Part shown: piece after piece, positions 1 through 64,000 of the stretch
Position numbering within the stretch: position 1 is the stretch's first letter
Layout: every line of letters starts with the position of its first letter
Origin: Seongchinamella unica
Lineage (GTDB): Bacteria; Pseudomonadota; Gammaproteobacteria; Pseudomonadales; Halieaceae
Assembly (NCBI RefSeq): GCF_004354085.1
Contig: NZ_SMSE01000001.1
Location: 481,335-545,334, forward strand
Reading direction: 5' to 3'
Length of the DNA stretch: 64,000 bases
The notes under the pieces: model-generated
The model's input: the letters and a program-made list of their open reading frames with translations, nothing else
Databases searched by the model: none
Told to the model about the DNA's origin: nothing
Made by a program: the position numbers and the translations under genes

Positions 1-622
1 CAATGGCAAAAGCCAGCTGCCCCTGCATGCGGTCTTCCAGGGTGAAGGCCATATTGTCACGCAGGTAATCGAAGCCGAACTCATTGTTGGTGCCGTAGAT
101 GATATCGGCACTGTAGGCATCCCGCTTCTGTTCGGCGGACTGGCCTGAACGAATAACACCGACAGAGATACCCAGAAACTCGTACAGCGGCCCCATCCAG
201 CTGGCATCCCGGGTCGCCAGGTAGTCGTTAACGGTGATCAGGTGTACGCCGTTACCGGTCAGGGCATTGAGATAGGCGGGCAGCGTGGCCACCAGCGTCT
301 TGCCTTCACCGGTGCGCATTTCAGCAATCTTGCCCTCGTGCAGGGCCATACCGCCGATCAACTGCACATCGAAGTGGCGCATGCCCAGCACTCGCTCACC
401 GGCTTCGCGGACCACGGCGAAGGCCTCGGGAAGAATGTCATCCAGCGACTTGCCCTCAGCCAGTTGCTGCTTGAACCCGGCGGTTTTGGCCGCCAGCTCT
501 TCGTCAGAGAGGGCCTTTGTTTCGTCTGCCAGGGCGTTGACCTTCTTCACCACCTTGCCCATGCGCTTCAGCTCCCGGTCATTGCGGGAACCAAAAATCA
601 TTTTCAGGAATTTGCTAATCAT
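1..622 (-). CDS. secA: SecA preprotein translocase ATPase, N-terminal part (cut by window edge)
   Basis: Motor ATPase that drives Sec-dependent export through SecYEG. The visible 207 residues begin [20 protein letters not shown], the usual SecA opening, and include the Walker A stretch MRTGEGKT near residue 104, followed by the VNDYLA motif of nucleotide-binding domain 1. The reading frame stays open to base 1, so the remaining three quarters of the protein lie outside. No strong ribosome binding site precedes the ATG at 620-622. The gene is the last of the lpxC-M23-secA group, a common gammaproteobacterial arrangement. Family assignment is secure from the N-terminal sequence; only the completeness of the gene is unknown. 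Confidence 0.97.
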
Positions 623-709
623 CAGCTGTTCTACTTGTCTCGAATACCGGGAAACCCACCGGCCGGTGCACGGCGGGCGGGGTCATCATAGTGGGATTTC
701 AGGGTGGCG

Positions 710-1639
710 TCAGCGCCGGGTGCGTCGCACGTAACTGGAGGGATCGACCGAGCGGCCGTGTTTAAACACTTCGTAATGAACGTGGGCACCCGTGGAGCGG
801 CCGGTGGACCCCATCAGGGCAATCGCCTGGCCCTTGCGGACCACATCCCCGGGCTTGACCAGAGATTCCTTGTTGTGGGAGTAGCGGGTGACAAAGCCGT
901 CACCGTGGGAGATTTCTACCATCTCCCCATAGCCCGACCGGCTACCGGTATAGGTCACCACACCGGAGGCCACTGCGATAACGTTAGTGCCTTCCTTGCC
1001 CGCGAAATCGATACCGTGGTGGAAAGCGGGCTTGCCGGTGAAGGGGTCGTTGCGTTTGCCGTAATAAGAGGAAATCCAGCCCTTCTCTATCGGCCGACCG
1101 GACAACCAGCTCTGCTCTTCCAGCTTGCGATTGGCGAGCAGGGTCTCGAGAATCTCCAGCTGCTGTTCCCGGTCGGTCAAACGGGCCTCAAACAGCCCCA
1201 GTTCGGCGCTCAGGTCCGCGGTATCGTATTCAACATTGAATTCAGCACCGATAGGCCCACCAATGGCCGGCGGCCGGCTGAAGTCGAATTCACCCTCTTC
1301 CAGGTCTGCCATGGCTGTCAGGTGCTGGCCAAGGGCGTCCAGGCGGGTCATCCGCGCCTGTAACTGGGCCAGGTTGAGTGTCATGGCCTGCATTTTGCGT
1401 TCAGCCTGGGTTTGCAGCTCCGCCAGTTCTTTCTGCTGCTGCTCCAGTTCGTCCTGCAGACTGTCCAGGGCCAAGCCGCGCATCGAGTTCGCTTCGCTTT
1501 CCTGCCCCAGCAGGTAGCCACCGGCCACCAGCCCCAGGGGTAAACCCAGGCAGCAGAGGGATAACAGGGCACGGGACCAACGCCCCAGTTCCACGGAGCG
1601 AGAGCCCCCGTGCTTGCGACTAATGAGAATAACTTTCAT
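710..1639 (-). CDS. Membrane-anchored M23 family metallopeptidase (LytM domain)
   Basis: A 309-residue inner-membrane protein, probably a periplasmic murein endopeptidase or a LytM regulator. One membrane segment lies at about residues 24-45, followed by a coiled coil at about 55-105 and again at 145-175. The C-terminal M23 domain (about 180-300) keeps the zinc ligands HxxxD (H207, D211) and HVH (H286, H288), plus H255, so it may be catalytically active rather than a degenerate activator. It lies between lpxC and secA, where Pseudomonas has a comparable M23 gene and enterics have secM. A gap of about 155 bases separates it from lpxC with no clear terminator. The precise substrate cannot be told from sequence. 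Confidence 0.9.
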   Translation of the reverse strand: MKVILISRKHGGSRSVELGRWSRALLSLCCLGLPLGLVAGGYLLGQESEANSMRGLALDSLQDELEQQQKELAELQTQAERKMQAMTLNLAQLQARMTRLDALGQHLTAMADLEEGEFDFSRPPAIGGPIGAEFNVEYDTADLSAELGLFEARLTDREQQLEILETLLANRKLEEQSWLSGRPIEKGWISSYYGKRNDPFTGKPAFHHGIDFAGKEGTNVIAVASGVVTYTGSRSGYGEMVEISHGDGFVTRYSHNKESLVKPGDVVRKGQAIALMGSTGRSTGAHVHYEVFKHGRSVDPSSYVRRTRR

Positions 1640-1794
1640 TTACGCGGACACGAGGCAAATCGGCCGAGCACTATGCCACAAAAGCCCCGCAATGGCCATG
1701 GACTATGGCATGGAGATGTGAACGGGTACCCAGAATGGGGATCCCGGTTTTCCAGCGGCAGTGAGCACCGGTTTCACCGGGCCAGGCACCGCCC

Positions 1795-2709
1795 CTAGGC
1801 AGCGGCGACCGGGCTCAGGGAATAGGAAATGGGTGCCGTCGCCTCGTCCTCGAAAGTAACCACTTCCCAGGCATCGGGCTGGGCGATGAGGGCGCGCAGG
1901 GACGCGTTATTGAGGGCGTGACCTGACTTGTAAGCGCGGAATTCACCAATCAGGCTGTTGCCCAGCAGGTACAGGTCGCCGATGGCATCCAGCACCTTGT
2001 GACGGACGAACTCATCGTCGTAGCGCAGCCCGTCCTGGTTGAGGATACGGTATTCATCCACCACGATGGCGTTATCCACGCTGCCGCCCCGGGCCAGGCC
2101 CTTGGAGCGGAGATATTCGATTTCGTGCATAAAGCCAAACGTGCGGGCCCGGCTGATTTCCTTGACAAACGAGGTGGAGGAGAAGTCCACGTCGGCATGG
2201 GCAGTGCGATCGCGAAAAACGGGGTGGTCAAAATCGATGGTAAAAGAGACTTTGAAGCCATCAAAGGGGAGGAAGCTGGCTACCTTGTCGCCATCCTCGA
2301 CCGTGACCTTGCGCTTGATGCGAATAAACTTCTTCGGCGCGTTCTGCTCCTCGATACCAGCGGACTGGATCAGGAACACGAACGGACCGGCACTGCCGTC
2401 CATGATCGGCACTTCCGGGGCACTGACATCCACGTAGGCGTTGTCGATCCCGAGACCAGCCATGGCTGCCATCAGGTGTTCCACCGTGGAGACACTGGCG
2501 CCGTTAGCGGACAGGCCGGTGGACAGGGTGGTATCGGCAACGTTATCGGCCCGACCGGGGATTTCCACCACCGGATCCAGGTCAACCCTGCGAAACACGA
2601 TACCGGTATTCACCGGCGCAGGCGCCAGCGTCAGGTAAACCTTGTCACCGGTGTGCAAGCCGACGCCTGTCGCCTTGATCGCATTTCTCAACGTACGCTG
2701 TCGAATCAT
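1795..2709 (-). CDS. lpxC: UDP-3-O-acyl-N-acetylglucosamine deacetylase LpxC
   Basis: Zinc amidase for the committed step of lipid A synthesis, removing acetate from UDP-3-O-acyl-GlcNAc in the cytoplasm. Length (304 aa) is normal. Zinc ligands are visible at H78 (in TVEHLM), H237 and D241 (HKVLDAIGD), with the general acid/base H264 (SGHALNN), each shifted by one from the E. coli numbering. The ATG at 2707-2709 opens [11 protein letters not shown], the conserved start. It follows ftsZ by about 75 bases and so sits at the distal end of the division cluster, as in Pseudomonas and E. coli. The C-terminal tail ends in Ala-Ala-Ala; in E. coli a hydrophobic C-terminus is the FtsH degradation signal, so similar control is plausible. 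Confidence 0.98.
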
Positions 2710-2783
2710 AATTACCCCAACCGTAGCCTTTTGCTGTCTAACGGCTGCCAGGCCGCCCCGGGACTTCTCCCGGCTGCGGCCTG

Positions 2784-3953
2784 CTAGTCAGCCTGTCGAC
2801 GCAGGAAAGCGGGAATATCGAAATACTCCTCATCTGCGTCTGCTGCGACAGCCGTATTCTGGACTCCTGCGGCGCGCTGCCTGCGCTGTACCGCGGGACG
2901 GTCCAGGTCCCGGTAATCCGGCGCCTCGTCGGTCTCCGTGGAGGCCGCCGCGGGCTTGGGCGCACTGTCTACCACCTGCAGCGGCGCTCTTGCCGCTTCC
3001 GTGCCCAGCCCGGTGGCAACCACGGTCACCTTGAGCTCGTCGGTCATATCAGGATCGATAACCGTACCGACTACCACTGTCGCTTCTTCGGATGCAAATT
3101 CCTCGATCGTGTCGCCAACTTCGGCGAACTCGCCAAGAGCGAGATCGAGGCCTGCGGTAATATTAACCAGTATTCCGCGCGCACCCTGTAAATCTATGTC
3201 ATCCAGGAGGGGGCTGTTTATTGCTCTTTCGGCGGCTTCCCGGGCGCGATTTTCGCCCTTGGAACTGCCTGTGCCCATCATCGCCATGCCCATTTCTGAC
3301 ATCACGGTTCGCACGTCGGCGAAATCCACGTTGATCATGCCAGGGCGGATAATCAGATCGGCGATCCCCTGAACTGCGCCCAACAATACATCATTTGCCT
3401 CCTTAAATGCATCGAGGAGACTGGTATTTTTACCGAGCACTTCGAGCAGTTTTTCATTGGGAATTGTGATCAAAGAGTCCACGTGCTGCTGCAGTTCAGC
3501 CACTCCTTCGTGGGCGATTTTCAGCCGCTTTTTACCCTCGAACGGGAACGGACGGGTAACCACGGCAACGGTCAGGATACCCAGTTCGCGGGCGACCTCC
3601 GCCACTACCGGGGCACCACCGGTGCCGGTACCGCCCCCCATGCCGGCGGTAATGAAGACCATATCCGCCCCGCGCAGGGAATCGGCGATGCGCTCGCGAT
3701 CCTCCATGGCGGCGGCGCGGCCGATTTCCGGGTTGGCGCCGGCGCCGAGACCCTTGGTAATGTCGCCGCCCAGTTGCAACACCGTCTTGGACTCGATGTC
3801 CGACAGCGCCTGGGCGTCGGTATTGGCGCAGATAAAATCCACGCCCTCTACCGAGTTGTCGATCATGTGTTTAACGGCGTTACCGCCGCCTCCGCCCACG
3901 CCGATCACTTTGATCACCGCGTTGGATGGTACGTTGTCTATCAGCTCAAACAT
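2784..3953 (-). CDS. ftsZ: Cell division GTPase FtsZ
   Basis: Tubulin homologue that polymerises into the Z-ring. With the start chosen here it has 389 residues. The GTP-binding signature GGGTGTG is at residues 106-112 and the catalytic T7 loop NVDFADV at 208-214. The C-terminal peptide [15 protein letters not shown] is the docking site for FtsA and other tethers, joined by a variable linker from about residue 318. An in-frame upstream codon would add 13 residues, but the ATG at 3951-3953 begins the conserved MFELIDN and is preceded by AGGGGAG at proper spacing. It follows ftsA by about 50 bases and precedes lpxC. Confidence 0.98.
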
Positions 3954-4005
3954 GGTTTTTCTCCCCTTTATTGAAAAGCCGCACTCTCGCACGGCGGTCT
4001 ACCGC

Positions 4006-5244
4006 TTAAAAATTGCTTGCCAGCCACGCCTTTGCCCGGCTGATCCAGCTCTCGCCTGAACCACCGGCGCGAGCGGGGCCTGCGCCCCCCTCTTCCAGGT
4101 GGTCCACGCCGTACTGCAACAGGCCCACGCTGGTGGCGTAGATCGGGTTGCGCACAATATCGTTCAGGCCCTGCACGGTCTGGGGGTAACCCACCCGTAC
4201 CGGCATGTGAAAAATTTCTTCCGCCAGTTCAACCACCCCCTCCATCTTCGAGGTGCCCCCGGTGAGCACGATGCCCGCCGGCACCATGTCCTCGAATCCG
4301 GAGCGGCGCAGTTCCGCCTGCACCAGGGTGAACAGCTCGTCGTAGCGCGGCTCCACCACCTCCGCTAGCGATTGCCGGGACAGGTCCCGTGGCGGCCGGT
4401 CACCCACGCTGGGCACCTTGATGGTTTCATCGGCGCCGGCCAGCTGGGTCAGGGCACAGGCATACTTGATCTTGATTTCCTCGGCGTGCTGGGTCGGCGT
4501 GCGCAGGGCCATGGCGATATCATTGGTGACCTGGTCGCCGGCGATGGGAATGACGCCGGTATGACGGATGGAGCCCTCGGTAAAGATGGCGATGTCGGTT
4601 GTGCCACCGCCGATATCCACCAGGCAAACCCCGAGCTCGCGCTCGTCCTCGGTGAGAATGGAGTAGCTGGAGGCCAGCTGTTCGAGGATGATCTCTTCCA
4701 CGTCCAGGCCGCAGCGGCGGATGCATTTCTCGATATTCTGGGCCGCGTTAACGGCACAGGTCACCAGGTGCACCTTGGCTTCCAGACGCACGCCGGACAT
4801 ACCCAGCGGCTCCTTGATGCCCTCCTGGTTATCGATCACGTATTCCTGGGGCAGGATGTGCAGCACCTTCTGGTCGGCGGGAATGGCCACCGCCTGGGCG
4901 GCGTCAATCACCCGCTCGAGGTCGGCGCTGAACACTTCCTTGTCCTTGATCGCGACGATGCCGTGGGAATTCAGGCTGCGAATATGGCTGCCGGCGATAC
5001 CCACGTAGACCGAGTGGATCTGGCAGCCGGCCATCAACTCCGCTTCCTCCACCGCCCGCTGGATGGACTGCACGGTGGACTCGATATTGACCACTACCCC
5101 TTTCTTCATACCCTTGGAGGGATTGGAACCGATGCCGACTATCTCGATGTCCCCATCCATGCCGATCTCGCCGACAATCGCCACCACCTTGGAGGTGCCG
5201 ATGTCGAGACCGACGATCATTCTCTTGTCCTGCACGCTGCCCAT
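4006..5244 (-). CDS. ftsA: Cell division protein FtsA, actin-like membrane tether
   Basis: Actin-family ATPase that anchors FtsZ to the membrane and recruits late division proteins. The 412-residue form starts MGSVQDKRMIVGLDIGTSKV, with the phosphate-1 loop GLDIGTSK. The phosphate-2 motif VDIGGGTTDIA is present in the second half. The C-terminus ESWISRAKAWLASNF is the amphipathic membrane-targeting helix. The ATG at 5242-5244 is preferred over a codon 14 residues upstream because AGGGGAG precedes it and because Pseudomonas FtsA starts equivalently. The gap to ftsQ is 13 bases, implying cotranscription. Confidence 0.97.
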   Translation of the reverse strand: MGSVQDKRMIVGLDIGTSKVVAIVGEIGMDGDIEIVGIGSNPSKGMKKGVVVNIESTVQSIQRAVEEAELMAGCQIHSVYVGIAGSHIRSLNSHGIVAIKDKEVFSADLERVIDAAQAVAIPADQKVLHILPQEYVIDNQEGIKEPLGMSGVRLEAKVHLVTCAVNAAQNIEKCIRRCGLDVEEIILEQLASSYSILTEDERELGVCLVDIGGGTTDIAIFTEGSIRHTGVIPIAGDQVTNDIAMALRTPTQHAEEIKIKYACALTQLAGADETIKVPSVGDRPPRDLSRQSLAEVVEPRYDELFTLVQAELRRSGFEDMVPAGIVLTGGTSKMEGVVELAEEIFHMPVRVGYPQTVQGLNDIVRNPIYATSVGLLQYGVDHLEEGGAGPARAGGSGESWISRAKAWLASNF

Positions 5245-5257
5245 GGCAGTGTCTCCC

Positions 5258-6175
5258 CTACGCCTTATCATTCTTGCCTGTTGCATCCATCTCTTCGGCG
5301 ACCGGTTTGAAGGCCACCGCTACCCCGCTCTCGTAGCGCAGGTCTATGCTCTGTACCGACTCTATCTGCGTCGCCAGGTCCGCCCGGTAAACGGCCTTGA
5401 ACCTTTTCATCCGCTCCAGAAAATCGACCCCGCCGATTTTGAGCAACTGGCCACCACTGAGCGTGGCCGTCATCTGCCCACGGTCATCCACCGTCAGCGC
5501 CGAGAGACTCAGGCCCATCGGTTTCAGCAGGTCCAGCAGTCGCTGGTAATTGCGCATCAGCGCGGGGGCCTGTCCCTCCGGACCTGACAGCACCGGCAGC
5601 GATTGCCAGGCCTTGCGCTGGCTGGGCCGGAATACCTCGCCCTCATGATTGAGGAAGCCCTGCTCACCCCAGCGGGCTATGGGCAGCTGTTCAACGACAT
5701 GTATTTCCAGCGCGTTGGGCCAGACCCGCCTCACGGACGCTTCATGGATCCACGGCAGGGCCTCCAGCTGCTGCTGCACTTTGACCAGGTCCGCGCCCAG
5801 GAATCCTCCGGCAAGGGCCGGGTAAACCATGTCCTGCACGGCTGCCGTCTGGGTATGCTCCAGTTCCCCGGAGACGGTAATCCTCTCTACCGGAATACTC
5901 TGCAAGGTGATGTAGGCCTGCAGCGCGGCAATCGATACCACCCCGACGCCGAGCAACACCAGTAGCCGATTAAACCAGCGGAAACTGCGCGGCTGTTTTT
6001 CGGCCTGCCTGTCGACCGCGGTGCGGGTTGCACCCTTGGCAGCAGCATTGCGCTGGCGCTTGGCTACCGCCGGAGATTCATGCCTGGCGGCCGCGGCCCG
6101 GCGCTTGCGCCTGGTCGGCGCCGGTTTGGTGCCATGGCGGATGCGCAACTGGGGCAGTTTGATCGCGACGCCCAT
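5258..6175 (-). CDS. ftsQ: Cell division protein FtsQ with long basic cytoplasmic arm
   Basis: Bitopic divisome protein linking FtsBL to the rest of the septal machinery. It has 305 residues: an unusually long, Arg/Lys/Ala-rich cytoplasmic arm (about residues 1-68), a membrane segment at about 70-90, then a POTRA domain beginning IPVERITVSGELEH and the beta domain containing RRVWPNALEIHVVEQLPIAR. E. coli FtsQ has a cytoplasmic arm of only about two dozen residues, so the arm here is distinctive, though long arms are also seen in pseudomonads. The start overlaps the ddlB stop as TGATG. Confidence 0.95.
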   Translation of the reverse strand: MGVAIKLPQLRIRHGTKPAPTRRKRRAAAARHESPAVAKRQRNAAAKGATRTAVDRQAEKQPRSFRWFNRLLVLLGVGVVSIAALQAYITLQSIPVERITVSGELEHTQTAAVQDMVYPALAGGFLGADLVKVQQQLEALPWIHEASVRRVWPNALEIHVVEQLPIARWGEQGFLNHEGEVFRPSQRKAWQSLPVLSGPEGQAPALMRNYQRLLDLLKPMGLSLSALTVDDRGQMTATLSGGQLLKIGGVDFLERMKRFKAVYRADLATQIESVQSIDLRYESGVAVAFKPVAEEMDATGKNDKA

Positions 6176-7098
6176 CAGCCCTGCGCCTCCCAGGCCAGCT
6201 GCAGAATCCGTTCAACCAGAGCCGGCACATCCATTCCCGCCTGGCGCGCTGCCATCGGCACCAGGCTATGGGAGGTCATGCCCGGAATGGTGTTGACCTC
6301 CAGCACATAAAAGCGGCCATCCTGGTCGCGCATGGTGTCGACGCGACCCCAGCCCTCGCAGCCCAGTGAACGAAACGCCGCCAGGGCCAGTTCACCGACC
6401 TGCCGCTCTTCGGCCTCATTGAGACCGCTGGGGCAGTGGTAACGGGTGTCATCGGACAGGTACTTGGCTTCGTAGTCGTAAAACTCGTTATCAGTCTCCA
6501 TCCTGATGGAAGGCAGGGCCTCGTCGCCGAGAATCCCCACGGTGTACTCGGGGCCATCGATAAATTTTTCCGCCAGTACACCACCGCTGTAACCCGCAGC
6601 ACGTTGGTAGGCATCACGAAGTTCGCCGGCGTCGGCGGCGGGCGTCATGCCCAGCGAAGACCCCTCGCAGGCGGGCTTGACGAACACTTTGCCCAGGCTG
6701 TCTATCACGCCCTGCCAGTCGGTATCCTCGCTCAGCATGGCGAAGCCGCCGGTCGCGATTCCCACCCCCTGCCACAACTGTTTGCTGCGCCGCTTGTCCA
6801 TGGCCAGCGCCGACCCCAACACGCCGGAGCCGGTATAGGCAATCCCCAGTGCCTCGAGCGCACCCTGCATGGTGCCATCCTCGCCACCGGGCCCGTGTAA
6901 GGCGTTGAAGACGAAACCGATGCCATCGAGTTGCGCCATCCAGTCCGGGTCTGCCGGGTCTACCTCGCGCACCTTGTAGCCACGGGCCTGCAAGGCGTCG
7001 GAGACTGTCCGACCACTTTGCAGGGAAACCTCGCGCTCGGCGGAAGTACCACCGAGTAGCACGGCGATAGTCATCTGCTTGAGCTCTTCAACGCTCAT
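6175..7098 (-). CDS. ddlB: D-alanine--D-alanine ligase
   Basis: ATP-grasp ligase producing D-Ala-D-Ala for peptidoglycan precursors. The 307-residue protein shows the N-terminal [13 protein letters not shown] motif, the LHGPGGEDG loop, [13 protein letters not shown], and the C-terminal [13 protein letters not shown] active-site segment. Its position between murC and ftsQ is characteristic of ddlB. The ATG at 7096-7098 overlaps the murC stop as ATGA, favouring translational coupling; a second Met eight residues in would start just before the conserved core but lacks the coupling. Confidence 0.97.
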
Positions 7099-8531
7099 GA
7101 CACGCCTCCCGGTTGGTCATCCGCCTGCGCCAGTTCCCGCGCCAGCGCGCCGATGTTGCCCGCCCCCTGGGTAATGACCACGTCCCCGTCCTGTACCACC
7201 GAGGCAAGTATCTGCCGCACGTCTTCAGTGCGCTCGGCGAAAATCGGTTCCAGCTGGCCACGCTGGCGAATGCTCCGGGTGAGACTGCGGCTGTCAGCCC
7301 CCGGAATAGGCTCTTCACCCGCGGCATAGACATCCAGCAGTACCAGCACATCGCAGCGGGAGAGCACGGCGACAAAATCCTCGTAAAGATCGCGCGTCCG
7401 CGAATAACGATGGGGCTGATAGACCATCACCACCCGCCGCTCCGGCCAGGCCTGGCGGGCTGAATCCAGAGTCGCCGCCACCTCCGTCGGATGGTGGCCA
7501 TAGTCGTCCACCAGCAGCGCCGATCCGGCGGGCACAGACAGCTCGCCCATGCGGGTAAAGCGCCGTCCCACACCCTTGAAACCGGCGAGTCCGGCCTGGA
7601 TGGCGGCATCCTCAAGCCCCTCATCACAGGCGACTGCCACGGCGGCAGTGGCGTTCAGCACATTGTGCTCGCCAGGCATGTTCAGGCTGATGCCAAGTGG
7701 CTCACCGGCCGGCCTGTGGACAACAAATTCGGTCGTCAGGCCCTTGCGCTGCATAGCGCTGATGCGAAAGTCCGCATCTTCGGCAAAGCCGTAGGTGATC
7801 ACCTGGCGACTGACTTCCGGCAGTAACTCGCGGATGACCGGGTCATCCACACAGAGCACCGCCACACCGTAAAACGGCAGGTTATGCAGGAACTCGATAA
7901 ACGTACGGCGCAGGACCGCAAAGTCCCCGCCATAGGTGTCCATGTGATCCGCCTCGATATTGGTGACCACGGTCACCATGGGCTGCAAATGCAGGAAGGA
8001 GGCGTCGCTTTCGTCCGCCTCGGCCACCAGAAAACGGCTGGCGCCCAGTTGCGCATTACTGCCCACACTGTTGACCAGTCCCCCGATCACAAAGGTGGGG
8101 TCCAGCCCCGCCTCGCCAAACACGTTGGCGATGAGACTGGTCGTGGTTGTTTTGCCGTGAGTGCCCGCAACCGCAATGCCGTGACGATAACGCATCAGTT
8201 CGGCCAGCATTTCGGCCCTTGGCACCACCGGAATTCTCGCCTCCCGGGCGGCCTCCACTTCCGGATTGCTTTCGTCCACCGCGCTGGAGCTGACCACCAC
8301 ATCGGCGGCGCCGACATTTTCCCGACGGTGACCGATAAACACTTCCACGCCCCTGTCGCGCAGGCGGGCGGTTACCGGACTGTCGCGCAGATCAGAGCCC
8401 GTCACCTGATAGCCGAGATTGACCAGCACCTCGGCGATACCACTCATACCGGTGCCGCCCACGCCGATCATGTGAATCCGCCTGACGCGGCGCATCTCCG
8501 GGACGGTGTAGACATTTTTGTCAAGCTGCAT
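7095..8531 (-). CDS. murC: UDP-N-acetylmuramate--L-alanine ligase MurC
   Basis: Cytoplasmic Mur ligase adding the first peptide residue to UDP-MurNAc. It has 478 residues in the form given. The UDP-binding loop GVGGTGMSG lies at about residues 23-31 and the ATP P-loop GTHGKTTTT at 123-131. An in-frame ATG seven residues upstream exists, but the ATG at 8529-8531 has GGAGG nine bases ahead and gives the expected N-terminus just before EMRRVRRIH. This start overlaps the end of murG by 11 bases. ddlB follows with an ATGA overlap. Confidence 0.97.
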
Positions 8532-9627
8532 CGACCAGCGCCTCCACGTCATCCGCCACCTGACTGGCCGCTTCCGGCGTTGCCGCCTTGCGCGCCGCTT
8601 CCGCCATGGTGCGCAGGCGCCCGGGGTATTCCATATAGGCCCGCAGGGCGATCAGCAGCGCGTCTTCTGTCATGTCGCTCTGGCGCAGCAGGATCGCGCC
8701 GCCCTGGTCCGCCAGCGCGTGAGCGTTGGCGGTCTGGTGGTCATCAATGGCGTGCGGCAGGGGCACCAGGATGGCAGGCCGGCCCATGATTGCCAGCTCG
8801 GAGACGGTCAGGGCACCGGCGCGACAAATCACCAGGTCGGCCCAGGCATACGCAGCCGCCATGTCTTCTATAAATGGCACCGCCCTGACCGTGTCGGACA
8901 GCAGATCTCCGTATTGCTGGGTCACCGCTGTGGCATGACTCTCTCCGGTCTGGTGCCAGACCTCAACCGGGTCCTGGCGACGACCGCGCAGCAGGCGCCG
9001 GACAACACCGGGCATGACGTCGTTGATGGGTTTGGCGCCCAGGCTACCGCCCAGCACCAGCAGGCGCAGCGGCCGCTCCCCGTCGTAGTCGTAATTGAGG
9101 GATTGGGCAGACTCAATTAACTCCGCTCGCACGGGATTACCCAGCACCTCGTATTCCACATCGCCGCGAAAGGCGCCGGGGAATCCTGCTATCACCACCC
9201 GCGCCAGGGGGGCCAGCATACGATTGGTGGTCCCGGCCACCGCATTCTGCTCGTGAATCAGCAGTGGCCGGCGCCATATCCAGGCCGCAACGCCCGCCGG
9301 TCCGGCAACATAGCCGCCCATACCCACCACACAGCGGGGCATGGTTCTCAGCACCAGCCACAGGGCCTGCAGGGAAGCCAGCGCCAGCATGAACAGGCCC
9401 TGCAGACGATCGCCCAGGCCCTTGCCGCGAACACCGCGCACGGAAAGGTAGTGAATCGGGAAGCCCGCTGCCGGCACCACCCGGTGCTCCAGGCCGCGGC
9501 GGGTTCCCACCCATTCCACCCGGTAACCGCGCTGGCGCAAGGTTTCTGCCACCGCCAACGCAGGATAGACATGCCCCCCGGTGCCCCCGGCCATGACCAG
9601 GATCCTGCCTTTCGATTTACTGTTCAC
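8521..9627 (-). CDS. murG: Undecaprenyl-PP-MurNAc-pentapeptide GlcNAc transferase MurG (GTG start)
   Basis: Peripheral membrane glycosyltransferase that converts lipid I to lipid II. The 368 residues include the [11 protein letters not shown] donor loop with H19, [20 protein letters not shown], and the C-terminal [10 protein letters not shown] segment that binds UDP-GlcNAc. A GTG 18 bases upstream is in frame, but the GTG at 9625-9627 is directly preceded by AGGGAGG at optimal spacing, so it is taken as the start. It overlaps the end of ftsW by 11 bases, consistent with coupled translation. Confidence 0.97.
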
Positions 9628-10765
9628 GTCGCCCTCCCTGACCACGCACCTGCTGGCCCACCCGCAGTATCAGCGCCAGCATCACGCAACTGACAATAAG
9701 ACTGGTACCGCCGTAACTCACGAAGGGCAGGGTCAGTCCCTTGGTCGGCAACAGACCCGAACTCACCCCCATGTTGACGAAGGCCTGGCCGGAAAATACC
9801 AGCGCCACGCCGTAACACAGGTATGCCCCAAAGGGATAACTGGCCAACTGGGCGGCGCGACCGGTCCACAGGATGCGCCCGATCAGGGCCGCATACAGCA
9901 GGATCAGGACCAGCGCGCCGATGAAACCGGTTTCCTCTGCCCAGATGGAAAACACAAAGTCGGTGTGTGCCTCGGGCAGGTAAAACAGTTTTTGTACACT
10001 GTTGCCCAGCCCCACGCCGAACCACTCCCCACGGCCGAAGGCGATCAGCGACTGGGTCAACTGGAACCCGGTGTCATAGGGGTCTGCCCAGGGATCGGTA
10101 TAGGCCGTCAGTCGCTGGACCCGGTAAGGCTCGCTCACCACCAGCACCAGCAACGCAGCCAGGGCGCCAGCCAGCACCAGCAGAAAATGCCCCAGCTTGA
10201 CTCCGGCAAGAAACAGCATGCCAAAGGCACTGCCGGCCACAATGACGGTCGCCCCGAAATCGGGCTCCACCATCAGTAACAGGGTGGCGGCGAACAACAC
10301 CGCCATGGGCTTGATAAAGCCCTGCCACTGGTTGCGCACTTCGTGTTCCCTGCGCACCATATAACCGGCCAGGTAAATGATCATCGCCAGCTTGGCAAAC
10401 TCCGAAGGCTGCAGCGTGAAGGGTCCCAGCGGCAGCCAGCGCTGGCTGCCGTTCACCTCGCGGCCAATTCCCGGTATCAGCACCAGGATCAACATGGCCA
10501 GGGCGACGAATAACCACACCCAACCGGTTTCCTCCCAGAACTCCAGAGGAATCCGGTATACCACCAGCGCCGCGACCAGTGCTGCTGCCATATAGATCAG
10601 GTGCCGCACAGCGTGAAAGCTGGTGCTGTTGTAGTTGATCTCGGCGTACTCGATGGACGCAGAACTGATGGCGACCAATCCGATCAGCACAAGGGCAACA
10701 CTCAGTCCCAGCAGGGCCGGATCGGGCAATGTCGCCGTCACCGGGGCGGCAGTAGCGCGGCTCAT
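9617..10765 (-). CDS. ftsW: Septal peptidoglycan polymerase FtsW
   Basis: SEDS-family glycosyltransferase that polymerises septal peptidoglycan with FtsI. The 382 residues are largely hydrophobic with about ten membrane segments; GIGREVNGSQRWL and the C-terminal LPTKGLTLPFVSYGGTSL block are SEDS signatures. An open frame continues 56 residues upstream inside murD, but the ATG at 10763-10765 has GGGAGGT upstream and overlaps the murD stop as ATGA, so it is the real start. The neighbour order murD-ftsW-murG distinguishes it from RodA. Confidence 0.97.
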   Translation of the reverse strand: MSRATAAPVTATLPDPALLGLSVALVLIGLVAISSASIEYAEINYNSTSFHAVRHLIYMAAALVAALVVYRIPLEFWEETGWVWLFVALAMLILVLIPGIGREVNGSQRWLPLGPFTLQPSEFAKLAMIIYLAGYMVRREHEVRNQWQGFIKPMAVLFAATLLLMVEPDFGATVIVAGSAFGMLFLAGVKLGHFLLVLAGALAALLVLVVSEPYRVQRLTAYTDPWADPYDTGFQLTQSLIAFGRGEWFGVGLGNSVQKLFYLPEAHTDFVFSIWAEETGFIGALVLILLYAALIGRILWTGRAAQLASYPFGAYLCYGVALVFSGQAFVNMGVSSGLLPTKGLTLPFVSYGGTSLIVSCVMLALILRVGQQVRGQGGRREQ

Positions 10766-12126
10766 TCCGCACCTCCCAATGCCAGCACGGCTTCCGTGAA
10801 GGCATCGCCCCGTGCCTGGTAACTGCTGAACATGTCCAGGCTGGCACAGGCGGGAGACAACAGAACGGTGTCTCCCGGCCCGGCACTCGCTGTCGCCATC
10901 GATACCGCCTCGGCCATGGTCGCCGCCCGACACGCCGGGACCAGGTCCGCCAGTGCGGCTTCCAGTGCCGCAGCATCCTCACCCATTAATACCAGTTGCT
11001 TGCAGTGACGCTGCACCGCTTCGCGCAACTGGTCAAAATCCGCGCCTTTACCCTGACCACCGGCTATCAGGACAACATCCCGCGCGCCACCCAGTCCGGC
11101 CAGCGCTGCCTCCGTGGCCCCAATGTTGGTGCCTTTGGAATCATTGACGAAGCGCACGCCGGCGAGTTCGGCAACCAGTTCACATCGGTGGGGAAGACCG
11201 CGAAACTCCCGCAGTGCGTCCAGCATGGCAGCGGTTGGCAGTCCCGCCGCATACCCCAGCGCCAGGGCCGCCAGCGCATTGGCCTGGTTATGCCTGCCGG
11301 CGATGGGCAATTCATCCACGGCTATCAGCGGATCGAAACCATGGCAGAGAAAGACCCGGCCTGCCTCTTCGCGCAGACCGAAACCATTGAGATCCGGCTC
11401 CCCCATGCGCCAGCGAATCACCGGCACCTTATCTTCCAACAACGGCATGGTAAGAGGGTCGTCACTGTTACACACCGCACAGGCGCAGCCGTAGAAGATG
11501 CGATGCTTGGCCTGGTGGTAACGGGGCATACTGCCGTGACGATCAAGATGATCCGCGCTGATATTGAGTACGGTAGCCACCGCCAGGCCCAGGGTACCAG
11601 CGCGCTCCAGCTGGAAACTGGACAGTTCGAGCACATACAGCTGACGCTCCTCCGTCAACAGGTCCAGCGCCGGCGTGCCCAGATTACCGCCAACACCGAC
11701 ATTGAGCTCAGCCCGTCGCGCCATGGCACCGACCAGTTCGGTAACGGTGGACTTGGCGTTGGAACCGGTGATACCGATAACCGGTGCTTTCGCCTCGCGC
11801 ATAAACAGGTCGATGTCACCCACCACGCTCGCACCCTCGGCGACCGCCTGAGCAATCAAAGGCTCGTCCAGGGCGATGCCGGGGCTGACCACAAGTTCTG
11901 AGGCCGTGACCAGCAAATCTTCGGGCCAGGCGCCGGCATAAACAGGGACCTCGGGCATTTCCCGGGATAACTCGTCCAGGCCCGGTGGCCGCTCGCGCGT
12001 GTCTACCACGCTGAAGCTGACACCCTGGCGGTACAGGTGGCGCGCGCAGGACAGACCGGTGACGCCGAGGCCGACGACTAGCCGATGTTCACTGCTTGCA
12101 ATTAAATCCTGTGCCACTCCCTGCAT
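10762..12126 (-). CDS. murD: UDP-N-acetylmuramoylalanine--D-glutamate ligase MurD
   Basis: Mur ligase adding D-Glu to UDP-MurNAc-L-Ala. It has 454 residues from the ATG at 12124-12126. The N-terminal nucleotide loop VVGLGVTGLS lies at about residues 17-26 and the ATP loop GITGSNAKST at 118-127; HLDRHGSM and NDSKGTN follow. The frame is open upstream into mraY, but that extension has no homology to the family, and the chosen start puts the conserved DLIASSEHR at the usual distance. AGGGAG lies unusually close to the ATG, so a GTG three codons in is a weaker alternative. The gap to mraY is 11 bases. Confidence 0.96.
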   Translation of the reverse strand: MQGVAQDLIASSEHRLVVGLGVTGLSCARHLYRQGVSFSVVDTRERPPGLDELSREMPEVPVYAGAWPEDLLVTASELVVSPGIALDEPLIAQAVAEGASVVGDIDLFMREAKAPVIGITGSNAKSTVTELVGAMARRAELNVGVGGNLGTPALDLLTEERQLYVLELSSFQLERAGTLGLAVATVLNISADHLDRHGSMPRYHQAKHRIFYGCACAVCNSDDPLTMPLLEDKVPVIRWRMGEPDLNGFGLREEAGRVFLCHGFDPLIAVDELPIAGRHNQANALAALALGYAAGLPTAAMLDALREFRGLPHRCELVAELAGVRFVNDSKGTNIGATEAALAGLGGARDVVLIAGGQGKGADFDQLREAVQRHCKQLVLMGEDAAALEAALADLVPACRAATMAEAVSMATASAGPGDTVLLSPACASLDMFSSYQARGDAFTEAVLALGGAE

Positions 12127-12137
12127 CTCTCCCTGCC

Positions 12138-13220
12138 CTAGCGCAGTTTCAGCGTCGCCAGCCCGAACAGGACCAGCATGACCGTGATAATCCAGAAACG
12201 CACAATCACCCGTGGTTCCGGCCAACCTTTCAATTCATAGTGATGGTGAATTGGTGCCATGCGGAAAATCCGCTTGCCGGTCAACTTGAACGATGCCACC
12301 TGCAGAATCACCGATACGGTTTCCAGCACGAAAATGCCGCCCATGATGAAAAACACCACTTCATGGCGGGTAATCACTGCCACCGTACCCAGTGCGGCCC
12401 CCAGCGCCAGCGCACCGACATCACCCATAAACACCTGGGCCGGGTAGGTGTTGAACCACAGGAACCCGAGGCCGGCGCCGCCGATGGCCCCGCAGAAAAC
12501 GGCCAGTTCACCGCTGCCGGCCACATAGGGAATCTGCAGGTAGCGGGCAAAATCCACGTGCCCCGTGAGATAGGCGAAAATACCCAGCGCCCCGCCCACC
12601 ATGACGGTTGGCAGAATTGCCAGGCCATCCAGGCCGTCGGTCAGGTTCACGGCATTGCTGGAGCCGACGATGACAAAATAGGTGAGCAGGATGAACAGCG
12701 GCCCCATACTCCAGGAAAAGTCCTTGAAAAAAGGCAGGTAAAGCTCGGTAGTGACCGGCGTGTCAAACGCGAAATAGAGGTAGCAGGCTGCCGCCAGACC
12801 GGCCACCGATTGCCAGAGATATTTCCAGCGTGCGGGCAGGCCGCGTGAGTCCTTCTCCACCACCTTGCGATAATCGTCCACCCAGCCGACGGCACCGAAT
12901 ACCGCCGTCACCAGCAACACGATCCACACATAGGGATTGCCCAGATCCGACCACAACAGCGTGGAAATCGCGATAGCCACCAGAATGAGGGCGCCGCCCA
13001 TGGTCGGCGTGCCGGCCTTGCTGAGATGACTCTGGGGGCCGTCATCGCGCACCGCCTGACCCACCTGGTGGTAGCTCAGCCGGCGGATCATCGCCGGGCC
13101 GACCAGCAGCGAAATGGCCAGGGCGGTACCGGTGGCCAGGATGCCGCGCAGGGTCAGGTACTGGAACACCCCGAAAGCGCTCTCAAACTGGGTCAGGTAT
13201 TGGGCCAGTAACAGCAACAT
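12138..13220 (-). CDS. mraY: Phospho-MurNAc-pentapeptide translocase MraY
   Basis: Integral membrane transferase making lipid I from UDP-MurNAc-pentapeptide and undecaprenyl phosphate. At 360 residues it matches the E. coli protein in length, and key residues keep the same numbers: D115 and D116 in [19 protein letters not shown] supplies the third catalytic Asp, and the histidine cluster [12 protein letters not shown] is intact. About ten membrane segments are evident. The ATG at 13218-13220 follows murF closely (2 bases). Confidence 0.98.
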
Positions 13221-13222
13221 GG

Positions 13223-14596
13223 CTAGCTCTCCTCGCCCGGTCCGACCGGGACCAGCGCTTTCAGTACACGCTCCATTCGAGCCCCTCGTGAACCTTTGAT
13301 CAGCACCGTGTCGCCGGTGCCGAAGGCGGCGGGTGCTGCCTGCGCGGCCTGCTCACAGTCCGCAAACCAGCGACCGTGCTCCCCAAAAGCTGTTACCGCC
13401 TCTTGCAACTCCTCGCCCACGCCCCAGAACTGCTGCACACCAATGGCTTTCGCATACTGGCCAAGTTCACGGTGCATCTGCGCACTGTCGTCACCCAGTT
13501 CGCGCATTGCCCCCATCACCAGGGTGGTGCGACCCTCACTGGCGACCAGCGTATCCATGGCGGCCCGGGCCGAACCGGGATTGGCGTTGTAACAGTCATC
13601 GATCACCAGCGCCCCGTTAATCGCTCGCAAGCTGGAGAGACGCCCCGCCACGGGGGTCACTGATTCCAGCCCTGCCTTGATCTCCCGCAGCTCGAGCCCG
13701 CAGGCCAGGCCCACGGCAATCGCCGCCAGGGCATTGGCCACATTGTGCTCGCCCGGTAACTGCAGCTGCAGCTCAATCGTTCCGGCCGGCGTGCTGGCGC
13801 TGAAGCGGGTACCGGCAACGCCTCTGGAGGAGATCCCGGTTGCGGCAATTGCCGCCCGGTCTGCTCCCCGCAGGGAGAAATCCAGCACTGTCGCCGCTCC
13901 CGCTCGCTCCCGCCACTGGTCCGCCCAGGGCTGGTCGGCATTGATAACAGCGGTATCCCCCGCTGCCAGCGCATCAAAAATCTCGCCCTTGGTCTGGACC
14001 ACCCCCGCCAGGCTGCCAAAGCCCTCGAGGTGGGCAGGCATGGCGTTGAGCAACACAGAAACCGTCGGTCGACCGAGCTCACAGAGCCAGGCAATATCCC
14101 CGGGGTTGGCTGCGCCCATTTCCACCACCGCAAACTCATGCTCGGGGGACAGCCGCAAGAGTGTCAGCGGAACGCCAATTTCATTATTGAAGTTACCCTC
14201 GGTGGCCAGGGTGGTGCCGCGGCGGGACAGCACACCGTTTATCAGGTTCTTGGCGGTGGTCTTGCCCGAGGAACCGGTAATCGCCACCAGCGGACCCTGA
14301 TAGAGGTCGCGGTTAAAAGCCCCGAGCTTACCCAGGGCCCGCTGGGTGTCTGCGACCAGCAACTGCGGCAAGCCGGAATCAGCCTCCCTGCTGACCAGGG
14401 CAGCGACCGCGCCCTTCTCGCCGACCTCGGCGATGTAGTCGTTGCCATCAAAGTGCTCGCCCTCCAAGGCCACAAACAGCCCGCCGTCGACCACCTTGCG
14501 ACTGTCGGTAAATACCTGGCTGAATGTGGCATCGCCATCCACCATTTTCCCTTGGAGCGGCTGCTGCAATTCAGAGAGGCTGATAGCGCGCATCAT
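13223..14596 (-). CDS. murF: UDP-MurNAc-tripeptide--D-alanyl-D-alanine ligase MurF
   Basis: Last cytoplasmic Mur ligase, adding the D-Ala-D-Ala made by DdlB. It has 457 residues, with ATP loop ITGSSGKTT at about 106-114, the [14 protein letters not shown] segment, NALAAIAV, and [10 protein letters not shown] near residue 330, all typical of MurF. Two ATGs are adjacent; the first (14594-14596) forms an ATGA overlap with the murE stop and is taken. The C-terminal [10 protein letters not shown] motif is also present. Confidence 0.97.
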
Positions 14597-16059
14597 TGGC
14601 CGGCCCTCCCGGCCAGTGCGGCCAGCGCGTGCTCTTCATCACTGAAATGCAGGTAATCCCCTTCCACGATCTGGTAGTCCTCGTGGCCCTTGCCGGCGAC
14701 AACAACGCAGTCACCGGCGGAGGCATTCGCAATCGCCCCGGCGATAGCGGCTGCCCGGTCAACTTCCAGCGAGTAGTCACCGCTGCAGCCGGTTGCGATG
14801 TCCGCCAGTATTACCGTCGGGTCCTCGCCGCGCGGGTTATCGCTGGTCACCCAGACCTTGTCGGCCAGCGAGCAGGCGACGCGTCCCATGACCTGGCGTT
14901 TTTCCCGGTCCCGGTCACCGCCGCAGCCAAACACAACCACCAGGTTTCCCTTCACATGAGGTTTGAGGGCCGCCAGCACCTGCTCCAGCGCGTCCGGCGT
15001 GTGGGCGTAATCGATAATCACCTGCAGCCCCGAATCGTTGGGCAGGGACTGCATCCGGCCAGGCACCGGTCGCAACCGGGAAACCGCGGCAAGCACCTCG
15101 GCCAGGGGCTCACCGGCTAACACGGCAGCGCCGATCGCTGCCGCCAGATTGGCCAGGTTGAAATCACCCGCCAGGGGACTGAGGAAATCGCCACTGCCCC
15201 AGGGGGTGCGCAAGCGGCCACTGACCTGGCCGGCGGTGAAGTCTGCCCGCTCGACGAAGATATCTGCTGCCGGATTGGCAATGGAATAGCTGTAGGTACT
15301 CACCGAAGGCTCGACCAGCGCCTGGATTCGGGCGCTGAACTCGTCGTCGAGATTGATCAGCGCGTGTTTCAGGCCCGGAGTGGCGAACAGCGCCAGCTTC
15401 GCCCGGCCATAGGCATCCATGCTGCCGTGGTAGTCCAGATGGTCATGGGAGAGATTGGTAAACACCGCAGTTTCGAACTCGATACCGTTTGCCCGCCCCT
15501 GAACCAGCGCGTGGGATGACACCTCCATGCTCACCGCGAAGACCCCCTGGTCGCGCCAGCTGGCGAGCTGCTGCTGCAGGGATACCGCATCAGGGGTTGT
15601 ATTACCGCCCTGGGCGACATCTTCATCGAGACTGGCACCCAGAGTGCCGATGACCCCGCAGGACCGGCCGAGCAGTCGCAACAACTGGGCCACGAGACGA
15701 CTGGTCGTGGTTTTGCCGTTGGTCCCGGTGACCCCAACCATGTGCAGCCCCGCGGCGGGATGGTCATAAAACCGGGCGGCGATGAAGCCCGACTCCTGCT
15801 GCAGGTCCGGTACTTCCACCAGCGGCACCGGCAGGGTCTCGACAAAACCGGCGACAGGCGGTTCGGCGGCGATGGCAGCGGCACCGCTGGCCACCGCCTG
15901 CTCGATAAACTGGCGGCCATCGTGGACCTCGCCGGGTATGGCGAGGAACAGATCCCCCGTGCCGACCCGGCGGCTGTCCAGTGCAATGCCGCTGACCAGC
16001 GTCTGGGCCCCGGAGCATCCCGGCATGTCAAGCACCTGTGACAGCGGATGTGCGGGCAT
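14593..16059 (-). CDS. murE: UDP-MurNAc-tripeptide synthetase MurE (meso-diaminopimelate type)
   Basis: Mur ligase adding the third stem-peptide residue. The 488 residues include TGTNGKTTT at 111-119, the carbamylated-lysine region around SHDHLDYHGSM, and DYAHTPDALE. The substrate motif DNPRGEDP near residue 405 is the form associated with meso-diaminopimelate rather than lysine, as expected for a Gram-negative organism. The start overlaps the ftsI stop as TGATG. Confidence 0.97.
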   Translation of the reverse strand: MPAHPLSQVLDMPGCSGAQTLVSGIALDSRRVGTGDLFLAIPGEVHDGRQFIEQAVASGAAAIAAEPPVAGFVETLPVPLVEVPDLQQESGFIAARFYDHPAAGLHMVGVTGTNGKTTTSRLVAQLLRLLGRSCGVIGTLGASLDEDVAQGGNTTPDAVSLQQQLASWRDQGVFAVSMEVSSHALVQGRANGIEFETAVFTNLSHDHLDYHGSMDAYGRAKLALFATPGLKHALINLDDEFSARIQALVEPSVSTYSYSIANPAADIFVERADFTAGQVSGRLRTPWGSGDFLSPLAGDFNLANLAAAIGAAVLAGEPLAEVLAAVSRLRPVPGRMQSLPNDSGLQVIIDYAHTPDALEQVLAALKPHVKGNLVVVFGCGGDRDREKRQVMGRVACSLADKVWVTSDNPRGEDPTVILADIATGCSGDYSLEVDRAAAIAGAIANASAGDCVVVAGKGHEDYQIVEGDYLHFSDEEHALAALAGRAGQ

Positions 16060-17798
16060 CAGGCGGCACCCCCGGTCAGGCCTGCGCTGGCCGCAACTTC
16101 TTCGGGGAACTCGGAAGGTGTTGCTCCCAGCAGGCGCAGAGCGCCCCGGGTGACCGTGGAAAAGACCGGCGCCGCTACCGCGCCGCCGCCATAGTCTTCC
16201 CCCTTGGGATCATTGATAACCACGACAGTGACCACCCGGGGATTGTTCACCGGCGCCAGTCCCGCAAACAGGGCCACATGAGAGTCCTCGATATAGCCGC
16301 CGGGACCCACCTTGCGCACGGTGCCGGTTTTGCCGGCAACGTTAAATCCATCTACCCGGGCTTTGCGGGCCGTACCGTGCTCACCGGTAACCGCGTGCAG
16401 AACGTCGAGTACCTGTGATGCCACTGATTCAGAAATGACCCGCTGCGGCTCTGGCACATTGCCATCCAGGGCGAGCAGGGACACCGGTCGCTGCAATCCC
16501 CCCGTGGCAAACGCGGTATAGGCACGGGCCAGTTGCAAGGGCGTCGTGGTGATGCCGTAGCCGAACGCCAGCGAGATTTTCTCCGTTGAATACCAGCGCG
16601 GCCGATTGGGCAGCAGGCCACTGCTTTCGCCCGGGAAGCCGGTACCCATGGGTTCGCCGATACCAAAGCGCTGGAACACTTCACGGATAGGCTCGTGCCC
16701 CAGGTCAACCGCCAGCTTGGTGACCCCAACCTGACTGGATTTCTCGATGGCGCGTGACAGCGTGACTTCACCGTAGTTGCGCGGATCCTTGTAGGTCTTG
16801 GGACCGACCCGGATCCAGCCCGGGGCGGTATCGATAAGTGTGCTGGTGGTGTAACGGCCGCTTTCCAGTGCCGCCACCAGGGTCATGGATTTCATGGTCG
16901 AGCCGGGCTCATAGGTATCGGTAATCGCCCGGTTGCGCATGCTGGCCGCTTTCATGTTCTTGCGACTGTTGGGGTTGTACACCGGGTAATTAACCATCGC
17001 CAGGACCTCGCCGGTGCGGGCGTCCAGAGTCACCACGCTGCCGGATTCTGCCTGTGCTGCTGTTACCGCCTTGCGCAATTCCCGGTGCTGCAGGTGCTGC
17101 AGGCGAAGATCGATACTCAGGCGCAGGTCCCTGCCCGGAGCGGCTGGCTGGACCACACCGATATCCCGGACCATATTGCCACGCAGGTCCTTGATGTATT
17201 TTTTCTTGCCGGGCCTGCCCTGCAACCAGTCATCGTAAGCCAGCTCGATCCCGGCGATGCCTTCATCGTCGACATTGGTAAAGCCGACCAGCTGCGCCGC
17301 CACTTCACCGGCAGGATAAAAACGCCGGTATTCCCTTTCCCCGTAGACACCGGGAAAGCGACGGGCAAGGATCTCCCGGGCCTCGTGTGGCACCCGGTGG
17401 CGCTGCAGGTACATGAAGCGCTTGCCGTCGTAGCGCTCCAGCTTCCGCTGCAGCTCGGCGAGCGGCATACCCAGGCTTTCGGCCAGCTCGGGAAGACGCT
17501 CGGAACCGGCGAGACGCTGCGGGTCGGCCCAGATGGACACCACCGGAGTGCTCACCGCCAGGGGTTCACCACGGCGGTCGGTGATGACGCCGCGATAAGC
17601 CGGTATCTCCGCGGTCCGCAATGAGCGGGCCTCGCCCTGGTTCTGCAGAAACGCATAGCCGCGCTCGGTATCCAGAATCTGCAACGACAGCACCCGGCCC
17701 ACCAGTAACGAGAGCATACTCAGCAGCAGCCCTATAACGAGATAAAGGCGCCACAGGGCTGCCTTCCTGGGAGACTGCTTTCTGGCGACCGACCTCAT
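16059..17798 (-). CDS. ftsI: Septal peptidoglycan transpeptidase FtsI (PBP3), atypical SxN motif
   Basis: Class B penicillin-binding protein that cross-links septal peptidoglycan with FtsW. It has 579 residues: a short cytoplasmic tail, one membrane segment (about 16-38), a pedestal domain and a transpeptidase domain. The catalytic S300TMK and K490TG motifs are intact. The middle motif, SSN in E. coli and Pseudomonas, here reads S354-S355-Q356 in KSSQVGVTKLA, a change in a residue that contacts substrate and beta-lactams. The ATG at 17796-17798 overlaps the ftsL stop as ATGA. Confidence 0.97.
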   Translation of the reverse strand: MRSVARKQSPRKAALWRLYLVIGLLLSMLSLLVGRVLSLQILDTERGYAFLQNQGEARSLRTAEIPAYRGVITDRRGEPLAVSTPVVSIWADPQRLAGSERLPELAESLGMPLAELQRKLERYDGKRFMYLQRHRVPHEAREILARRFPGVYGEREYRRFYPAGEVAAQLVGFTNVDDEGIAGIELAYDDWLQGRPGKKKYIKDLRGNMVRDIGVVQPAAPGRDLRLSIDLRLQHLQHRELRKAVTAAQAESGSVVTLDARTGEVLAMVNYPVYNPNSRKNMKAASMRNRAITDTYEPGSTMKSMTLVAALESGRYTTSTLIDTAPGWIRVGPKTYKDPRNYGEVTLSRAIEKSSQVGVTKLAVDLGHEPIREVFQRFGIGEPMGTGFPGESSGLLPNRPRWYSTEKISLAFGYGITTTPLQLARAYTAFATGGLQRPVSLLALDGNVPEPQRVISESVASQVLDVLHAVTGEHGTARKARVDGFNVAGKTGTVRKVGPGGYIEDSHVALFAGLAPVNNPRVVTVVVINDPKGEDYGGGAVAAPVFSTVTRGALRLLGATPSEFPEEVAASAGLTGGAA

Positions 17799-18130
17799 CG
17801 CCTCACCACCTTGTAGCTGGCTAGGTCAGGCTCCGCCATACCCAGCTCCCCCCGGGCGACTTTCTCCACCCGGTGATGCGAGGCCCAGGTGCTTTCTTCC
17901 AGCAGCAAGCGACCGTAGTCTTCCTGCAGGTGCCATTGCCGGGACTCAAGAATCTGCAACCGGGTGTACAGCTCGCGACAGCTGTGGGTCGAGTGAATAA
18001 CAGCAAACGCCGAAGCCAGCACCAGCGTCAGCACAGCGACATTCAGCCACAGCAGCGATTGCCCCCGATGCCCGGAGCGACGACCCACTGCCGCAGTGAC
18101 CATGGTGGTGCCGGCCATCCGCGCGCTCAT
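17795..18130 (-). CDS. ftsL: Cell division protein FtsL
   Basis: Small bitopic divisome protein that pairs with FtsB and FtsQ and activates FtsWI. It has 111 residues with one membrane segment at about 26-46 and a periplasmic coiled coil ([22 protein letters not shown]) ending in a short conserved [15 protein letters not shown] segment. Identification rests on size, topology and position: ATGA overlaps with both rsmH upstream and ftsI downstream. Confidence 0.92.
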
Positions 18131-19044
18131 GCTATTTTCTCCGCAACCCGCATCACCGCGCTACGGGCCCGCACGTTATCGCCGACTTCCACATCCGAGG
18201 CCTTGACCGCCTTGCCCACCAGCTTCATTCGCCGGTTAAGGGCTGCGTCGGTGACCGGCACCCCGGCGGGCAGCTGTTCACCGCGGGCCCTATCGCGCAT
18301 GTAACGCTTGACCATGCGATCTTCCAGGGAGTGAAAACTGATCACCACCAGCCGCCCTCCGACCTTGAGCATGTCCAGCGCCGAGGCCAGCAGGTCGGCG
18401 AGATCGTCAAGCTCGCGATTCACCTTGATGCGGATGGCCTGAAAGGCCCGTGTGGCCGGGTGTTTGTGCTTTTCCCAACGCGGATTGGCTTCGCTGACCA
18501 CCCTGGCCAATTGGCCGGTGGTGGTCAGCGGCGCTTCATCCCGCGCCTTCACGATGGCAGCGGCTATGCGCTTGGCGAAGCGCTCTTCACCGTATTCCTT
18601 CAATACCTCGGCGATATCCTCTACCGGCGCATAGGCCAACCACTGGGCCGCCGTTTCACCGCGTGAGGTGTCCATCCGCATATCCAGCGGGCCATCCTGC
18701 ATAAAACTGAAACCGCGGTCTGCCTCGTCCAGTTGCGGGCTGCTCACCCCCAGGTCCAGCAGAATTCCGTCCAGGGCCACAATCCCCTCGGCTTCCAGCC
18801 TGGCGGGAAGATCGGCGAAGGAGCCGTGGTAGAAACTGAACCGTGAGTCTTCCTGGCAGAGCCGGGCAGCGTATTCGCAGGCGACCGGGTCCTTGTCCAC
18901 CCCCAGCAGTCGCCCGTCGGCATCCAGTTGCTCCAGGACAAAACGGCTGTGCCCACCGCGGCCGAACGTGCCGTCCACGTAGGTACCACTGGGCGACGTT
19001 ACCAGAGCTTCGACTGCCTCTCGTAATAATACTGTCTGGTGCAT
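18127..19044 (-). CDS. rsmH: 16S rRNA (cytosine-1402-N4)-methyltransferase RsmH
   Basis: SAM-dependent methyltransferase (formerly MraW) modifying C1402 in the ribosomal P site. It has 305 residues with the SAM motif [28 protein letters not shown], and the C-terminal [13 protein letters not shown] motif. A GTG three codons upstream is in frame immediately after the mraZ stop. The ATG at 19042-19044 is preferred because AGGTGA precedes it by five bases and because the protein conventionally starts MHQTVLL. It is the second gene of the dcw cluster. Confidence 0.96.
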
Positions 19045-19053
19045 GTTGGTCAC

Positions 19054-19509
19054 CTACAGTTTGAGGGAGAGAAGTTCGTCGGGCAGTGCCGCATCGGGCC
19101 CGGAGTCCGCCAGCGCCTGCTCCTGCTCGGCCAACCAGAGGGCCTCTGACCAGATTTCCAACTTGTTGCCCTGCCCCACCAGGACCAGTTTCTTATCCAG
19201 TTGCGCATATTCACGCTGGGACTGGGGCAACAACAGGCGGCCGTTGCTGTCCAGTTCAATATCGGTGGCATAGCCCAGCACCAGGCGCTGGAAACGCTTC
19301 ACCGCAGGATTGAGGGCAGGAAGCCCCTGGATGTCCTGCTCGATTCGCTCCCACTCGGGCAGCGGATAGACCACCAGGCATTTGGACTGGGTGTCGATGG
19401 TAATGACAATTCGACCGTCGCACCGGGACAGCAACGGCTCGCGCTGGCGCGCTGGCATCGCCAGTCGCCCCTTCGCGTCCATATTGATGTGCTGTACTCC
19501 ACGAAACAC
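19054..19509 (-). CDS. mraZ: Transcriptional regulator MraZ (GTG start)
   Basis: AbrB-like DNA-binding protein with two MraZ repeats that autoregulates the dcw cluster in E. coli. The 151 residues match Pseudomonas MraZ in length. The two DNA-facing signatures are visible as DAKGRLAMP (about residues 11-19) and DSNGRLLLP in the second repeat. An upstream in-frame GTG would add five residues, but the GTG at 19507-19509 gives the conserved VFRGVQ start, with a GGGGAAA stretch ahead. Candidate binding repeats lie immediately upstream. First gene of the cluster. Confidence 0.96.
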   Translation of the reverse strand: MFRGVQHINMDAKGRLAMPARQREPLLSRCDGRIVITIDTQSKCLVVYPLPEWERIEQDIQGLPALNPAVKRFQRLVLGYATDIELDSNGRLLLPQSQREYAQLDKKLVLVGQGNKLEIWSEALWLAEQEQALADSGPDAALPDELLSLKL

Positions 19510-19520
19510 GCCAGATTTCC

Positions 19521-19575
19521 CCACTCACCTGTCTTCTATATCCACAAAAAGACAGATTTACCCACTTATATCCAC
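19521..19575 (-). promoter_or_regulatory. Candidate MraZ operator: four phased GTGG repeats
   Basis: On the minus strand GTGG occurs four times, with its first base at 19575, 19565, 19545 and 19524. Intervals are 10, 20 and 21 bases, close to whole helical turns on one DNA face. MraZ in E. coli binds direct repeats of a TGGGN-type motif spaced about ten bases, so this array just ahead of mraZ fits an autoregulatory site. It lies between the likely transcription start and the GTG start codon. Assignment by position and spacing; not tested. Confidence 0.7.
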
Positions 19576-19583
19576 TTTTCGAC

Positions 19584-19613
19584 ACTATAGGCTCGCCCGC
19601 CTCCCCCCGTCAA
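19584..19613 (-). promoter_or_regulatory. Promoter of the dcw cluster (sigma70-like)
   Basis: Minus-strand TTGACG (19613-19608) and TATAGT (19589-19584) separated by 18 bases give a good sigma70 match. Transcription would start near 19577, about 70 bases ahead of the mraZ start codon, and would run into the GTGG repeat array. It is the only strong promoter seen ahead of the whole division gene run. Confidence 0.72.
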
Positions 19614-19885
19614 CCACAGGGAGAGCTAAAAAACACTGTAAATTCAGGCCTTTACGGCACTTTTCGAGGTCATTTGGAAGAGTTTTGGAAACTAAAAAAT
19701 CCACCAAAACAGCCCCATAAGAGAGACTCCTGAGGATTTACTTTAAGTTACAGGCTGATTTTTTATTTTTGTTCCTGCTTTTTAGTTCGAAATCGAATAA
19801 GGGTAATCCGCTCCCGCCCGCGGGACCACCGCCGACCTCCCCGTGGCTGGCAAGCGCCAGCACCGCGGCAGTGACAGAACAGGCA
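19614..19885. other. Intergenic stretch between mraZ promoter and rnpB terminator
   Basis: About 270 bases without a convincing gene. The part at 19740-19800 is AT-rich, with T-runs on the plus strand. No hairpin terminator, transfer RNA or conserved open frame was recognised. It may contain upstream promoter elements for the division cluster on the minus strand. Confidence 0.4.
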
Positions 19886-19920
19886 CAAAAAAGCCCCGCA
19901 ACGCGCTAACGCTGCGGGGC
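19886..19920 (-). terminator. Intrinsic terminator of rnpB
   Basis: Stem GCCCCGCA (19893-19900) pairs with TGCGGGGC (19913-19920) with an extra inner pairing in the loop, and is followed on the minus strand by six T residues (A-run at 19887-19892). It directly follows the 3' end of the RNase P RNA. Confidence 0.88.
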
Positions 19921-19925
19921 CGTGT

Positions 19926-20270
19926 TCAGTGAGCCGGTCGATAAGCCGGGTTCTGTCGTGGGCGACCATTCATCTGCGACAACCGTCGCCGGTTGCCTGA
20001 AGCGACCTACCCGAATCCACCGCGGGCCACGGCTGAAGGATTCCTATTTGGTCTTGCTCCGGGTGGGGTTTACCATCGCCGCGCCTGTTACCAGCCGCGC
20101 GGTGCGCTCTTACCGCACCATTTCACCCTTACCTGCCGAGGCAGGCGGTATACTTTCTGTTGCACTTTCCGTGGGCTTTCGCCCCCCAGGCGTTACCTGG
20201 CACCCTGCCCTGTGGAGCCCGGACTTTCCTCCCTCCACCAGGTGGAGAGCGATCGCCTGACCGACTCGGC
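19926..20270 (-). ncRNA. rnpB: RNase P RNA, bacterial type A
   Basis: Catalytic RNA that trims tRNA 5' leaders. On the minus strand the sequence contains GGAGGAAAGTCCGGGCTCC (P4 5' strand), AGGGTGCCAGGTAACGCCTG, GGTAAGAGCGCACCGCGC, GGCTGGTAACAG, GGTAAACCCCACCCGGAGCA and the 3' hallmark ACGACAGAACCCGGCTTATC. The outer helix P1 is formed by GAGTCGGTC (20267-20259) and GACCGGCTC (19939-19931) with one G-U pair. Length is about 345 nt; the P3 arm is shorter than in E. coli. Ends are estimated to within a few bases. Position upstream of mraZ is as in Pseudomonas. Confidence 0.97.
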
Positions 20271-20299
20271 GGCAAGCCTAACAGCACCCGCGGGCAGTC

Positions 20300-21136
20300 T
20301 CAATGCTCTTTTACCGACAGCAGGTAGTTGTATAAATCCTTTTTCCGCAATCCGCTGTGCTCCGCCACCAGCGCGGCAGCCTTTTTTGCCGGCAATTCCC
20401 GCGCCAGGGCGCGCAACAGCCTGGCCGTAGCCGCATCCAGGGTCGTGTCACTGGCTACCTGCCCGGCGACTATCAATACGATCTCGCCTTTCTGCTGATT
20501 GGCGTCACTACTGACGAAGTCCACCAGCCCTGCCAGGGAAGCCCGCCGCACTGTTTCAAACGTCTTGGTGATTTCCCGTGCCAGCACCGCCTCCCGTTCG
20601 CCACCAAACACCCGCAGCATTGCCTGCAAGGTGTCGGCAATACGGTGAGGTGCCTCGTAAAACACCAGCGTTGCCGCCTCATCAGCCAGTGCCCTGAGGC
20701 TGTTCTCCCGGGTGCCGGGCTTCGCCGGCAGAAAACCCTCAAAGCGGAAGCTGTCGGTAGGCAGGCCGCAGACGCTCAAGGCCGCGATCACCGCGCTGGG
20801 CCCTGGTACGGGTCGCACCATATACCCCCTGGCCTGCATGTCCCGCACCAGCCGGTAGCCGGGGTCAGAAATCAGTGGTGTCCCCGCATCGGAGATCAGG
20901 GCCACGCTGCCCCCGGCGGCCAGCAACTCGCAGATGCGGTCCTGGCTGCGCCCATCGCTGTGGTCGTGATAGGGGATCAACCGGTTGTCGATGGCGTAAT
21001 GTTGCAGCAATCGCTGGCTGTGACGGGTATCTTCCGCGGCGATCAGGTCCACTCCCCTGAGCACTTCAATGGCCCGGCTGGAGATATCCCCGAGGTTGCC
21101 GATTGGCGTGGCCACAATATAGAGCCCTGACTCCAC
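20300..21136 (-). CDS. rsmI: 16S rRNA (cytidine-1402-2'-O)-methyltransferase RsmI (GTG start)
   Basis: SAM-dependent methyltransferase acting on the same nucleotide as RsmH. It has 278 residues with the tetrapyrrole-methylase fold signatures YIVATPIGNLGD, AAEDTRHSQRLL, ISDAGTPLISDPG and PGPSAVIAALS. The start is GTG (21134-21136) preceded by AGGGGAAAAC. It is divergent from lpoA, the usual arrangement in gammaproteobacteria. It converges with nothing; rnpB follows on the same strand after about 30 bases. Confidence 0.96.
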   Translation of the reverse strand: MESGLYIVATPIGNLGDISSRAIEVLRGVDLIAAEDTRHSQRLLQHYAIDNRLIPYHDHSDGRSQDRICELLAAGGSVALISDAGTPLISDPGYRLVRDMQARGYMVRPVPGPSAVIAALSVCGLPTDSFRFEGFLPAKPGTRENSLRALADEAATLVFYEAPHRIADTLQAMLRVFGGEREAVLAREITKTFETVRRASLAGLVDFVSSDANQQKGEIVLIVAGQVASDTTLDAATARLLRALARELPAKKAAALVAEHSGLRKKDLYNYLLSVKEH

Positions 21137-21204
21137 GTTTTCCCCTTATACTATGCATGCCGTCCGCCGGACGGATCCCCTATTGGCGAGCGAATCAGCA
21201 TAGC

Positions 21205-23001
21205 ATGAGCGACAGACAAACCCATTTTTTCCAGCTGCTGGCACTGCTGCTGGCGGCATTGTTACTTCAGGCTTGTGGCACCGCACCCACTGACAAGACG
21301 CCCGGCAAGGCCCCCGCCAACGAGCCGCAAGCGCTAACAGAGCCGGAGATCACCAATCTCACCCTGCCTGCCTCCCGCTACGCGGCCCAGTTCTCCGCCG
21401 CCGGCGAAGCGCTGGTGCAACTGGACTGGATGAGCGCCTCCACGGCCCTGGCGAGCCTGGCAGAGGAGCCGCTGGACGCGGACGATGTCGCCTACCGGCA
21501 GTACCTGTTGGCCCGCGTCGACTACCTGCGGGGTGCCCCCCAGGCTGCCTCTGCCCGCCTGGCAGAGCTGGACAGGCCGGGCCTGCACCCCGCGATCGCC
21601 TACCGTGTTCTCAACTTCCAGCGGCATCTGCTGGGCCTGCGCCGCGCCTACCTGGAGAGCGCGCATCTCGGCATGCGGATTATGACCATTGCGCCGACAG
21701 CAGATCAGCCGGCACTCAAACGCAGTATCTGGCGTGACCTGGCGCGATGCAGCGCAGGGGATATCAATGCGGCCCGCAAGCAGGCCACCGACCAGACCTG
21801 GCTGGGCTGGCTGGATCTTGCCAGGATTGCCGGTGAGCCGCGCGACCTGCTGGCGATGGAACTGCCCCAATGGCAGGCCGCCCATCCCGGGCATCCCGCC
21901 AATGCCCCCCTGCCAGGAGGACTGGAGTACCTGATCGATCCAGCGCCCGCCCCTGCCCAGGTGGCGCTGGTGCTGCCGCTGAGCGGGCGCCTGGCGCCAG
22001 CGGGAAAAGCGATACGCGACGGCTACCTGGCCAGCTACTTCGAGGCCAGGAAATCCGGCGACGCGCCCGCCGAAATTGAAGTGATCGATTCCGATCTTTA
22101 CGGCAGCGCCACTGAGGCCTATTACGAGGCCGTCCGGCAGGGCGCCCAAATGGTGATCGGCCCGCTGAGCAAAAATTCCGTGACCGAACTGGCCGGACAG
22201 GCCAACCGACCGGTACCCACGATTGCCCTTAACCGCATCGATACGGTAACGACTCCGGGCGGTGCGGCGCTGGTACAAATGGCCCTGGCGCCGGAAGACG
22301 AGGCGCAACAACTCGCCCGACTGGCTTTTGGTGACGGCGCCCGCAGGGCCCTGATTCTCAGGCCGGCAGGCAGCTGGGGCGAGAAAATGGAAATCAGCCT
22401 GGCTCGCCAGTGGCGTGAACTGGGCGGCAGTATTGCCACAAGCATTTCCTATACCGGCCAGGACGACTACTCCGCCGGGGTTAAAAGTGGCCTGGGCATC
22501 GAGGCCAGCGAACAACGCAGACGCCAGGTCAGGGATATGCTGGCGACCAATGTTGAATTTACCCCCCGTCGCCGGGCTGACCTGGATGCCATTTTCATGC
22601 TCAGTCGCACCCCTGACGAGGCCCGCGCCATTAAACCCCTGCTGGCATTTCACTATGCCGGCGCACTGCCGGTGTATGCCAGTTCCAGCGTGTACGGTGC
22701 CCGCCCCGACGCGCGCGACAAGGACCTGGACGCGACGATCATCGTCGACCTGCCCTGGTTGTTGGGTTCCAATCCACCGCTGCGCGCATTGCTGAGCGAA
22801 GCCAACAGCGATCACTACACCAGGCTCAATGCGCTGGGAGCAGACGCTTACCTGCTACAGTCGCGGCTGGGCCAGTTGCGGGCCGGGCCGGACGCGCTCA
22901 TTTCAGGCGACACCGGACTACTCAGCCTGAACCCGCAACTGCAGATGGAAAGGGAGCTTCCAGCGGCCATTTTTGATGGCGACCAACTGCGTCCACTGTA
23001 G
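21205..23001 (+). CDS. lpoA: Penicillin-binding protein activator lipoprotein LpoA
   Basis: Outer-membrane lipoprotein that reaches across the periplasm to activate PBP1A. The 598-residue form starts MSDRQTHFF and has a lipoprotein signal ending LLLQAC with the lipidated Cys at residue 24. An N-terminal helical repeat region (about 40-230) is followed by a periplasmic-binding-protein-like domain beginning QVALVLPLSGRLAPAGKAI. The open frame extends 34 residues upstream through the divergent promoter, but only the ATG at 21205 places the signal peptide correctly. It lies upstream of yraN and diaA, the standard neighbourhood. Confidence 0.93.
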   Translation: MSDRQTHFFQLLALLLAALLLQACGTAPTDKTPGKAPANEPQALTEPEITNLTLPASRYAAQFSAAGEALVQLDWMSASTALASLAEEPLDADDVAYRQYLLARVDYLRGAPQAASARLAELDRPGLHPAIAYRVLNFQRHLLGLRRAYLESAHLGMRIMTIAPTADQPALKRSIWRDLARCSAGDINAARKQATDQTWLGWLDLARIAGEPRDLLAMELPQWQAAHPGHPANAPLPGGLEYLIDPAPAPAQVALVLPLSGRLAPAGKAIRDGYLASYFEARKSGDAPAEIEVIDSDLYGSATEAYYEAVRQGAQMVIGPLSKNSVTELAGQANRPVPTIALNRIDTVTTPGGAALVQMALAPEDEAQQLARLAFGDGARRALILRPAGSWGEKMEISLARQWRELGGSIATSISYTGQDDYSAGVKSGLGIEASEQRRRQVRDMLATNVEFTPRRRADLDAIFMLSRTPDEARAIKPLLAFHYAGALPVYASSSVYGARPDARDKDLDATIIVDLPWLLGSNPPLRALLSEANSDHYTRLNALGADAYLLQSRLGQLRAGPDALISGDTGLLSLNPQLQMERELPAAIFDGDQLRPL

Positions 23002-23039
23002 GTAGACTTTGCTCTCCGACAGCAGACGGAGAGATTTCG

Positions 23040-23399
23040 GTGATTGGCAAAGGCTCCCACTACGAGGCGCGCGCGGCCCGCTTTCTGCAGGATCAGGGGC
23101 TAAGGATTCTGCAAACCAATTACCGCTGTCGCTGCGGCGAGATAGACCTCGTCGCCAGGCACCACCAATACCTGGTGTTTGTCGAAGTGAGGTCCCGGGG
23201 AAACCCGAGATTCTCCAGCGCGGCGGCCTCGGTAGACCTGCGCAAGCAGCGAAAGCTGCTGCGCACAGCCCAGTTCTTTCTGCAGCAACACCCAAAACTG
23301 GCGCAACTGCCCTGCCGATTTGACGTCATTGCCTTCGAACCGCCACAATCCCGGGCACAGGACACCCCGCGCTGGATTCCGGGGGCATTCACCAACTGA
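23040..23399 (+). CDS. yraN: UPF0102 family protein YraN (predicted endonuclease fold)
   Basis: A 119-residue protein of the YraN family, whose restriction-endonuclease-like fold is predicted but whose role is not established. It shows the conserved GxxYE...A...L region, GEIDLVARH, FVEVRSR and CRFDVIAFE, which place D and E residues as in PD-(D/E)XK nucleases. The start is GTG at 23040-23042 with GGAGA upstream. It sits 38 bases after lpoA and 13 bases before the SIS gene, so the genes are probably cotranscribed. Confidence 0.92.
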   Translation: MIGKGSHYEARAARFLQDQGLRILQTNYRCRCGEIDLVARHHQYLVFVEVRSRGNPRFSSAAASVDLRKQRKLLRTAQFFLQQHPKLAQLPCRFDVIAFEPPQSRAQDTPRWIPGAFTN

Positions 23400-23412
23400 A
23401 ACAGGGGACCGT

Positions 23413-23997
23413 GTGGATCACTACCAGATTATCGCCAGCCGCTTCCAGCAGACCATGGAAACGGTCGCAATGTCGGTAGACCATCTGGCCGACCCCATTG
23501 CCCGCGGCAGCGAAATGATCACCCAGGTCCTGCTCAACGACGGCAAGATCTTCTGTTGCGGCCGCGGCGTTGACGCGGCGATGGCGCAATTGGTCTGCAG
23601 CCTGCTGCTGGAAAACCCCGAGCGGGAACGACCGGCCCTGCCTGCGTTTAATCTCGCTGCGGGAGCCGAGGTACAGGATGAATCCGCCGGTGACGCCTAC
23701 GCCCGGCAGGTTCGGGCACTGGCCCGGGACAGTGATCTGCTGCTGGTGATTGACAGTGGAAGCGGGGAACCGGCCTGCCTCGGCGCACTGCACGCCGCGC
23801 GGGAAACGGGCATGCCCGTCATCGTCATGGGCAACGCTCACAACGAGGCGATTGCCGCCGCCCTGAACGCTGGCGATGTTCACATTGCGGTCCAGGCCCG
23901 ACAGCGCACGCGCTGTGTGGAACTGCACACCATGGTGGCGTTAAGTCTCTGCCAGTTGATAGAAACAAACCTTTTTGGCAATTTCGACCAGGAATAA
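23413..23997 (+). CDS. DiaA-like SIS-domain protein with degenerate sugar-phosphate motifs (GTG start)
   Basis: Position between yraN and dolP and the overall sequence identify it as the DiaA/GmhA-type SIS protein; DiaA binds DnaA and stimulates replication initiation. It has 194 residues. Where relatives have CGNG-x-SA-x-x-AQHF, this protein has CGRGVDAAMAQLV (residues 49-61), and the STSGxS loop reads DSGSGE (114-119). The C-terminal RCVELHTMVALSLCQLIE segment is conserved. Sugar isomerase activity therefore looks unlikely; a binding role remains possible. The GTG at 23413 has GGGGA upstream; the frame is open 31 codons further but overlaps yraN. Confidence 0.8.
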   Translation: MDHYQIIASRFQQTMETVAMSVDHLADPIARGSEMITQVLLNDGKIFCCGRGVDAAMAQLVCSLLLENPERERPALPAFNLAAGAEVQDESAGDAYARQVRALARDSDLLLVIDSGSGEPACLGALHAARETGMPVIVMGNAHNEAIAAALNAGDVHIAVQARQRTRCVELHTMVALSLCQLIETNLFGNFDQE

Positions 23998-24003
23998 CAA
24001 GAC

Positions 24004-24579
24004 ATGATGCAACGACTGTTTCTCACCCTCTTCTACCTGAGCCTGCTGGCTCTCGGCGGCTGCGGCAGCCTGCTGGCAACCATGGAAGTCGACCCTATCG
24101 AAGAGGACGAGGGCGAACGCACCCTGGGTCGGATGATCGAGGATGAAAATATCGAGACCAAGGCCATGGTTAACGTGCGCGGCTCCAACGACGCTTTCGA
24201 CAGCGCACACCTGGTTATCGTCAGTTACAACGGCTACGTGCTGATTGCCGGCCAGGTGCCAACCCAGGCGCTGAAAGACCAGGCGACCCGGGTGGTAAAA
24301 GAGGTGCGTGGCGTGCGGCGCATCTACAACGAACTTGAAGTCGCAGCCCCCAGTTCAGGCATGACCCGGACCTCAGATGCCTGGATCACCAGCAAGGTAA
24401 AGTCCTTTTTGCTCGCCAGCCCCGACATCCAGGGCAACCGGGTGAAAGTGGTCACGGAAAACGGCGTCGTCTACCTGATGGGCCTGGCCAGCCGTGAGGA
24501 AGCAGAGCGCATCGCGGCGGAAGCCGCGGATACCTCCGGGGTACAACGGGTGGTAAAACTGTTCGAGTTGCTGGACTGA
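24004..24579 (+). CDS. dolP: Outer-membrane lipoprotein DolP (YraP), two BON domains
   Basis: Division- and outer-membrane-localised lipoprotein needed for envelope integrity. It has 191 residues with a lipoprotein signal ending ALGGC (Cys at residue 20) and two BON domains at about 50-115 and 122-191. The first contains SYNGYVLIAGQVPT and the second ENGVVYLMGLAS. It follows the DiaA-like gene by six bases and converges on rnhB, with 15 bases between the two stops. Confidence 0.93.
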   Translation: MMQRLFLTLFYLSLLALGGCGSLLATMEVDPIEEDEGERTLGRMIEDENIETKAMVNVRGSNDAFDSAHLVIVSYNGYVLIAGQVPTQALKDQATRVVKEVRGVRRIYNELEVAAPSSGMTRTSDAWITSKVKSFLLASPDIQGNRVKVVTENGVVYLMGLASREEAERIAAEAADTSGVQRVVKLFELLD

Positions 24580-24594
24580 CCCGCAGAGCCCGGT

Positions 24595-25200
24595 TCAGTC
24601 CCCGCCAGCCTCGATAATCTCACGCACTGGCGCATAACTGCGCCGATGCACCGGAGTCACGCCGAGGGTCTTCAGGGCGTTTAGGTGTGCGGCCGTAGGA
24701 TAACCCTTGTGTGCGGCAAAGCCGTAGCCGGGGTAAGCCTTTTCCAGCGCAATCAGTTCGCCGTCGCGCTGGACCTTGGCCAGAATCGACGCTGCGGCAA
24801 TGGCAGGTACCCGATCATCGCCTTTTATCACCGGTTCCGACGGATAGGACCAACGTGGCAAGCGGTTGCCATCCACCAGCACATAGCCCGGTTGCGGCGT
24901 CAATGCCGCTACCGCCCGTTTCATCGCCAGTAGCGATGCCTGCAGAATATTGAGCTCATCAATTTCCGCCACCGAGGCTCTTGCCACTGCCCAGGCGGTC
25001 GCACGTTCACGAATCACACTGGCCAGTGCCTCTCGCCGTGACTCACTCAGTTTCTTGGAATCCCGCAACCCCGCTATCGGCCTCGCCGGATCAAGAATCA
25101 CCGCCGCAGCCACAACATCCCCGGCGAGGGGGCCTCGACCGACCTCGTCGACACCGGCAATATCGGGCCCCTCATAATCCACCTGAAACAGGTCATCCAT
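24595..25200 (-). CDS. rnhB: Ribonuclease HII
   Basis: Endonuclease removing ribonucleotides from RNA/DNA hybrids. It has 201 residues from the ATG at 25198-25200. The catalytic acids are visible in [13 protein letters not shown] (Asp, Glu), LVDGN (Asp) and the later Asp-containing region [15 protein letters not shown]. The open frame extends 19 residues further upstream inside lpxB, but the chosen start gives the normal length and overlaps lpxB by only eight bases. It ends the envelope operon, as in Pseudomonas. Confidence 0.95.
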
Positions 25201-26362
25201 GGGAGACTCCGTCGCCGCTGGCCAGCCGCTGCAGTGCCAGCGCACTCTTCCCGGCATAACCCTGCTTCAATTGCTGGTGGATCTGGTCGAAGGCCTGCAG
25301 TTGCTCCCCCGATGCATCGCCGGACAACAGCGGCGCCACCGCAGCGGCGGTCGCTTGCGGTGTCGCCGCGTCCTGCAGCAGTTCAGGCACCAGCGAGCGT
25401 CCCGCCAGCACGTTGGGCAAGGCCGCGAAACTGATTTTTACCAGCCGGGTGACCAGCCACCAGGAGAATGCAGCCATCCGGTAGGTAACCACCATCGGGC
25501 GCTTCACCAGGGCAGCTTCCAGGGTGGCCGTACCCGAGGCCAGTAACACGGTATCAGCGGCCGCCATCACCTCTCGAGACCTGCCTGAGATCAAGGTAAT
25601 CGGCAGGTCGGCCTGTTCGGCGAGGAGCGCGCGCAGTTCCTGCTCCCGCGCTGCGTTGGCCGCAGGCAGGGCGAACCTCAGCTGCGGGTTCTGCTGCCAC
25701 AGAAGCCTGGCTGCTCCCAGCATAACAGGAGCCAGCCTGCGCACCTCCCCGCCACGGCTCCCCGGCAACAGGGCCAGCAGTTTGCCGTGTACCGGAAGCT
25801 GCAGCGCCTGGCGCGCGGACACTTTATCCACGCGCGACGGCAGTTCATCGGCCAGTGGATGGCCGACAAACTCTGCCGGGACACCATTGTCCCGGTAGAT
25901 CTGCAGTTCAAAAGGAAACAGGCAGAGCATCAGGTCGACGGACTTTTTTATTTTTTTGATGCGCCCCTGACGCCAGGCCCAGACCGATGGACTGACCAGG
26001 TGTGCCGTTTTGATACCACACTCCCGCAGCTTGCGCTCCAGCCGCAGATTGAAATCCGGCGAATCAATGCCCAGGAAAAGATCAGGCGGGTTATCGCGAA
26101 AATGCTCGAAGACAGTTCGCCGAATTCGCAACAGTTCGGGAAGACGTTTCAGGGGCTCGACGAATCCCATGACCGACAGTCGCTCCATGGGAAACATGCT
26201 GCGAAGGCCCTGGGCCTCCATCAGTGGGCCGCCTATACCCTCGATAATGACCCGGTCGTAATGCCGCGAGAGCGCCTCCAGTACCCGGGCTCCCAGAATG
26301 TCACCCGATGCCTCGCCCGCCAGTACCCCGATACGCAACGTGCCGCCAGTTTCAGCGAACAA
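25193..26362 (-). CDS. lpxB: Lipid-A-disaccharide synthase LpxB (TTG start)
   Basis: Peripheral membrane glycosyltransferase (GT19) forming the lipid A disaccharide. It has 389 residues with the opening [40 protein letters not shown] and [12 protein letters not shown]. The first codon is TTG at 26360-26362, with GGAG seven bases upstream; it overlaps lpxA by 11 bases. Another TTG eight codons downstream is possible but has a poorer site. Confidence 0.95.
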
Positions 26363-27122
26363 TGCCTCGCTCCGAGGCGCGAACAGAGTCGATCAGAACC
26401 TGCACTTCCGGCGTTTCCCGCAGCATGGTTTCCAGCCGCTGCAGGGCGAGCTCCAGGGTGAGTCCCTGTCGATAGAGAATCTTGAATGCGCGTCGCAGCT
26501 GGCCGATAGCATCAGCGGAAAATCCGCGACGTCGCAGCCCTTCCACATTGATGGTCTTGGCTTCTGCCGGTGAACCGCTCACGGTGACATAAGCCGGCAC
26601 ATCCTTACCGATAGCAGTGCCCATGCCACTGAAACTGTGGGCGCCGATCTTGCAGAACTGGTGAACGAGGGTATAGCCGCTGAGAATCGCCCAGTCGCCT
26701 ACATGCACATGTCCTGCCAGAGCCGTATTGTTCACCAGGATAGTGTTGTTACCCAGGACAGAGTCGTGGCCGATATGCACATAGGCCATGATCAGATTGT
26801 CATTGCCGATGGTGGTCTCCGACCGATCCTGCACGGTACCCCGGTGAATGGTTACATTCTCGCGAATAATATTGTTATCGCCGATGACGAGCCGGGTTGG
26901 TTCGTTGCGGTATTTGAGGTCCGGCGTGGCCTCGCCAATGCTGGAAAACTGGTAGATGTGATTGCCTGCGCCGATGATGGTCGGCCCGCGTATCACCACG
27001 TGGGGCTCGATAACGGTACCGGGTCCAATCTCCACATCGGCGCCAATCAAACTCCAGGGACCGACAGAGACATCATCTGCCAGACGTGCCCCGGGGTCGA
27101 CGATGGCCGCCTCGTGGATCAT
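26352..27122 (-). CDS. lpxA: UDP-GlcNAc O-acyltransferase LpxA
   Basis: Trimeric left-handed beta-helix acyltransferase starting lipid A synthesis. It has 256 residues with many hexapeptide repeats and the catalytic H119 (HIGHDS), equivalent to E. coli H125. The acyl-chain ruler position is Met167 in [11 protein letters not shown], matching Pseudomonas Met169 rather than E. coli Gly173. By analogy a ten-carbon 3-hydroxyacyl donor is expected. The start ATG overlaps the fabZ stop as ATGA. Confidence 0.97.
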
Positions 27123-27550
27123 CTATCTGCACAGAGAATAGAGGCAGACGCAGCCAGTTCTCCGTCCACGTCGGAACTGACATTGAATTTCCAGATGCCG
27201 CGCCGATCCGAGACGATGGACGCTCTCAGCATCACCCGGTCGCCCGGGACGCAGGGGCGTTTGAAACGCAGGTTATCGGCACCGACAAAATAATACATGG
27301 AGCCATCCGCCGGGGTCTTGCCCAAGCTCTTGAAGCCGAGGATGCCTGCCGCCTGAGCCATGGCCTCCAGCAGAAGCACACCGGGAAAGACGGGTTTTTG
27401 CGGAAAATGGCCGTCAAAAAACGGTTCGTTGATACTCAGGTTCTTGTAGGCGACGATGGACTCTCCAAGGTTGAGCTCCACCACCCGATCGACCAGTAAA
27501 AAAGGGTATCGGTGAGGCAGGTACTCGCGAATTTCATCAATGTCCATCAT
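27119..27550 (-). CDS. fabZ: 3-hydroxyacyl-[ACP] dehydratase FabZ
   Basis: Hot-dog fold dehydratase of type II fatty acid synthesis, competing with LpxA and LpxD for hydroxyacyl-ACP. It has 143 residues with the opening [13 protein letters not shown] and catalytic H48 ([11 protein letters not shown]) and E62 (LLEAMAQ). Position between lpxD and lpxA is standard. Two ATGs are adjacent at the start; the first is used. Confidence 0.97.
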
Positions 27551-27567
27551 GGGCGGATATCCTTGTT

Positions 27568-28581
27568 CTAGGGTTCGCCGCCTTTCTCCAGGGCGACGAG
27601 CCGCTTGTGAATGCTCTCCAGCTGGGAGAATCGGACCGCGTTCCTGCGCCAGTCCCTGTTTGTTGCCATAGGCACGCCAGAGGAATACACGCCAGGCTCT
27701 TTAATTGAACGGGTTACCATGGTCATGCCCGTGACGTGCACGCCATCGCAGATTTCAATATGGCCCACAAAGCCCACCCCCCCCGCGATGGTGCAATTAG
27801 CGCCTATAATCGTGCTTCCGGCTATACCGGTGCAACCGGCGATCGCGGTATTTTTTCCGATGCGAGAATTGTGACCGACATGCACCTGGTTATCGATGAT
27901 AACGCCGTCCTCGACGACAGTATGCTCCAGCGCTCCTCGATCGATGGTGGTACAGGCGCCGATTTCCACATGGCAGCCGATACGGACACCGCCCAGCTGG
28001 TGGATTTTCACCCAACCGTTCTCCGACGGGGCAAAACCAAAGCCATCTGCGCCCAACACCGCCTGGCTGTGAACGACACAGCCCTCACCCAGCTGCACAT
28101 CGTGATAAATAACCACGCCCGGATTTATCCGTGAGTTGGCGCCCACCCGGCTGTTTTCACCAACATAGCTGTTGGCGCCGATGCTGACGCCTTCGCCGAT
28201 CACAGCGCCCGCCTCAATGACTGCGCTGGCCGCAACTGATGCAGTTGCGGCAACCTGTGCCAGCCCTGACACACAGGCTGTCGGATGGATGCCGGCGCTA
28301 CCGGCAGGGGAGCGATCGAAGACCGCGGTCATTCGGGCAAATGCCAGGTAGGGATCTGCAGTGGCAAGGGTCGCGACCGGACACTGCTCGACCAGGTCGG
28401 GATGGATGATTACCGCTGCTGCCCGGGTCGTCGCGAGTTGGTCGGCATACTTGTTGTTGGCCAGAAAACTGACCTGCTCAGGCCCCGCCCCGGCCAGGGT
28501 CGCCAGCCCCGATACGGGGTGCTGGGCATCTCCTGCCAGTTGCAGGTCGAAGCGCTGCGCCAACTCCCCGAGGGTGAACAC
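27568..28581 (-). CDS. lpxD: UDP-3-O-(3-hydroxyacyl)glucosamine N-acyltransferase LpxD (GTG start)
   Basis: Left-handed beta-helix transferase adding the second acyl chain in lipid A synthesis. It has 337 residues with an N-terminal uridine-binding domain (about 1-100) and hexapeptide repeats to about 300. The catalytic His lies in [13 protein letters not shown], and [17 protein letters not shown] and YSSGVPM follow. The start is GTG at 28579-28581, eight bases after the skp stop, with GGAG about ten bases upstream. Confidence 0.95.
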
Positions 28582-28588
28582 GCCAGGT

Positions 28589-29107
28589 TTACTCCGCAGG
28601 CAGTTGGTTCAGCTTGTCGGTGACCTTGGCGGTAATGCTGTAGCCAGCATCTGCATGAATCACGGAAGCGCGTTGCAGCAACAGGCCAATCCCCTCGGTG
28701 GCGATTAATTCGCGCAACACTTCCTGTACCCTGGGTGACATTTCCTGCAGCAACATCTGCCCGGCGCCCTGTTCGGCCTGCTGCAACTTGCCGGTAACGT
28801 GCTCGAGGTCTGACTGCTTGCTGGCCAGCTTCTGGCGAGCGGCAACCTGCTGCTCCTGGCTCATCACGGCTGCGTCTTTCTGGAATTTCTGCACCAGGTC
28901 GTCGAACTCCTTCTTGAGTTTGTCGAACTCGGCCTTGTCGGCCTTGTAGTCCTCCTGGTTGCGGACCTCGTTCAGGCGCTTTTGCGCGAGATCCGTCTGC
29001 AAAATGGCCTCCTGCAGGTTCACCACAGCGATTTTCCCCTGCGCCATGGCGGCGGCCGGCAGGGTAAAGGCCAGTGCGACAATGCTAACTTTTAAAAATT
29101 TCAACAC
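28589..29107 (-). CDS. skp: Periplasmic OmpH/Skp-family chaperone (GTG start)
   Basis: Trimeric periplasmic chaperone for outer-membrane proteins delivered to BamA. The 172-residue form has a Sec signal ending AAAMAQ, then a small beta region (GKIAVVNLQEAI) and long charged coiled-coil arms rich in Lys and Gln. A TTG seven codons upstream is in frame, but the GTG at 29105-29107 has GGAG six bases upstream. It sits between bamA and lpxD. Confidence 0.93.
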   Translation of the reverse strand: MLKFLKVSIVALAFTLPAAAMAQGKIAVVNLQEAILQTDLAQKRLNEVRNQEDYKADKAEFDKLKKEFDDLVQKFQKDAAVMSQEQQVAARQKLASKQSDLEHVTGKLQQAEQGAGQMLLQEMSPRVQEVLRELIATEGIGLLLQRASVIHADAGYSITAKVTDKLNQLPAE

Positions 29108-29134
29108 GTTTTTCTCCAGGTTTTCCAAGTAAAA

Positions 29135-31720
29135 TCAGAATCCGCGGCCCAGGGTGAACTGGAAGGCTTCTTCCTCGTCCTCCGGACCCGCATTAAGAGG
29201 TTTGGCCAGGCTGAAAGTCATGGGGCCAAAGCCGGTGATCCAGGTCACGCCAACACCCACCGAATAGCGCAGTTCGTCCGCATCCACATCAAAGCAGTTG
29301 ATCTGGCTGGAAGCGCATTTGGTATTAAACACGTTGCCCACGTCCACAAAAAAAGCAGAACGCAGCTTGCTGCGATCCTTGATGAATGGCAGGGGGAATA
29401 ACAACTCCGCACTGCCTTCGATCAAGACGTTTCCGCCAAAGGGGTCGGGATCGTCACGCAGGGTTTCAACCAGCAACTTACCGTCCCGGGAAACGTAACC
29501 GAACTCGCGTCCGTTGGGCCCACCCACTTCGACGGCGTTACCGTCCTCATCAATGCCCGTTACCGGCTGGCGAGTGGTATAAAGCTCGGCCGCGGTGGAT
29601 CGGGGACCCAGGGTATTGCTTTCGAAACCTCTCACGGAGCCAAAGCCACCGGCAAAGAAGTGCTCGTAGAAAGGCAGTTCGGTTGTGTCACCGTAGCCAT
29701 CGCCATAGCCGAGCTCGCCGCGCAGGCGCAGGGTCCACGTCGCCGTGACCGGGAAATAGATTTCCCCGCGGTAATTCAGCTTGTAGAACTCCAGGTCGGA
29801 ACCCGGCATTGCAACCTCCAGTGACACGGAGTTTGCCGTGCCCCGGGTTGCCATCCGCCCGCGGTTCAGGGTGGACTGGCTCCAACTGGAGGTAATGGTC
29901 CAGTTGAGGAAATTATCGCCATTTTCATCAAGAAAGCCCGGCTCCTCGGGGATTGTCAGTTGCTCAAAGGGCAGGTCTTCGATGGGGATAATGGATTCCA
30001 CATCGGAGAAGCTGCCGTCATCCTGCTGCGTGCTTTCAAACCAGTCATCGACACCGTCCAGCAGCCGTGGGCTGGCCTTGATTTCCTGAACAGCGAAACG
30101 TCCCGCGGTGATCTCCGTGTCAGATAGACCGAAGCTGAAGCCCAGTCGCTGGGTTTCCTTGATCGGGTAGCCGAAGTTGAGAGCGCCGCCAAAGGTATCG
30201 GTGGTGTAACTTGCCACGTTCACCTCGGAAAGGTCGGTGGAACGGTAGAAAACGTTGAATCCGCGACTGACACCGTCTTCGGTGAAATAGGGGTTGGTGT
30301 AGCTGAAGTTATAAAGGTCCTGGTAGCGGGAGGAGTTCAGGTTAATGCCGACGCGCTTGCCGGTACCCATGAAGTTATCCTGTTGCAGGTTCAGGCCAAG
30401 AATCAGACCGGCGTCCTGGGCGTAACCGAAGCTGGCGCCGATGCTGCCAGAGGACTGTTCCTCCACTTCAAATTCAACATCGATAAGGTCGTCATGACCG
30501 GGAACCTGGGGCGTCTCCACGGTTGCGCGACTGAAGTAGCCCAGCCGCTCCAGCCGGACGCGGGACTGTTCAATGGCGGAAGCCGAGGCCGGGGCGCTCT
30601 CCATCTGCCGCATTTCACGACGCAGCACATCATCCGCGGTTTTCAGGTTGCCCTTGAAGGTGATCCGGCGGACATAGGTGCGCTTGCCTGGATCGACAAA
30701 GAACTTCATCGCGACCACGTTGCTGCCCTCTTCCACCTCGGGGATACCGGTCACCTTGGCGAAATTGTAGCCCTCATTGCCCAGGCGACGGGTCATGTAT
30801 TCCTCGGTGGAAGTCACCAGCTGCTGGGAAAAGGTCTGGCCCTCGGCCACCAGCAGGAATCGACGCAGGTCCTCTTCCGGCAGCACCAGGTCACCGGACA
30901 GGTCGACAGAACCGACGGTGAACTTGTCACCCTCGGTCACATTGGCGGTGATATAGACTTCTTCCTTGTTGGGTGACACCGAAACCTGGGTAGAATCGAT
31001 GCGGAACTGCAGGTAGCCACGGTCCATGTAGTAGGATGTGAGACTCTCCAGGTCGCCGGTAAGCTTTTCCTTGGAGTACTTGTCGTCGTTGGTAAAGAAC
31101 GACAACCAGCCGGTCGTCCTCAGCTCAAAAATCTCCTCCAGCTCGTCGTCGCTGAAAACTTCGTTACCCACCACGTTAATGTGCTTGATGGCGGCAACCG
31201 TGCCCTCGTCAACGTCGATATTAATCGACACCCGGTTGCGGGGTTCGGGCAGCACCTCGGTCTCGATGGCGGCGTCGTAGCGGCCCTGTTGCACGTACTG
31301 GCGTTGTAATTCCATCTGCATGCCTTCCAGTGTGGAGCGCTGGAAAACCTGCCCCACCGCCAGACCGGCACCCTTGAGACCGTCCAGCAGGGCCTCTGTT
31401 TCAATGGCCTTGTTACCCTCGATATTGATTTCGCTGATACTGGGACGTTCTGCCACCACCACGACCAGGACGTTGCCGTCACGGCCAATACGAATGTCAT
31501 CGAAGTTTCCGGTCGCAAACAGGCTGCGGGCGGAGGCGCGGATAGCGTATTCATCGACGGTGTCGCCCACGCCCACGGGCAGCGCCGCGAAAACGCTGCC
31601 GGCTGAAATACGTTGCAGCCCTTCCACCCGGATGTCGGAGATCTGGAATGTCTCTGCCCATGCCAGTGGCGCCAGCAAAATCAGCACCAGTGACAGGTAG
31701 TTGCTCAGTCGTCTAATCAA
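29135..31720 (-). CDS. bamA: Outer-membrane protein assembly factor BamA (TTG start)
   Basis: Central beta-barrel of the BAM complex. The 861-residue preprotein has a signal ending APLAWAE, five POTRA domains to about residue 425, and a C-terminal 16-strand barrel. The lid-loop motif VRGF is present (GSVRGFESNTLGP), and the protein ends in Phe as outer-membrane barrels do. It is longer than E. coli BamA (810 aa); the extra length is in barrel loops, including an acidic stretch around DGVDDWFESTQQDDGS. The start codon is TTG at 31718-31720, since the only nearby GTG is out of frame. Confidence 0.97.
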   Translation of the reverse strand: MIRRLSNYLSLVLILLAPLAWAETFQISDIRVEGLQRISAGSVFAALPVGVGDTVDEYAIRASARSLFATGNFDDIRIGRDGNVLVVVVAERPSISEINIEGNKAIETEALLDGLKGAGLAVGQVFQRSTLEGMQMELQRQYVQQGRYDAAIETEVLPEPRNRVSINIDVDEGTVAAIKHINVVGNEVFSDDELEEIFELRTTGWLSFFTNDDKYSKEKLTGDLESLTSYYMDRGYLQFRIDSTQVSVSPNKEEVYITANVTEGDKFTVGSVDLSGDLVLPEEDLRRFLLVAEGQTFSQQLVTSTEEYMTRRLGNEGYNFAKVTGIPEVEEGSNVVAMKFFVDPGKRTYVRRITFKGNLKTADDVLRREMRQMESAPASASAIEQSRVRLERLGYFSRATVETPQVPGHDDLIDVEFEVEEQSSGSIGASFGYAQDAGLILGLNLQQDNFMGTGKRVGINLNSSRYQDLYNFSYTNPYFTEDGVSRGFNVFYRSTDLSEVNVASYTTDTFGGALNFGYPIKETQRLGFSFGLSDTEITAGRFAVQEIKASPRLLDGVDDWFESTQQDDGSFSDVESIIPIEDLPFEQLTIPEEPGFLDENGDNFLNWTITSSWSQSTLNRGRMATRGTANSVSLEVAMPGSDLEFYKLNYRGEIYFPVTATWTLRLRGELGYGDGYGDTTELPFYEHFFAGGFGSVRGFESNTLGPRSTAAELYTTRQPVTGIDEDGNAVEVGGPNGREFGYVSRDGKLLVETLRDDPDPFGGNVLIEGSAELLFPLPFIKDRSKLRSAFFVDVGNVFNTKCASSQINCFDVDADELRYSVGVGVTWITGFGPMTFSLAKPLNAGPEDEEEAFQFTLGRGF

Positions 31721-31780
31721 AATTCACTCAATCAACGGGTTACGCCTGATGGCTATTGTTGTATCTGTCTACCGTAACGG

Positions 31781-33136
31781 TTACAGGCGTGTAAAATCGT
31801 TATAAAGGGCCAGCATCATCATACCCAGCACCAGGAATAGGCCTACCTGGTAGCCGAGGGCCTGTATTTTCTCAGGTACGGGGCGCCCCGCCAATAGCTC
31901 TATGGTGTAAAACAGCAGGTGCCCCCCATCCAGTACCGGTATGGGCAGCAGGTTCAATACCCCGAGGCTGACACTGAGCAGGGCCAGGAAGCCGATGTAC
32001 GATTCCAGGCCGGACTTGGCTGAAGCGGACGCCACTTTAGCAATGGTGATAGGGCCGCTCAAGTTTTTTGGCGATATCAGGCCCATGATCATTTTCTTGA
32101 TGGAGTTGACGGTGAAGCCCATCAGGTCCCAGGTTCGGACCACCGCAGCCCCCGCGGCTTCCAGTGGGCCCCGGTTGAACCTGCGAACCATCTCCTCGGG
32201 CATCTCGGGAATGGCCACGCTTACTCCGACCCGGCCGAAGGGCTCGCCGTTTTCGTCAGTGATCCGTTCCGGCGTTATGACGCCTGTTTGCAGACTCCCA
32301 TTGCGCTCGTACTCGAGGGTAATGGCCTCTCCCGGGCGGGCGCGCACGTGCCTGACCCAGTCCATCCACTTATCCATGGACACACCGTCGGCACTCAGAA
32401 TACGGTCTCCCGGCTGCAACCCGGCGCGTTCTGCGGGACCATCCTCAACAATCGTGTCGACCACCGGCGGTACCTCGGGGGTATACATCACCAGCCCGAG
32501 CCCGCCAAACAGATCCGGCTCATCCTGATCAGACAGCCAGCGACTGATACCGGCTTCCGACTCATACAGCATGTCCGAGCCGGCGTATTTCGCGGTAAAC
32601 CTGATGGTTCCGGTATCACCTATCCTGTCCAGCAGGGCGAAACTCAGCGCCTGCCAGGTCGGCGTGTTCTGGCCGTCGACGGCGACGATTTCCTGGCCCG
32701 CCTCCAGTCCGGCCACATCCGCAACAGAGCCTGCCTCAACCTCACCAATGACCGGTGCGTAGCCGCTTTCGCCGGAGAGAAAAAGGAACCAGTAAGCGAC
32801 CACTGCAAGGGCCAGGTTTGCCAGCGGCCCGGCTGCAACAACGGCAATACGCTGCAACACCGGCTTACGGTTAAATGCCTGATCACGCAGTGCTTCCGGT
32901 ACCTCGCCTTCCCGCTCGTCGAGCATCTTGACGTAACCGCCCAGCGGGATCGCTGCCACGCTGTACTCGGTGCCCTGCTTATCCGTCCAGCTGCCCAGCG
33001 ACTTGCCGAAACCGATGCTGAACCGCAGCACCTTGACCCCACATTTACGCGCCACCCAGAAGTGCCCGTACTCGTGCACGGCAACCAGTAGCGCCAGCGT
33101 GCCGAGTGTAATGAGAACGGTGTACAGGATATCCAT
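31781..33136 (-). CDS. rseP: Site-2 intramembrane protease RseP
   Basis: Zinc metalloprotease that cleaves anti-sigma factor RseA and remnant signal peptides. It has 451 residues with the zinc motif HEYGH at 21-25 in the first membrane helix and the third ligand in LLPIPVLDGGH. Two tandem PDZ domains lie between (about 120-200 and 215-300). The gene lies between dxr and bamA as usual, and its start overlaps the dxr stop as TGATG. Confidence 0.97.
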   Translation of the reverse strand: MDILYTVLITLGTLALLVAVHEYGHFWVARKCGVKVLRFSIGFGKSLGSWTDKQGTEYSVAAIPLGGYVKMLDEREGEVPEALRDQAFNRKPVLQRIAVVAAGPLANLALAVVAYWFLFLSGESGYAPVIGEVEAGSVADVAGLEAGQEIVAVDGQNTPTWQALSFALLDRIGDTGTIRFTAKYAGSDMLYESEAGISRWLSDQDEPDLFGGLGLVMYTPEVPPVVDTIVEDGPAERAGLQPGDRILSADGVSMDKWMDWVRHVRARPGEAITLEYERNGSLQTGVITPERITDENGEPFGRVGVSVAIPEMPEEMVRRFNRGPLEAAGAAVVRTWDLMGFTVNSIKKMIMGLISPKNLSGPITIAKVASASAKSGLESYIGFLALLSVSLGVLNLLPIPVLDGGHLLFYTIELLAGRPVPEKIQALGYQVGLFLVLGMMMLALYNDFTRL

Positions 33137-34350
33137 CAGGCTAGATTCACTTCTGTGGTTCTACCGGTCAACTGACCCAGCAGATCGCGGGCGACAGCCC
33201 GCGCTTCATCGTCTGCTGCTTCGACCACAGCCAGGCTGTCGGGTTCAACAATGCTCACCCGCTCCAATACCCCCTCAATCAGCTGCGGAATCGCGGTAAA
33301 GCGAAGGTTTTCGGCGAGAAAGGCGTCAACCGCCACTTCATTGGCAGCGTTGCATACCGCCATGGCCGTGCCGCCCGCCGCCACCGCCTCGCGGGCCAGC
33401 CGCAGACAGGGGAAGCGGGCCTCGTCCGGCGCCTCAAAATCCAGCCGCGCCGCGGCCACCAGATCCAGCGGTGCCACCCCGGAAGCCATGCGCTCCGGCC
33501 AGCCCAGGCCGTAGGCGATGGGGGTACGCATATCGGGATTGCCCATCTGCGCCAGCACTGATCCGTCCAGGTACTGCACCATGGAGTGGATAATACTCTG
33601 GGGATGCACGACCACCTCTACCAGGTCGGGTGCCAGGTCGAAAATCCAGCATGCTTCGATAAATTCCAGGCCCTTGTTCATCAGGCTGGCGGAGTCCACT
33701 GAAATCTTCCGCCCCATGGACCAGTTGGGATGAGCGCAGGCCTGATCCGGCGTGGCTTCGCGCATCTGTTCGAAAGACCAGGTCCTGAACGGACCGCCAG
33801 AGGCGGTAAGCAGGACCTTGCTGACCCCGGCAAGATCCGGCCGGGCGCCCTGTTTCACCGGCATACACTGGAAAATCGCGTTGTGCTCTGAGTCGATAGG
33901 CAGCAGTCTGGCGCCGGATTTGCGCACCGCCTGCATCAGCAGGTGGCCGCCCATCACCAGTGATTCCTTATTCGCCAACAACAGGGTCTTGCCGGCCCTG
34001 GCCGCTGCCAGGGTAGAGGGCAGCCCTGCCGCGCCCACAATAGCGGCCATCACGCTGTCCACTTCTGGGGCGCTCGCCACTGCGCTCAGCCCGCTTTCCC
34101 CCTGCAAAACTTCAGTGGGGCAATCCGCCGGCAGGCGCTCGCTGAGCCGCTGTGCCGCCGTTTCATCCATCATCACCGCAAAGCGCGGCTGGAATGTCAG
34201 GCACTGCTCGAGCAGGGCATCCACCGAACGATTGGCAGCCAGGGCATAGACCGAGAATTCCCCGGGGTGCCGGGCAATCACATCCAGGGTACTGACACCG
34301 ATAGAGCCGGTGGACCCCAGGACGCTGACCAGGCGTGGCGCTGTGTTCAT
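33136..34350 (-). CDS. dxr: 1-deoxy-D-xylulose 5-phosphate reductoisomerase
   Basis: Second enzyme of the MEP isoprenoid pathway, feeding the undecaprenyl synthase encoded nearby. It has 404 residues. The NADPH loop VLGSTGSIG is at 10-18, LLANKES and the metal site [15 protein letters not shown] follow, and the C-terminal domain has [11 protein letters not shown]. The open frame extends 40 residues upstream inside cdsA, but the ATG at 34348-34350 gives the standard N-terminus, one base after the cdsA stop. Confidence 0.97.
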
Positions 34351-34351
34351 T

Positions 34352-35188
34352 TCACCAACCCGCCAGCAATAGGCCCAGGGCAAACACCGGAGCAGCGCCA
34401 CAGAGGCTGTCCAGCCGATCCAGGACGCCGCCGTGGCCCGGCAACAGACTGCCACTGTCCTTGGCACCACTCTCCCGCTTGACCATACTCACGGACAGGT
34501 CGCCCACGACCGAGGCGAGACTGGTGGCCAGCACAACCGCCAGCACCGACACCAGGCTGATATGCGCACTGTGCGCTGGCCGCAGGTACCACAGCAGCAA
34601 GCCGACCAGAATCACCGCCAGCACACCACCCCAGAATCCTTCCCAGGTCTTGGCGGGACTGACTTCCGGCGCCATTTTGTGCTTGCCCAGCGACTTGCCG
34701 GCAAAGTAGGCGCCGATGTCAGCTGCGGCAACCACCACCACCATGATCGCCACCAGCAGGCCTCCCCGCGGGAAGCTCAACAGGTACACCGCCGCCATCC
34801 AGGCTGGAGCCAGAATCAACAGGCCGATCAGGCTGCGCATCAGGCTGTTGCTCCACATGACTGCACTGCCCGGGTAACTCTTTACCCAAAGCAGGGCGAA
34901 GGACCACCACAGGCAGGCCAGGCCAAGCACCGGCTGTACCCGCTCCCGGGTCGGCCCTTCACCCAGCTGGCAGTGGACGTACAGCAGCAGCATAACTGCG
35001 CCCAGGACAAGCACGAACAGCCCCCGCCCCACGACGGACTCCCATCCGGCCAACCGCGACCACTCCCAGCCGCCGGCCAGAACCAGCAGGGCAAATACGG
35101 CGGCAAGCGCCTTCAGCGGCAGGAAGATAACGCCAGCGACGAACAGGCCGGCCATTATGAGCGCGGTAGCCACCCGTTGCTTAAGCAT
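34352..35188 (-). CDS. cdsA: Phosphatidate cytidylyltransferase CdsA
   Basis: Integral membrane enzyme making CDP-diacylglycerol for phospholipid synthesis. It has 278 residues with about eight membrane segments. The C-terminal signature is evident as [20 protein letters not shown] followed by [14 protein letters not shown]. The ATG at 35186-35188 is preferred over a GTG four codons earlier; GGTGAG precedes it. It overlaps the end of uppS by eight bases. Confidence 0.96.
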
Positions 35189-35963
35189 CGATCTCACCAC
35201 CGGCCACTATACCGTCAGACTCCCGCAGCCCGAAGCGGCGCTCCCGGCGACTGTAATCCGCCAGCGCACGAGCAAATTCCAGCTCGCCGAAATCCGGCCA
35301 CAGCGTGTTGGTGAAGTAGAGTTCGCTATAGGCGAATTGCCAGAGCATGAAATTGCTGATCCGGGCATCACCTCCGGTGCGGATGCAGAGGTCGGGGTGC
35401 GGCAGGTCGGCAGCAGAGACCTGCTGGCCCAGCAGCTCGGGCGTAATCTCACTGGCCTTCATGGCGCCCGCTTCAACCTGCTCAGCCAGTTTCCGGGCTG
35501 CCTGGGTAATATCCCACTGTCCGCCGTAATCCACCGCAATGACCAGCGTGGCCTCGGTGTTGCCGGCGGTAATGTGTTCTGACTGCTGCATCAGCCGCTG
35601 CAGACGGGTGCTGAAGCGGGAACGTTCACCGATAAAACGCAGGCGAATGCCATCCTTGTCCAATTCACGCACTTCGCTGCGCAAATAGCGCGACAACAGG
35701 GCCAGCAGGGCCCGCACTTCCGGCAGCGGACGCCCCCAGTTCTCACTGCTGAAGGCAAATACCGTAAGCACCTGCACCCCGTGTTTACGACAGGCGCGCA
35801 GGACATTGCGAACCGCTTCCACGCCGGCGCGATGGCCGGCGGGGCCGGGCACACCATTGCGTTTTGCCCAGCGGTTATTGCCATCCATGATGATGGCGAC
35901 ATGGCGCGGAATCACCGCCGTGCTTGCGTCACTGTTGCCACTGCGCGAAGAATTGGCGGGCAT
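35181..35963 (-). CDS. uppS: Di-trans,poly-cis-undecaprenyl-diphosphate synthase UppS
   Basis: Cis-prenyltransferase building the C55 carrier used by MraY and MurG. The core motifs are IIMDGNNRWAKR with the catalytic Asp, FAFSSENWGRP, and the C-terminal DLCIRTGGDARISNFMLWQ and LWPDF. It has 260 residues from the ATG at 35961-35963. A GTG three codons upstream is in frame and cannot be excluded, because neither site has a clear Shine-Dalgarno sequence. Confidence 0.96.
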   Translation of the reverse strand: MPANSSRSGNSDASTAVIPRHVAIIMDGNNRWAKRNGVPGPAGHRAGVEAVRNVLRACRKHGVQVLTVFAFSSENWGRPLPEVRALLALLSRYLRSEVRELDKDGIRLRFIGERSRFSTRLQRLMQQSEHITAGNTEATLVIAVDYGGQWDITQAARKLAEQVEAGAMKASEITPELLGQQVSAADLPHPDLCIRTGGDARISNFMLWQFAYSELYFTNTLWPDFGELEFARALADYSRRERRFGLRESDGIVAGGEIDA

Positions 35964-35994
35964 GGGAGTCACTGAATCCGGGGGTAGCCGGACT

Positions 35995-36552
35995 CTAGAT
36001 CTCCATCAGGTCGGCTTCTTTTTCAGCCAACATTTTCTCGACCTCGGCGATATAGCGGTCGGTGAGTTTCTGGATTTCATCCTGGCCACGGCGTTCATCG
36101 TCTTCGCTGATTTCCTTGTCCTTCTCCAGTTCCTTGAGCATGCCATTGGCGTCACGACGCGCATTGCGCACGGATACGCGCGCCGACTCGGCCTCATGCC
36201 GCGCCTGGCGGATATAGCCCTTGCGTGTGTCTTCGGTAAGCATGGGCATGGGAATGCGAATGACCTCGCCGGCAGTGGCCGGATTCAGGCCCAGGTCGGA
36301 TTTCATAATTGCTTTTTCAATGGCCGGGATCATGGTCTTGTCCCAGACAGTGAGCGACAACGTGCGGGCATCTTCCACGTTCACGTTGGCGACCTGGTTC
36401 AGCGGCGTGTCCGAGCCGTAGTACTCCACGCGCAGGCCATCCAGCAGGCTGGGGTGGGCGCGCCCGGTGCGAATTTTGTTGAAATTGTGGCTCAGCGCAT
36501 CGAGGCTCTTTTCCATGCGCTCTTTCGCTTCTTTCTTGATGTCGTCAATCAC
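35995..36552 (-). CDS. frr: Ribosome recycling factor (GTG start)
   Basis: Releases ribosomes from mRNA after termination together with EF-G. It has the canonical 185 residues, with [33 protein letters not shown] and the C-terminal [14 protein letters not shown]. The start is GTG at 36550-36552 preceded by GGAGGAAG seven bases ahead. It follows pyrH by 27 bases and precedes uppS by about 30. Confidence 0.98.
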
Positions 36553-36579
36553 TCTTTTACTTCCTCCGGGGGCAGACGA

Positions 36580-37305
36580 TCACTCGATCAGGGTGCCGTC
36601 GTCACCGCCGCGAACAATATTCAGCAGCGCGCCCTGTTTCTCCATTTCAAATACCCGTACCGGCATATTGTGATCCCGGCACAGGCAGATTGCGGTGAGG
36701 TCCATGACCTCCAGTTTCTTGTCAAGCACCTCATCGTAAGTGAGTCGCTCGTACCTGATAGCGTCTGCCACCTTCATGGGGTCTGCAGAATAGACGCCGT
36801 CCACTTTCGTGGCCTTCAACACCAGTTCTGCTTCCACCTCGATACCCCTGAGGCAGGCCGACGAATCGGTGGTAAAGAAGGGGTTGCCGGTGCCGGCAGA
36901 AAAAATGACCACATCGCCATTGCTCAAGGCCCGAATGGCCTTGCGCCTGTCGTAGTGATCTACTACCCCGCTCATGGGAATCGAGGACATGACCTGGGTG
37001 GAAATATTGGAACGCTCCAACGCATCCCTCAGGGCCAGGGCGTTCATCACCGTGGCCAACATACCCATATGGTCTCCCGTTACCCGGTCCAGGCCCGCCG
37101 CCTGAAGCGCGGCACCACGAAACAGGTTGCCGCCGCCAACCACCAGGCCAACCTGTACGCCAATTCCCACTAACTGCCCGATTTCAAGTGCCATGCGGTC
37201 CAGCACCCGGGGATCGATGCCAAAATTCTCCTTGCCGGTCAACGCCTCGCCGCTGAGCTTCAATAATATGCGTTTGTATTTCCTGTCACCGGATGCCTGG
37301 GCCAT
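36580..37305 (-). CDS. pyrH: UMP kinase PyrH
   Basis: Hexameric uridylate kinase of pyrimidine synthesis. It has 241 residues with the opening [35 protein letters not shown], and the C-terminal [11 protein letters not shown]. The ATG at 37303-37305 is preceded by AGGAGAGG. A 13-codon upstream extension is possible but unsupported. It is first in the operon: the rpsB-tsf pair common upstream of pyrH is absent here. Confidence 0.97.
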
Positions 37306-37405
37306 AAAACCTCTCCTGAACTGGGGCCGTATCTTACAGCACAACGACCGCCTTCCCCAGTGGGAATTTGCCGAAATCGACCGGCCCGGAATCCCCGGGC
37401 AGAAA

Positions 37406-37435
37406 CAAAAAACCCGCCCGGGGAATCGGGCGGGT
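37406..37435 (-). terminator. Intrinsic terminator of the PuuD-like gene
   Basis: Stem ACCCGCCCG (37412-37420) pairs with CGGGCGGGT (37427-37435) around a six-base loop. The minus strand then runs into a T tract (A-run 37406-37412). It separates the membrane-protein gene from pyrH, so pyrH probably has its own promoter in the next 100 bases. No strong promoter match was found there. Confidence 0.88.
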
Positions 37436-37452
37436 CATCGTGCGCCGGTGAC

Positions 37453-38079
37453 TTACAGGAAGGCCAGCAGCGCCCAGACCACTGCGGTAAGACCAATACT
37501 GCAGTGGATAACACCCTTGACGCTGGTCATGGGGCCGGTCTTGCCGATCAGGGCATTGACTTCCAGAGCGAGGATCAGGACCACGCAGGCGCCAAAGCCA
37601 AGAGCGCCAGCTTCCACCGGCAGGTGTTTGGAAGCGAGCATCCCGAACAGCATGGGGCCCGAGAACAGGGTATTGGTGCGCGATGCCAGCCCCGCCTTGG
37701 CAGCGGCCGCCGGGCCATCCCCCTCTTTCAGTCCGATAACAATCTGCTGATTGGGCCAGATGATCAGCCATACGTTGAGGAACATCAGGGTGCCCGCCAA
37801 CGCGCCCATCCAGATGGCCGGCATGCTGAGAATATTGGCTGTGGCGCCGATCTGGTGCAACAGGCTAAGACCGGTGAGGAAGGTGAACATTGCCCCCCAG
37901 CGGAACCACCACAATGCCCTGGGTGCCAGCTTCTTGACCGCGTCAGCCTTGGCATCGGCCTCAGCCTCCTTGAAATACTCCGTCTGTACGAAGTTGAAGT
38001 AATACAGCATGCCTATCCAGACAATACCGAACAGGACGTGCGCCCAGCGAAATACAAATTCCAGAACTATGCTACTCAT
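37453..38079 (-). CDS. Membrane protein of the urate hydroxylase PuuD (Urate_ox_N) type
   Basis: A 208-residue hydrophobic protein with about six membrane segments. The opening RWAHVLFGIVWIGMLYYFNFVQ and the internal RALWWFRWGAMFTFLTG resemble the N-terminal membrane domain found in PuuD-type urate oxidases. The C-terminal cytochrome c part of full PuuD is missing, and no purine genes are nearby, so urate oxidation is not supported. Possible haem-ligand histidines are H14 and H75. It is followed by a strong terminator. I am confident it is a real gene, less so of the family role. Confidence 0.65.
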   Translation of the reverse strand: MSSIVLEFVFRWAHVLFGIVWIGMLYYFNFVQTEYFKEAEADAKADAVKKLAPRALWWFRWGAMFTFLTGLSLLHQIGATANILSMPAIWMGALAGTLMFLNVWLIIWPNQQIVIGLKEGDGPAAAAKAGLASRTNTLFSGPMLFGMLASKHLPVEAGALGFGACVVLILALEVNALIGKTGPMTSVKGVIHCSIGLTAVVWALLAFL

Positions 38080-38134
38080 GCACCTAACCCCTCTAATTGT
38101 TGTGTGTGTGCCGGCTTATTATACACACCGCCGT

Positions 38135-38830
38135 TTACAGGCCGCCACCGGCGGCGAAATCCTTTTCCATACCGACGTCCAGGGCTGCCATCAGCGGAGC
38201 CCGCACTCGCGCCTTGGTCCGCCTGTGTGCGTCCATGTCAAGCTCGTTGAGCTGGCTGGCAACGGCTTTGGCGCGAGCCATCACCTGCCCGGAATCCATG
38301 GCTTCATCCAGATAACCCGCCTCCACGGCGCCGTCAGCATCGTATATGTGGGCACAATTAAGCGCTAACTCAAAGTGCGCCGGATCGAGCCGGGCGCGGG
38401 CGATTTCCACCCCAAAGTGGGGCATCACCATGCCGATGGCCACCTCGTTCAGCCCCAGCTTGAACTCTCCAGCCGTCCCAATCCGGTAATCGGCACACAT
38501 CAGCATGATGCCGCCCATGGCCAGGGCATGGCCCGTGACCGCCAATACCACCGGGGTGGGGAACTGGAGCAGTCGACGGGCCAATGCGGCACCACCGGCC
38601 AAGAGCTCCATCATCTGCTCACCGCCCTGCCCCATCACATTCAGATCGAAGCCCGCTGAAAACTTGCCCGGGCGGCCGCTGATGATAACGGGCCTGCCCG
38701 CTGCTTCGGCTGTATCGAGCGCCGCATTTAACTGGTCAAGCAGGGCAAACGACACGGCGTTGGCCTTGCCGTCATCCAGGGTTATAAGGCAATACTTCTC
38801 TTCTTCGACGAATTTAACGACGTCAGTCAC
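38135..38830 (-). CDS. Enoyl-CoA hydratase/isomerase (crotonase) family protein (GTG start)
   Basis: A 231-residue crotonase-fold protein. The oxyanion-hole segments are visible as FSAGFDLNVM and GHALAMGGIMLMCADYRIG; the segment GLNEVAIGMVMPHFG occupies the place of the usual catalytic Glu region. Substrate is not predictable. The start is GTG at 38828-38830 with AGGAG about seven bases ahead. The frame is open more than 100 codons further upstream, but that stretch does not look like crotonase. The gap to the downstream PuuD-like gene is about 55 bases, so the two are probably cotranscribed. Confidence 0.88.
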   Translation of the reverse strand: MTDVVKFVEEEKYCLITLDDGKANAVSFALLDQLNAALDTAEAAGRPVIISGRPGKFSAGFDLNVMGQGGEQMMELLAGGAALARRLLQFPTPVVLAVTGHALAMGGIMLMCADYRIGTAGEFKLGLNEVAIGMVMPHFGVEIARARLDPAHFELALNCAHIYDADGAVEAGYLDEAMDSGQVMARAKAVASQLNELDMDAHRRTKARVRAPLMAALDVGMEKDFAAGGGL

Positions 38831-39207
38831 GGGGCAGCTCCTGTTATTCAGTGATCGGTCACCGGGGGCATACGTTAGAGCAACTGGGGCGGTATGGCCA
38901 GTTTTAGTCCAAGCCAGTGGCTGCGCGACTTCGGTATATTTTTGCCAAGCGAGGCGGGGAAGCGGTTGAACTTTTCGTCGCAAGTGCGCGCCAAGGAAGA
39001 GGAGCGAGACGACGCTTTTCGGCTCGCGACCGACCGAGGGCAGCCCGGAGGGCCGCGTGTACAAGACGGAAAGTTCAGGCACTTCTCCGGCGACTCGGGG
39101 CTTCACCGAAAGCATAGGTAATGGATCCTGGAATCTAACTGGAAGAAGGCCGCTTGGCATTCATGCTCCTTCAGAGCATTGCAGTAGAAGGGGAATCGCA
39201 CAAAAAA
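38831..39207. other. Unexplained intergenic region upstream of the crotonase gene
   Basis: About 375 bases with no convincing gene, although two frames stay open on each strand through much of it. Base composition shifts from moderately GC-rich to GA-rich on the plus strand around 38985-39060 (GAAGAGGAGCGAGACGACG). No tRNA, transposase fragment or riboswitch was recognised. It must contain the promoter of the crotonase gene. It could be a copy of a dispersed noncoding repeat; that is a guess to be tested by a genome search. Confidence 0.4.
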
Positions 39208-39230
39208 AACCCGGCCGAAGCCGGGTTTTT
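39202..39230 (-). terminator. Bidirectional intrinsic terminator after groEL
   Basis: Perfect stem AACCCGGC (39208-39215) with GCCGGGTT (39220-39227) around a CGAA tetraloop, flanked by an A-run on the left and a T-run on the right. It can therefore act on both strands; on the minus strand it ends the groES-groEL transcript. Confidence 0.92.
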
Positions 39231-39251
39231 AGCGTTCCAGGGAAGCTGGGC

Positions 39252-40898
<1,647 letters not shown>

Positions 40899-40947
40899 CT
40901 AGATCCTTAAATTACTAAATCTTTGACGGGTGAGTTCGGGTGGTGTC

Positions 40948-41238
40948 TTACTCGACAACAGCGAAAATTTCGCTTTCACCCATGATGATCAGTTCTTCAC
41001 CATCGATCTCGATGGTATTGCTGCCGGCGTACTGGCCGAAAACCACGGTGTCGCCAACCTTGACGGCCAGGGGGCGGAGTTCGCCATTGTCCAGCACCTT
41101 GCCTTCACCCACGGCTACGATTTCACCCTGGTTGGGCTTTTCCTTGGCAGAACCGGGCAGCACGATACCACCGGCGGTAGTTTCTTCCTCTGCATTACGA
41201 CGAACGACCACGCGGTCGTACAACGGACGGATACTCAT
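40948..41238 (-). CDS. groES: Co-chaperonin GroES
   Basis: 10-kDa lid of the GroEL cage; 96 residues. It begins [14 protein letters not shown] and shows the mobile loop around [13 protein letters not shown] and [13 protein letters not shown]. The ATG at 41236-41238 follows an AGGAGATAAAG ribosome binding site. First gene of the groESL operon, controlled by the sites at 41296-41356. Confidence 0.99.
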
Positions 41239-41295
41239 GTGTCTTTATCTCCTAGTGACAGTTTTATGAGAGGCCCCAGGGGGGGTTGCTAGGTC

Positions 41296-41323
41296 AATGG
41301 GGGCGGCAAAAATACTTTTCAAG
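41296..41323 (-). promoter_or_regulatory. Sigma32-type heat-shock promoter of groESL
   Basis: On the minus strand CTTGAAA (41323-41317) and CCCCATT (41302-41296) are separated by 14 bases, an excellent match to the RpoH consensus. Transcription would start near 41289, about 50 bases ahead of groES. Confidence 0.82.
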
Positions 41324-41329
41324 GCCCAA

Positions 41330-41356
41330 TTAGCACTCTTTTTGCGAGAGTGCTAA
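41330..41356 (-). promoter_or_regulatory. CIRCE operator (HrcA binding site)
   Basis: Perfect inverted repeat TTAGCACTC (41330-41338), nine-base spacer, GAGTGCTAA (41348-41356), identical to the CIRCE consensus bound by the repressor HrcA. It lies six bases upstream of the sigma32 -35 element, so groESL appears to carry both heat-shock control types. Confidence 0.95.
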
Positions 41357-41444
41357 AAATGGCACCGAAGGCGGGAAAAGTCAGCGCAGCCGGGGCGCTT
41401 GCGGAGGTGAGAAAATCACCAATTTTTTCAGGATATTCAGATAG

Positions 41445-41870
41445 TTAGGGCTTTTTATCCTCGTCCACGCGAGTGAACTGCCCCTCGATGGTGATTTCAC
41501 TGTCAAAATCACGCCCGGGGGCATAAGGTTCGGGTTGGGGGGCCCCAAGGGCCCTGGCGAGACGTCGCCTGAGCGGACCGATCATGACGACCAGGGCGGC
41601 AACGTCGGAAATTATGCCCGGGAATATCAGCAACAGTCCCGCCAGGCCCATGGCCATATCGTCCATCAGCAGGTCGACGCCCAACACCCGGCCCTGCTGC
41701 ACGCCCTGCAGGCGCTCGAACATCTGCCGGCCCTGACGGCGCAACACCACCAGCCCCAGGACCAGGGTGGCAAACACGTAGAGGACGGCAGTAAGGGCGC
41801 TGGTCTCTATTCCCAACTGGATGAGGGTGAACAACTCCAGCCAGGGTAGCAGTAGAAAAAACAATCGCAT
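41445..41870 (-). CDS. fxsA: FxsA family cytoplasmic membrane protein
   Basis: A 141-residue membrane protein of the FxsA family; in E. coli overproduction of FxsA relieves exclusion of phage T7 by the F plasmid, but its normal role is unknown. Membrane segments are seen at about 3-20, 25-43 and 70-95, with the family pattern PWLELFTLIQLG and DDMAMGLAGLLLIFPGIISD. A polar tail follows. Its location upstream of groES on the same strand is common in gammaproteobacteria. Confidence 0.9.
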   Translation of the reverse strand: MRLFFLLLPWLELFTLIQLGIETSALTAVLYVFATLVLGLVVLRRQGRQMFERLQGVQQGRVLGVDLLMDDMAMGLAGLLLIFPGIISDVAALVVMIGPLRRRLARALGAPQPEPYAPGRDFDSEITIEGQFTRVDEDKKP

Positions 41871-41926
41871 AAATACTCTCCCTGACGATGAGTATGGGGG
41901 CGAGGGCGGGAATTACAAGCGCGGCG

Positions 41927-42973
41927 CTACCAGTCGTAGTTAACCCCGACGGACCACTTACGGTCCACCTTGTCGATCCCCTCTTCAGCCGGCAGGTTGT
42001 CGTAATTGTATTCCAGCTGAAAAATCGAACTGAAGACACCATTAATCGGGTATTTGAATCCTGTGGTCGTGGTCAGTTCCCAGTCGGCCCCCTGCTGAAA
42101 AGACTGCAGCGCGGCATGGCGATGAAAGACCTCCATGCCCTCCTCGTTCACCCGCCAGGCGAAATCCAGGTTCCAGAGAAATGCCGGGCGTTCCCGATTC
42201 TGGCCGCCGGTAATATTTTCGTTAACGTAGTTGAGCGTGCCCTTGCCGAGCAGGTCGAAGTAAGCCGTTTCCAGGAACTGGTAACCCATTCCCATACCGA
42301 CGGTGGAGCGGTTTTCCAGGTCGCGAAACTCGTTTTCCTCATAGGCCGCATTCCCGGTGGCGAACCATTGCTCGGTAAAAAACTGGTCGTATTGATAGGT
42401 GCCCAGCCAACTCTGCCGGGTCTTTTGCCCGTTGGAACTCTCATCCTGATAGCGTGCCGCGAGGGTATGGCGAGTGTCGAGAAAACGCAGCTCGGTACGG
42501 GCATTGATGTCGTACTTGGTGATGTCGGTGTTACCAGCAGCATCTTCCAACGCCAGGATAAGCGAACCTTTCTGCTGCAGAAAGGGCTGCGGCTCGATTA
42601 TCGTCTCACCGGCCGCCACCACCAGTTTCCAGTCCGACAGGGTCATCACGCCCTGGTCACAGTGCAGAAACTGCTTGTTACGCTGGATAAACATCCAGCA
42701 ATTGTTGAGTTCACCGCTGGTTTTCTGCAGATCGAAATGGGATCCGGATTCGATGAAGGAAACGTGATTCAGGCCGATAGCAAGTTCCCCGAGAATCGCC
42801 GAAGTCCACTGCACGTTACCCTCGGATATGCTCACCAGGGCACCGGTGATAGACTCCCCGTCACTGAAGTGCAGACGATCACCCAGGGCCGGGCTTGCAG
42901 CAGCCAGCAACAGGCATGAAACGGAAAAAAAGCGCCCGATATGCCATCGGGGCTGACTCGCTTTTTTGTACAT
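41927..42973 (-). CDS. DUF481 family outer-membrane protein
   Basis: A 348-residue exported protein with a signal peptide ending SPALGD. The first 60 residues of the mature part (RLHFSDGESITGALVSI) look like a small surface or SH3-like domain. From about residue 130 onward alternating aromatic strands and a C-terminal Trp (NYDW) suggest a beta-barrel; YQDESSNGQKTRQSW and the YFDLLGKGTLNYVNEN region match the DUF481 style. Function is unknown; members are sometimes salt-inducible. The start at 42971-42973 avoids an upstream extension that would overlap the divergent repair gene. Confidence 0.78.
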   Translation of the reverse strand: MYKKASQPRWHIGRFFSVSCLLLAAASPALGDRLHFSDGESITGALVSISEGNVQWTSAILGELAIGLNHVSFIESGSHFDLQKTSGELNNCWMFIQRNKQFLHCDQGVMTLSDWKLVVAAGETIIEPQPFLQQKGSLILALEDAAGNTDITKYDINARTELRFLDTRHTLAARYQDESSNGQKTRQSWLGTYQYDQFFTEQWFATGNAAYEENEFRDLENRSTVGMGMGYQFLETAYFDLLGKGTLNYVNENITGGQNRERPAFLWNLDFAWRVNEEGMEVFHRHAALQSFQQGADWELTTTTGFKYPINGVFSSIFQLEYNYDNLPAEEGIDKVDRKWSVGVNYDW

Positions 42974-43007
42974 TGATTTCCCGTGAATCGAATTTTTAAA
43001 GTTGACT

Positions 43008-43322
43008 ATGGAACCCGACATTAACCAGCGTATCTGGCAGGTTGTTGCCCTCATCCCCCCGGGCAAGGTCGCCACCTATGGCGATGTCGCCGCCCAGGCC
43101 GGCCTGCCAGGAGCCGCCCGTCGAGTCGGCCGCGCCCTGAAGCTCCTGCCGACAGGCACCCGGATACCCTGGCACCGGGTGGTCAATGCCCAGGGAGGTA
43201 TTTCGCTGCCGCCGGGTTCCTCCTCACAGTATACCCAACGGGAGCGGCTGGAGGCAGAGGGCGTTGTGTTCAAGGCCAACGGCGCTGTGGATTTGCGCCG
43301 GTTCCGCGCCTTTCAACCCTGA
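43008..43322 (+). CDS. Alkyltransferase-like DNA repair protein (ATL, Trp in place of catalytic Cys)
   Basis: A 104-residue relative of O6-alkylguanine methyltransferases. The family active-site motif PCHRV is here PWHRV with Trp at residue 55, the defining change of ATL proteins, which bind alkylated guanine and flag it for excision repair but cannot transfer the alkyl group. The helix-turn-helix part GKVATYGDVAAQAGLPGAARRVGRAL is conserved. The ATG at 43008 is used; a TTG two codons earlier is possible. Its 3' end overlaps the convergent sulfotransferase gene by ten bases. Confidence 0.9.
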   Translation: MEPDINQRIWQVVALIPPGKVATYGDVAAQAGLPGAARRVGRALKLLPTGTRIPWHRVVNAQGGISLPPGSSSQYTQRERLEAEGVVFKANGAVDLRRFRAFQP

Positions 43323-44446
43323 TCACCGTCGGCATTACCGCCCTGTTTTTCGGCCTCTTCCTCCAGTGCCTGCAACTTTCTCTGCAGGTGATCGCACCTG
43401 TCTGCCACCTGGTCCACCAACTGACTCAGGTTATTGATCAGTTCCACAGCGTAATCGGCCGGAACCTGGCTGGCATCGGGCAGCAGGGTCTCTTCTTCAC
43501 TGGCGGCAACCTCAGTGAACTGTTCACCCGGGGGCAACAGCGAGTTGAGGTAGCTGATCTTGAGATTGAAGCGCTCCGCTTCTTCCTCATTGAATTTTAC
43601 ATCCAGGGACAGGGGCGCCGCGCCAGCCTGGCGCATGGCCTCATAAAAAAGATGCTGTCGGCGTGACAGGCCTCGCTCGGTGTTATGCTGCCCGTCACGA
43701 TACAGGGGGTAGCGGTTGTTCATTGCCAGCAGCAGGGCGACACCTTCATCGCCCAAGGACTGGTTGGCCTCGCGTTCCGGCAATTCCAGCTCACCCTCAA
43801 GCTCAACCTGCGCGGCCTGGAAAAAATCGACAAGCAGGCTGCCACCGGCAAAGCTGTCCGGATCGAACCGCCTCAGCACAAAGTGGTCACGACCAAAAGC
43901 CTCGATCCAGCGCTGGAAAAACCGGTAATTCTGCCGCCGCTTGGTCAGCCGCAACAGCGCCTGCGCGGACATCGGGTCGCTCAGCTCCTTGACGTTCTGT
44001 TCCCACAGGCTCTTCAATGCCTGCAATGGATCTCGCACATAGGCCACCACCCGAACTTCATCAAAAAACGGCTCAACAAAGGTCTTGAGCGCCGCTAGGC
44101 CCTGCTTTGACAGGCGGCCCAGATTCTCCGCGGACACGATCCAGACGCCCTCCCCCGGCGTGGAAAAAAACGCCCGCCATTGATCGTTCAGGCGTTGTAA
44201 CTCCGCCTGCCAGGCTTCATCGCCGATGGGTGACAGCTGTTGGTAATAAATGCTATCGCTGGGATCTTCCAGAAAAAGGACCGTAAAATCGAAGGAGTGA
44301 TTGAACGGTTTCCAATCAGGGTAATAGACCCCCTGCTCGGCGAGCAATGGCGATCCCTGGCCCAGAGACGCCTGGATGGAACTGGTGCCGGTCTTGGCCA
44401 TACCGATATGCAAAACCAATTTTTTCAAACCAAAAGCCTCTCTCAT
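43313..44446 (-). CDS. Sulfotransferase-like protein with C-terminal coiled coil
   Basis: A predicted cytoplasmic sulfotransferase using PAPS. The 377-residue form carries the 5'-phosphosulfate loop HIGMAKTGTSSIQ at about 13-25 and a downstream VVAYVRDPLQALKSLWEQ segment corresponding to the 3'-phosphate-binding region. The C-terminus (about 325-377) is a charged coiled coil. Start is uncertain: the ATG at 44444-44446 overlaps the upstream gene's stop, while a TTG at 44426-44428 has GAGAGAGG ahead and would give the LKKLVLHIGM start resembling the sister protein at 46.8-48.7 kb. Acceptor unknown; genomic context suggests a cell-surface glycan. Confidence 0.8.
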   Translation of the reverse strand: MREAFGLKKLVLHIGMAKTGTSSIQASLGQGSPLLAEQGVYYPDWKPFNHSFDFTVLFLEDPSDSIYYQQLSPIGDEAWQAELQRLNDQWRAFFSTPGEGVWIVSAENLGRLSKQGLAALKTFVEPFFDEVRVVAYVRDPLQALKSLWEQNVKELSDPMSAQALLRLTKRRQNYRFFQRWIEAFGRDHFVLRRFDPDSFAGGSLLVDFFQAAQVELEGELELPEREANQSLGDEGVALLLAMNNRYPLYRDGQHNTERGLSRRQHLFYEAMRQAGAAPLSLDVKFNEEEAERFNLKISYLNSLLPPGEQFTEVAASEEETLLPDASQVPADYAVELINNLSQLVDQVADRCDHLQRKLQALEEEAEKQGGNADGDQG

Positions 44447-44456
44447 CCCTGACTGA

Positions 44457-46754
44457 CTACGATACACCACTGTCCCGCAGGGTTGTCGACCAGGTTTTCA
44501 TGGCGATGGCGATTTCCCCAGGGCCAGGTTTTGCACTCGCTACGACGAGACCGCCGGTCTGCTCCTCCAGCCACTCAAGAGTGCTGATAGTAACGTTCAG
44601 AAGCTCCTGCTCTGACGCCACCTGCAGACCCTCCCGATGCGTTTCCTCGTGCAGGGAAATATTCGCTCGCTCCTGTAACCATTCGTAGCTCGCCGCGTCA
44701 CGCTCTACCACTATTTTTCGCAGCAGTGTTGGATGCAGACGAAAAGACTCCCCCGGCAAGGTGGTCAGGCGGTCCACCAGCTCGCGGTCTCCGGGCTCTG
44801 CCCGGGGAAAATAGGTGCGATAAGTATATAGCAGCTGTACTGCCGGCAGACTCATGCCTACATTGGAACGGGCGGTGACCGGTGCTTTGGCTGTGACCCC
44901 GGCTACCTCCAGAAAATCATTGATGACACTGCCTCCGGGGAAAAGGGCGCGATCATAGGCGCGTATAATGACGTTATCGCGACCGAAAATTTCGTCGTAG
45001 ATATCAATGCGGCGCTTGAAGTTAACCACGATTTTATGATCAAGCGGAATAAAGCGCTGTTTCAACTTTTCCTGAAAAGCGCTCTCCACCCTTGAGTGCA
45101 GCGGACGTATGTAAAGCACCAGTCTGATCTCGGTAAAGTACTCGCTCAACTCAGCCGCCAGGCTGGCACACTCCTGGTGATTAAGCAGGCTGAAGGATTC
45201 CGCGGAAAGGATGACGGTCGGCTTGGTCGTCTCCCGCAGGCGACGCCGAAACTGGGTCAGCGCCTGCTGCTGTTTGCCCACCAGTTGCTGCTCGCTCAAG
45301 TTTTTGCCACGGTAGCCGGGTAATCGCCCCAAACGGGTGTGAAACGCCTCCAGCAATGTGAGCGAGGAGTTTGCCCGGCCTGCCGAAAAATATTCTATCG
45401 CCGGATCATCCAGGTGCTGGTACAGATAATCCTGAATCGCACTGGAGCCTGTTTTGTGCATTCCACCGTGCAGAATGACGGTGCGGGGACCGGTTGAGGC
45501 CCTTGCCACTGCCGCCGGTCGCTCTCGCCAGGGCGCCACCCAGAACAACATCAGCATTCCCGGAATGGCCAGCACGGCACACAACAGGAAAAACTGAACC
45601 CAGCCCACCTGCTCGACAATGATGCCGGTGCTGGCGTTGGCAAAGGTGCGCGGCAAGGCCGCCAGGGCAGTAAAGAGGGCGAACTGGGCGGCGGCGTAGA
45701 CCCTGCTGGTTTCCCGGGCAATAAAGGCAGTAAACGCCGCTGTGCCCATGCCGACCCCCAGGTACTCGAAACTGATGACGGTGGCCAGCAGCCACAGGGA
45801 ATGGCCAACCTGGGCCAATACGGCAAACCCCAGGATACTCACTACCTGCACCACACCGAACAACCAGAGGGCGCGGTTGATCCCCAGCCGGATCATCAGG
45901 CCGCCACCGAGCAGGCCGCCAATGATCGCAGGCCACAGGGCCGCATGCTTGGCCACCGCGCCTATCTCGGTCATGGAGAATCCCAGATCGAGATAAAACG
46001 GCGTGGCCAGGGCCGTGGCCATGTTGTCACCGATTTTGTACAAAAACATAAAGCCCAGAACCAGCAGCACGCCCTGCCAACCCCGGCGCTGTAAATACTC
46101 CCGAAAGGGCGCAACCACGGCTTCGCGCAGCCCTGCCGCCTGTGGGTACTCGGTGTCCGGCTCGGCCACCAGAAGCGTCATCACAACACCCACCAGCATA
46201 AATCCGCCGGTGATCCAGAACACGCTATTCCAGGGCAGGTGGTCCGCCAGGATCAGCGACAGCGACCCCGGTACCAGGCTGGATATGCGGTAGGCCTGAA
46301 CGTGAATAGAGTTGCCCAACCCCAGCTCCTCGTCCGGCAGTATTTCCCGCCGATAGGCGTCCAGGGCGACGTCCTGGCTGGCACTGAAAAAGGCCACGGC
46401 AAATGCAATCCAGGCGATAACGGCGGTATCCCGGGCCGGCACGAAAGCACCCAGTCCCGCGATGCTCAGCAGCAGCGCCACCTGGAAAATCAGCATCCAG
46501 CCGCGCCGACGCCCCAGAAAAGGCGGCACCCAGCGGTCCATGAGCGGTGCCCACGCAAACTTCCAGGTGTAGGGAATGCCCACCAGCGCAAACAAGCCGA
46601 TTTCGACGAGCGATACCCCCCCGTCACGCAGCCAGGCAGGCACCAGCTGAAACAGCACATACAGCGGCATGCCCGATGCAAATCCGGTGAACACACAAAT
46701 GAGCATACGCCGGTTGAACACCGATGCTCGCCAGTCGCCCTTCCCCTCAACCAA
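44457..46754 (-). CDS. AmpG-like muropeptide permease fused to a sulfotransferase domain
   Basis: A 765-residue protein made of two unrelated parts in one uninterrupted frame. Residues 1 to about 408 are an MFS transporter with about 12 membrane segments that resembles AmpG, the importer of GlcNAc-anhydroMurNAc peptides: TGFASGMPLYVL, FAWAPLMDRWVPPFLGRRRGW, FFSASQDVALDAYRREILP, FLYKIGDNMATAL. Residues about 424-765 are a sulfotransferase-like domain opening ILHGGMHKTGSSAIQ, with VLYIRPLHSRVESAF downstream. Twelve helices would leave the added domain in the cytoplasm, where PAPS is. It starts with TTG at 46752-46754, AGGGG upstream. Nearby fxsA/groESL matches the ampG neighbourhood I recall from Pseudomonas. 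Whether the two domains share a substrate is unknown. Confidence 0.85.
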   Translation of the reverse strand: MVEGKGDWRASVFNRRMLICVFTGFASGMPLYVLFQLVPAWLRDGGVSLVEIGLFALVGIPYTWKFAWAPLMDRWVPPFLGRRRGWMLIFQVALLLSIAGLGAFVPARDTAVIAWIAFAVAFFSASQDVALDAYRREILPDEELGLGNSIHVQAYRISSLVPGSLSLILADHLPWNSVFWITGGFMLVGVVMTLLVAEPDTEYPQAAGLREAVVAPFREYLQRRGWQGVLLVLGFMFLYKIGDNMATALATPFYLDLGFSMTEIGAVAKHAALWPAIIGGLLGGGLMIRLGINRALWLFGVVQVVSILGFAVLAQVGHSLWLLATVISFEYLGVGMGTAAFTAFIARETSRVYAAAQFALFTALAALPRTFANASTGIIVEQVGWVQFFLLCAVLAIPGMLMLFWVAPWRERPAAVARASTGPRTVILHGGMHKTGSSAIQDYLYQHLDDPAIEYFSAGRANSSLTLLEAFHTRLGRLPGYRGKNLSEQQLVGKQQQALTQFRRRLRETTKPTVILSAESFSLLNHQECASLAAELSEYFTEIRLVLYIRPLHSRVESAFQEKLKQRFIPLDHKIVVNFKRRIDIYDEIFGRDNVIIRAYDRALFPGGSVINDFLEVAGVTAKAPVTARSNVGMSLPAVQLLYTYRTYFPRAEPGDRELVDRLTTLPGESFRLHPTLLRKIVVERDAASYEWLQERANISLHEETHREGLQVASEQELLNVTISTLEWLEEQTGGLVVASAKPGPGEIAIAMKTWSTTLRDSGVS

Positions 46755-46787
46755 GATCGACAGCCCCTGTCACTGCGCCGGGTGAGT

Positions 46788-48740
46788 TCACTCTACGTCG
46801 AAACCCAGCTGGCGAACAAACTCAACGTCAGCCGGGTCAAAAATGGACAGGTCGTGATTGCGAAAGCGCCCCATGGTCGCTGGCGGCGACACCTTGTCAG
46901 CCAGTTGCGCCATTACCTTCTTGCTGATCTGGATGCCGGCGAATTCCCGCAGCGCTTCCAGTTCCCCTTCCGGGTCCAGGCACAGGCGGTCAAAACTCAG
47001 GAAGTGGAGGCGATGCCCAAGCCGCTGCCGGAAACCCTGCATTCGTTTGTGCGAGGCAATCCAGTAGCGCAACAGGTTCCGGGGCGTGGGGCTGGTGTCT
47101 CCTTCCAGCATCAGGTCGCCCCAGAAATACTGCAACTGGTTGTGATTGTCGCTGAATGCCATATCCAGGCCATTACGCATCACGTACACAAACTTCATCT
47201 GCGGGAAACAGCGATCCAGCTGGGGCAGTAACACGTGGGAGTTGGGCTCTTTCCAGCCCCAGTGTTCGTCCCGGCGATTCCTCAGTGGGGCTGCGAGCAG
47301 GGATTCCCTGGCCTGCAGCAGTTGCTCCCGGGGGATGACCGGGCTGCGGTCATACTGACAGGCAACGTCCAGCAGGGACCTCAGCTCCTGGGTGAGTTCC
47401 ACGCCGTGACGCATGCCGTTGGTAAACAGCCAGGCCAGCTTGTCCATCTCTTCGTCGGACTGCAGCAGGATCGAGCGCCTGACAAACAACAGGCTGAACC
47501 AGAGATTATCCAGTGAATCGTTCAGCTCGCCGCCAAAAGAGACGCCCATCTTGCGCAGCAGGCTGATTACCAGTCGGGTGCCGCTGCCACCAACGCCACC
47601 GATGACAATCGGACTGGCGTCCCCCGACTCCACCCGGTACACGGGGGTGGCATCGGCCGCGCCCAGCACACTCCGGGACAGGATCCGGGCCGCGTGGCGC
47701 TTCTGGTAAGCCAGAGCATTACGGTAATGCTCGATCTGTTCGGCAAGATGATCCAGCAGCCGCGGCTCACGGGCCCTGATGTAGTCAGTCATCCCGGCAG
47801 CCGCTTCTTCGGACAGGTCCAGCCCGTCCCATGCCTGGTCGGGCTCGGGTTCTGGCTCCTCAAACAGGCGACCATCCGGGCGCGACAAATACTTGCGGGC
47901 GACAAACTCGTTAGCTTCCCGTGTCGCCTCGATGATTTCCAGCCGTTGCGCGGGGGACAGGACCGACTGGCTGGAAAACACGCTGGTAGAGGACGCATCC
48001 TGCTCGGCCGAGTACTCCATCAGAACCCTGTTGAAGCGCTGGTTACTGTCGGCATCATCGACCAGGCAGTTGACCATGCGCTTGTATTCGCCCGCCGCCA
48101 GCGACAGCCGCGGATTGGAGTTCTGGTCGTTGAAGTTAAAGTCCTCGCCCAGTTCCAGGTTGAAGACATGCTTCATGAAATCCCGGCGAATATCGCCCCC
48201 ATGAAACTGCTGTCGCTCATAGGGGCGTACGATCAGTTTCCCCGGTTCCAGGGAATCGGACCAGGGAGCCAGGATCTTGGGAAAATCAAAGCGCTCGATC
48301 TGTTTGCGGTAGATCAGGTCAATCCGCCGGCGCTGGGGACCCGCCTTGATCTGCTGGTTGTAGCTGGCCATGATGATGTTGTCCTGACGGCGCAGGTAGA
48401 CAACGACAGTAAGGTCAAAGTGCGCCGAGACCTGGGCGCAAAACCTGCGTGCCCTGGCTTCATCGGCCCAGGCCATCAACTCCGAGGAGAGCAGGATTCT
48501 GTTTTCCTTCGACTTGACCAGTCGCGGCGCCCACTCGTCGACCGACTGGAAGGACCACTCATCTTCCAGAAATCGGGGCACATGGGGTGAAAGCAGGTGA
48601 TGGGCATTGGAGACGGTGCCGTATTTGGGATAGCAAACGTCGTTGCGGGCCAGTGCCCTCCGGTTTTCCCAGAAGAAATTCTGCAGTGCAGTGGTACCGG
48701 TCTTACCCATACCGATATGCAGATATAGTTTCTTCTTCAT
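46788..48740 (-). CDS. Tandem two-domain sulfotransferase
   Basis: A 650-residue protein with two separate sulfotransferase-like modules. The first begins MKKKLYLHIGMGKTGTTALQ with the phosphosulfate loop at 9-20 and includes VVVYLRRQDNIIMASYNQQ. The second has the loop IGGVGGSGTRLV at about 380-391 and FVYVMRNGLDMAFSDNH with its 3'-phosphate-type Arg. An acidic linker rich in Glu and Pro lies near residue 295. Two modules may modify two positions of one glycan or one may be inactive. It starts at an ATG with GAGAGAG ahead, 38 bases downstream of the 1187-residue gene. Confidence 0.82.
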   Translation of the reverse strand: MKKKLYLHIGMGKTGTTALQNFFWENRRALARNDVCYPKYGTVSNAHHLLSPHVPRFLEDEWSFQSVDEWAPRLVKSKENRILLSSELMAWADEARARRFCAQVSAHFDLTVVVYLRRQDNIIMASYNQQIKAGPQRRRIDLIYRKQIERFDFPKILAPWSDSLEPGKLIVRPYERQQFHGGDIRRDFMKHVFNLELGEDFNFNDQNSNPRLSLAAGEYKRMVNCLVDDADSNQRFNRVLMEYSAEQDASSTSVFSSQSVLSPAQRLEIIEATREANEFVARKYLSRPDGRLFEEPEPEPDQAWDGLDLSEEAAAGMTDYIRAREPRLLDHLAEQIEHYRNALAYQKRHAARILSRSVLGAADATPVYRVESGDASPIVIGGVGGSGTRLVISLLRKMGVSFGGELNDSLDNLWFSLLFVRRSILLQSDEEMDKLAWLFTNGMRHGVELTQELRSLLDVACQYDRSPVIPREQLLQARESLLAAPLRNRRDEHWGWKEPNSHVLLPQLDRCFPQMKFVYVMRNGLDMAFSDNHNQLQYFWGDLMLEGDTSPTPRNLLRYWIASHKRMQGFRQRLGHRLHFLSFDRLCLDPEGELEALREFAGIQISKKVMAQLADKVSPPATMGRFRNHDLSIFDPADVEFVRQLGFDVE

Positions 48741-48778
48741 GATCTCTCTCTGTTCAAACGACGGGCCCTGGTATGGCC

Positions 48779-51700
48779 TCAGACGGTCACTTCCAGCGCC
48801 GCCCGGTAGACCGCATCGTGTTTACTGGCGAGTATGGCCGGGTCAAATTTCCCGGCCGCCCCCGGCACCGCGTCCTGCATTGCCTTGTAGTTTTCCCCGG
48901 CGGTGAGTAATACCGTCAACAGGTCGACCATGGCGGGGATGTCAATCTTATCACCATCCAGGGGAACGACGGCGCCCGCCATCCCCTGGGGGCCGTCCAG
49001 CATGCGGGCGATCTCTCCCAGCTCGGTGGCAAGGAAAGGCACCCCTGACTGCAGGCACTCAATAATTACCAGCGGAAAACTTTCGCCGCGGAATTTCGAC
49101 GGCAGAAAGCCCAGGTCCGCCACCGCAAAGTACCCACGGACATTGCGCTGGAAACCTTCCAGGTGCACGTGCGCGGGCAGCGCTTCGGTTTTCAGCCGGT
49201 CATACTCGGGCCCATCGCCCACCAACAGCAGGTGCAGATCCCTGCCGGTAAGGCGACGGGCCCGGTCTACCACCTCAATCGCTTCGCGCCAGCCTTTCTC
49301 TTCCATGGCCCGACTGACCAGGGTGAGGACAAACGCGTCCTCGGGGATCCCCAGCGCGCTGCGCTGCAGTGGCTCGAAATCGGCCAGTTCCAGGGCATTG
49401 TCGATACGTTCCAGCCGGGCATAGTCCAGCAACTGGTGACGGCGGATGGCGTCGAGGTTCTTCTCCGCCACATAGATCAGCCGGGCGCTGCGTTTGACCA
49501 GCCTGGGCAGAATCGGCTTGAGGTCGTATTCATTGATGGTTTCGTACATCCCGTGCAGGGTCACCACCGTCTTGCAGTCCACATCCTCGGGCAGAATATC
49601 CAGGATAGTGCTGTCCATCCAGGCGTGGTGGGAGTGAATCACCTCGATGTCAAAATCGGCGATAATGCGTTCCAGCTGGCTGAAATCCGAGACGATCGGT
49701 ATATCGGCTCGCAGCCGGCGCCGCACGCCTTCCAGCCTCGGCTCCCGGTCACAGTCCAGATAGGTCACGTTGTAGCCGCTACCTTTCATGATATTGGCGA
49801 GACTCACCGGGAAAGTCTCTCCCCCGCCGGAGCAGAAGGCGTAAGACGCCATCAGCAGGTTCGGGGCGCGCCGGGCCTCGCCCTCGGCAATCCGGGCGAG
49901 GCTGAAGCAGGATTCCAGCGCCTCGTCGCTGTAGTCTCCGCGGGTCTCCCGCCAGTGAATTTCCAGATTGTCCCGCAGGGTCTCGAAGACCGAGTCGGGC
50001 ACCTCGAAATATCGCTGTACGGTGCGGGCTACCAGTTCGTGTTCACGGTAAAAAGCGTCCTGCGAGTAGGAACCGACCGAGGTGTTTTCACCGTGGATCC
50101 GGTAGTAATTACAGGCCTCCGGTGAGTAAGCCAGCATGCCACCACGCAACAGGTGCAGGTACAACACCCAGTCGCCGCAGGTTTTCATCTGCCGCCATTC
50201 GGGGTCTGCCAGTATCTCCAGCTGGCGGGGGGTGCGGAACAGCGCTGAGCTGACGTTGGGCACGATGTTCTTGACCGCGAAAGCCTCGCGAACAATCTGT
50301 GGGCCGGTCGCCAGGATGGTGTGATTCCAGCGCTGGGGGTCGATGTCGTGCAGATACTCATTGATGGACCAGATCTGCCGTTCGCCTTCGCCATCCATGA
50401 ACACGGTACGGGCATAGGCCAGCATGATGGCCTCATTTTCAAAATAGGGCACCAGTGTGGCGAGGAAGTTTTCGGTACACCAGTCGTCACTCTCGGCGAT
50501 CCAGACGATGTCTCCGCGGGCCAGGTTGAGCCCCCGCTCCCACTGGTGAAATACACCGCCGGAGTTCTCCTCGTTGATCACCAGCGTCGACTTGTCCGGG
50601 TAGCGCTGGTGGTATTTCCGCAGCAGGTCGGCGCTTGCGTCGGTCGAGGCGTCATCCAGCAGAATAACCTCGAAGTGCTCATAGGTCTGGGAGAAAATCG
50701 ATTCCAGCCGCAACTCAAGGTAGTCGGCATGGTTGTAATTGGGCACGATCACGCTGACCAGCGGGGCGAACTCCTCAGTTGCTTCCCGCTGCTGGTACAG
50801 CATTGGCGATAACAGGCCACTACTTTGTGGCGTGTGCAAATCCCTCGGGGCTACCCCGAACAGGCGATTGGCCAGGCGAAAGACCGGCCGCACCAGCCGC
50901 CGGATGGTCCAGGCAACACCGGGATGGCGCAGGCTCATACGGTGGTAGACCAGGATGGCTTTCAGGCGGAACTGCACCCAGTTACGGGCAAGCGAATCCC
51001 GCAACCGCTGCAGCCTGAAGCTGAGACTGCGCAGCGGCCGGGTCAGCTTCCAGGAGGTGGAATTTTCCATCTGCCGGACCCGCTCGATAAACTCATCCCG
51101 CTGGTCGAGATAAAGGTCACGTTCCCCGCTCAGTTGCAGCGTTTCAGTCTCCAGCTGGCTCTTTTGCTCGTTGAGCTCCACCATGCCGAGCCGGTTCGCC
51201 TCGGCGATCTCCGCCAGGCGGGCAATCTCGGACTCCTGCGCGTCCAACTGCTGCCGCAGCGCCCGGGTACCCTGTTGCGCGTTGGCAAGCTCATCGCGCA
51301 GCGGGCTTACAACCTGCTGGTGCTCCGCCTGCATGCGTTCGCCGTTGTCCTTGAGTTCCGCCACCTGCTGCTCACAATCGGCAAGCACTTCCGCGGACCG
51401 GGTCAGCGCCAGCCGGTCTTCCCGGGCAGATTCGCTAAGGCGTGAAAACGCGGGGGCGACAATATCGCTGATGCGCTGGCGGGTATCGTCCCGCTCGTAA
51501 ATCCACCGGCACTGGTCAATGACGCCGGGCAGAGTAGCCCTGGCCTCGCCTGACAGCTCACGGGCACACCCCCACAACTCCAGCAGTTCGGGGAATGCCC
51601 TGGCCAGTTCACTGCGCGCTTCTTCAGTGGCGCTGCTGCGGTACAGCGCCGGGTCCACGAAGCTGTCGCAGAACTCCGCTGCCACAGCCGGGTCGGGCTG

Positions 51701-52342
51701 CAGGCCGGTAAAGCCCGCCAGCGCCGGCAGCACCTGTTGCGGCTCGGTCAGTAGCGCCTCGTATGAGAGGTAGAACACCGGCAAGTCCCTGCTGGCCAGC
51801 AGGGACTGTGCCGTGAGCGAAAACCACAGCGCCGCGCCCTCCGGCAGGCGCCTGCCAAACTCGTAAAAGTCCCGGTTCGACGCGGCCCGCCGCTGCTGGG
51901 ACAGGGCAACCTCCACCGGGTTCCTGAGGGTATGCAGGTAGAAAATGTTTTCCCTGGCGTAACCGGAATCGACCAACACCGCGTCCCAGAACGGCAGCAG
52001 CTGGCAGATGCGGGGATCCTTGATGACCGCAACCGCGGCCTCGCCATAGATGCCGGCAACGAGGTCGCGGGCTGTATCCCGCCAGCCCCCCACGTCTCTG
52101 TCGGCAAGCGCGGCGGCGCCATCAAACAAGGGGTTGTCCCAGCTACCGCCCAGTTCGGCGAGCAGGGCGTTGTTGAATGCCACGATGTCCGGGTGCTCGA
52201 AGAAGCCCTTGCGGTTTTCCTCGTTGGCGTAGTGCTCACCCAGGCAGACGTCAGCCCCGAGGGCTTCGGTGGCCGCGGCACAGAGTGAGGTGCCGGACCT
52301 GTGTGCGCCAAGGACGACGATCAGTTTTCGGGGATTTGCCAT
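48779..52342 (-). CDS. Multidomain sulfotransferase / GT2 / GT4 glycan-building protein
   Basis: An 1187-residue soluble protein with three predicted enzymes. Residues 1-250 are a sulfotransferase-like domain with loop VVLGAHRSGTSLC at 9-21 and LHTLRNPVEVALSQQ near 136. A coiled coil runs from about 300 to 425. Residues about 525-760 are a family 2 glycosyltransferase (VSVIVPNYNHADYLELRL, LLDDASTD, ESDDWCTENF). Residues about 827-1180 are a family 4 GT-B glycosyltransferase with SGGGETFP, VSRAMEEKGWREAI and the FRGESFPLVIIE nucleotide-sugar motif. Such fusions are typical of sulfated or rhamnose-type surface polysaccharide loci. Acceptor and sugars cannot be inferred. Confidence 0.85.
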   Translation of the reverse strand: MANPRKLIVVLGAHRSGTSLCAAATEALGADVCLGEHYANEENRKGFFEHPDIVAFNNALLAELGGSWDNPLFDGAAALADRDVGGWRDTARDLVAGIYGEAAVAVIKDPRICQLLPFWDAVLVDSGYARENIFYLHTLRNPVEVALSQQRRAASNRDFYEFGRRLPEGAALWFSLTAQSLLASRDLPVFYLSYEALLTEPQQVLPALAGFTGLQPDPAVAAEFCDSFVDPALYRSSATEEARSELARAFPELLELWGCARELSGEARATLPGVIDQCRWIYERDDTRQRISDIVAPAFSRLSESAREDRLALTRSAEVLADCEQQVAELKDNGERMQAEHQQVVSPLRDELANAQQGTRALRQQLDAQESEIARLAEIAEANRLGMVELNEQKSQLETETLQLSGERDLYLDQRDEFIERVRQMENSTSWKLTRPLRSLSFRLQRLRDSLARNWVQFRLKAILVYHRMSLRHPGVAWTIRRLVRPVFRLANRLFGVAPRDLHTPQSSGLLSPMLYQQREATEEFAPLVSVIVPNYNHADYLELRLESIFSQTYEHFEVILLDDASTDASADLLRKYHQRYPDKSTLVINEENSGGVFHQWERGLNLARGDIVWIAESDDWCTENFLATLVPYFENEAIMLAYARTVFMDGEGERQIWSINEYLHDIDPQRWNHTILATGPQIVREAFAVKNIVPNVSSALFRTPRQLEILADPEWRQMKTCGDWVLYLHLLRGGMLAYSPEACNYYRIHGENTSVGSYSQDAFYREHELVARTVQRYFEVPDSVFETLRDNLEIHWRETRGDYSDEALESCFSLARIAEGEARRAPNLLMASYAFCSGGGETFPVSLANIMKGSGYNVTYLDCDREPRLEGVRRRLRADIPIVSDFSQLERIIADFDIEVIHSHHAWMDSTILDILPEDVDCKTVVTLHGMYETINEYDLKPILPRLVKRSARLIYVAEKNLDAIRRHQLLDYARLERIDNALELADFEPLQRSALGIPEDAFVLTLVSRAMEEKGWREAIEVVDRARRLTGRDLHLLLVGDGPEYDRLKTEALPAHVHLEGFQRNVRGYFAVADLGFLPSKFRGESFPLVIIECLQSGVPFLATELGEIARMLDGPQGMAGAVVPLDGDKIDIPAMVDLLTVLLTAGENYKAMQDAVPGAAGKFDPAILASKHDAVYRAALEVTV

Positions 52343-52409
52343 TCGAATCCAAAGTAATCCGGGCTACTTTACGTCCGGTAATATTCGGCCGCCATTATAC
52401 GCACATAGC

Positions 52410-53339
52410 CTAGACTTTTTTTAGAATTGTCGCGCAAAGCAGACCCAAATTTCCCCAGAACGTCTGCGTGTAAAGACCGATAGTCCTCAACCCGGAAAGT
52501 CGCTTTATAACGCCTTCTTGACGCCATTGTTTGAATACGAGTAACAAATCGCGATTGTGTGTCTCAAGCAACTCGGCACAGGCCTCCAGGGCGGCAATAT
52601 TGCGGTCATTCCAGCAGCGATTTCTGCCGCCCAGAACACCCAAATATCGACTTATACGTCGTCCCATTCCGGTATTCGCCCCGATCTGGTTACCGGCGTG
52701 CTGCCGGTAACTCACGTAGGGCTGCGGATCATAAATCACCTTACCGCCGGCACCGCTGATCAGCAGGTAAGCCCACCAGTCATGGCTGACAGCGTCCCGT
52801 ATCCCGGCCCTGAGCAACAAAGTTCGCGCGGGATCATTCATGACCATGGTATTGCCTCCGCCGATATTCTGTATCAGGGCATTGGCGAAAGCGGCTTTTT
52901 TCCTGAACAGGGGAGACAGGCCGGTGACCTGGCCTGTTACGGACAGTGACCGCGTTCTACCACAATATAAGGTGGCCAGGCGATCATCGGATTGCTGCAT
53001 TTTTGCTATCGCCCGGGTCAGCTTGTCGCTATCCCAGATATCATCCTGGTCCGCGAAGCAATAGTAGTCAGCGACAATATTTTCATCACAAAGGAGGGAG
53101 AGAAAATTCTTCGCAGACCCGCTGGCCGGCCCCTGGCGCAAATGCAGCCCAGGGGATTTGTTCGACCGGGCTATCGCTTGCAGCATTTCCCAGGTGCCGT
53201 CGGTTGAAGCGTCATCAGAGACGAATAAATTGACTGAGACACCCTGCTGTCGGTCAATTGATTCCAGTTGCTCGGCCAAAAAGTCGCTGCCATTATGGGT
53301 GCACAGCAGGACAGCGACTTCTGGTTTGCTGCCGGTCAC
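52410..53339 (-). CDS. Family 2 glycosyltransferase, rhamnosyltransferase-like (GTG start)
   Basis: A 309-residue GT-A enzyme with VAVLLCTHNGSDFLAEQLESI, SDDASTDGTW, the DXD-type CFADQDDIWDSDKL, and HDWWAYLL near residue 187, a combination frequent in rhamnosyltransferases of O-antigen and capsule loci. The C-terminus is basic with a hydrophobic stretch (LGLLCATILKKV) that may touch the membrane. The GTG start overlaps the upstream PPIase stop as GTGA. A gap of about 67 bases precedes the next gene. Confidence 0.87.
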   Translation of the reverse strand: MTGSKPEVAVLLCTHNGSDFLAEQLESIDRQQGVSVNLFVSDDASTDGTWEMLQAIARSNKSPGLHLRQGPASGSAKNFLSLLCDENIVADYYCFADQDDIWDSDKLTRAIAKMQQSDDRLATLYCGRTRSLSVTGQVTGLSPLFRKKAAFANALIQNIGGGNTMVMNDPARTLLLRAGIRDAVSHDWWAYLLISGAGGKVIYDPQPYVSYRQHAGNQIGANTGMGRRISRYLGVLGGRNRCWNDRNIAALEACAELLETHNRDLLLVFKQWRQEGVIKRLSGLRTIGLYTQTFWGNLGLLCATILKKV

Positions 53340-54244
53340 TCCTGTTTGGCGTAGGGCGCCAGGATTGCTTCAACCGCCTCGTGGTCGATGATGACATCAT
53401 CAGACATGTTGAACTGCCCGACATAGTCCTTCATCGCCAACTGGATGTATTCAGCCTCCAACTCTTTGACGATGTCGTCCTTTACATCCTCGAACGACTT
53501 GTAGGATTGCTCCTGGATTCCGTCGAGGCGAATAATATGGATGCCGAATTCGGTTTGCACCAGTTCCGAGTAATCGCCTATTTTCTCGATGGTGAATAGC
53601 CCCTCGGTGTAGGGCGGTGTCACGCCTATTTCGCCAAACTTCAGCCAGCGGTCAAATTTGCCCTGTTTCTCGGCGGCGCCCGGTTCGCCGGAATAGGTTT
53701 CCACCATCTCGACAAAGTCAGCGCCCTCGCGCAGCTGGTCCAGTACTCCCTGGGCCTTCACCAGCAAGTCATCTCTCACCACCCCTGGCGGGGCCGAAAA
53801 AAGTATGTGGGACGAAATACGGCGTTCCGGAATCAACGCATACTTATCACGATTGAGGGTGTACTGCTCTTGCGCCAGTTCGGTAAAGTCAGGGACTTCC
53901 ACCTGATCGCGATACCAGCGCAAGGCAAAATCCCGCTGGTAGGCTTCGAGGCCCAGCCGGTACTGCCAGGTGACATCCGGGTCCTGTTCGGCAATGTTTT
54001 CCGCCTCGGCGGCCAGTTTCTTGTTGGCCAGAGACAGGTTAAGCAATTCGAGCCGGTCTCCGTCGTCGCCAATCGCCGAATCCCGCATCTGCTGGGTCCA
54101 GCGACTCACCAGATAGGCAAGCTCGCTTTCGGTTAATGCGAATTCGCCATCCTGCACGACAATATTCTGCGCCATGGCAGGCAGGGCTGGAACTACCAGC
54201 AGCAGGGCACTAAAAAGACACTTCAACATGTTCATCTGCAGCAA
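53336..54244 (-). CDS. Periplasmic parvulin-type peptidyl-prolyl isomerase
   Basis: A 302-residue exported folding factor. It has a signal peptide ending LPAMAQ, an N-terminal helical region (about 30-135) and a parvulin domain (about 140-245) with RRISSHILFSAP, VETYSGEPGAAEKQG and TEFGIHIIRLDGI. The family includes SurA and PrsA; similar genes occur in exopolysaccharide loci. The first codon as given is TTG with GGGAG five bases ahead; an ATG three codons later (54233-54235) also works and leaves a good signal peptide. It heads the glycan gene run. Confidence 0.85.
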   Translation of the reverse strand: MLQMNMLKCLFSALLLVVPALPAMAQNIVVQDGEFALTESELAYLVSRWTQQMRDSAIGDDGDRLELLNLSLANKKLAAEAENIAEQDPDVTWQYRLGLEAYQRDFALRWYRDQVEVPDFTELAQEQYTLNRDKYALIPERRISSHILFSAPPGVVRDDLLVKAQGVLDQLREGADFVEMVETYSGEPGAAEKQGKFDRWLKFGEIGVTPPYTEGLFTIEKIGDYSELVQTEFGIHIIRLDGIQEQSYKSFEDVKDDIVKELEAEYIQLAMKDYVGQFNMSDDVIIDHEAVEAILAPYAKQE

Positions 54245-54275
54245 CTATGCTCCCAGTTTCATAAAATCACACGAT

Positions 54276-54304
54276 AAAAAAAGCCGACACCCGAAGGTGT
54301 CGGC
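54276..54304 (-). terminator. Intrinsic terminator of the 519-residue secreted protein gene
   Basis: Perfect nine-base stem GCCGACACC (54283-54291) with GGTGTCGGC (54296-54304) around CGAA, followed on the minus strand by seven T residues. It lies about 30 bases before the PPIase gene, which has no obvious promoter of its own, so partial read-through may drive the glycan genes. Confidence 0.92.
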
Positions 54305-54332
54305 TCTTGATACTACGCTTTACTACCCGTGT

Positions 54333-55892
54333 TTACGGAGCAGACTGCACACGGCTGTGCTCAACGATACGGCCGTAGTTGGAACCCGGGTTCGCAGCGA
54401 ATGCACGCTGCCAGGCCACGAAGCCAACAATCGGGGTATCACCGATAGCACGGTCCATACAGTTATACGCCTGAGCGTTAAAGTCGATGTCACAGATCAT
54501 CAGGTTGCTATCCGCAGGCTCTGTTGACAGGCTCGCCCAACCAAACTTGGCGCCATCCGGAGTATCTACAGAGATGGTTACCGGCGCGTTCAGCACAGGC
54601 GACTCACCCCACTGAATGACGTTAACTTCGTCCTTCAGCGCCTTGGGAGTAGAGATTACCGGAGGCTGGGGAGACACAACCAGGTCACCTTCCTCAACGA
54701 CAATGCCCTGCTCTTCACGATCGTAGACATCGAATGTGGCTGTCAGCGGAATATCGCGGAAGTCACAAGGAACCACGTCACCAACCGGAGAAGTCGGGTT
54801 AGCCGCATTGGCGATATCGGCTGCGGTTTGACGCAGACAGGCATCAGGACCTTCTGTGAGGTAAGCACCCAACGCGAGCATGGTGTACTGGCCCGGGATG
54901 GTAACAACCCAGTCAGTGTCCACAGTCGCACCCAGGGCTTCGATGGTGTTCTTGGACCAGTCGTTGATCAGCGCTTCTGTACCCAGAATCGCACGCAGTT
55001 CATTGTACTTACCGCGAGGGGTACCAGCTGCGCCTGTAACGAAATCCAGAGGCGCACCACCGTTCAGGTCGGGATGGTCAAAGCCCTGGAAGTCACCAGA
55101 GAAGATACCCTGCTGCTGGTTGGTCATTGCTGGACCATCCATGAACCCTGCAATGTGGATGGCGTTGTCACCGAATTCCACGCCAGTTTCGTCGGACTTG
55201 ATGAAGTAGGACACCTTCAATGAGTCAGCGGATGCCACGTAGGAAGTGGCCTCCAGAACCTCACCGGCTGCTGTAGTGGTGAACTGGTGAGTCGTCTCAG
55301 AGTCGATCACCCCGCGGTCTGTCAGATCCGCAACGCCTGTCCCAAGTACGTTGGCGAAGAAGTTATCGCGAACGTCATCACAGTTGGCGGGAACGCCGTC
55401 AGCGCCATGCTTGGCGGCCTTGGCGATCGGCGCAGTTTCGCTGTCAGGCGAACCCATGCTGATGATTTCGATGTAACCAGTTTCCGCGCCTTCGCGATAG
55501 ATCGGAGGCATGGTGAACTTGTTGTCGCCAGTGTTGTAGTCCGGTGCCGTACAGCTGTTGTCGTTGGATGTCCAGGTGATGTCATCACCGTCCAAGCCAA
55601 TGAAACCGGTGTACACGTCCTGCGGAGACAGGACAACGTTAAAGTCCAGGGCATCCATCGAGTCAACAGCGCGACGGAAGCGGAACTTCAGCACCTGGGT
55701 CTGATCGGAAGTGTTGATGATGTTAACACCGGTGGCATAACCATCCATCACGGTGTAGTAGGGGACGATTGCCAGGTCACCGAGTTCGGTTTCTGAGGCA
55801 ACAGTCGCTTGGGCGCTTACCGCGCCCGCGTAGCCAGCGGAGGCCGCAGCAACTGCTGCTGCCAGGCCAAGAGGCTTAAAGTTTACGTTCAT
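54333..55892 (-). CDS. Secreted protein of unknown function
   Basis: A 519-residue exported protein with a clear Sec signal (about residues 1-27, ending AVSAQ) and an acidic, threonine- and glycine-rich mature part with several cysteines. The mature start AIVPYYTVMDGYATGVNIINTSDQTQVLKFRFRR is of a type I associate with uncharacterised marine gammaproteobacterial surface proteins. No enzymatic motif, anchor or barrel signature is visible. A good promoter, an AGGAG site seven bases before the ATG and a strong terminator suggest a monocistronic, well-expressed gene. It may use the neighbouring type II system for export, which is inference only. Confidence 0.8.
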   Translation of the reverse strand: MNVNFKPLGLAAAVAAASAGYAGAVSAQATVASETELGDLAIVPYYTVMDGYATGVNIINTSDQTQVLKFRFRRAVDSMDALDFNVVLSPQDVYTGFIGLDGDDITWTSNDNSCTAPDYNTGDNKFTMPPIYREGAETGYIEIISMGSPDSETAPIAKAAKHGADGVPANCDDVRDNFFANVLGTGVADLTDRGVIDSETTHQFTTTAAGEVLEATSYVASADSLKVSYFIKSDETGVEFGDNAIHIAGFMDGPAMTNQQQGIFSGDFQGFDHPDLNGGAPLDFVTGAAGTPRGKYNELRAILGTEALINDWSKNTIEALGATVDTDWVVTIPGQYTMLALGAYLTEGPDACLRQTAADIANAANPTSPVGDVVPCDFRDIPLTATFDVYDREEQGIVVEEGDLVVSPQPPVISTPKALKDEVNVIQWGESPVLNAPVTISVDTPDGAKFGWASLSTEPADSNLMICDIDFNAQAYNCMDRAIGDTPIVGFVAWQRAFAANPGSNYGRIVEHSRVQSAP

Positions 55893-55948
55893 AAGGAGAC
55901 TCCTAATATTTAGTCTTTTTTACAACAATTTAACACGTTGCTAGCGCT

Positions 55949-55976
55949 ATTATTGCCAGCTGCAGCCAGCTGTCAA
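55949..55976 (-). promoter_or_regulatory. Promoter of the secreted-protein gene
   Basis: Minus-strand TTGACA (55976-55971), 16-base spacer, AATAAT (55954-55949). Start of transcription would be near 55942, leaving a leader of about 50 bases. The spacer includes CTGGCTGCAGCTGG, a partial palindrome that might bind a regulator. Confidence 0.65.
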
Positions 55977-55988
55977 CCTACAAAACAG

Positions 55989-56435
55989 CTAATAGTTGGC
56001 ACCAAACCACCACTCACCGTCGACAAGGATCCACCTCTCGTGCAGTTCGCGGGGCATCGCACCTAACGCTTTAGCCGCTGCAGAGGTTTGTTTGGTTGGC
56101 TTGGACATGACCCGAACCACCACACTCGCTACAGCTGCAGAGGGATCATAGTGAGTTACCTCAATCCCTGTCAACTCCCAGTTCGCCGTATAGGAAAACT
56201 TTTTGACATACAGTTGCTTAGGGAAAACTTCTCTGTAAGCAGGCGAACTGTACTCCCAGGCCTTGCCCCAGTCGTGGGCAATGCGCGCCTGCCAGCGCGC
56301 CTCAACCCGTGCTTCCAGGGTCGCGATCTGCTCAGGCGTCAGCTCAGCGCGTTCGGCACAGCCCCCCAGCCAGAGACCGACAACCACCAGCACAGACCCG
56401 TATACGATACGTAACATACTGTTTTTGTTAACCAT
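55989..56435 (-). CDS. Small putative lipoprotein of unknown function
   Basis: A 148-residue protein with a lipoprotein signal ending GLWLGGC. The mature part (about 120 residues) is a helical segment followed by short strands (HDWGKAWEYSSPAYREVF, YTANWELTGIEVTHY, WILVDGEWWFGANY), reminiscent of NTF2-like folds, but no family could be named. Start is uncertain between ATG 56433-56435 and ATG 56415-56417; neither has a clear ribosome binding site, and the promoter at 56454-56482 would give leaders of about 12 and 30 bases respectively. Confidence 0.75.
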   Translation of the reverse strand: MVNKNSMLRIVYGSVLVVVGLWLGGCAERAELTPEQIATLEARVEARWQARIAHDWGKAWEYSSPAYREVFPKQLYVKKFSYTANWELTGIEVTHYDPSAAVASVVVRVMSKPTKQTSAAAKALGAMPRELHERWILVDGEWWFGANY

Positions 56436-56453
56436 TTGAGAAAAGAGGGCGCG

Positions 56454-56482
56454 ATTATACGCGAATATTCCGCCGCTGTGTA
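56454..56482 (-). promoter_or_regulatory. Promoter of the small lipoprotein gene
   Basis: Minus-strand TACACA (56482-56477), 17-base spacer and a perfect TATAAT (56459-56454). It lies in the roughly 240-base gap after gspD, which otherwise holds only a spurious 72-codon frame. Confidence 0.62.
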
Positions 56483-56673
56483 TGACTCTGGGGGTCACGC
56501 CAGGCCGACGGCGAATTTGTGCAGAGCAGACCACCGTGGGCGAAGCGTGCGGCACCCGCCGTCCGCTGGAATGAGCACGCTGCCACCATCCGATGCATTA
56601 CCGGCTTTGTGCGCCTGCGGGTCGCGCAACTCACGGTTCGTGAAAAGTACCATTTACCGATAAACGGCGCCAA

Positions 56674-58848
56674 TCACAGATTGCCAGGGTCAATAAGCTC
56701 CAAATTACGAATCCGGGCTCGCATCTCTTTACTGACGTCCCTCAATTCGGACTCGTTGTACAGCGCCCGCGGGGTAATGATGACCAGCAACTCGGTACGG
56801 TTTGAGGTGTCAGAGTCCGTACCAAAAAGAGACCCAATGACCGGGATATTGTGCAGCCAGGGCACCCCCTGGGAGGCGGTGCTGGCATTCTCGCGGATCA
56901 AGCCCCCCAGCACGACAGATTCATTGGAGCGGACCGCGACCCGACTCTCGATATTTCTCTCGAGAAAGGCACGCTGACCGGTGGCAGCGTCGATTTCACC
57001 GACATCGGTCACCGACTGCATCACATCCATGGTCACCAGACCACCCGCGTTCACCGAGGGCCTTACCTCCAGCTTCACCCCGGTGTCGCGATAGCTGATC
57101 GACTGGGTGACCCGTCCGGAGTCACTGGCCAGTGATTCCGTTTGCGAATCAATAATAGGCACCTGATTACCCACATGAATGTACGCCGAGTGATTGTCGA
57201 GCACCATGACCGAGGGTGAGGAAATGATATTCAGCAGGCTTTCCTTGGCCAGTGCATTCAATACCGCACTGACGTCGCCAATGGAGTTCGTCACCGTATA
57301 GGAGAACCCGGGCGCAATGGATGCCGGAGCGGTCGCGTCAGCGACACTGGAAAGGAAACCCTCTCCACTGTAATCACTGCCGAGCCCGTTCTTGAATGTC
57401 CACTCCAGTCCATAATTGAGCTCGTCGGTCAGGCTTACCTCCATGATGCTGGCTTCGATAATCACCTGTGTCGCCACAACATCGAGTTGGTCAAGGGCGG
57501 ACTCGATCAACCTGTACTGCATTGCCGTGGCGTATATCATCAGCGCATTGTTATCGTCATCTGCAACCACCCTCACATCGGCAACCGCGTCTCGACCGCC
57601 AGACATACCCTCGACGGTCATGTTGGTAACGGTCGAGCCCGACGACTGCCGCCTGTTACCAAATGAACCGCCAGCGGAAGAACCCACCGTTTCCGGCGAC
57701 ATACCCGGCGCAACACCGGCCTCATCGCCCGGACCTCGGTCGCCGTACTGGCCGCCACCGGCCTGGCCCGAGTAAATGCTGTTGATCAGCTTTGCCAGCC
57801 GGCTGGCCGTTGTATTCTGTACCGGGTAAACATAAAGACGCTGATCGTACTCGGTGTAATGGGCGGCATCGAGGCGCTCAATCCACTCCTGAACGCTATC
57901 CAGGTAGTGAGCGCGCGGCGTCACGATCAGGATACTGTTCAGGCGTTCGACTGGCACTACCCGAATCATGTCCTTCAGGCTACCTCCACCCTCCTGGGTG
58001 TTCATCATCGCCTCCAGAGCCAGCGAGACTTCTTCAACGCTGCTGTTCTCGAGCGGAAATAGCCCCACCGACATGCCGGCCAATTGGTCCACATCGAAGG
58101 TCGAGACAATATCCAACCAGCCATCCAGCTGGGTCCGGGTACCGGCCAGCATCAGCAGGTTGCGCGACTTGTCGACCCGGACGAAAGCAGACTCATCCGC
58201 TACCGGCTTGAGAATTTCCGCCATGTTGGCCGCACTGATGTAATGCAAGGGCACAATGACGGTCGAATACCCTGCCGCGGTGTCTCTGGGGTTATTCAAC
58301 CGGGGTGCCAGCTTGGTGCCGCGATTACTGCCGGTCACCAGATAACGGCCATCGGCGCCGCGGATCATGATGGTATTGTTGGCCTTGAGCAACGACTCGA
58401 GCACGTTGAGCAACTGGTCGCGTGGAATCGGGGTCCGGGTGCGCAGGGTGACCTGGCCCTGAACCGGGTGATCCACCACGTAGTCCAACTTGAGAATATC
58501 CCCCATGATGGCGTGAGTCACCTCACTCAAGGGCGCTTGCTCGAAATTCAGGCTTACATCGTCACCGATGAAACGGATTGGCTCCTGCTGCTCGGGCATC
58601 TTCACATGCCGGTCAGTACCCTTGTAGACCACTGCCTGCTGAGTGCCCTTTTCATCCTTCTCATCCAATGCGGTGATCGCCAATTCGGAGGCCGACGAGG
58701 CCAGGCTGGCTTCTGCTTCTGCCGGGGACTCGCCCGACGCGACATCCATGGATGTCGTGCCACTGATGGTGGTACAACTGCTAACCAGCAGCAGTGGCGC
58801 AATTGCAGCGATAAATCTCGAAGTTTTCATTCCTGTCGGCCTGTTCAT
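56674..58848 (-). CDS. gspD: Type II secretion secretin GspD (lipoprotein form)
   Basis: Outer-membrane secretin channel. The 724-residue protein has a lipoprotein signal ending LLLVSSC (Cys at residue 25 of the given start), an N0 domain (about 88-160), N1-N3 modules with the variable glycine/serine-rich loop in N3 (about 365-420), and the secretin core containing SPSVMVLDNHSAYIHVGNQVP and VPWLHNIPVIGSLFG. The lipoprotein form recalls Xanthomonas XpsD. A second ATG six codons in (58828-58830) also fits the signal. It is the last gene of the operon. Confidence 0.95.
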   Translation of the reverse strand: MNRPTGMKTSRFIAAIAPLLLVSSCTTISGTTSMDVASGESPAEAEASLASSASELAITALDEKDEKGTQQAVVYKGTDRHVKMPEQQEPIRFIGDDVSLNFEQAPLSEVTHAIMGDILKLDYVVDHPVQGQVTLRTRTPIPRDQLLNVLESLLKANNTIMIRGADGRYLVTGSNRGTKLAPRLNNPRDTAAGYSTVIVPLHYISAANMAEILKPVADESAFVRVDKSRNLLMLAGTRTQLDGWLDIVSTFDVDQLAGMSVGLFPLENSSVEEVSLALEAMMNTQEGGGSLKDMIRVVPVERLNSILIVTPRAHYLDSVQEWIERLDAAHYTEYDQRLYVYPVQNTTASRLAKLINSIYSGQAGGGQYGDRGPGDEAGVAPGMSPETVGSSAGGSFGNRRQSSGSTVTNMTVEGMSGGRDAVADVRVVADDDNNALMIYATAMQYRLIESALDQLDVVATQVIIEASIMEVSLTDELNYGLEWTFKNGLGSDYSGEGFLSSVADATAPASIAPGFSYTVTNSIGDVSAVLNALAKESLLNIISSPSVMVLDNHSAYIHVGNQVPIIDSQTESLASDSGRVTQSISYRDTGVKLEVRPSVNAGGLVTMDVMQSVTDVGEIDAATGQRAFLERNIESRVAVRSNESVVLGGLIRENASTASQGVPWLHNIPVIGSLFGTDSDTSNRTELLVIITPRALYNESELRDVSKEMRARIRNLELIDPGNL

Positions 58849-58859
58849 ATCGTTTTGAT

Positions 58860-59552
58860 TTAAGTCTTATTGCTGGGAGCGCGCCTTCCCAGGGTCAGGG
58901 TGTCGTTGCTCTTTTTTTGCGTAGCACCAGGTTGGCTTTTTGCTTTCCTGGCCTCCCCTGCAGAGCCATCAGACCCAGCGGGAGCTGCTTCATCACCAGA
59001 CTGTGGCTTCTCAATAGCGCCCTGCCTCAACACCAGACTGGCCTTGCGATCACCCGTGCTTAACAGTGCCTCAGTAGGCTCTACCGATTGCAGCTCCCAG
59101 CCGTTGACTTCCTCACCGACCATCACCCGGCGCTTCTTGCCCTTGGCCAGCACAATAATACCAGCGGCGTCACCGCTACCGAACACGCCGGTGAGTTTTA
59201 CCCCATCGATCTTGCCTGGCTTCTGTTCTTCCGATGAGTCCGCCTGAGCTTGCGCCACCGATTCCGCCTCGGACATTGCTTCCAATGGTCTTCTGCCTGG
59301 CCAGAACAGCGGGCGGGCGGCTATCTGGGCCCGCATCTCCGGGTCAATTTGCTCACTGATCCCCAACTGGATTACTTGCAGGGATTTTGCCCGCGGTTGC
59401 ACCGGGTCGGGTACAAAGGGAAACAGCGACCTGAAACCACCCCAGAGGAACTGTACGATGAGCAGCAGAACGACAGCGATTAAAACCAGCTCTACGCGCC
59501 GCTCGGCACGCAGCGGATTTTCCAGATTGCGGTAGCGATGGCCCAGGTTCAT
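58860..59552 (-). CDS. gspC: Type II secretion inner-membrane protein GspC
   Basis: Links the inner-membrane platform with the secretin. A 230-residue protein with a cytoplasmic arm, one membrane segment (about 20-40), and an HR domain (about 110-175) with LTGVFGSGDAAGIIVLAKGKK and VGEEVNGWELQSVEPTEALL. No PDZ or coiled-coil C-terminal domain is present; the tail is a low-complexity polar stretch, as in the short XpsN-type. It overlaps gspM as ATGA and is followed by gspD after 11 bases. Confidence 0.88.
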   Translation of the reverse strand: MNLGHRYRNLENPLRAERRVELVLIAVVLLLIVQFLWGGFRSLFPFVPDPVQPRAKSLQVIQLGISEQIDPEMRAQIAARPLFWPGRRPLEAMSEAESVAQAQADSSEEQKPGKIDGVKLTGVFGSGDAAGIIVLAKGKKRRVMVGEEVNGWELQSVEPTEALLSTGDRKASLVLRQGAIEKPQSGDEAAPAGSDGSAGEARKAKSQPGATQKKSNDTLTLGRRAPSNKT

Positions 59553-60118
59553 ATTACCGACCTCAGAGACAACAACTTGAGGGAAGCTGTTGCGTCCTGC
59601 ACTGCAGCTTCGCCCTGGCGAGCGCGCTGGCGAGTGGGCCAGATGTCCAGCGACTCTACGATAACCAGCGGCGCGAATTCAGCAAGCTGCACCAGAGCCC
59701 GGTCCAGGCTGGCAACATCACCGGCAACGGTCAATTTTACACCGATGTAATCAAACTTCTCTTCCTCCCGCACCGGCATGACCTGGCTGTTACTCACCGT
59801 GAGGCCAGCATCTTCCAGCAACTGGCGCACTTCCGACTGCATGGCAGCAGCCACCGAGGTTCTCTCTGCTGTTGCAGGATAAACCAGCCGCGCATTCTGT
59901 TGCTGTACCAGACCAGAGGATTCACGCAGCTGCTGCTCGACCTGCTGAATACCTTTCAGGCGGGCGATTTTTGGGCCTAGCCTGTCAACATCGGCAGCAT
60001 ATTCCACCCGGAGCCCCCAGGCGCCGAACAGTACATTGAGGTAGAGCAAGACGGGCAGCACCAGGGTGGCGCCACAAATGGCAGCGCTTCGGGGGTGAGC
60101 TTTTGCCCAGGCGATCAT
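59549..60118 (-). CDS. gspM: Type II secretion protein GspM
   Basis: Bitopic assembly-platform partner of GspL. It has 189 residues with one membrane segment at about 13-35, a periplasmic helix, and a ferredoxin-like domain (about 100-165; GLTVSNSQVMPVREEEKFDYIGVKLTVAG). Sequence is poorly conserved in this family, so the call rests on topology and on position between gspL and gspC, with ATGA overlaps on both sides. Confidence 0.82.
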   Translation of the reverse strand: MIAWAKAHPRSAAICGATLVLPVLLYLNVLFGAWGLRVEYAADVDRLGPKIARLKGIQQVEQQLRESSGLVQQQNARLVYPATAERTSVAAAMQSEVRQLLEDAGLTVSNSQVMPVREEEKFDYIGVKLTVAGDVASLDRALVQLAEFAPLVIVESLDIWPTRQRARQGEAAVQDATASLKLLSLRSVI

Positions 60119-61128
60119 ATGGCAGCCCCTTTCAGCTGGATTTTCAGGTGAAACTGTTCGAGGTTGGTACCGGGTATCTTGCGTATCGCACTGGCGGCCG
60201 TCACCGCAGCGTACTCGGTTTGTTTGGTCAGCAACTGCATCACACCAGCGGCATCGGCCGCACGGCCGCGCAGGTCTATCTCCTGGCCATTCACGGCGAG
60301 TCTTTCCACGTAAGCATCGTCCGCCAAAAGCTGACTGAGCCTGGCCAGCTCGAGGTGCGGGCTGGGATAGCGGCGACTCACTTGTTCAACCGCCCCGGTC
60401 ATTTCATTGGCAGCATTGAGCGCATTACGCATTCGCGTCGCCTGTTGCGCTTCCCGCTCGGCAACTACGGCTATTGCCTCCAGATTTTCCAGCTCCAATT
60501 TTTTGAAACCCGCGCCACTAGCGGCTACCAGCAGCAGGACAAGGGCCGCCGCGCCCAGCATCGTAGCGACCTTGAACAGGCGGCGACGATAGCAATCTTC
60601 CCTTCGATGCTCACCGAAGCCACGGACGACGATCATCCTGTCTTCGACTTCGACCCAGGCCTCCTGGGCCTGGGCGTCGTGACTGCCGTACTCATGGCCG
60701 ATATAGGTCATCGCCGAGCTCAGGGATACGATGACCAGAATGAGATGCAGGAACTGCTCATCCCGGGTGACCAGGGTCCAGCCATAACCGGTGTCGGCGG
60801 CGGCAAAGGGACTGCTGGAATTTACCTCTAATGCGAGCACGCTTTCCAGGTCTGCTTCAACCGCGGCCGGCAGCCGTAACGTTCTGGTTAGCACCAGTTC
60901 GTCAGGCAAAACTACCGCAACACAGCTGGTTTCCACGTCACTACAGGGCTGGCCCGCCTGGTAACAACTCACGCCAGAGGGAGAACGGAGGCTTACCGGT
61001 TCGTCGAGATGAGAGCGTACCGGCGAATCGTATGCCCACAAAAGCTCTCGCCAGGCAGCCTTAAAGTGCTTGCCAACGTTGCGCATATCATAGCCGAACA
61101 GCTCCCAGTTCTGACCCGACTCAAACAT
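60115..61128 (-). CDS. gspL: Type II secretion protein GspL
   Basis: Cytoplasmic actin-like domain plus single membrane span that recruits the GspE ATPase. It has 337 residues: a cytoplasmic part of about 185 residues, shorter than in model GspL, with VVLPDELVLTRTLRLPAAVEADLESVLALEVN; a membrane segment at about 187-210; then a periplasmic coiled coil and ferredoxin-like domain. Assignment is from position between gspK and gspM and from this architecture. Confidence 0.82.
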   Translation of the reverse strand: MFESGQNWELFGYDMRNVGKHFKAAWRELLWAYDSPVRSHLDEPVSLRSPSGVSCYQAGQPCSDVETSCVAVVLPDELVLTRTLRLPAAVEADLESVLALEVNSSSPFAAADTGYGWTLVTRDEQFLHLILVIVSLSSAMTYIGHEYGSHDAQAQEAWVEVEDRMIVVRGFGEHRREDCYRRRLFKVATMLGAAALVLLLVAASGAGFKKLELENLEAIAVVAEREAQQATRMRNALNAANEMTGAVEQVSRRYPSPHLELARLSQLLADDAYVERLAVNGQEIDLRGRAADAAGVMQLLTKQTEYAAVTAASAIRKIPGTNLEQFHLKIQLKGAAI

Positions 61129-61150
61129 TCAAGGCCCTCTCCATTATTCG

Positions 61151-61990
61151 TTATGTGGCCACGACTCGCGGGGCCTCTGTCCGCACCACGCGCCATGGCA
61201 GGCTGGAATCGCCGCCTGACTCTCGCCGCAGCCACCGGCGACGCAGCCAGGTTCTACCGCCGTATTCGACATAGGCGTCGGCGCGAAACGCTCCGGTGTT
61301 GGTAGCGCGCCTGGTGACTCGACTACCTCCAGCCTGAGACATGGCTTCCCGGCGCCTGCCAATAGAATCCGACTGCTCTGGGTTGAGCGCTGTCAACACT
61401 TCCATCATATCACCGGGAGAGGCACTCCAGTTCATGCTACCCGAGGTCCAGCTGCCGACAGCGACATAGTCACGAATGCCATCCAGCAAGGCACGACTGA
61501 CACCGTCGACCCGCAGTACGTCTTCCAGAGAATAAAATGTTCGCGAGCCTGCCCTCGAGAACCTTCGTTCCTGTTGCGCCCCCTGATTGAGGCGCCACTT
61601 TACCACATTGTCTGCTACGATTTTCGCCTCCCCGGTCTCCAGCCCTCCCGCAAAACTGAACAGCGCAGCCATGACCTGCTCAGAGGCTTTATTGAGATCA
61701 ACGAAGCCAGAAGCCGGGGCGATTTGAACTCTCACCTCGAGCTCTCCAAGGCGATGCCGGGTGTCAGAAATCATCGGGCCCTGCCCGCTGGATTCAAAAC
61801 CCTGGTCACGCTCCATCATGGCAAGGTAAATAGCCCCGTCTCCAGCTGCGATTGCCTTTGCTCGCGCCAGGTGGATCTGGGTTGTACGGGTATCGATTCT
61901 GGCGTGGGCGACAATACCGGCAACCAGCAGCGACATGCCTGCGATAAACCAGACCACGATGGCCAGAGCCACCCCGCGCTGGGCAACCAT
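61151..61990 (-). CDS. gspK: Type II secretion minor pseudopilin GspK
   Basis: Tip pseudopilin of the type II system. It has 279 residues from the ATG at 61988-61990, which shares a base with the gspJ stop (TGATG). The prepilin site is QRG|VALAIVVWFIAG, lacking the usual Glu at +5, a normal GspK feature. The large periplasmic domain includes SGFVDLNKASEQVMAALFSF, typical of the family. An upstream 39-codon extension overlaps gspJ and is rejected. Confidence 0.88.
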   Translation of the reverse strand: MVAQRGVALAIVVWFIAGMSLLVAGIVAHARIDTRTTQIHLARAKAIAAGDGAIYLAMMERDQGFESSGQGPMISDTRHRLGELEVRVQIAPASGFVDLNKASEQVMAALFSFAGGLETGEAKIVADNVVKWRLNQGAQQERRFSRAGSRTFYSLEDVLRVDGVSRALLDGIRDYVAVGSWTSGSMNWSASPGDMMEVLTALNPEQSDSIGRRREAMSQAGGSRVTRRATNTGAFRADAYVEYGGRTWLRRRWLRRESGGDSSLPWRVVRTEAPRVVAT

Positions 61991-62589
61991 CAACGCTGTA
62001 CCTGCATGATCAGGTCGGGCCAGAATCTTCCCGAGGACTTGATTTGCAGCCGCAACAGGGCTGGCGCAGTCGCGCTCTCTTTCCGGTCCTGCTGCCAGTC
62101 CAGCCAATACTGTTCCCTGACAGCGACAGAGAATTCCTGTATCTCACTGACCAGGGTTCTGGCCGGGGCCTGGGCCCAGAGCTCCGCATCTGGCCTCGCT
62201 GTGCTGGGCTCCAGCCAGCGCAGCACGAGTTGATCGCCCTCCTTCGCAATACGAACAACGTGCGCCCCGCCATAAGCCTCGCCAAACAGTATGTTGGTTT
62301 TCCACTCCACGGCACCCTCTGAAAGACGGAAGTAGGTCGCTTCACGAGCGCCGCCGCCCATGGTCAAACCGCCCTTGCCACCCACTATCGTGGACTCCAT
62401 CAAATCACGCAAAAACTCGCTGACGGTGCGAATCTCATCCACCCTGGAAGTCGCCCGCTCGATGGAGACCTGGGTGTTCCCCAGCGTTCGCATCCCGGTC
62501 ACTGTTGCCAGCAACACCATGGTGAGAATAGTGAGGGCCACCATGACCTCCACCAGGGTGAAGCCGCGTTCGTTGCTAGCGGCGTTCAC
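61990..62589 (-). CDS. gspJ: Type II secretion minor pseudopilin GspJ (GTG start)
   Basis: Minor pseudopilin of 199 residues. Prepilin cleavage site ERG|FTLVEVMVALTIL, with Glu at +5. The C-terminal domain has a calcium-pilin-like arrangement of strands. The start is GTG at 62587-62589 with GGAGG nine bases upstream inside gspI, overlapping that gene by 14 bases. Confidence 0.88.
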   Translation of the reverse strand: MNAASNERGFTLVEVMVALTILTMVLLATVTGMRTLGNTQVSIERATSRVDEIRTVSEFLRDLMESTIVGGKGGLTMGGGAREATYFRLSEGAVEWKTNILFGEAYGGAHVVRIAKEGDQLVLRWLEPSTARPDAELWAQAPARTLVSEIQEFSVAVREQYWLDWQQDRKESATAPALLRLQIKSSGRFWPDLIMQVQR

Positions 62590-62971
62590 GAGAGTAGGCC
62601 TCCACCACGGAATTCAGGACGATTTCCCGTCGCTTGCTGCCATCAAACCAGGCGACCCCCACCTCGATGTCGTGCAACTGGGCCCGGCCCATGCCGCTGC
62701 GGCGCAAATCGCGGGGCTGTGATTCCACCCGCCACTGGTAACCTGCCGCCGTTTCACCGGTCGCATTCACGCCCTGCTGGGGTACCATCGCGTTGTCCGC
62801 CAGCAGCGATCGGGCCAGCTCCACCCCATAGGCGTAACGCTCCGAGGTACGCACGTTGCGCGTTGCACCGCTGGCCGCCTGGTAAAGCGAGCCCAGCGCC
62901 AACGCCAGTATGGAGATGGCTACCAACATCTCCAGCAATGAAAATCCGCACTGGCGACTAGTTGGCGTCAT
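62576..62971 (-). CDS. gspI: Type II secretion minor pseudopilin GspI
   Basis: Minor pseudopilin of 131 residues. Prepilin site QCG|FSLLEMLVAISIL with Glu at +5, followed by ALGSLYQAASGATRNV and a short globular domain with YQWRVESQPRDL. It overlaps gspH by 14 bases and gspJ by 14 bases. Confidence 0.88.
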   Translation of the reverse strand: MTPTSRQCGFSLLEMLVAISILALALGSLYQAASGATRNVRTSERYAYGVELARSLLADNAMVPQQGVNATGETAAGYQWRVESQPRDLRRSGMGRAQLHDIEVGVAWFDGSKRREIVLNSVVEAYSRERR

Positions 62972-63431
62972 AGCTACTCTGGGATACTCCGCCCATTAAC
63001 CAGTCCACCGATATGCGCACACCCCGCCCGGTGGGAGTCGCGATATCCACGTCACCCCCGGTGGAACTCCCTTCCGGATAAAAGCGGATAACGCCGAGAT
63101 TTTCGCGATTGACCTCTTCTGCCGTGGTAACAGTCAACTGGAACCCTTCCGGGAGCTGCTGGATATCGTCAGCAAAACTTACCTGCCGGCGCCCGGGATC
63201 GAACGCCACGTCCTGCGCCCTGCCCTGGTCCACCGCCCGGTGCCGGGCATCGGCCAGCGTGGTCAGCACGTCGCGCACGGCCTGGCGATACTGCATGGAT
63301 TCATACATACGAATGGAACCGGGAACGGCCACGGCCATCAACAGCCCGACGATGGCGAGAGCGACCATCATCTCCACCAGGGTAAAGGCGAGCTGCCCCC
63401 GTCTGGAAAAACTGGGTTGGAGGGCAGTCAT
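62958..63431 (-). CDS. gspH: Type II secretion minor pseudopilin GspH, Ala at prepilin -1 position
   Basis: Minor pseudopilin of 157 residues from the ATG at 63429-63431. The hydrophobic helix FTLVEMMVALAIVGLLMAVAVP is preceded by GQLA, so the residue before the cleaved bond is Ala rather than the near-invariant Gly. The domain with QQLPEGFQLTV and the terminal RISVDWLMGG fit GspH. A longer frame through gspG is not used. Confidence 0.87.
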   Translation of the reverse strand: MTALQPSFSRRGQLAFTLVEMMVALAIVGLLMAVAVPGSIRMYESMQYRQAVRDVLTTLADARHRAVDQGRAQDVAFDPGRRQVSFADDIQQLPEGFQLTVTTAEEVNRENLGVIRFYPEGSSTGGDVDIATPTGRGVRISVDWLMGGVSQSSYDAN

Positions 63432-63462
63432 GGGGGGGGTGACGTTGACGCGACGGGACGCG

Positions 63463-63906
63463 TTACTTCCAGTTCCCGACGTCGGCGTCCTCGCCCTCGC
63501 CACCGGGAGAACCATTGGCGCCGTAGGAAAAGATATCCACTTCCGCGTGTTCTCCGGGATACTTGTAATTGTACTCGCGGTTCCACGGATCCAGCGGCAC
63601 GTCAGACTTGAGATAGGGGCCGTTCCAGCCGCTGGCATTGCCGGGTTTTTTCACCAGCGACTCCAGTCCTTCCGAGGTGGAAGGGAAACGACCCACATCC
63701 AGCTTGTACATTTCCAGTGCCTGCTCCAGGTCCTTGATCTGGATACCTGCGGTCTTGGTCTTGGCGCCGCCGAGCTGGTTCAGCACCTGCGGACCCACCA
63801 GGCTCATCAACAGGCCGAGAATGGCCAGCACCACCAGCAGTTCCATCAGGGTGAAGCCTCGTTGGCGTTGACTGCGATTTGCTTGGTGACGGCTCATTGG
63901 TTTCAT
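63463..63906 (-). CDS. gspG: Type II secretion major pseudopilin GspG
   Basis: Major pseudopilin forming the type II pseudopilus. It has 147 residues, with leader ending RQRG|FTLMELLVVLAILG and the calcium-binding C-terminal region LDPWNREYNYKYPGEH and SYGANGSPGGEGEDADVGNW, a strong GspG signature. Two starts are possible: ATG 63904-63906 and ATG 63895-63897, the latter with AGGA at about nine bases. The frame remains open to the right for about 20 more codons, which are not considered coding. Confidence 0.92.
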   Translation of the reverse strand: MKPMSRHQANRSQRQRGFTLMELLVVLAILGLLMSLVGPQVLNQLGGAKTKTAGIQIKDLEQALEMYKLDVGRFPSTSEGLESLVKKPGNASGWNGPYLKSDVPLDPWNREYNYKYPGEHAEVDIFSYGANGSPGGEGEDADVGNWK

Positions 63907-64000
63907 TCCTATTTCTCTGGAGATTGGCGAATCAGCCCATCTCCTGGTTTTGTTCTTCCTGTAGCCTGCCACGACAAAGACGCGACGGACTTCCCCTCCT
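63907..64000. other. Leader of gspG at the right edge
   Basis: The last 94 bases hold the gspG ribosome-binding region. I could not recognise the end of gspF in any frame, so gspE and gspF, if present, lie further right or elsewhere. Confidence 0.4.

Follow-up and report, generated by a model that had tools for sequence, protein, structure and literature searches.

An AmpG muropeptide permease joined in frame to a predicted sulfotransferase domain in Seongchinamella

Why should a permease of cell wall recycling carry an enzyme at its C-terminus? The window analyzed here, 64 000 nucleotides of the Seongchinamella unica genome, contains a single reading frame that begins as an AmpG-type importer and ends as what looks like a sulfotransferase. 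We ask whether the join is real, how it may have arisen, and what the attached domain might do. The reading that we favor, at a probability of about 0.58, is that this is a real bifunctional inner-membrane protein derived from merged operon genes, in which AmpG imports while the tethered domain sulfates the glycan of the surrounding gene cluster.

The fused gene and its two halves

The first-pass annotation had proposed an open reading frame in this position, and it is indeed present and uninterrupted on the minus strand. Its parts are as follows.

44457..46754, minus strand: fused gene, AmpG plus sulfotransferase domain, 765 aa
45540..46754, minus strand: AmpG half, residues 1–405, 12 predicted helices; TIGR00901, 481 bits
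45486..45539, minus strand: linker, about residues 406–423, unlike the linker of locus L040 in length and sequence
44460..45485, minus strand: sulfotransferase-fold domain (ST1, predicted), residues 424–765
45432..45470, minus strand: P-loop-type 5′-phosphosulfate motif HGGMHKTGSSAIQ, residues 429–441, including Lys434
45198..45200, minus strand: Glu519, candidate catalytic base, unchanged in all 25 aligned sequences
45081..45107, minus strand: 3′-phosphate-type motif, Arg550 to Ser558, both unchanged in all 25; aligned with 3rnl

The frame opens with TTG, and the corresponding TTG is the start of the orthologous frames in L040, L041, L043 and L059. The N-terminal section of about 405 residues had been taken as AmpG, and the NCBIfam search bears this out. 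TIGR00901 (AmpG) covers residues 13–405 at 481 bits against a curated cut-off of 350, a match that spans the full length of the family, and MFS_1 matches at residues 21–369. A125 and Q127 occupy the positions of A129 and Q131 of the Pseudomonas aeruginosa permease, as judged from a primer-coded peptide in an excerpt of PMC5154545. What sets this protein apart from an ordinary AmpG permease is a soluble enzyme-type domain of ∼345 residues at the C-terminus; none was seen in the other AmpG frames examined.

In the full-length model there are 12 helices, with broken ones grouped, lying within residues 15–406 at a pLDDT mostly of 75–95, and a complete 12-helix MFS transporter is thus predicted. 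The linker falls below a pLDDT of 50 at residues 412–423, and the sulfotransferase half is poorly modelled in this calculation because two rows only of the alignment cover it. With 12 predicted helices the C-terminus should be on the same side of the membrane as the N-terminus. Both termini of Escherichia coli AmpG are cytoplasmic according to an excerpt of PMC3022710, and both lie at the cytoplasmic side in the P. aeruginosa model described in the part of PMC5154545 available to us. The domain is therefore probably cytoplasmic, in agreement with the topology first suggested for it, and it would hang from the last helix by a short flexible linker.

The C-terminal half matches no Pfam family at E ≤ 1 and no NCBIfam entry at E ≤ 0.01, and phmmer finds nothing for the domain in the PDB at E ≤ 1. 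It does not reach the curated cut-off of the Pfam sulfotransferase families Sulfotransfer_1, _3 and _4; Sulfotransfer_3 is touched by five of 25 relatives of the domain, with a best E of 0.00033. The original suggestion of a sulfotransferase-type domain finds its support in structure prediction. A model of the domain matches solved sulfotransferases, namely the heparan sulfate N- and 3-O-sulfotransferases (NDST1 and 3-OST) and the bacterial 3rnl, at ∼10–13% identity and rmsd 4.0–4.7. These differ from the present case, where the domain is attached to a 12-helix transporter. Lys434, Glu519, Arg550 and Ser558 are invariant in all 25 aligned sequences. The motif HGGMHKTGSSAIQ lies at residues 429–441, just where it had been noted, and alignment with 3rnl identifies a putative 5′-phosphosulfate loop with its lysine and a putative Arg/Ser motif for the 3′-phosphate. 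An APS kinase is encoded in the genome, so that the PAPS assumed by the first-pass annotation can be made. The genus also has stand-alone relatives, encoded by separate genes and 33–47% identical to the ST1 domain (alignment A1).

Recurrence of the fusion in a second species

Is the fusion peculiar to one assembly? A full-length counterpart is present in Seongchinamella sediminis U0301 (genome G006, locus L040), 771 aa long and 84% identical, which provides the recurrence in a related genome that had been proposed as a check. The linkers of the two proteins are unlike in sequence, and that of L040 has six codons more, with the frame kept in both. Comparison of the two genes gives a dN/dS of 0.048 over the AmpG half and of 0.090 over the sulfotransferase half. 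The genome has no TIGR00901 match besides the AmpG half of the fused protein. Given this sole copy, its strong constraint and an AnmK gene at another locus, we infer that it is still functional and would import anhydro-muropeptides.

The first-pass annotation had recognized that two separate genes in relatives, together with a frame error here, would undo its proposal. The first part is found, in that strain HTCC2148 carries two genes in different frames, but there is hardly any likelihood that a sequencing or assembly error joined them here, since an independent assembly from a second species has the same fusion at full length and errors in both are very unlikely; a frame error at the junction is rejected on the same ground.

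The fusion has a narrow distribution, in two of the eight genomes of the genus. In the family search AmpG was found at E ≤ 1e-60 in 100 of 140 genomes, and the only long AmpG frames were those of G000 (770 aa) and G006 (776 aa), the next longest being 563 aa. The ST1 profile made from alignment A1 gave matches at E ≤ 1e-25 in 15 of 140 genomes of the family and 8 of 293 of the order; matches in long frames were confined to the same two genomes. AmpG is present in 275 of 369 genomes of the class sample, where no further fusion occurs in the seven longest other frames among the matches listed (734, 622, 605, 597, 584, 556 and 554 aa). Six of these end 7–21 residues past the AmpG match with no sulfotransferase profile match at E ≤ 10, their extra length being run-on before the AmpG match or a longer middle; the seventh, in G432, ends 12 residues past the match. 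An apparent AmpG–sulfotransferase frame of 777 aa at L092:1950-4280 was rejected: stretches of N create it, and the locus contains 968 N.

The two kinds of protein are each known. We could not find a description of their fusion in the literature searched; no paper combining ‘AmpG’ and ‘sulfotransferase’ was found in a search that left most subscription journals outside.

Probable origin from neighboring genes

The arrangement in HTCC2148 (locus L041) suggests how the fusion may have come about. There AmpG is 418 aa long with its own stop codon, and a separate ST1 gene lies in another frame with an overlap of 11 bases, its ATG being at 9247 and the end of AmpG at 9257. In L042, L043 and L059 ST1 is absent at this place, and the orthologue of ST2, the second sulfotransferase-like gene of our locus, comes after AmpG. 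In L046 the stop codon of AmpG and the start of another sulfotransferase share an ATGA. A single change suffices to place the fusion on the trees, with support of 78/94 for AmpG and 97/98 for ST1. Most likely, then, an overlapping, translationally coupled ampG and the glycan sulfotransferase gene that followed it merged in frame once, within what would have been a sulfated-glycan operon. The ST1 of HTCC2148 may itself be a replaced paralogue rather than the direct ancestral state, as judged from its identity of only 47% to ST1 here and the moderate support for the fused pair in the AmpG tree (78/94).

Coupling of AmpG is seen with another kind of glycan gene as well. At L049:9236-10354 and L068:1131-2261 the gene after AmpG encodes a glycosyltransferase of the GT4 type, and with its first start taken the two overlap by 4 bases.

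The region 43313-45485 has diverged far more at synonymous sites than neighboring genes. Between the two genomes dS is 2.03 for ST1 and 1.41 for ST2, against 0.66 for AmpG; in the same pair it is 0.73 for the preceding gene, 0.95 for DUF481 and 0.48 for GroEL. The high values may reflect faster change, weaker codon constraint or recombination.

Glycan neighborhood and the possible role of the domain

What might the domain act upon? The genes around it are these.

43313..44470, minus strand: ST2, second sulfotransferase-like protein (blastp match), 21% identical to ST1 (alignment A2) with shared invariant residues
46788..48740, minus strand: preceding gene, two sulfotransferase-like halves, 650 aa; Sulfotransfer_3 at 377–605, N-terminal half like ST1
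48779..52342, minus strand: sulfotransferase-like, GT2 and GT4 protein, 1187 aa; Sulfotransfer_3 below its cut-off
52410..53339, minus strand: family 2 glycosyltransferase

The fused gene is thus located between two sulfotransferase-like genes, downstream of the sulfotransferase–GT2–GT4 and GT2 genes, and the first possible start of ST2, the next gene, overlaps it. Such company recurs in other loci. A sulfotransferase-like frame adjoins ampG on the same strand in 21 of 53 loci (16 downstream, 15 upstream; gap limits of –420 to 300 bases and –120 to 400 bases, respectively), a proportion that should not be read as a frequency among AmpG genes in general because the loci were fetched by similarity to the fused protein. 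Records for 17 of the 21 are titled Halieaceae or one of its genera, the other four being ‘marine gamma proteobacterium’, ‘Gammaproteobacteria’ (two) and ‘Nitrosomonas’. The genes that adjoin ampG encode sulfotransferases of several subfamilies, or glycosyltransferases, in glycan clusters.

Homologues of ST1 also occur in 47 of 72 556 plasmid records, 39 of them from Phaeobacter. The alphaproteobacterial plasmid relatives are separate genes, 26–30% identical in the ten listed of the 47 records. In the four plasmid regions viewed, rfb, sugar or capsule export, glycosyltransferase or other sulfotransferase genes surround the homologue, which is annotated ‘hypothetical protein’ in these polysaccharide regions. 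Against a glycan role, the six stand-alone relatives within the genus whose regions were inspected have neighbors that look metabolic by eye, with no evident glycan cluster.

The ampF–ampG operon of P. aeruginosa offers a comparison. According to an excerpt of PMC3022710 a 6-O-methylguanine-DNA-methyltransferase-like gene lies near ampG, as it does here; the differences are that the gene here is on the opposite strand, and that sulfotransferase and glycosyltransferase genes surround ampG. The methyltransferase-like gene (43002-43322, plus strand) keeps its place near ampG, and in several loci it also has FxsA and GroEL close by. On the upstream side of the glycan genes, the interval 53336-63638 encodes a PpiC-type isomerase, a GspD secretin, T2SSM_b and PilN matches, two proteins carrying pilin methylation motifs and, as judged by eye, a 519-aa protein whose N-terminus looks like a signal and a 188-aa lipoprotein-like protein. 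In several loci the sulfotransferase cluster comes together with relatives of the PpiC, 519-aa and 188-aa genes, an association that points to a secreted surface protein that is modified.

Of the functions offered in the first-pass annotation, the one that best suits the glycan neighbors and the plasmid polysaccharide loci is the plain joining of a recycling gene to a glycan locus; its other two suggestions, sulfated wall fragments and altered β-lactamase signalling, found no support in the analysis. The domain would use PAPS to sulfate the glycan of the neighboring glycosyltransferase and sulfotransferase cluster while that glycan is assembled on the inner side of the membrane, and the benefit would lie in tethering and a fixed 1:1 expression rather than in a joint reaction.

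The strongest rival to sulfation of the cluster glycan, though a rather unlikely one, is that the halves work as before, that joining them serves no function and that the fusion has simply not yet been lost. Its restriction to two closely related species in the family and order searches would suit this, as would the dissimilar linkers; yet the halves have stayed in frame despite a length change of six codons and a dS of at least 0.66.

We think it distinctly less probable that the domain modifies muropeptides vectorially, sulfating GlcNAc-anhMurNAc(-peptide) on its exit from the AmpG channel so that it is trapped, marked or stopped from signalling. Geometry and the recurring pairing of genes are the two things that speak for it: the predicted sulfotransferase fold would be on the side where muropeptides arrive, its structural matches act on GlcNAc-containing glycans, and ampG repeatedly adjoins a sulfotransferase gene. 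Set against this, the neighbors of ampG are of varied sulfotransferase subfamilies, or are glycosyltransferases, within glycan clusters, and relatives of the domain exist without AmpG. A search for sulfated peptidoglycan, with most subscription journals outside it, returned no paper on the subject and one unrelated match. Were muropeptide sulfation true, sulfate on imported wall fragments would control their recycling, signalling or storage, and the ampG–sulfotransferase pairing in Halieaceae would be a general system for modifying wall fragments.

It is more doubtful still that a start within the linker yields the sulfotransferase as a protein of its own, be it in addition to the fusion or as the main product. 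Both linkers have an in-frame GTG, at residue 416 here and 420 in L040, but the predicted anti-Shine–Dalgarno pairing is weak at –3.1 and +1.2 kcal/mol; 222 internal start-like codons have a median of –2.5 kcal/mol. The weak ribosome-binding sites in both genomes disfavor a separate product.

A bifunctional protein that imports muropeptides and sulfates the cluster glycan therefore remains our preferred reading. The fusion and the two-gene state of a related strain show a way in which genes that overlap in an operon can come to encode a single membrane protein. They also make testable any link between wall recycling and the sulfation of surface glycans, in a marine family whose ampG genes often lie beside sulfotransferase genes.
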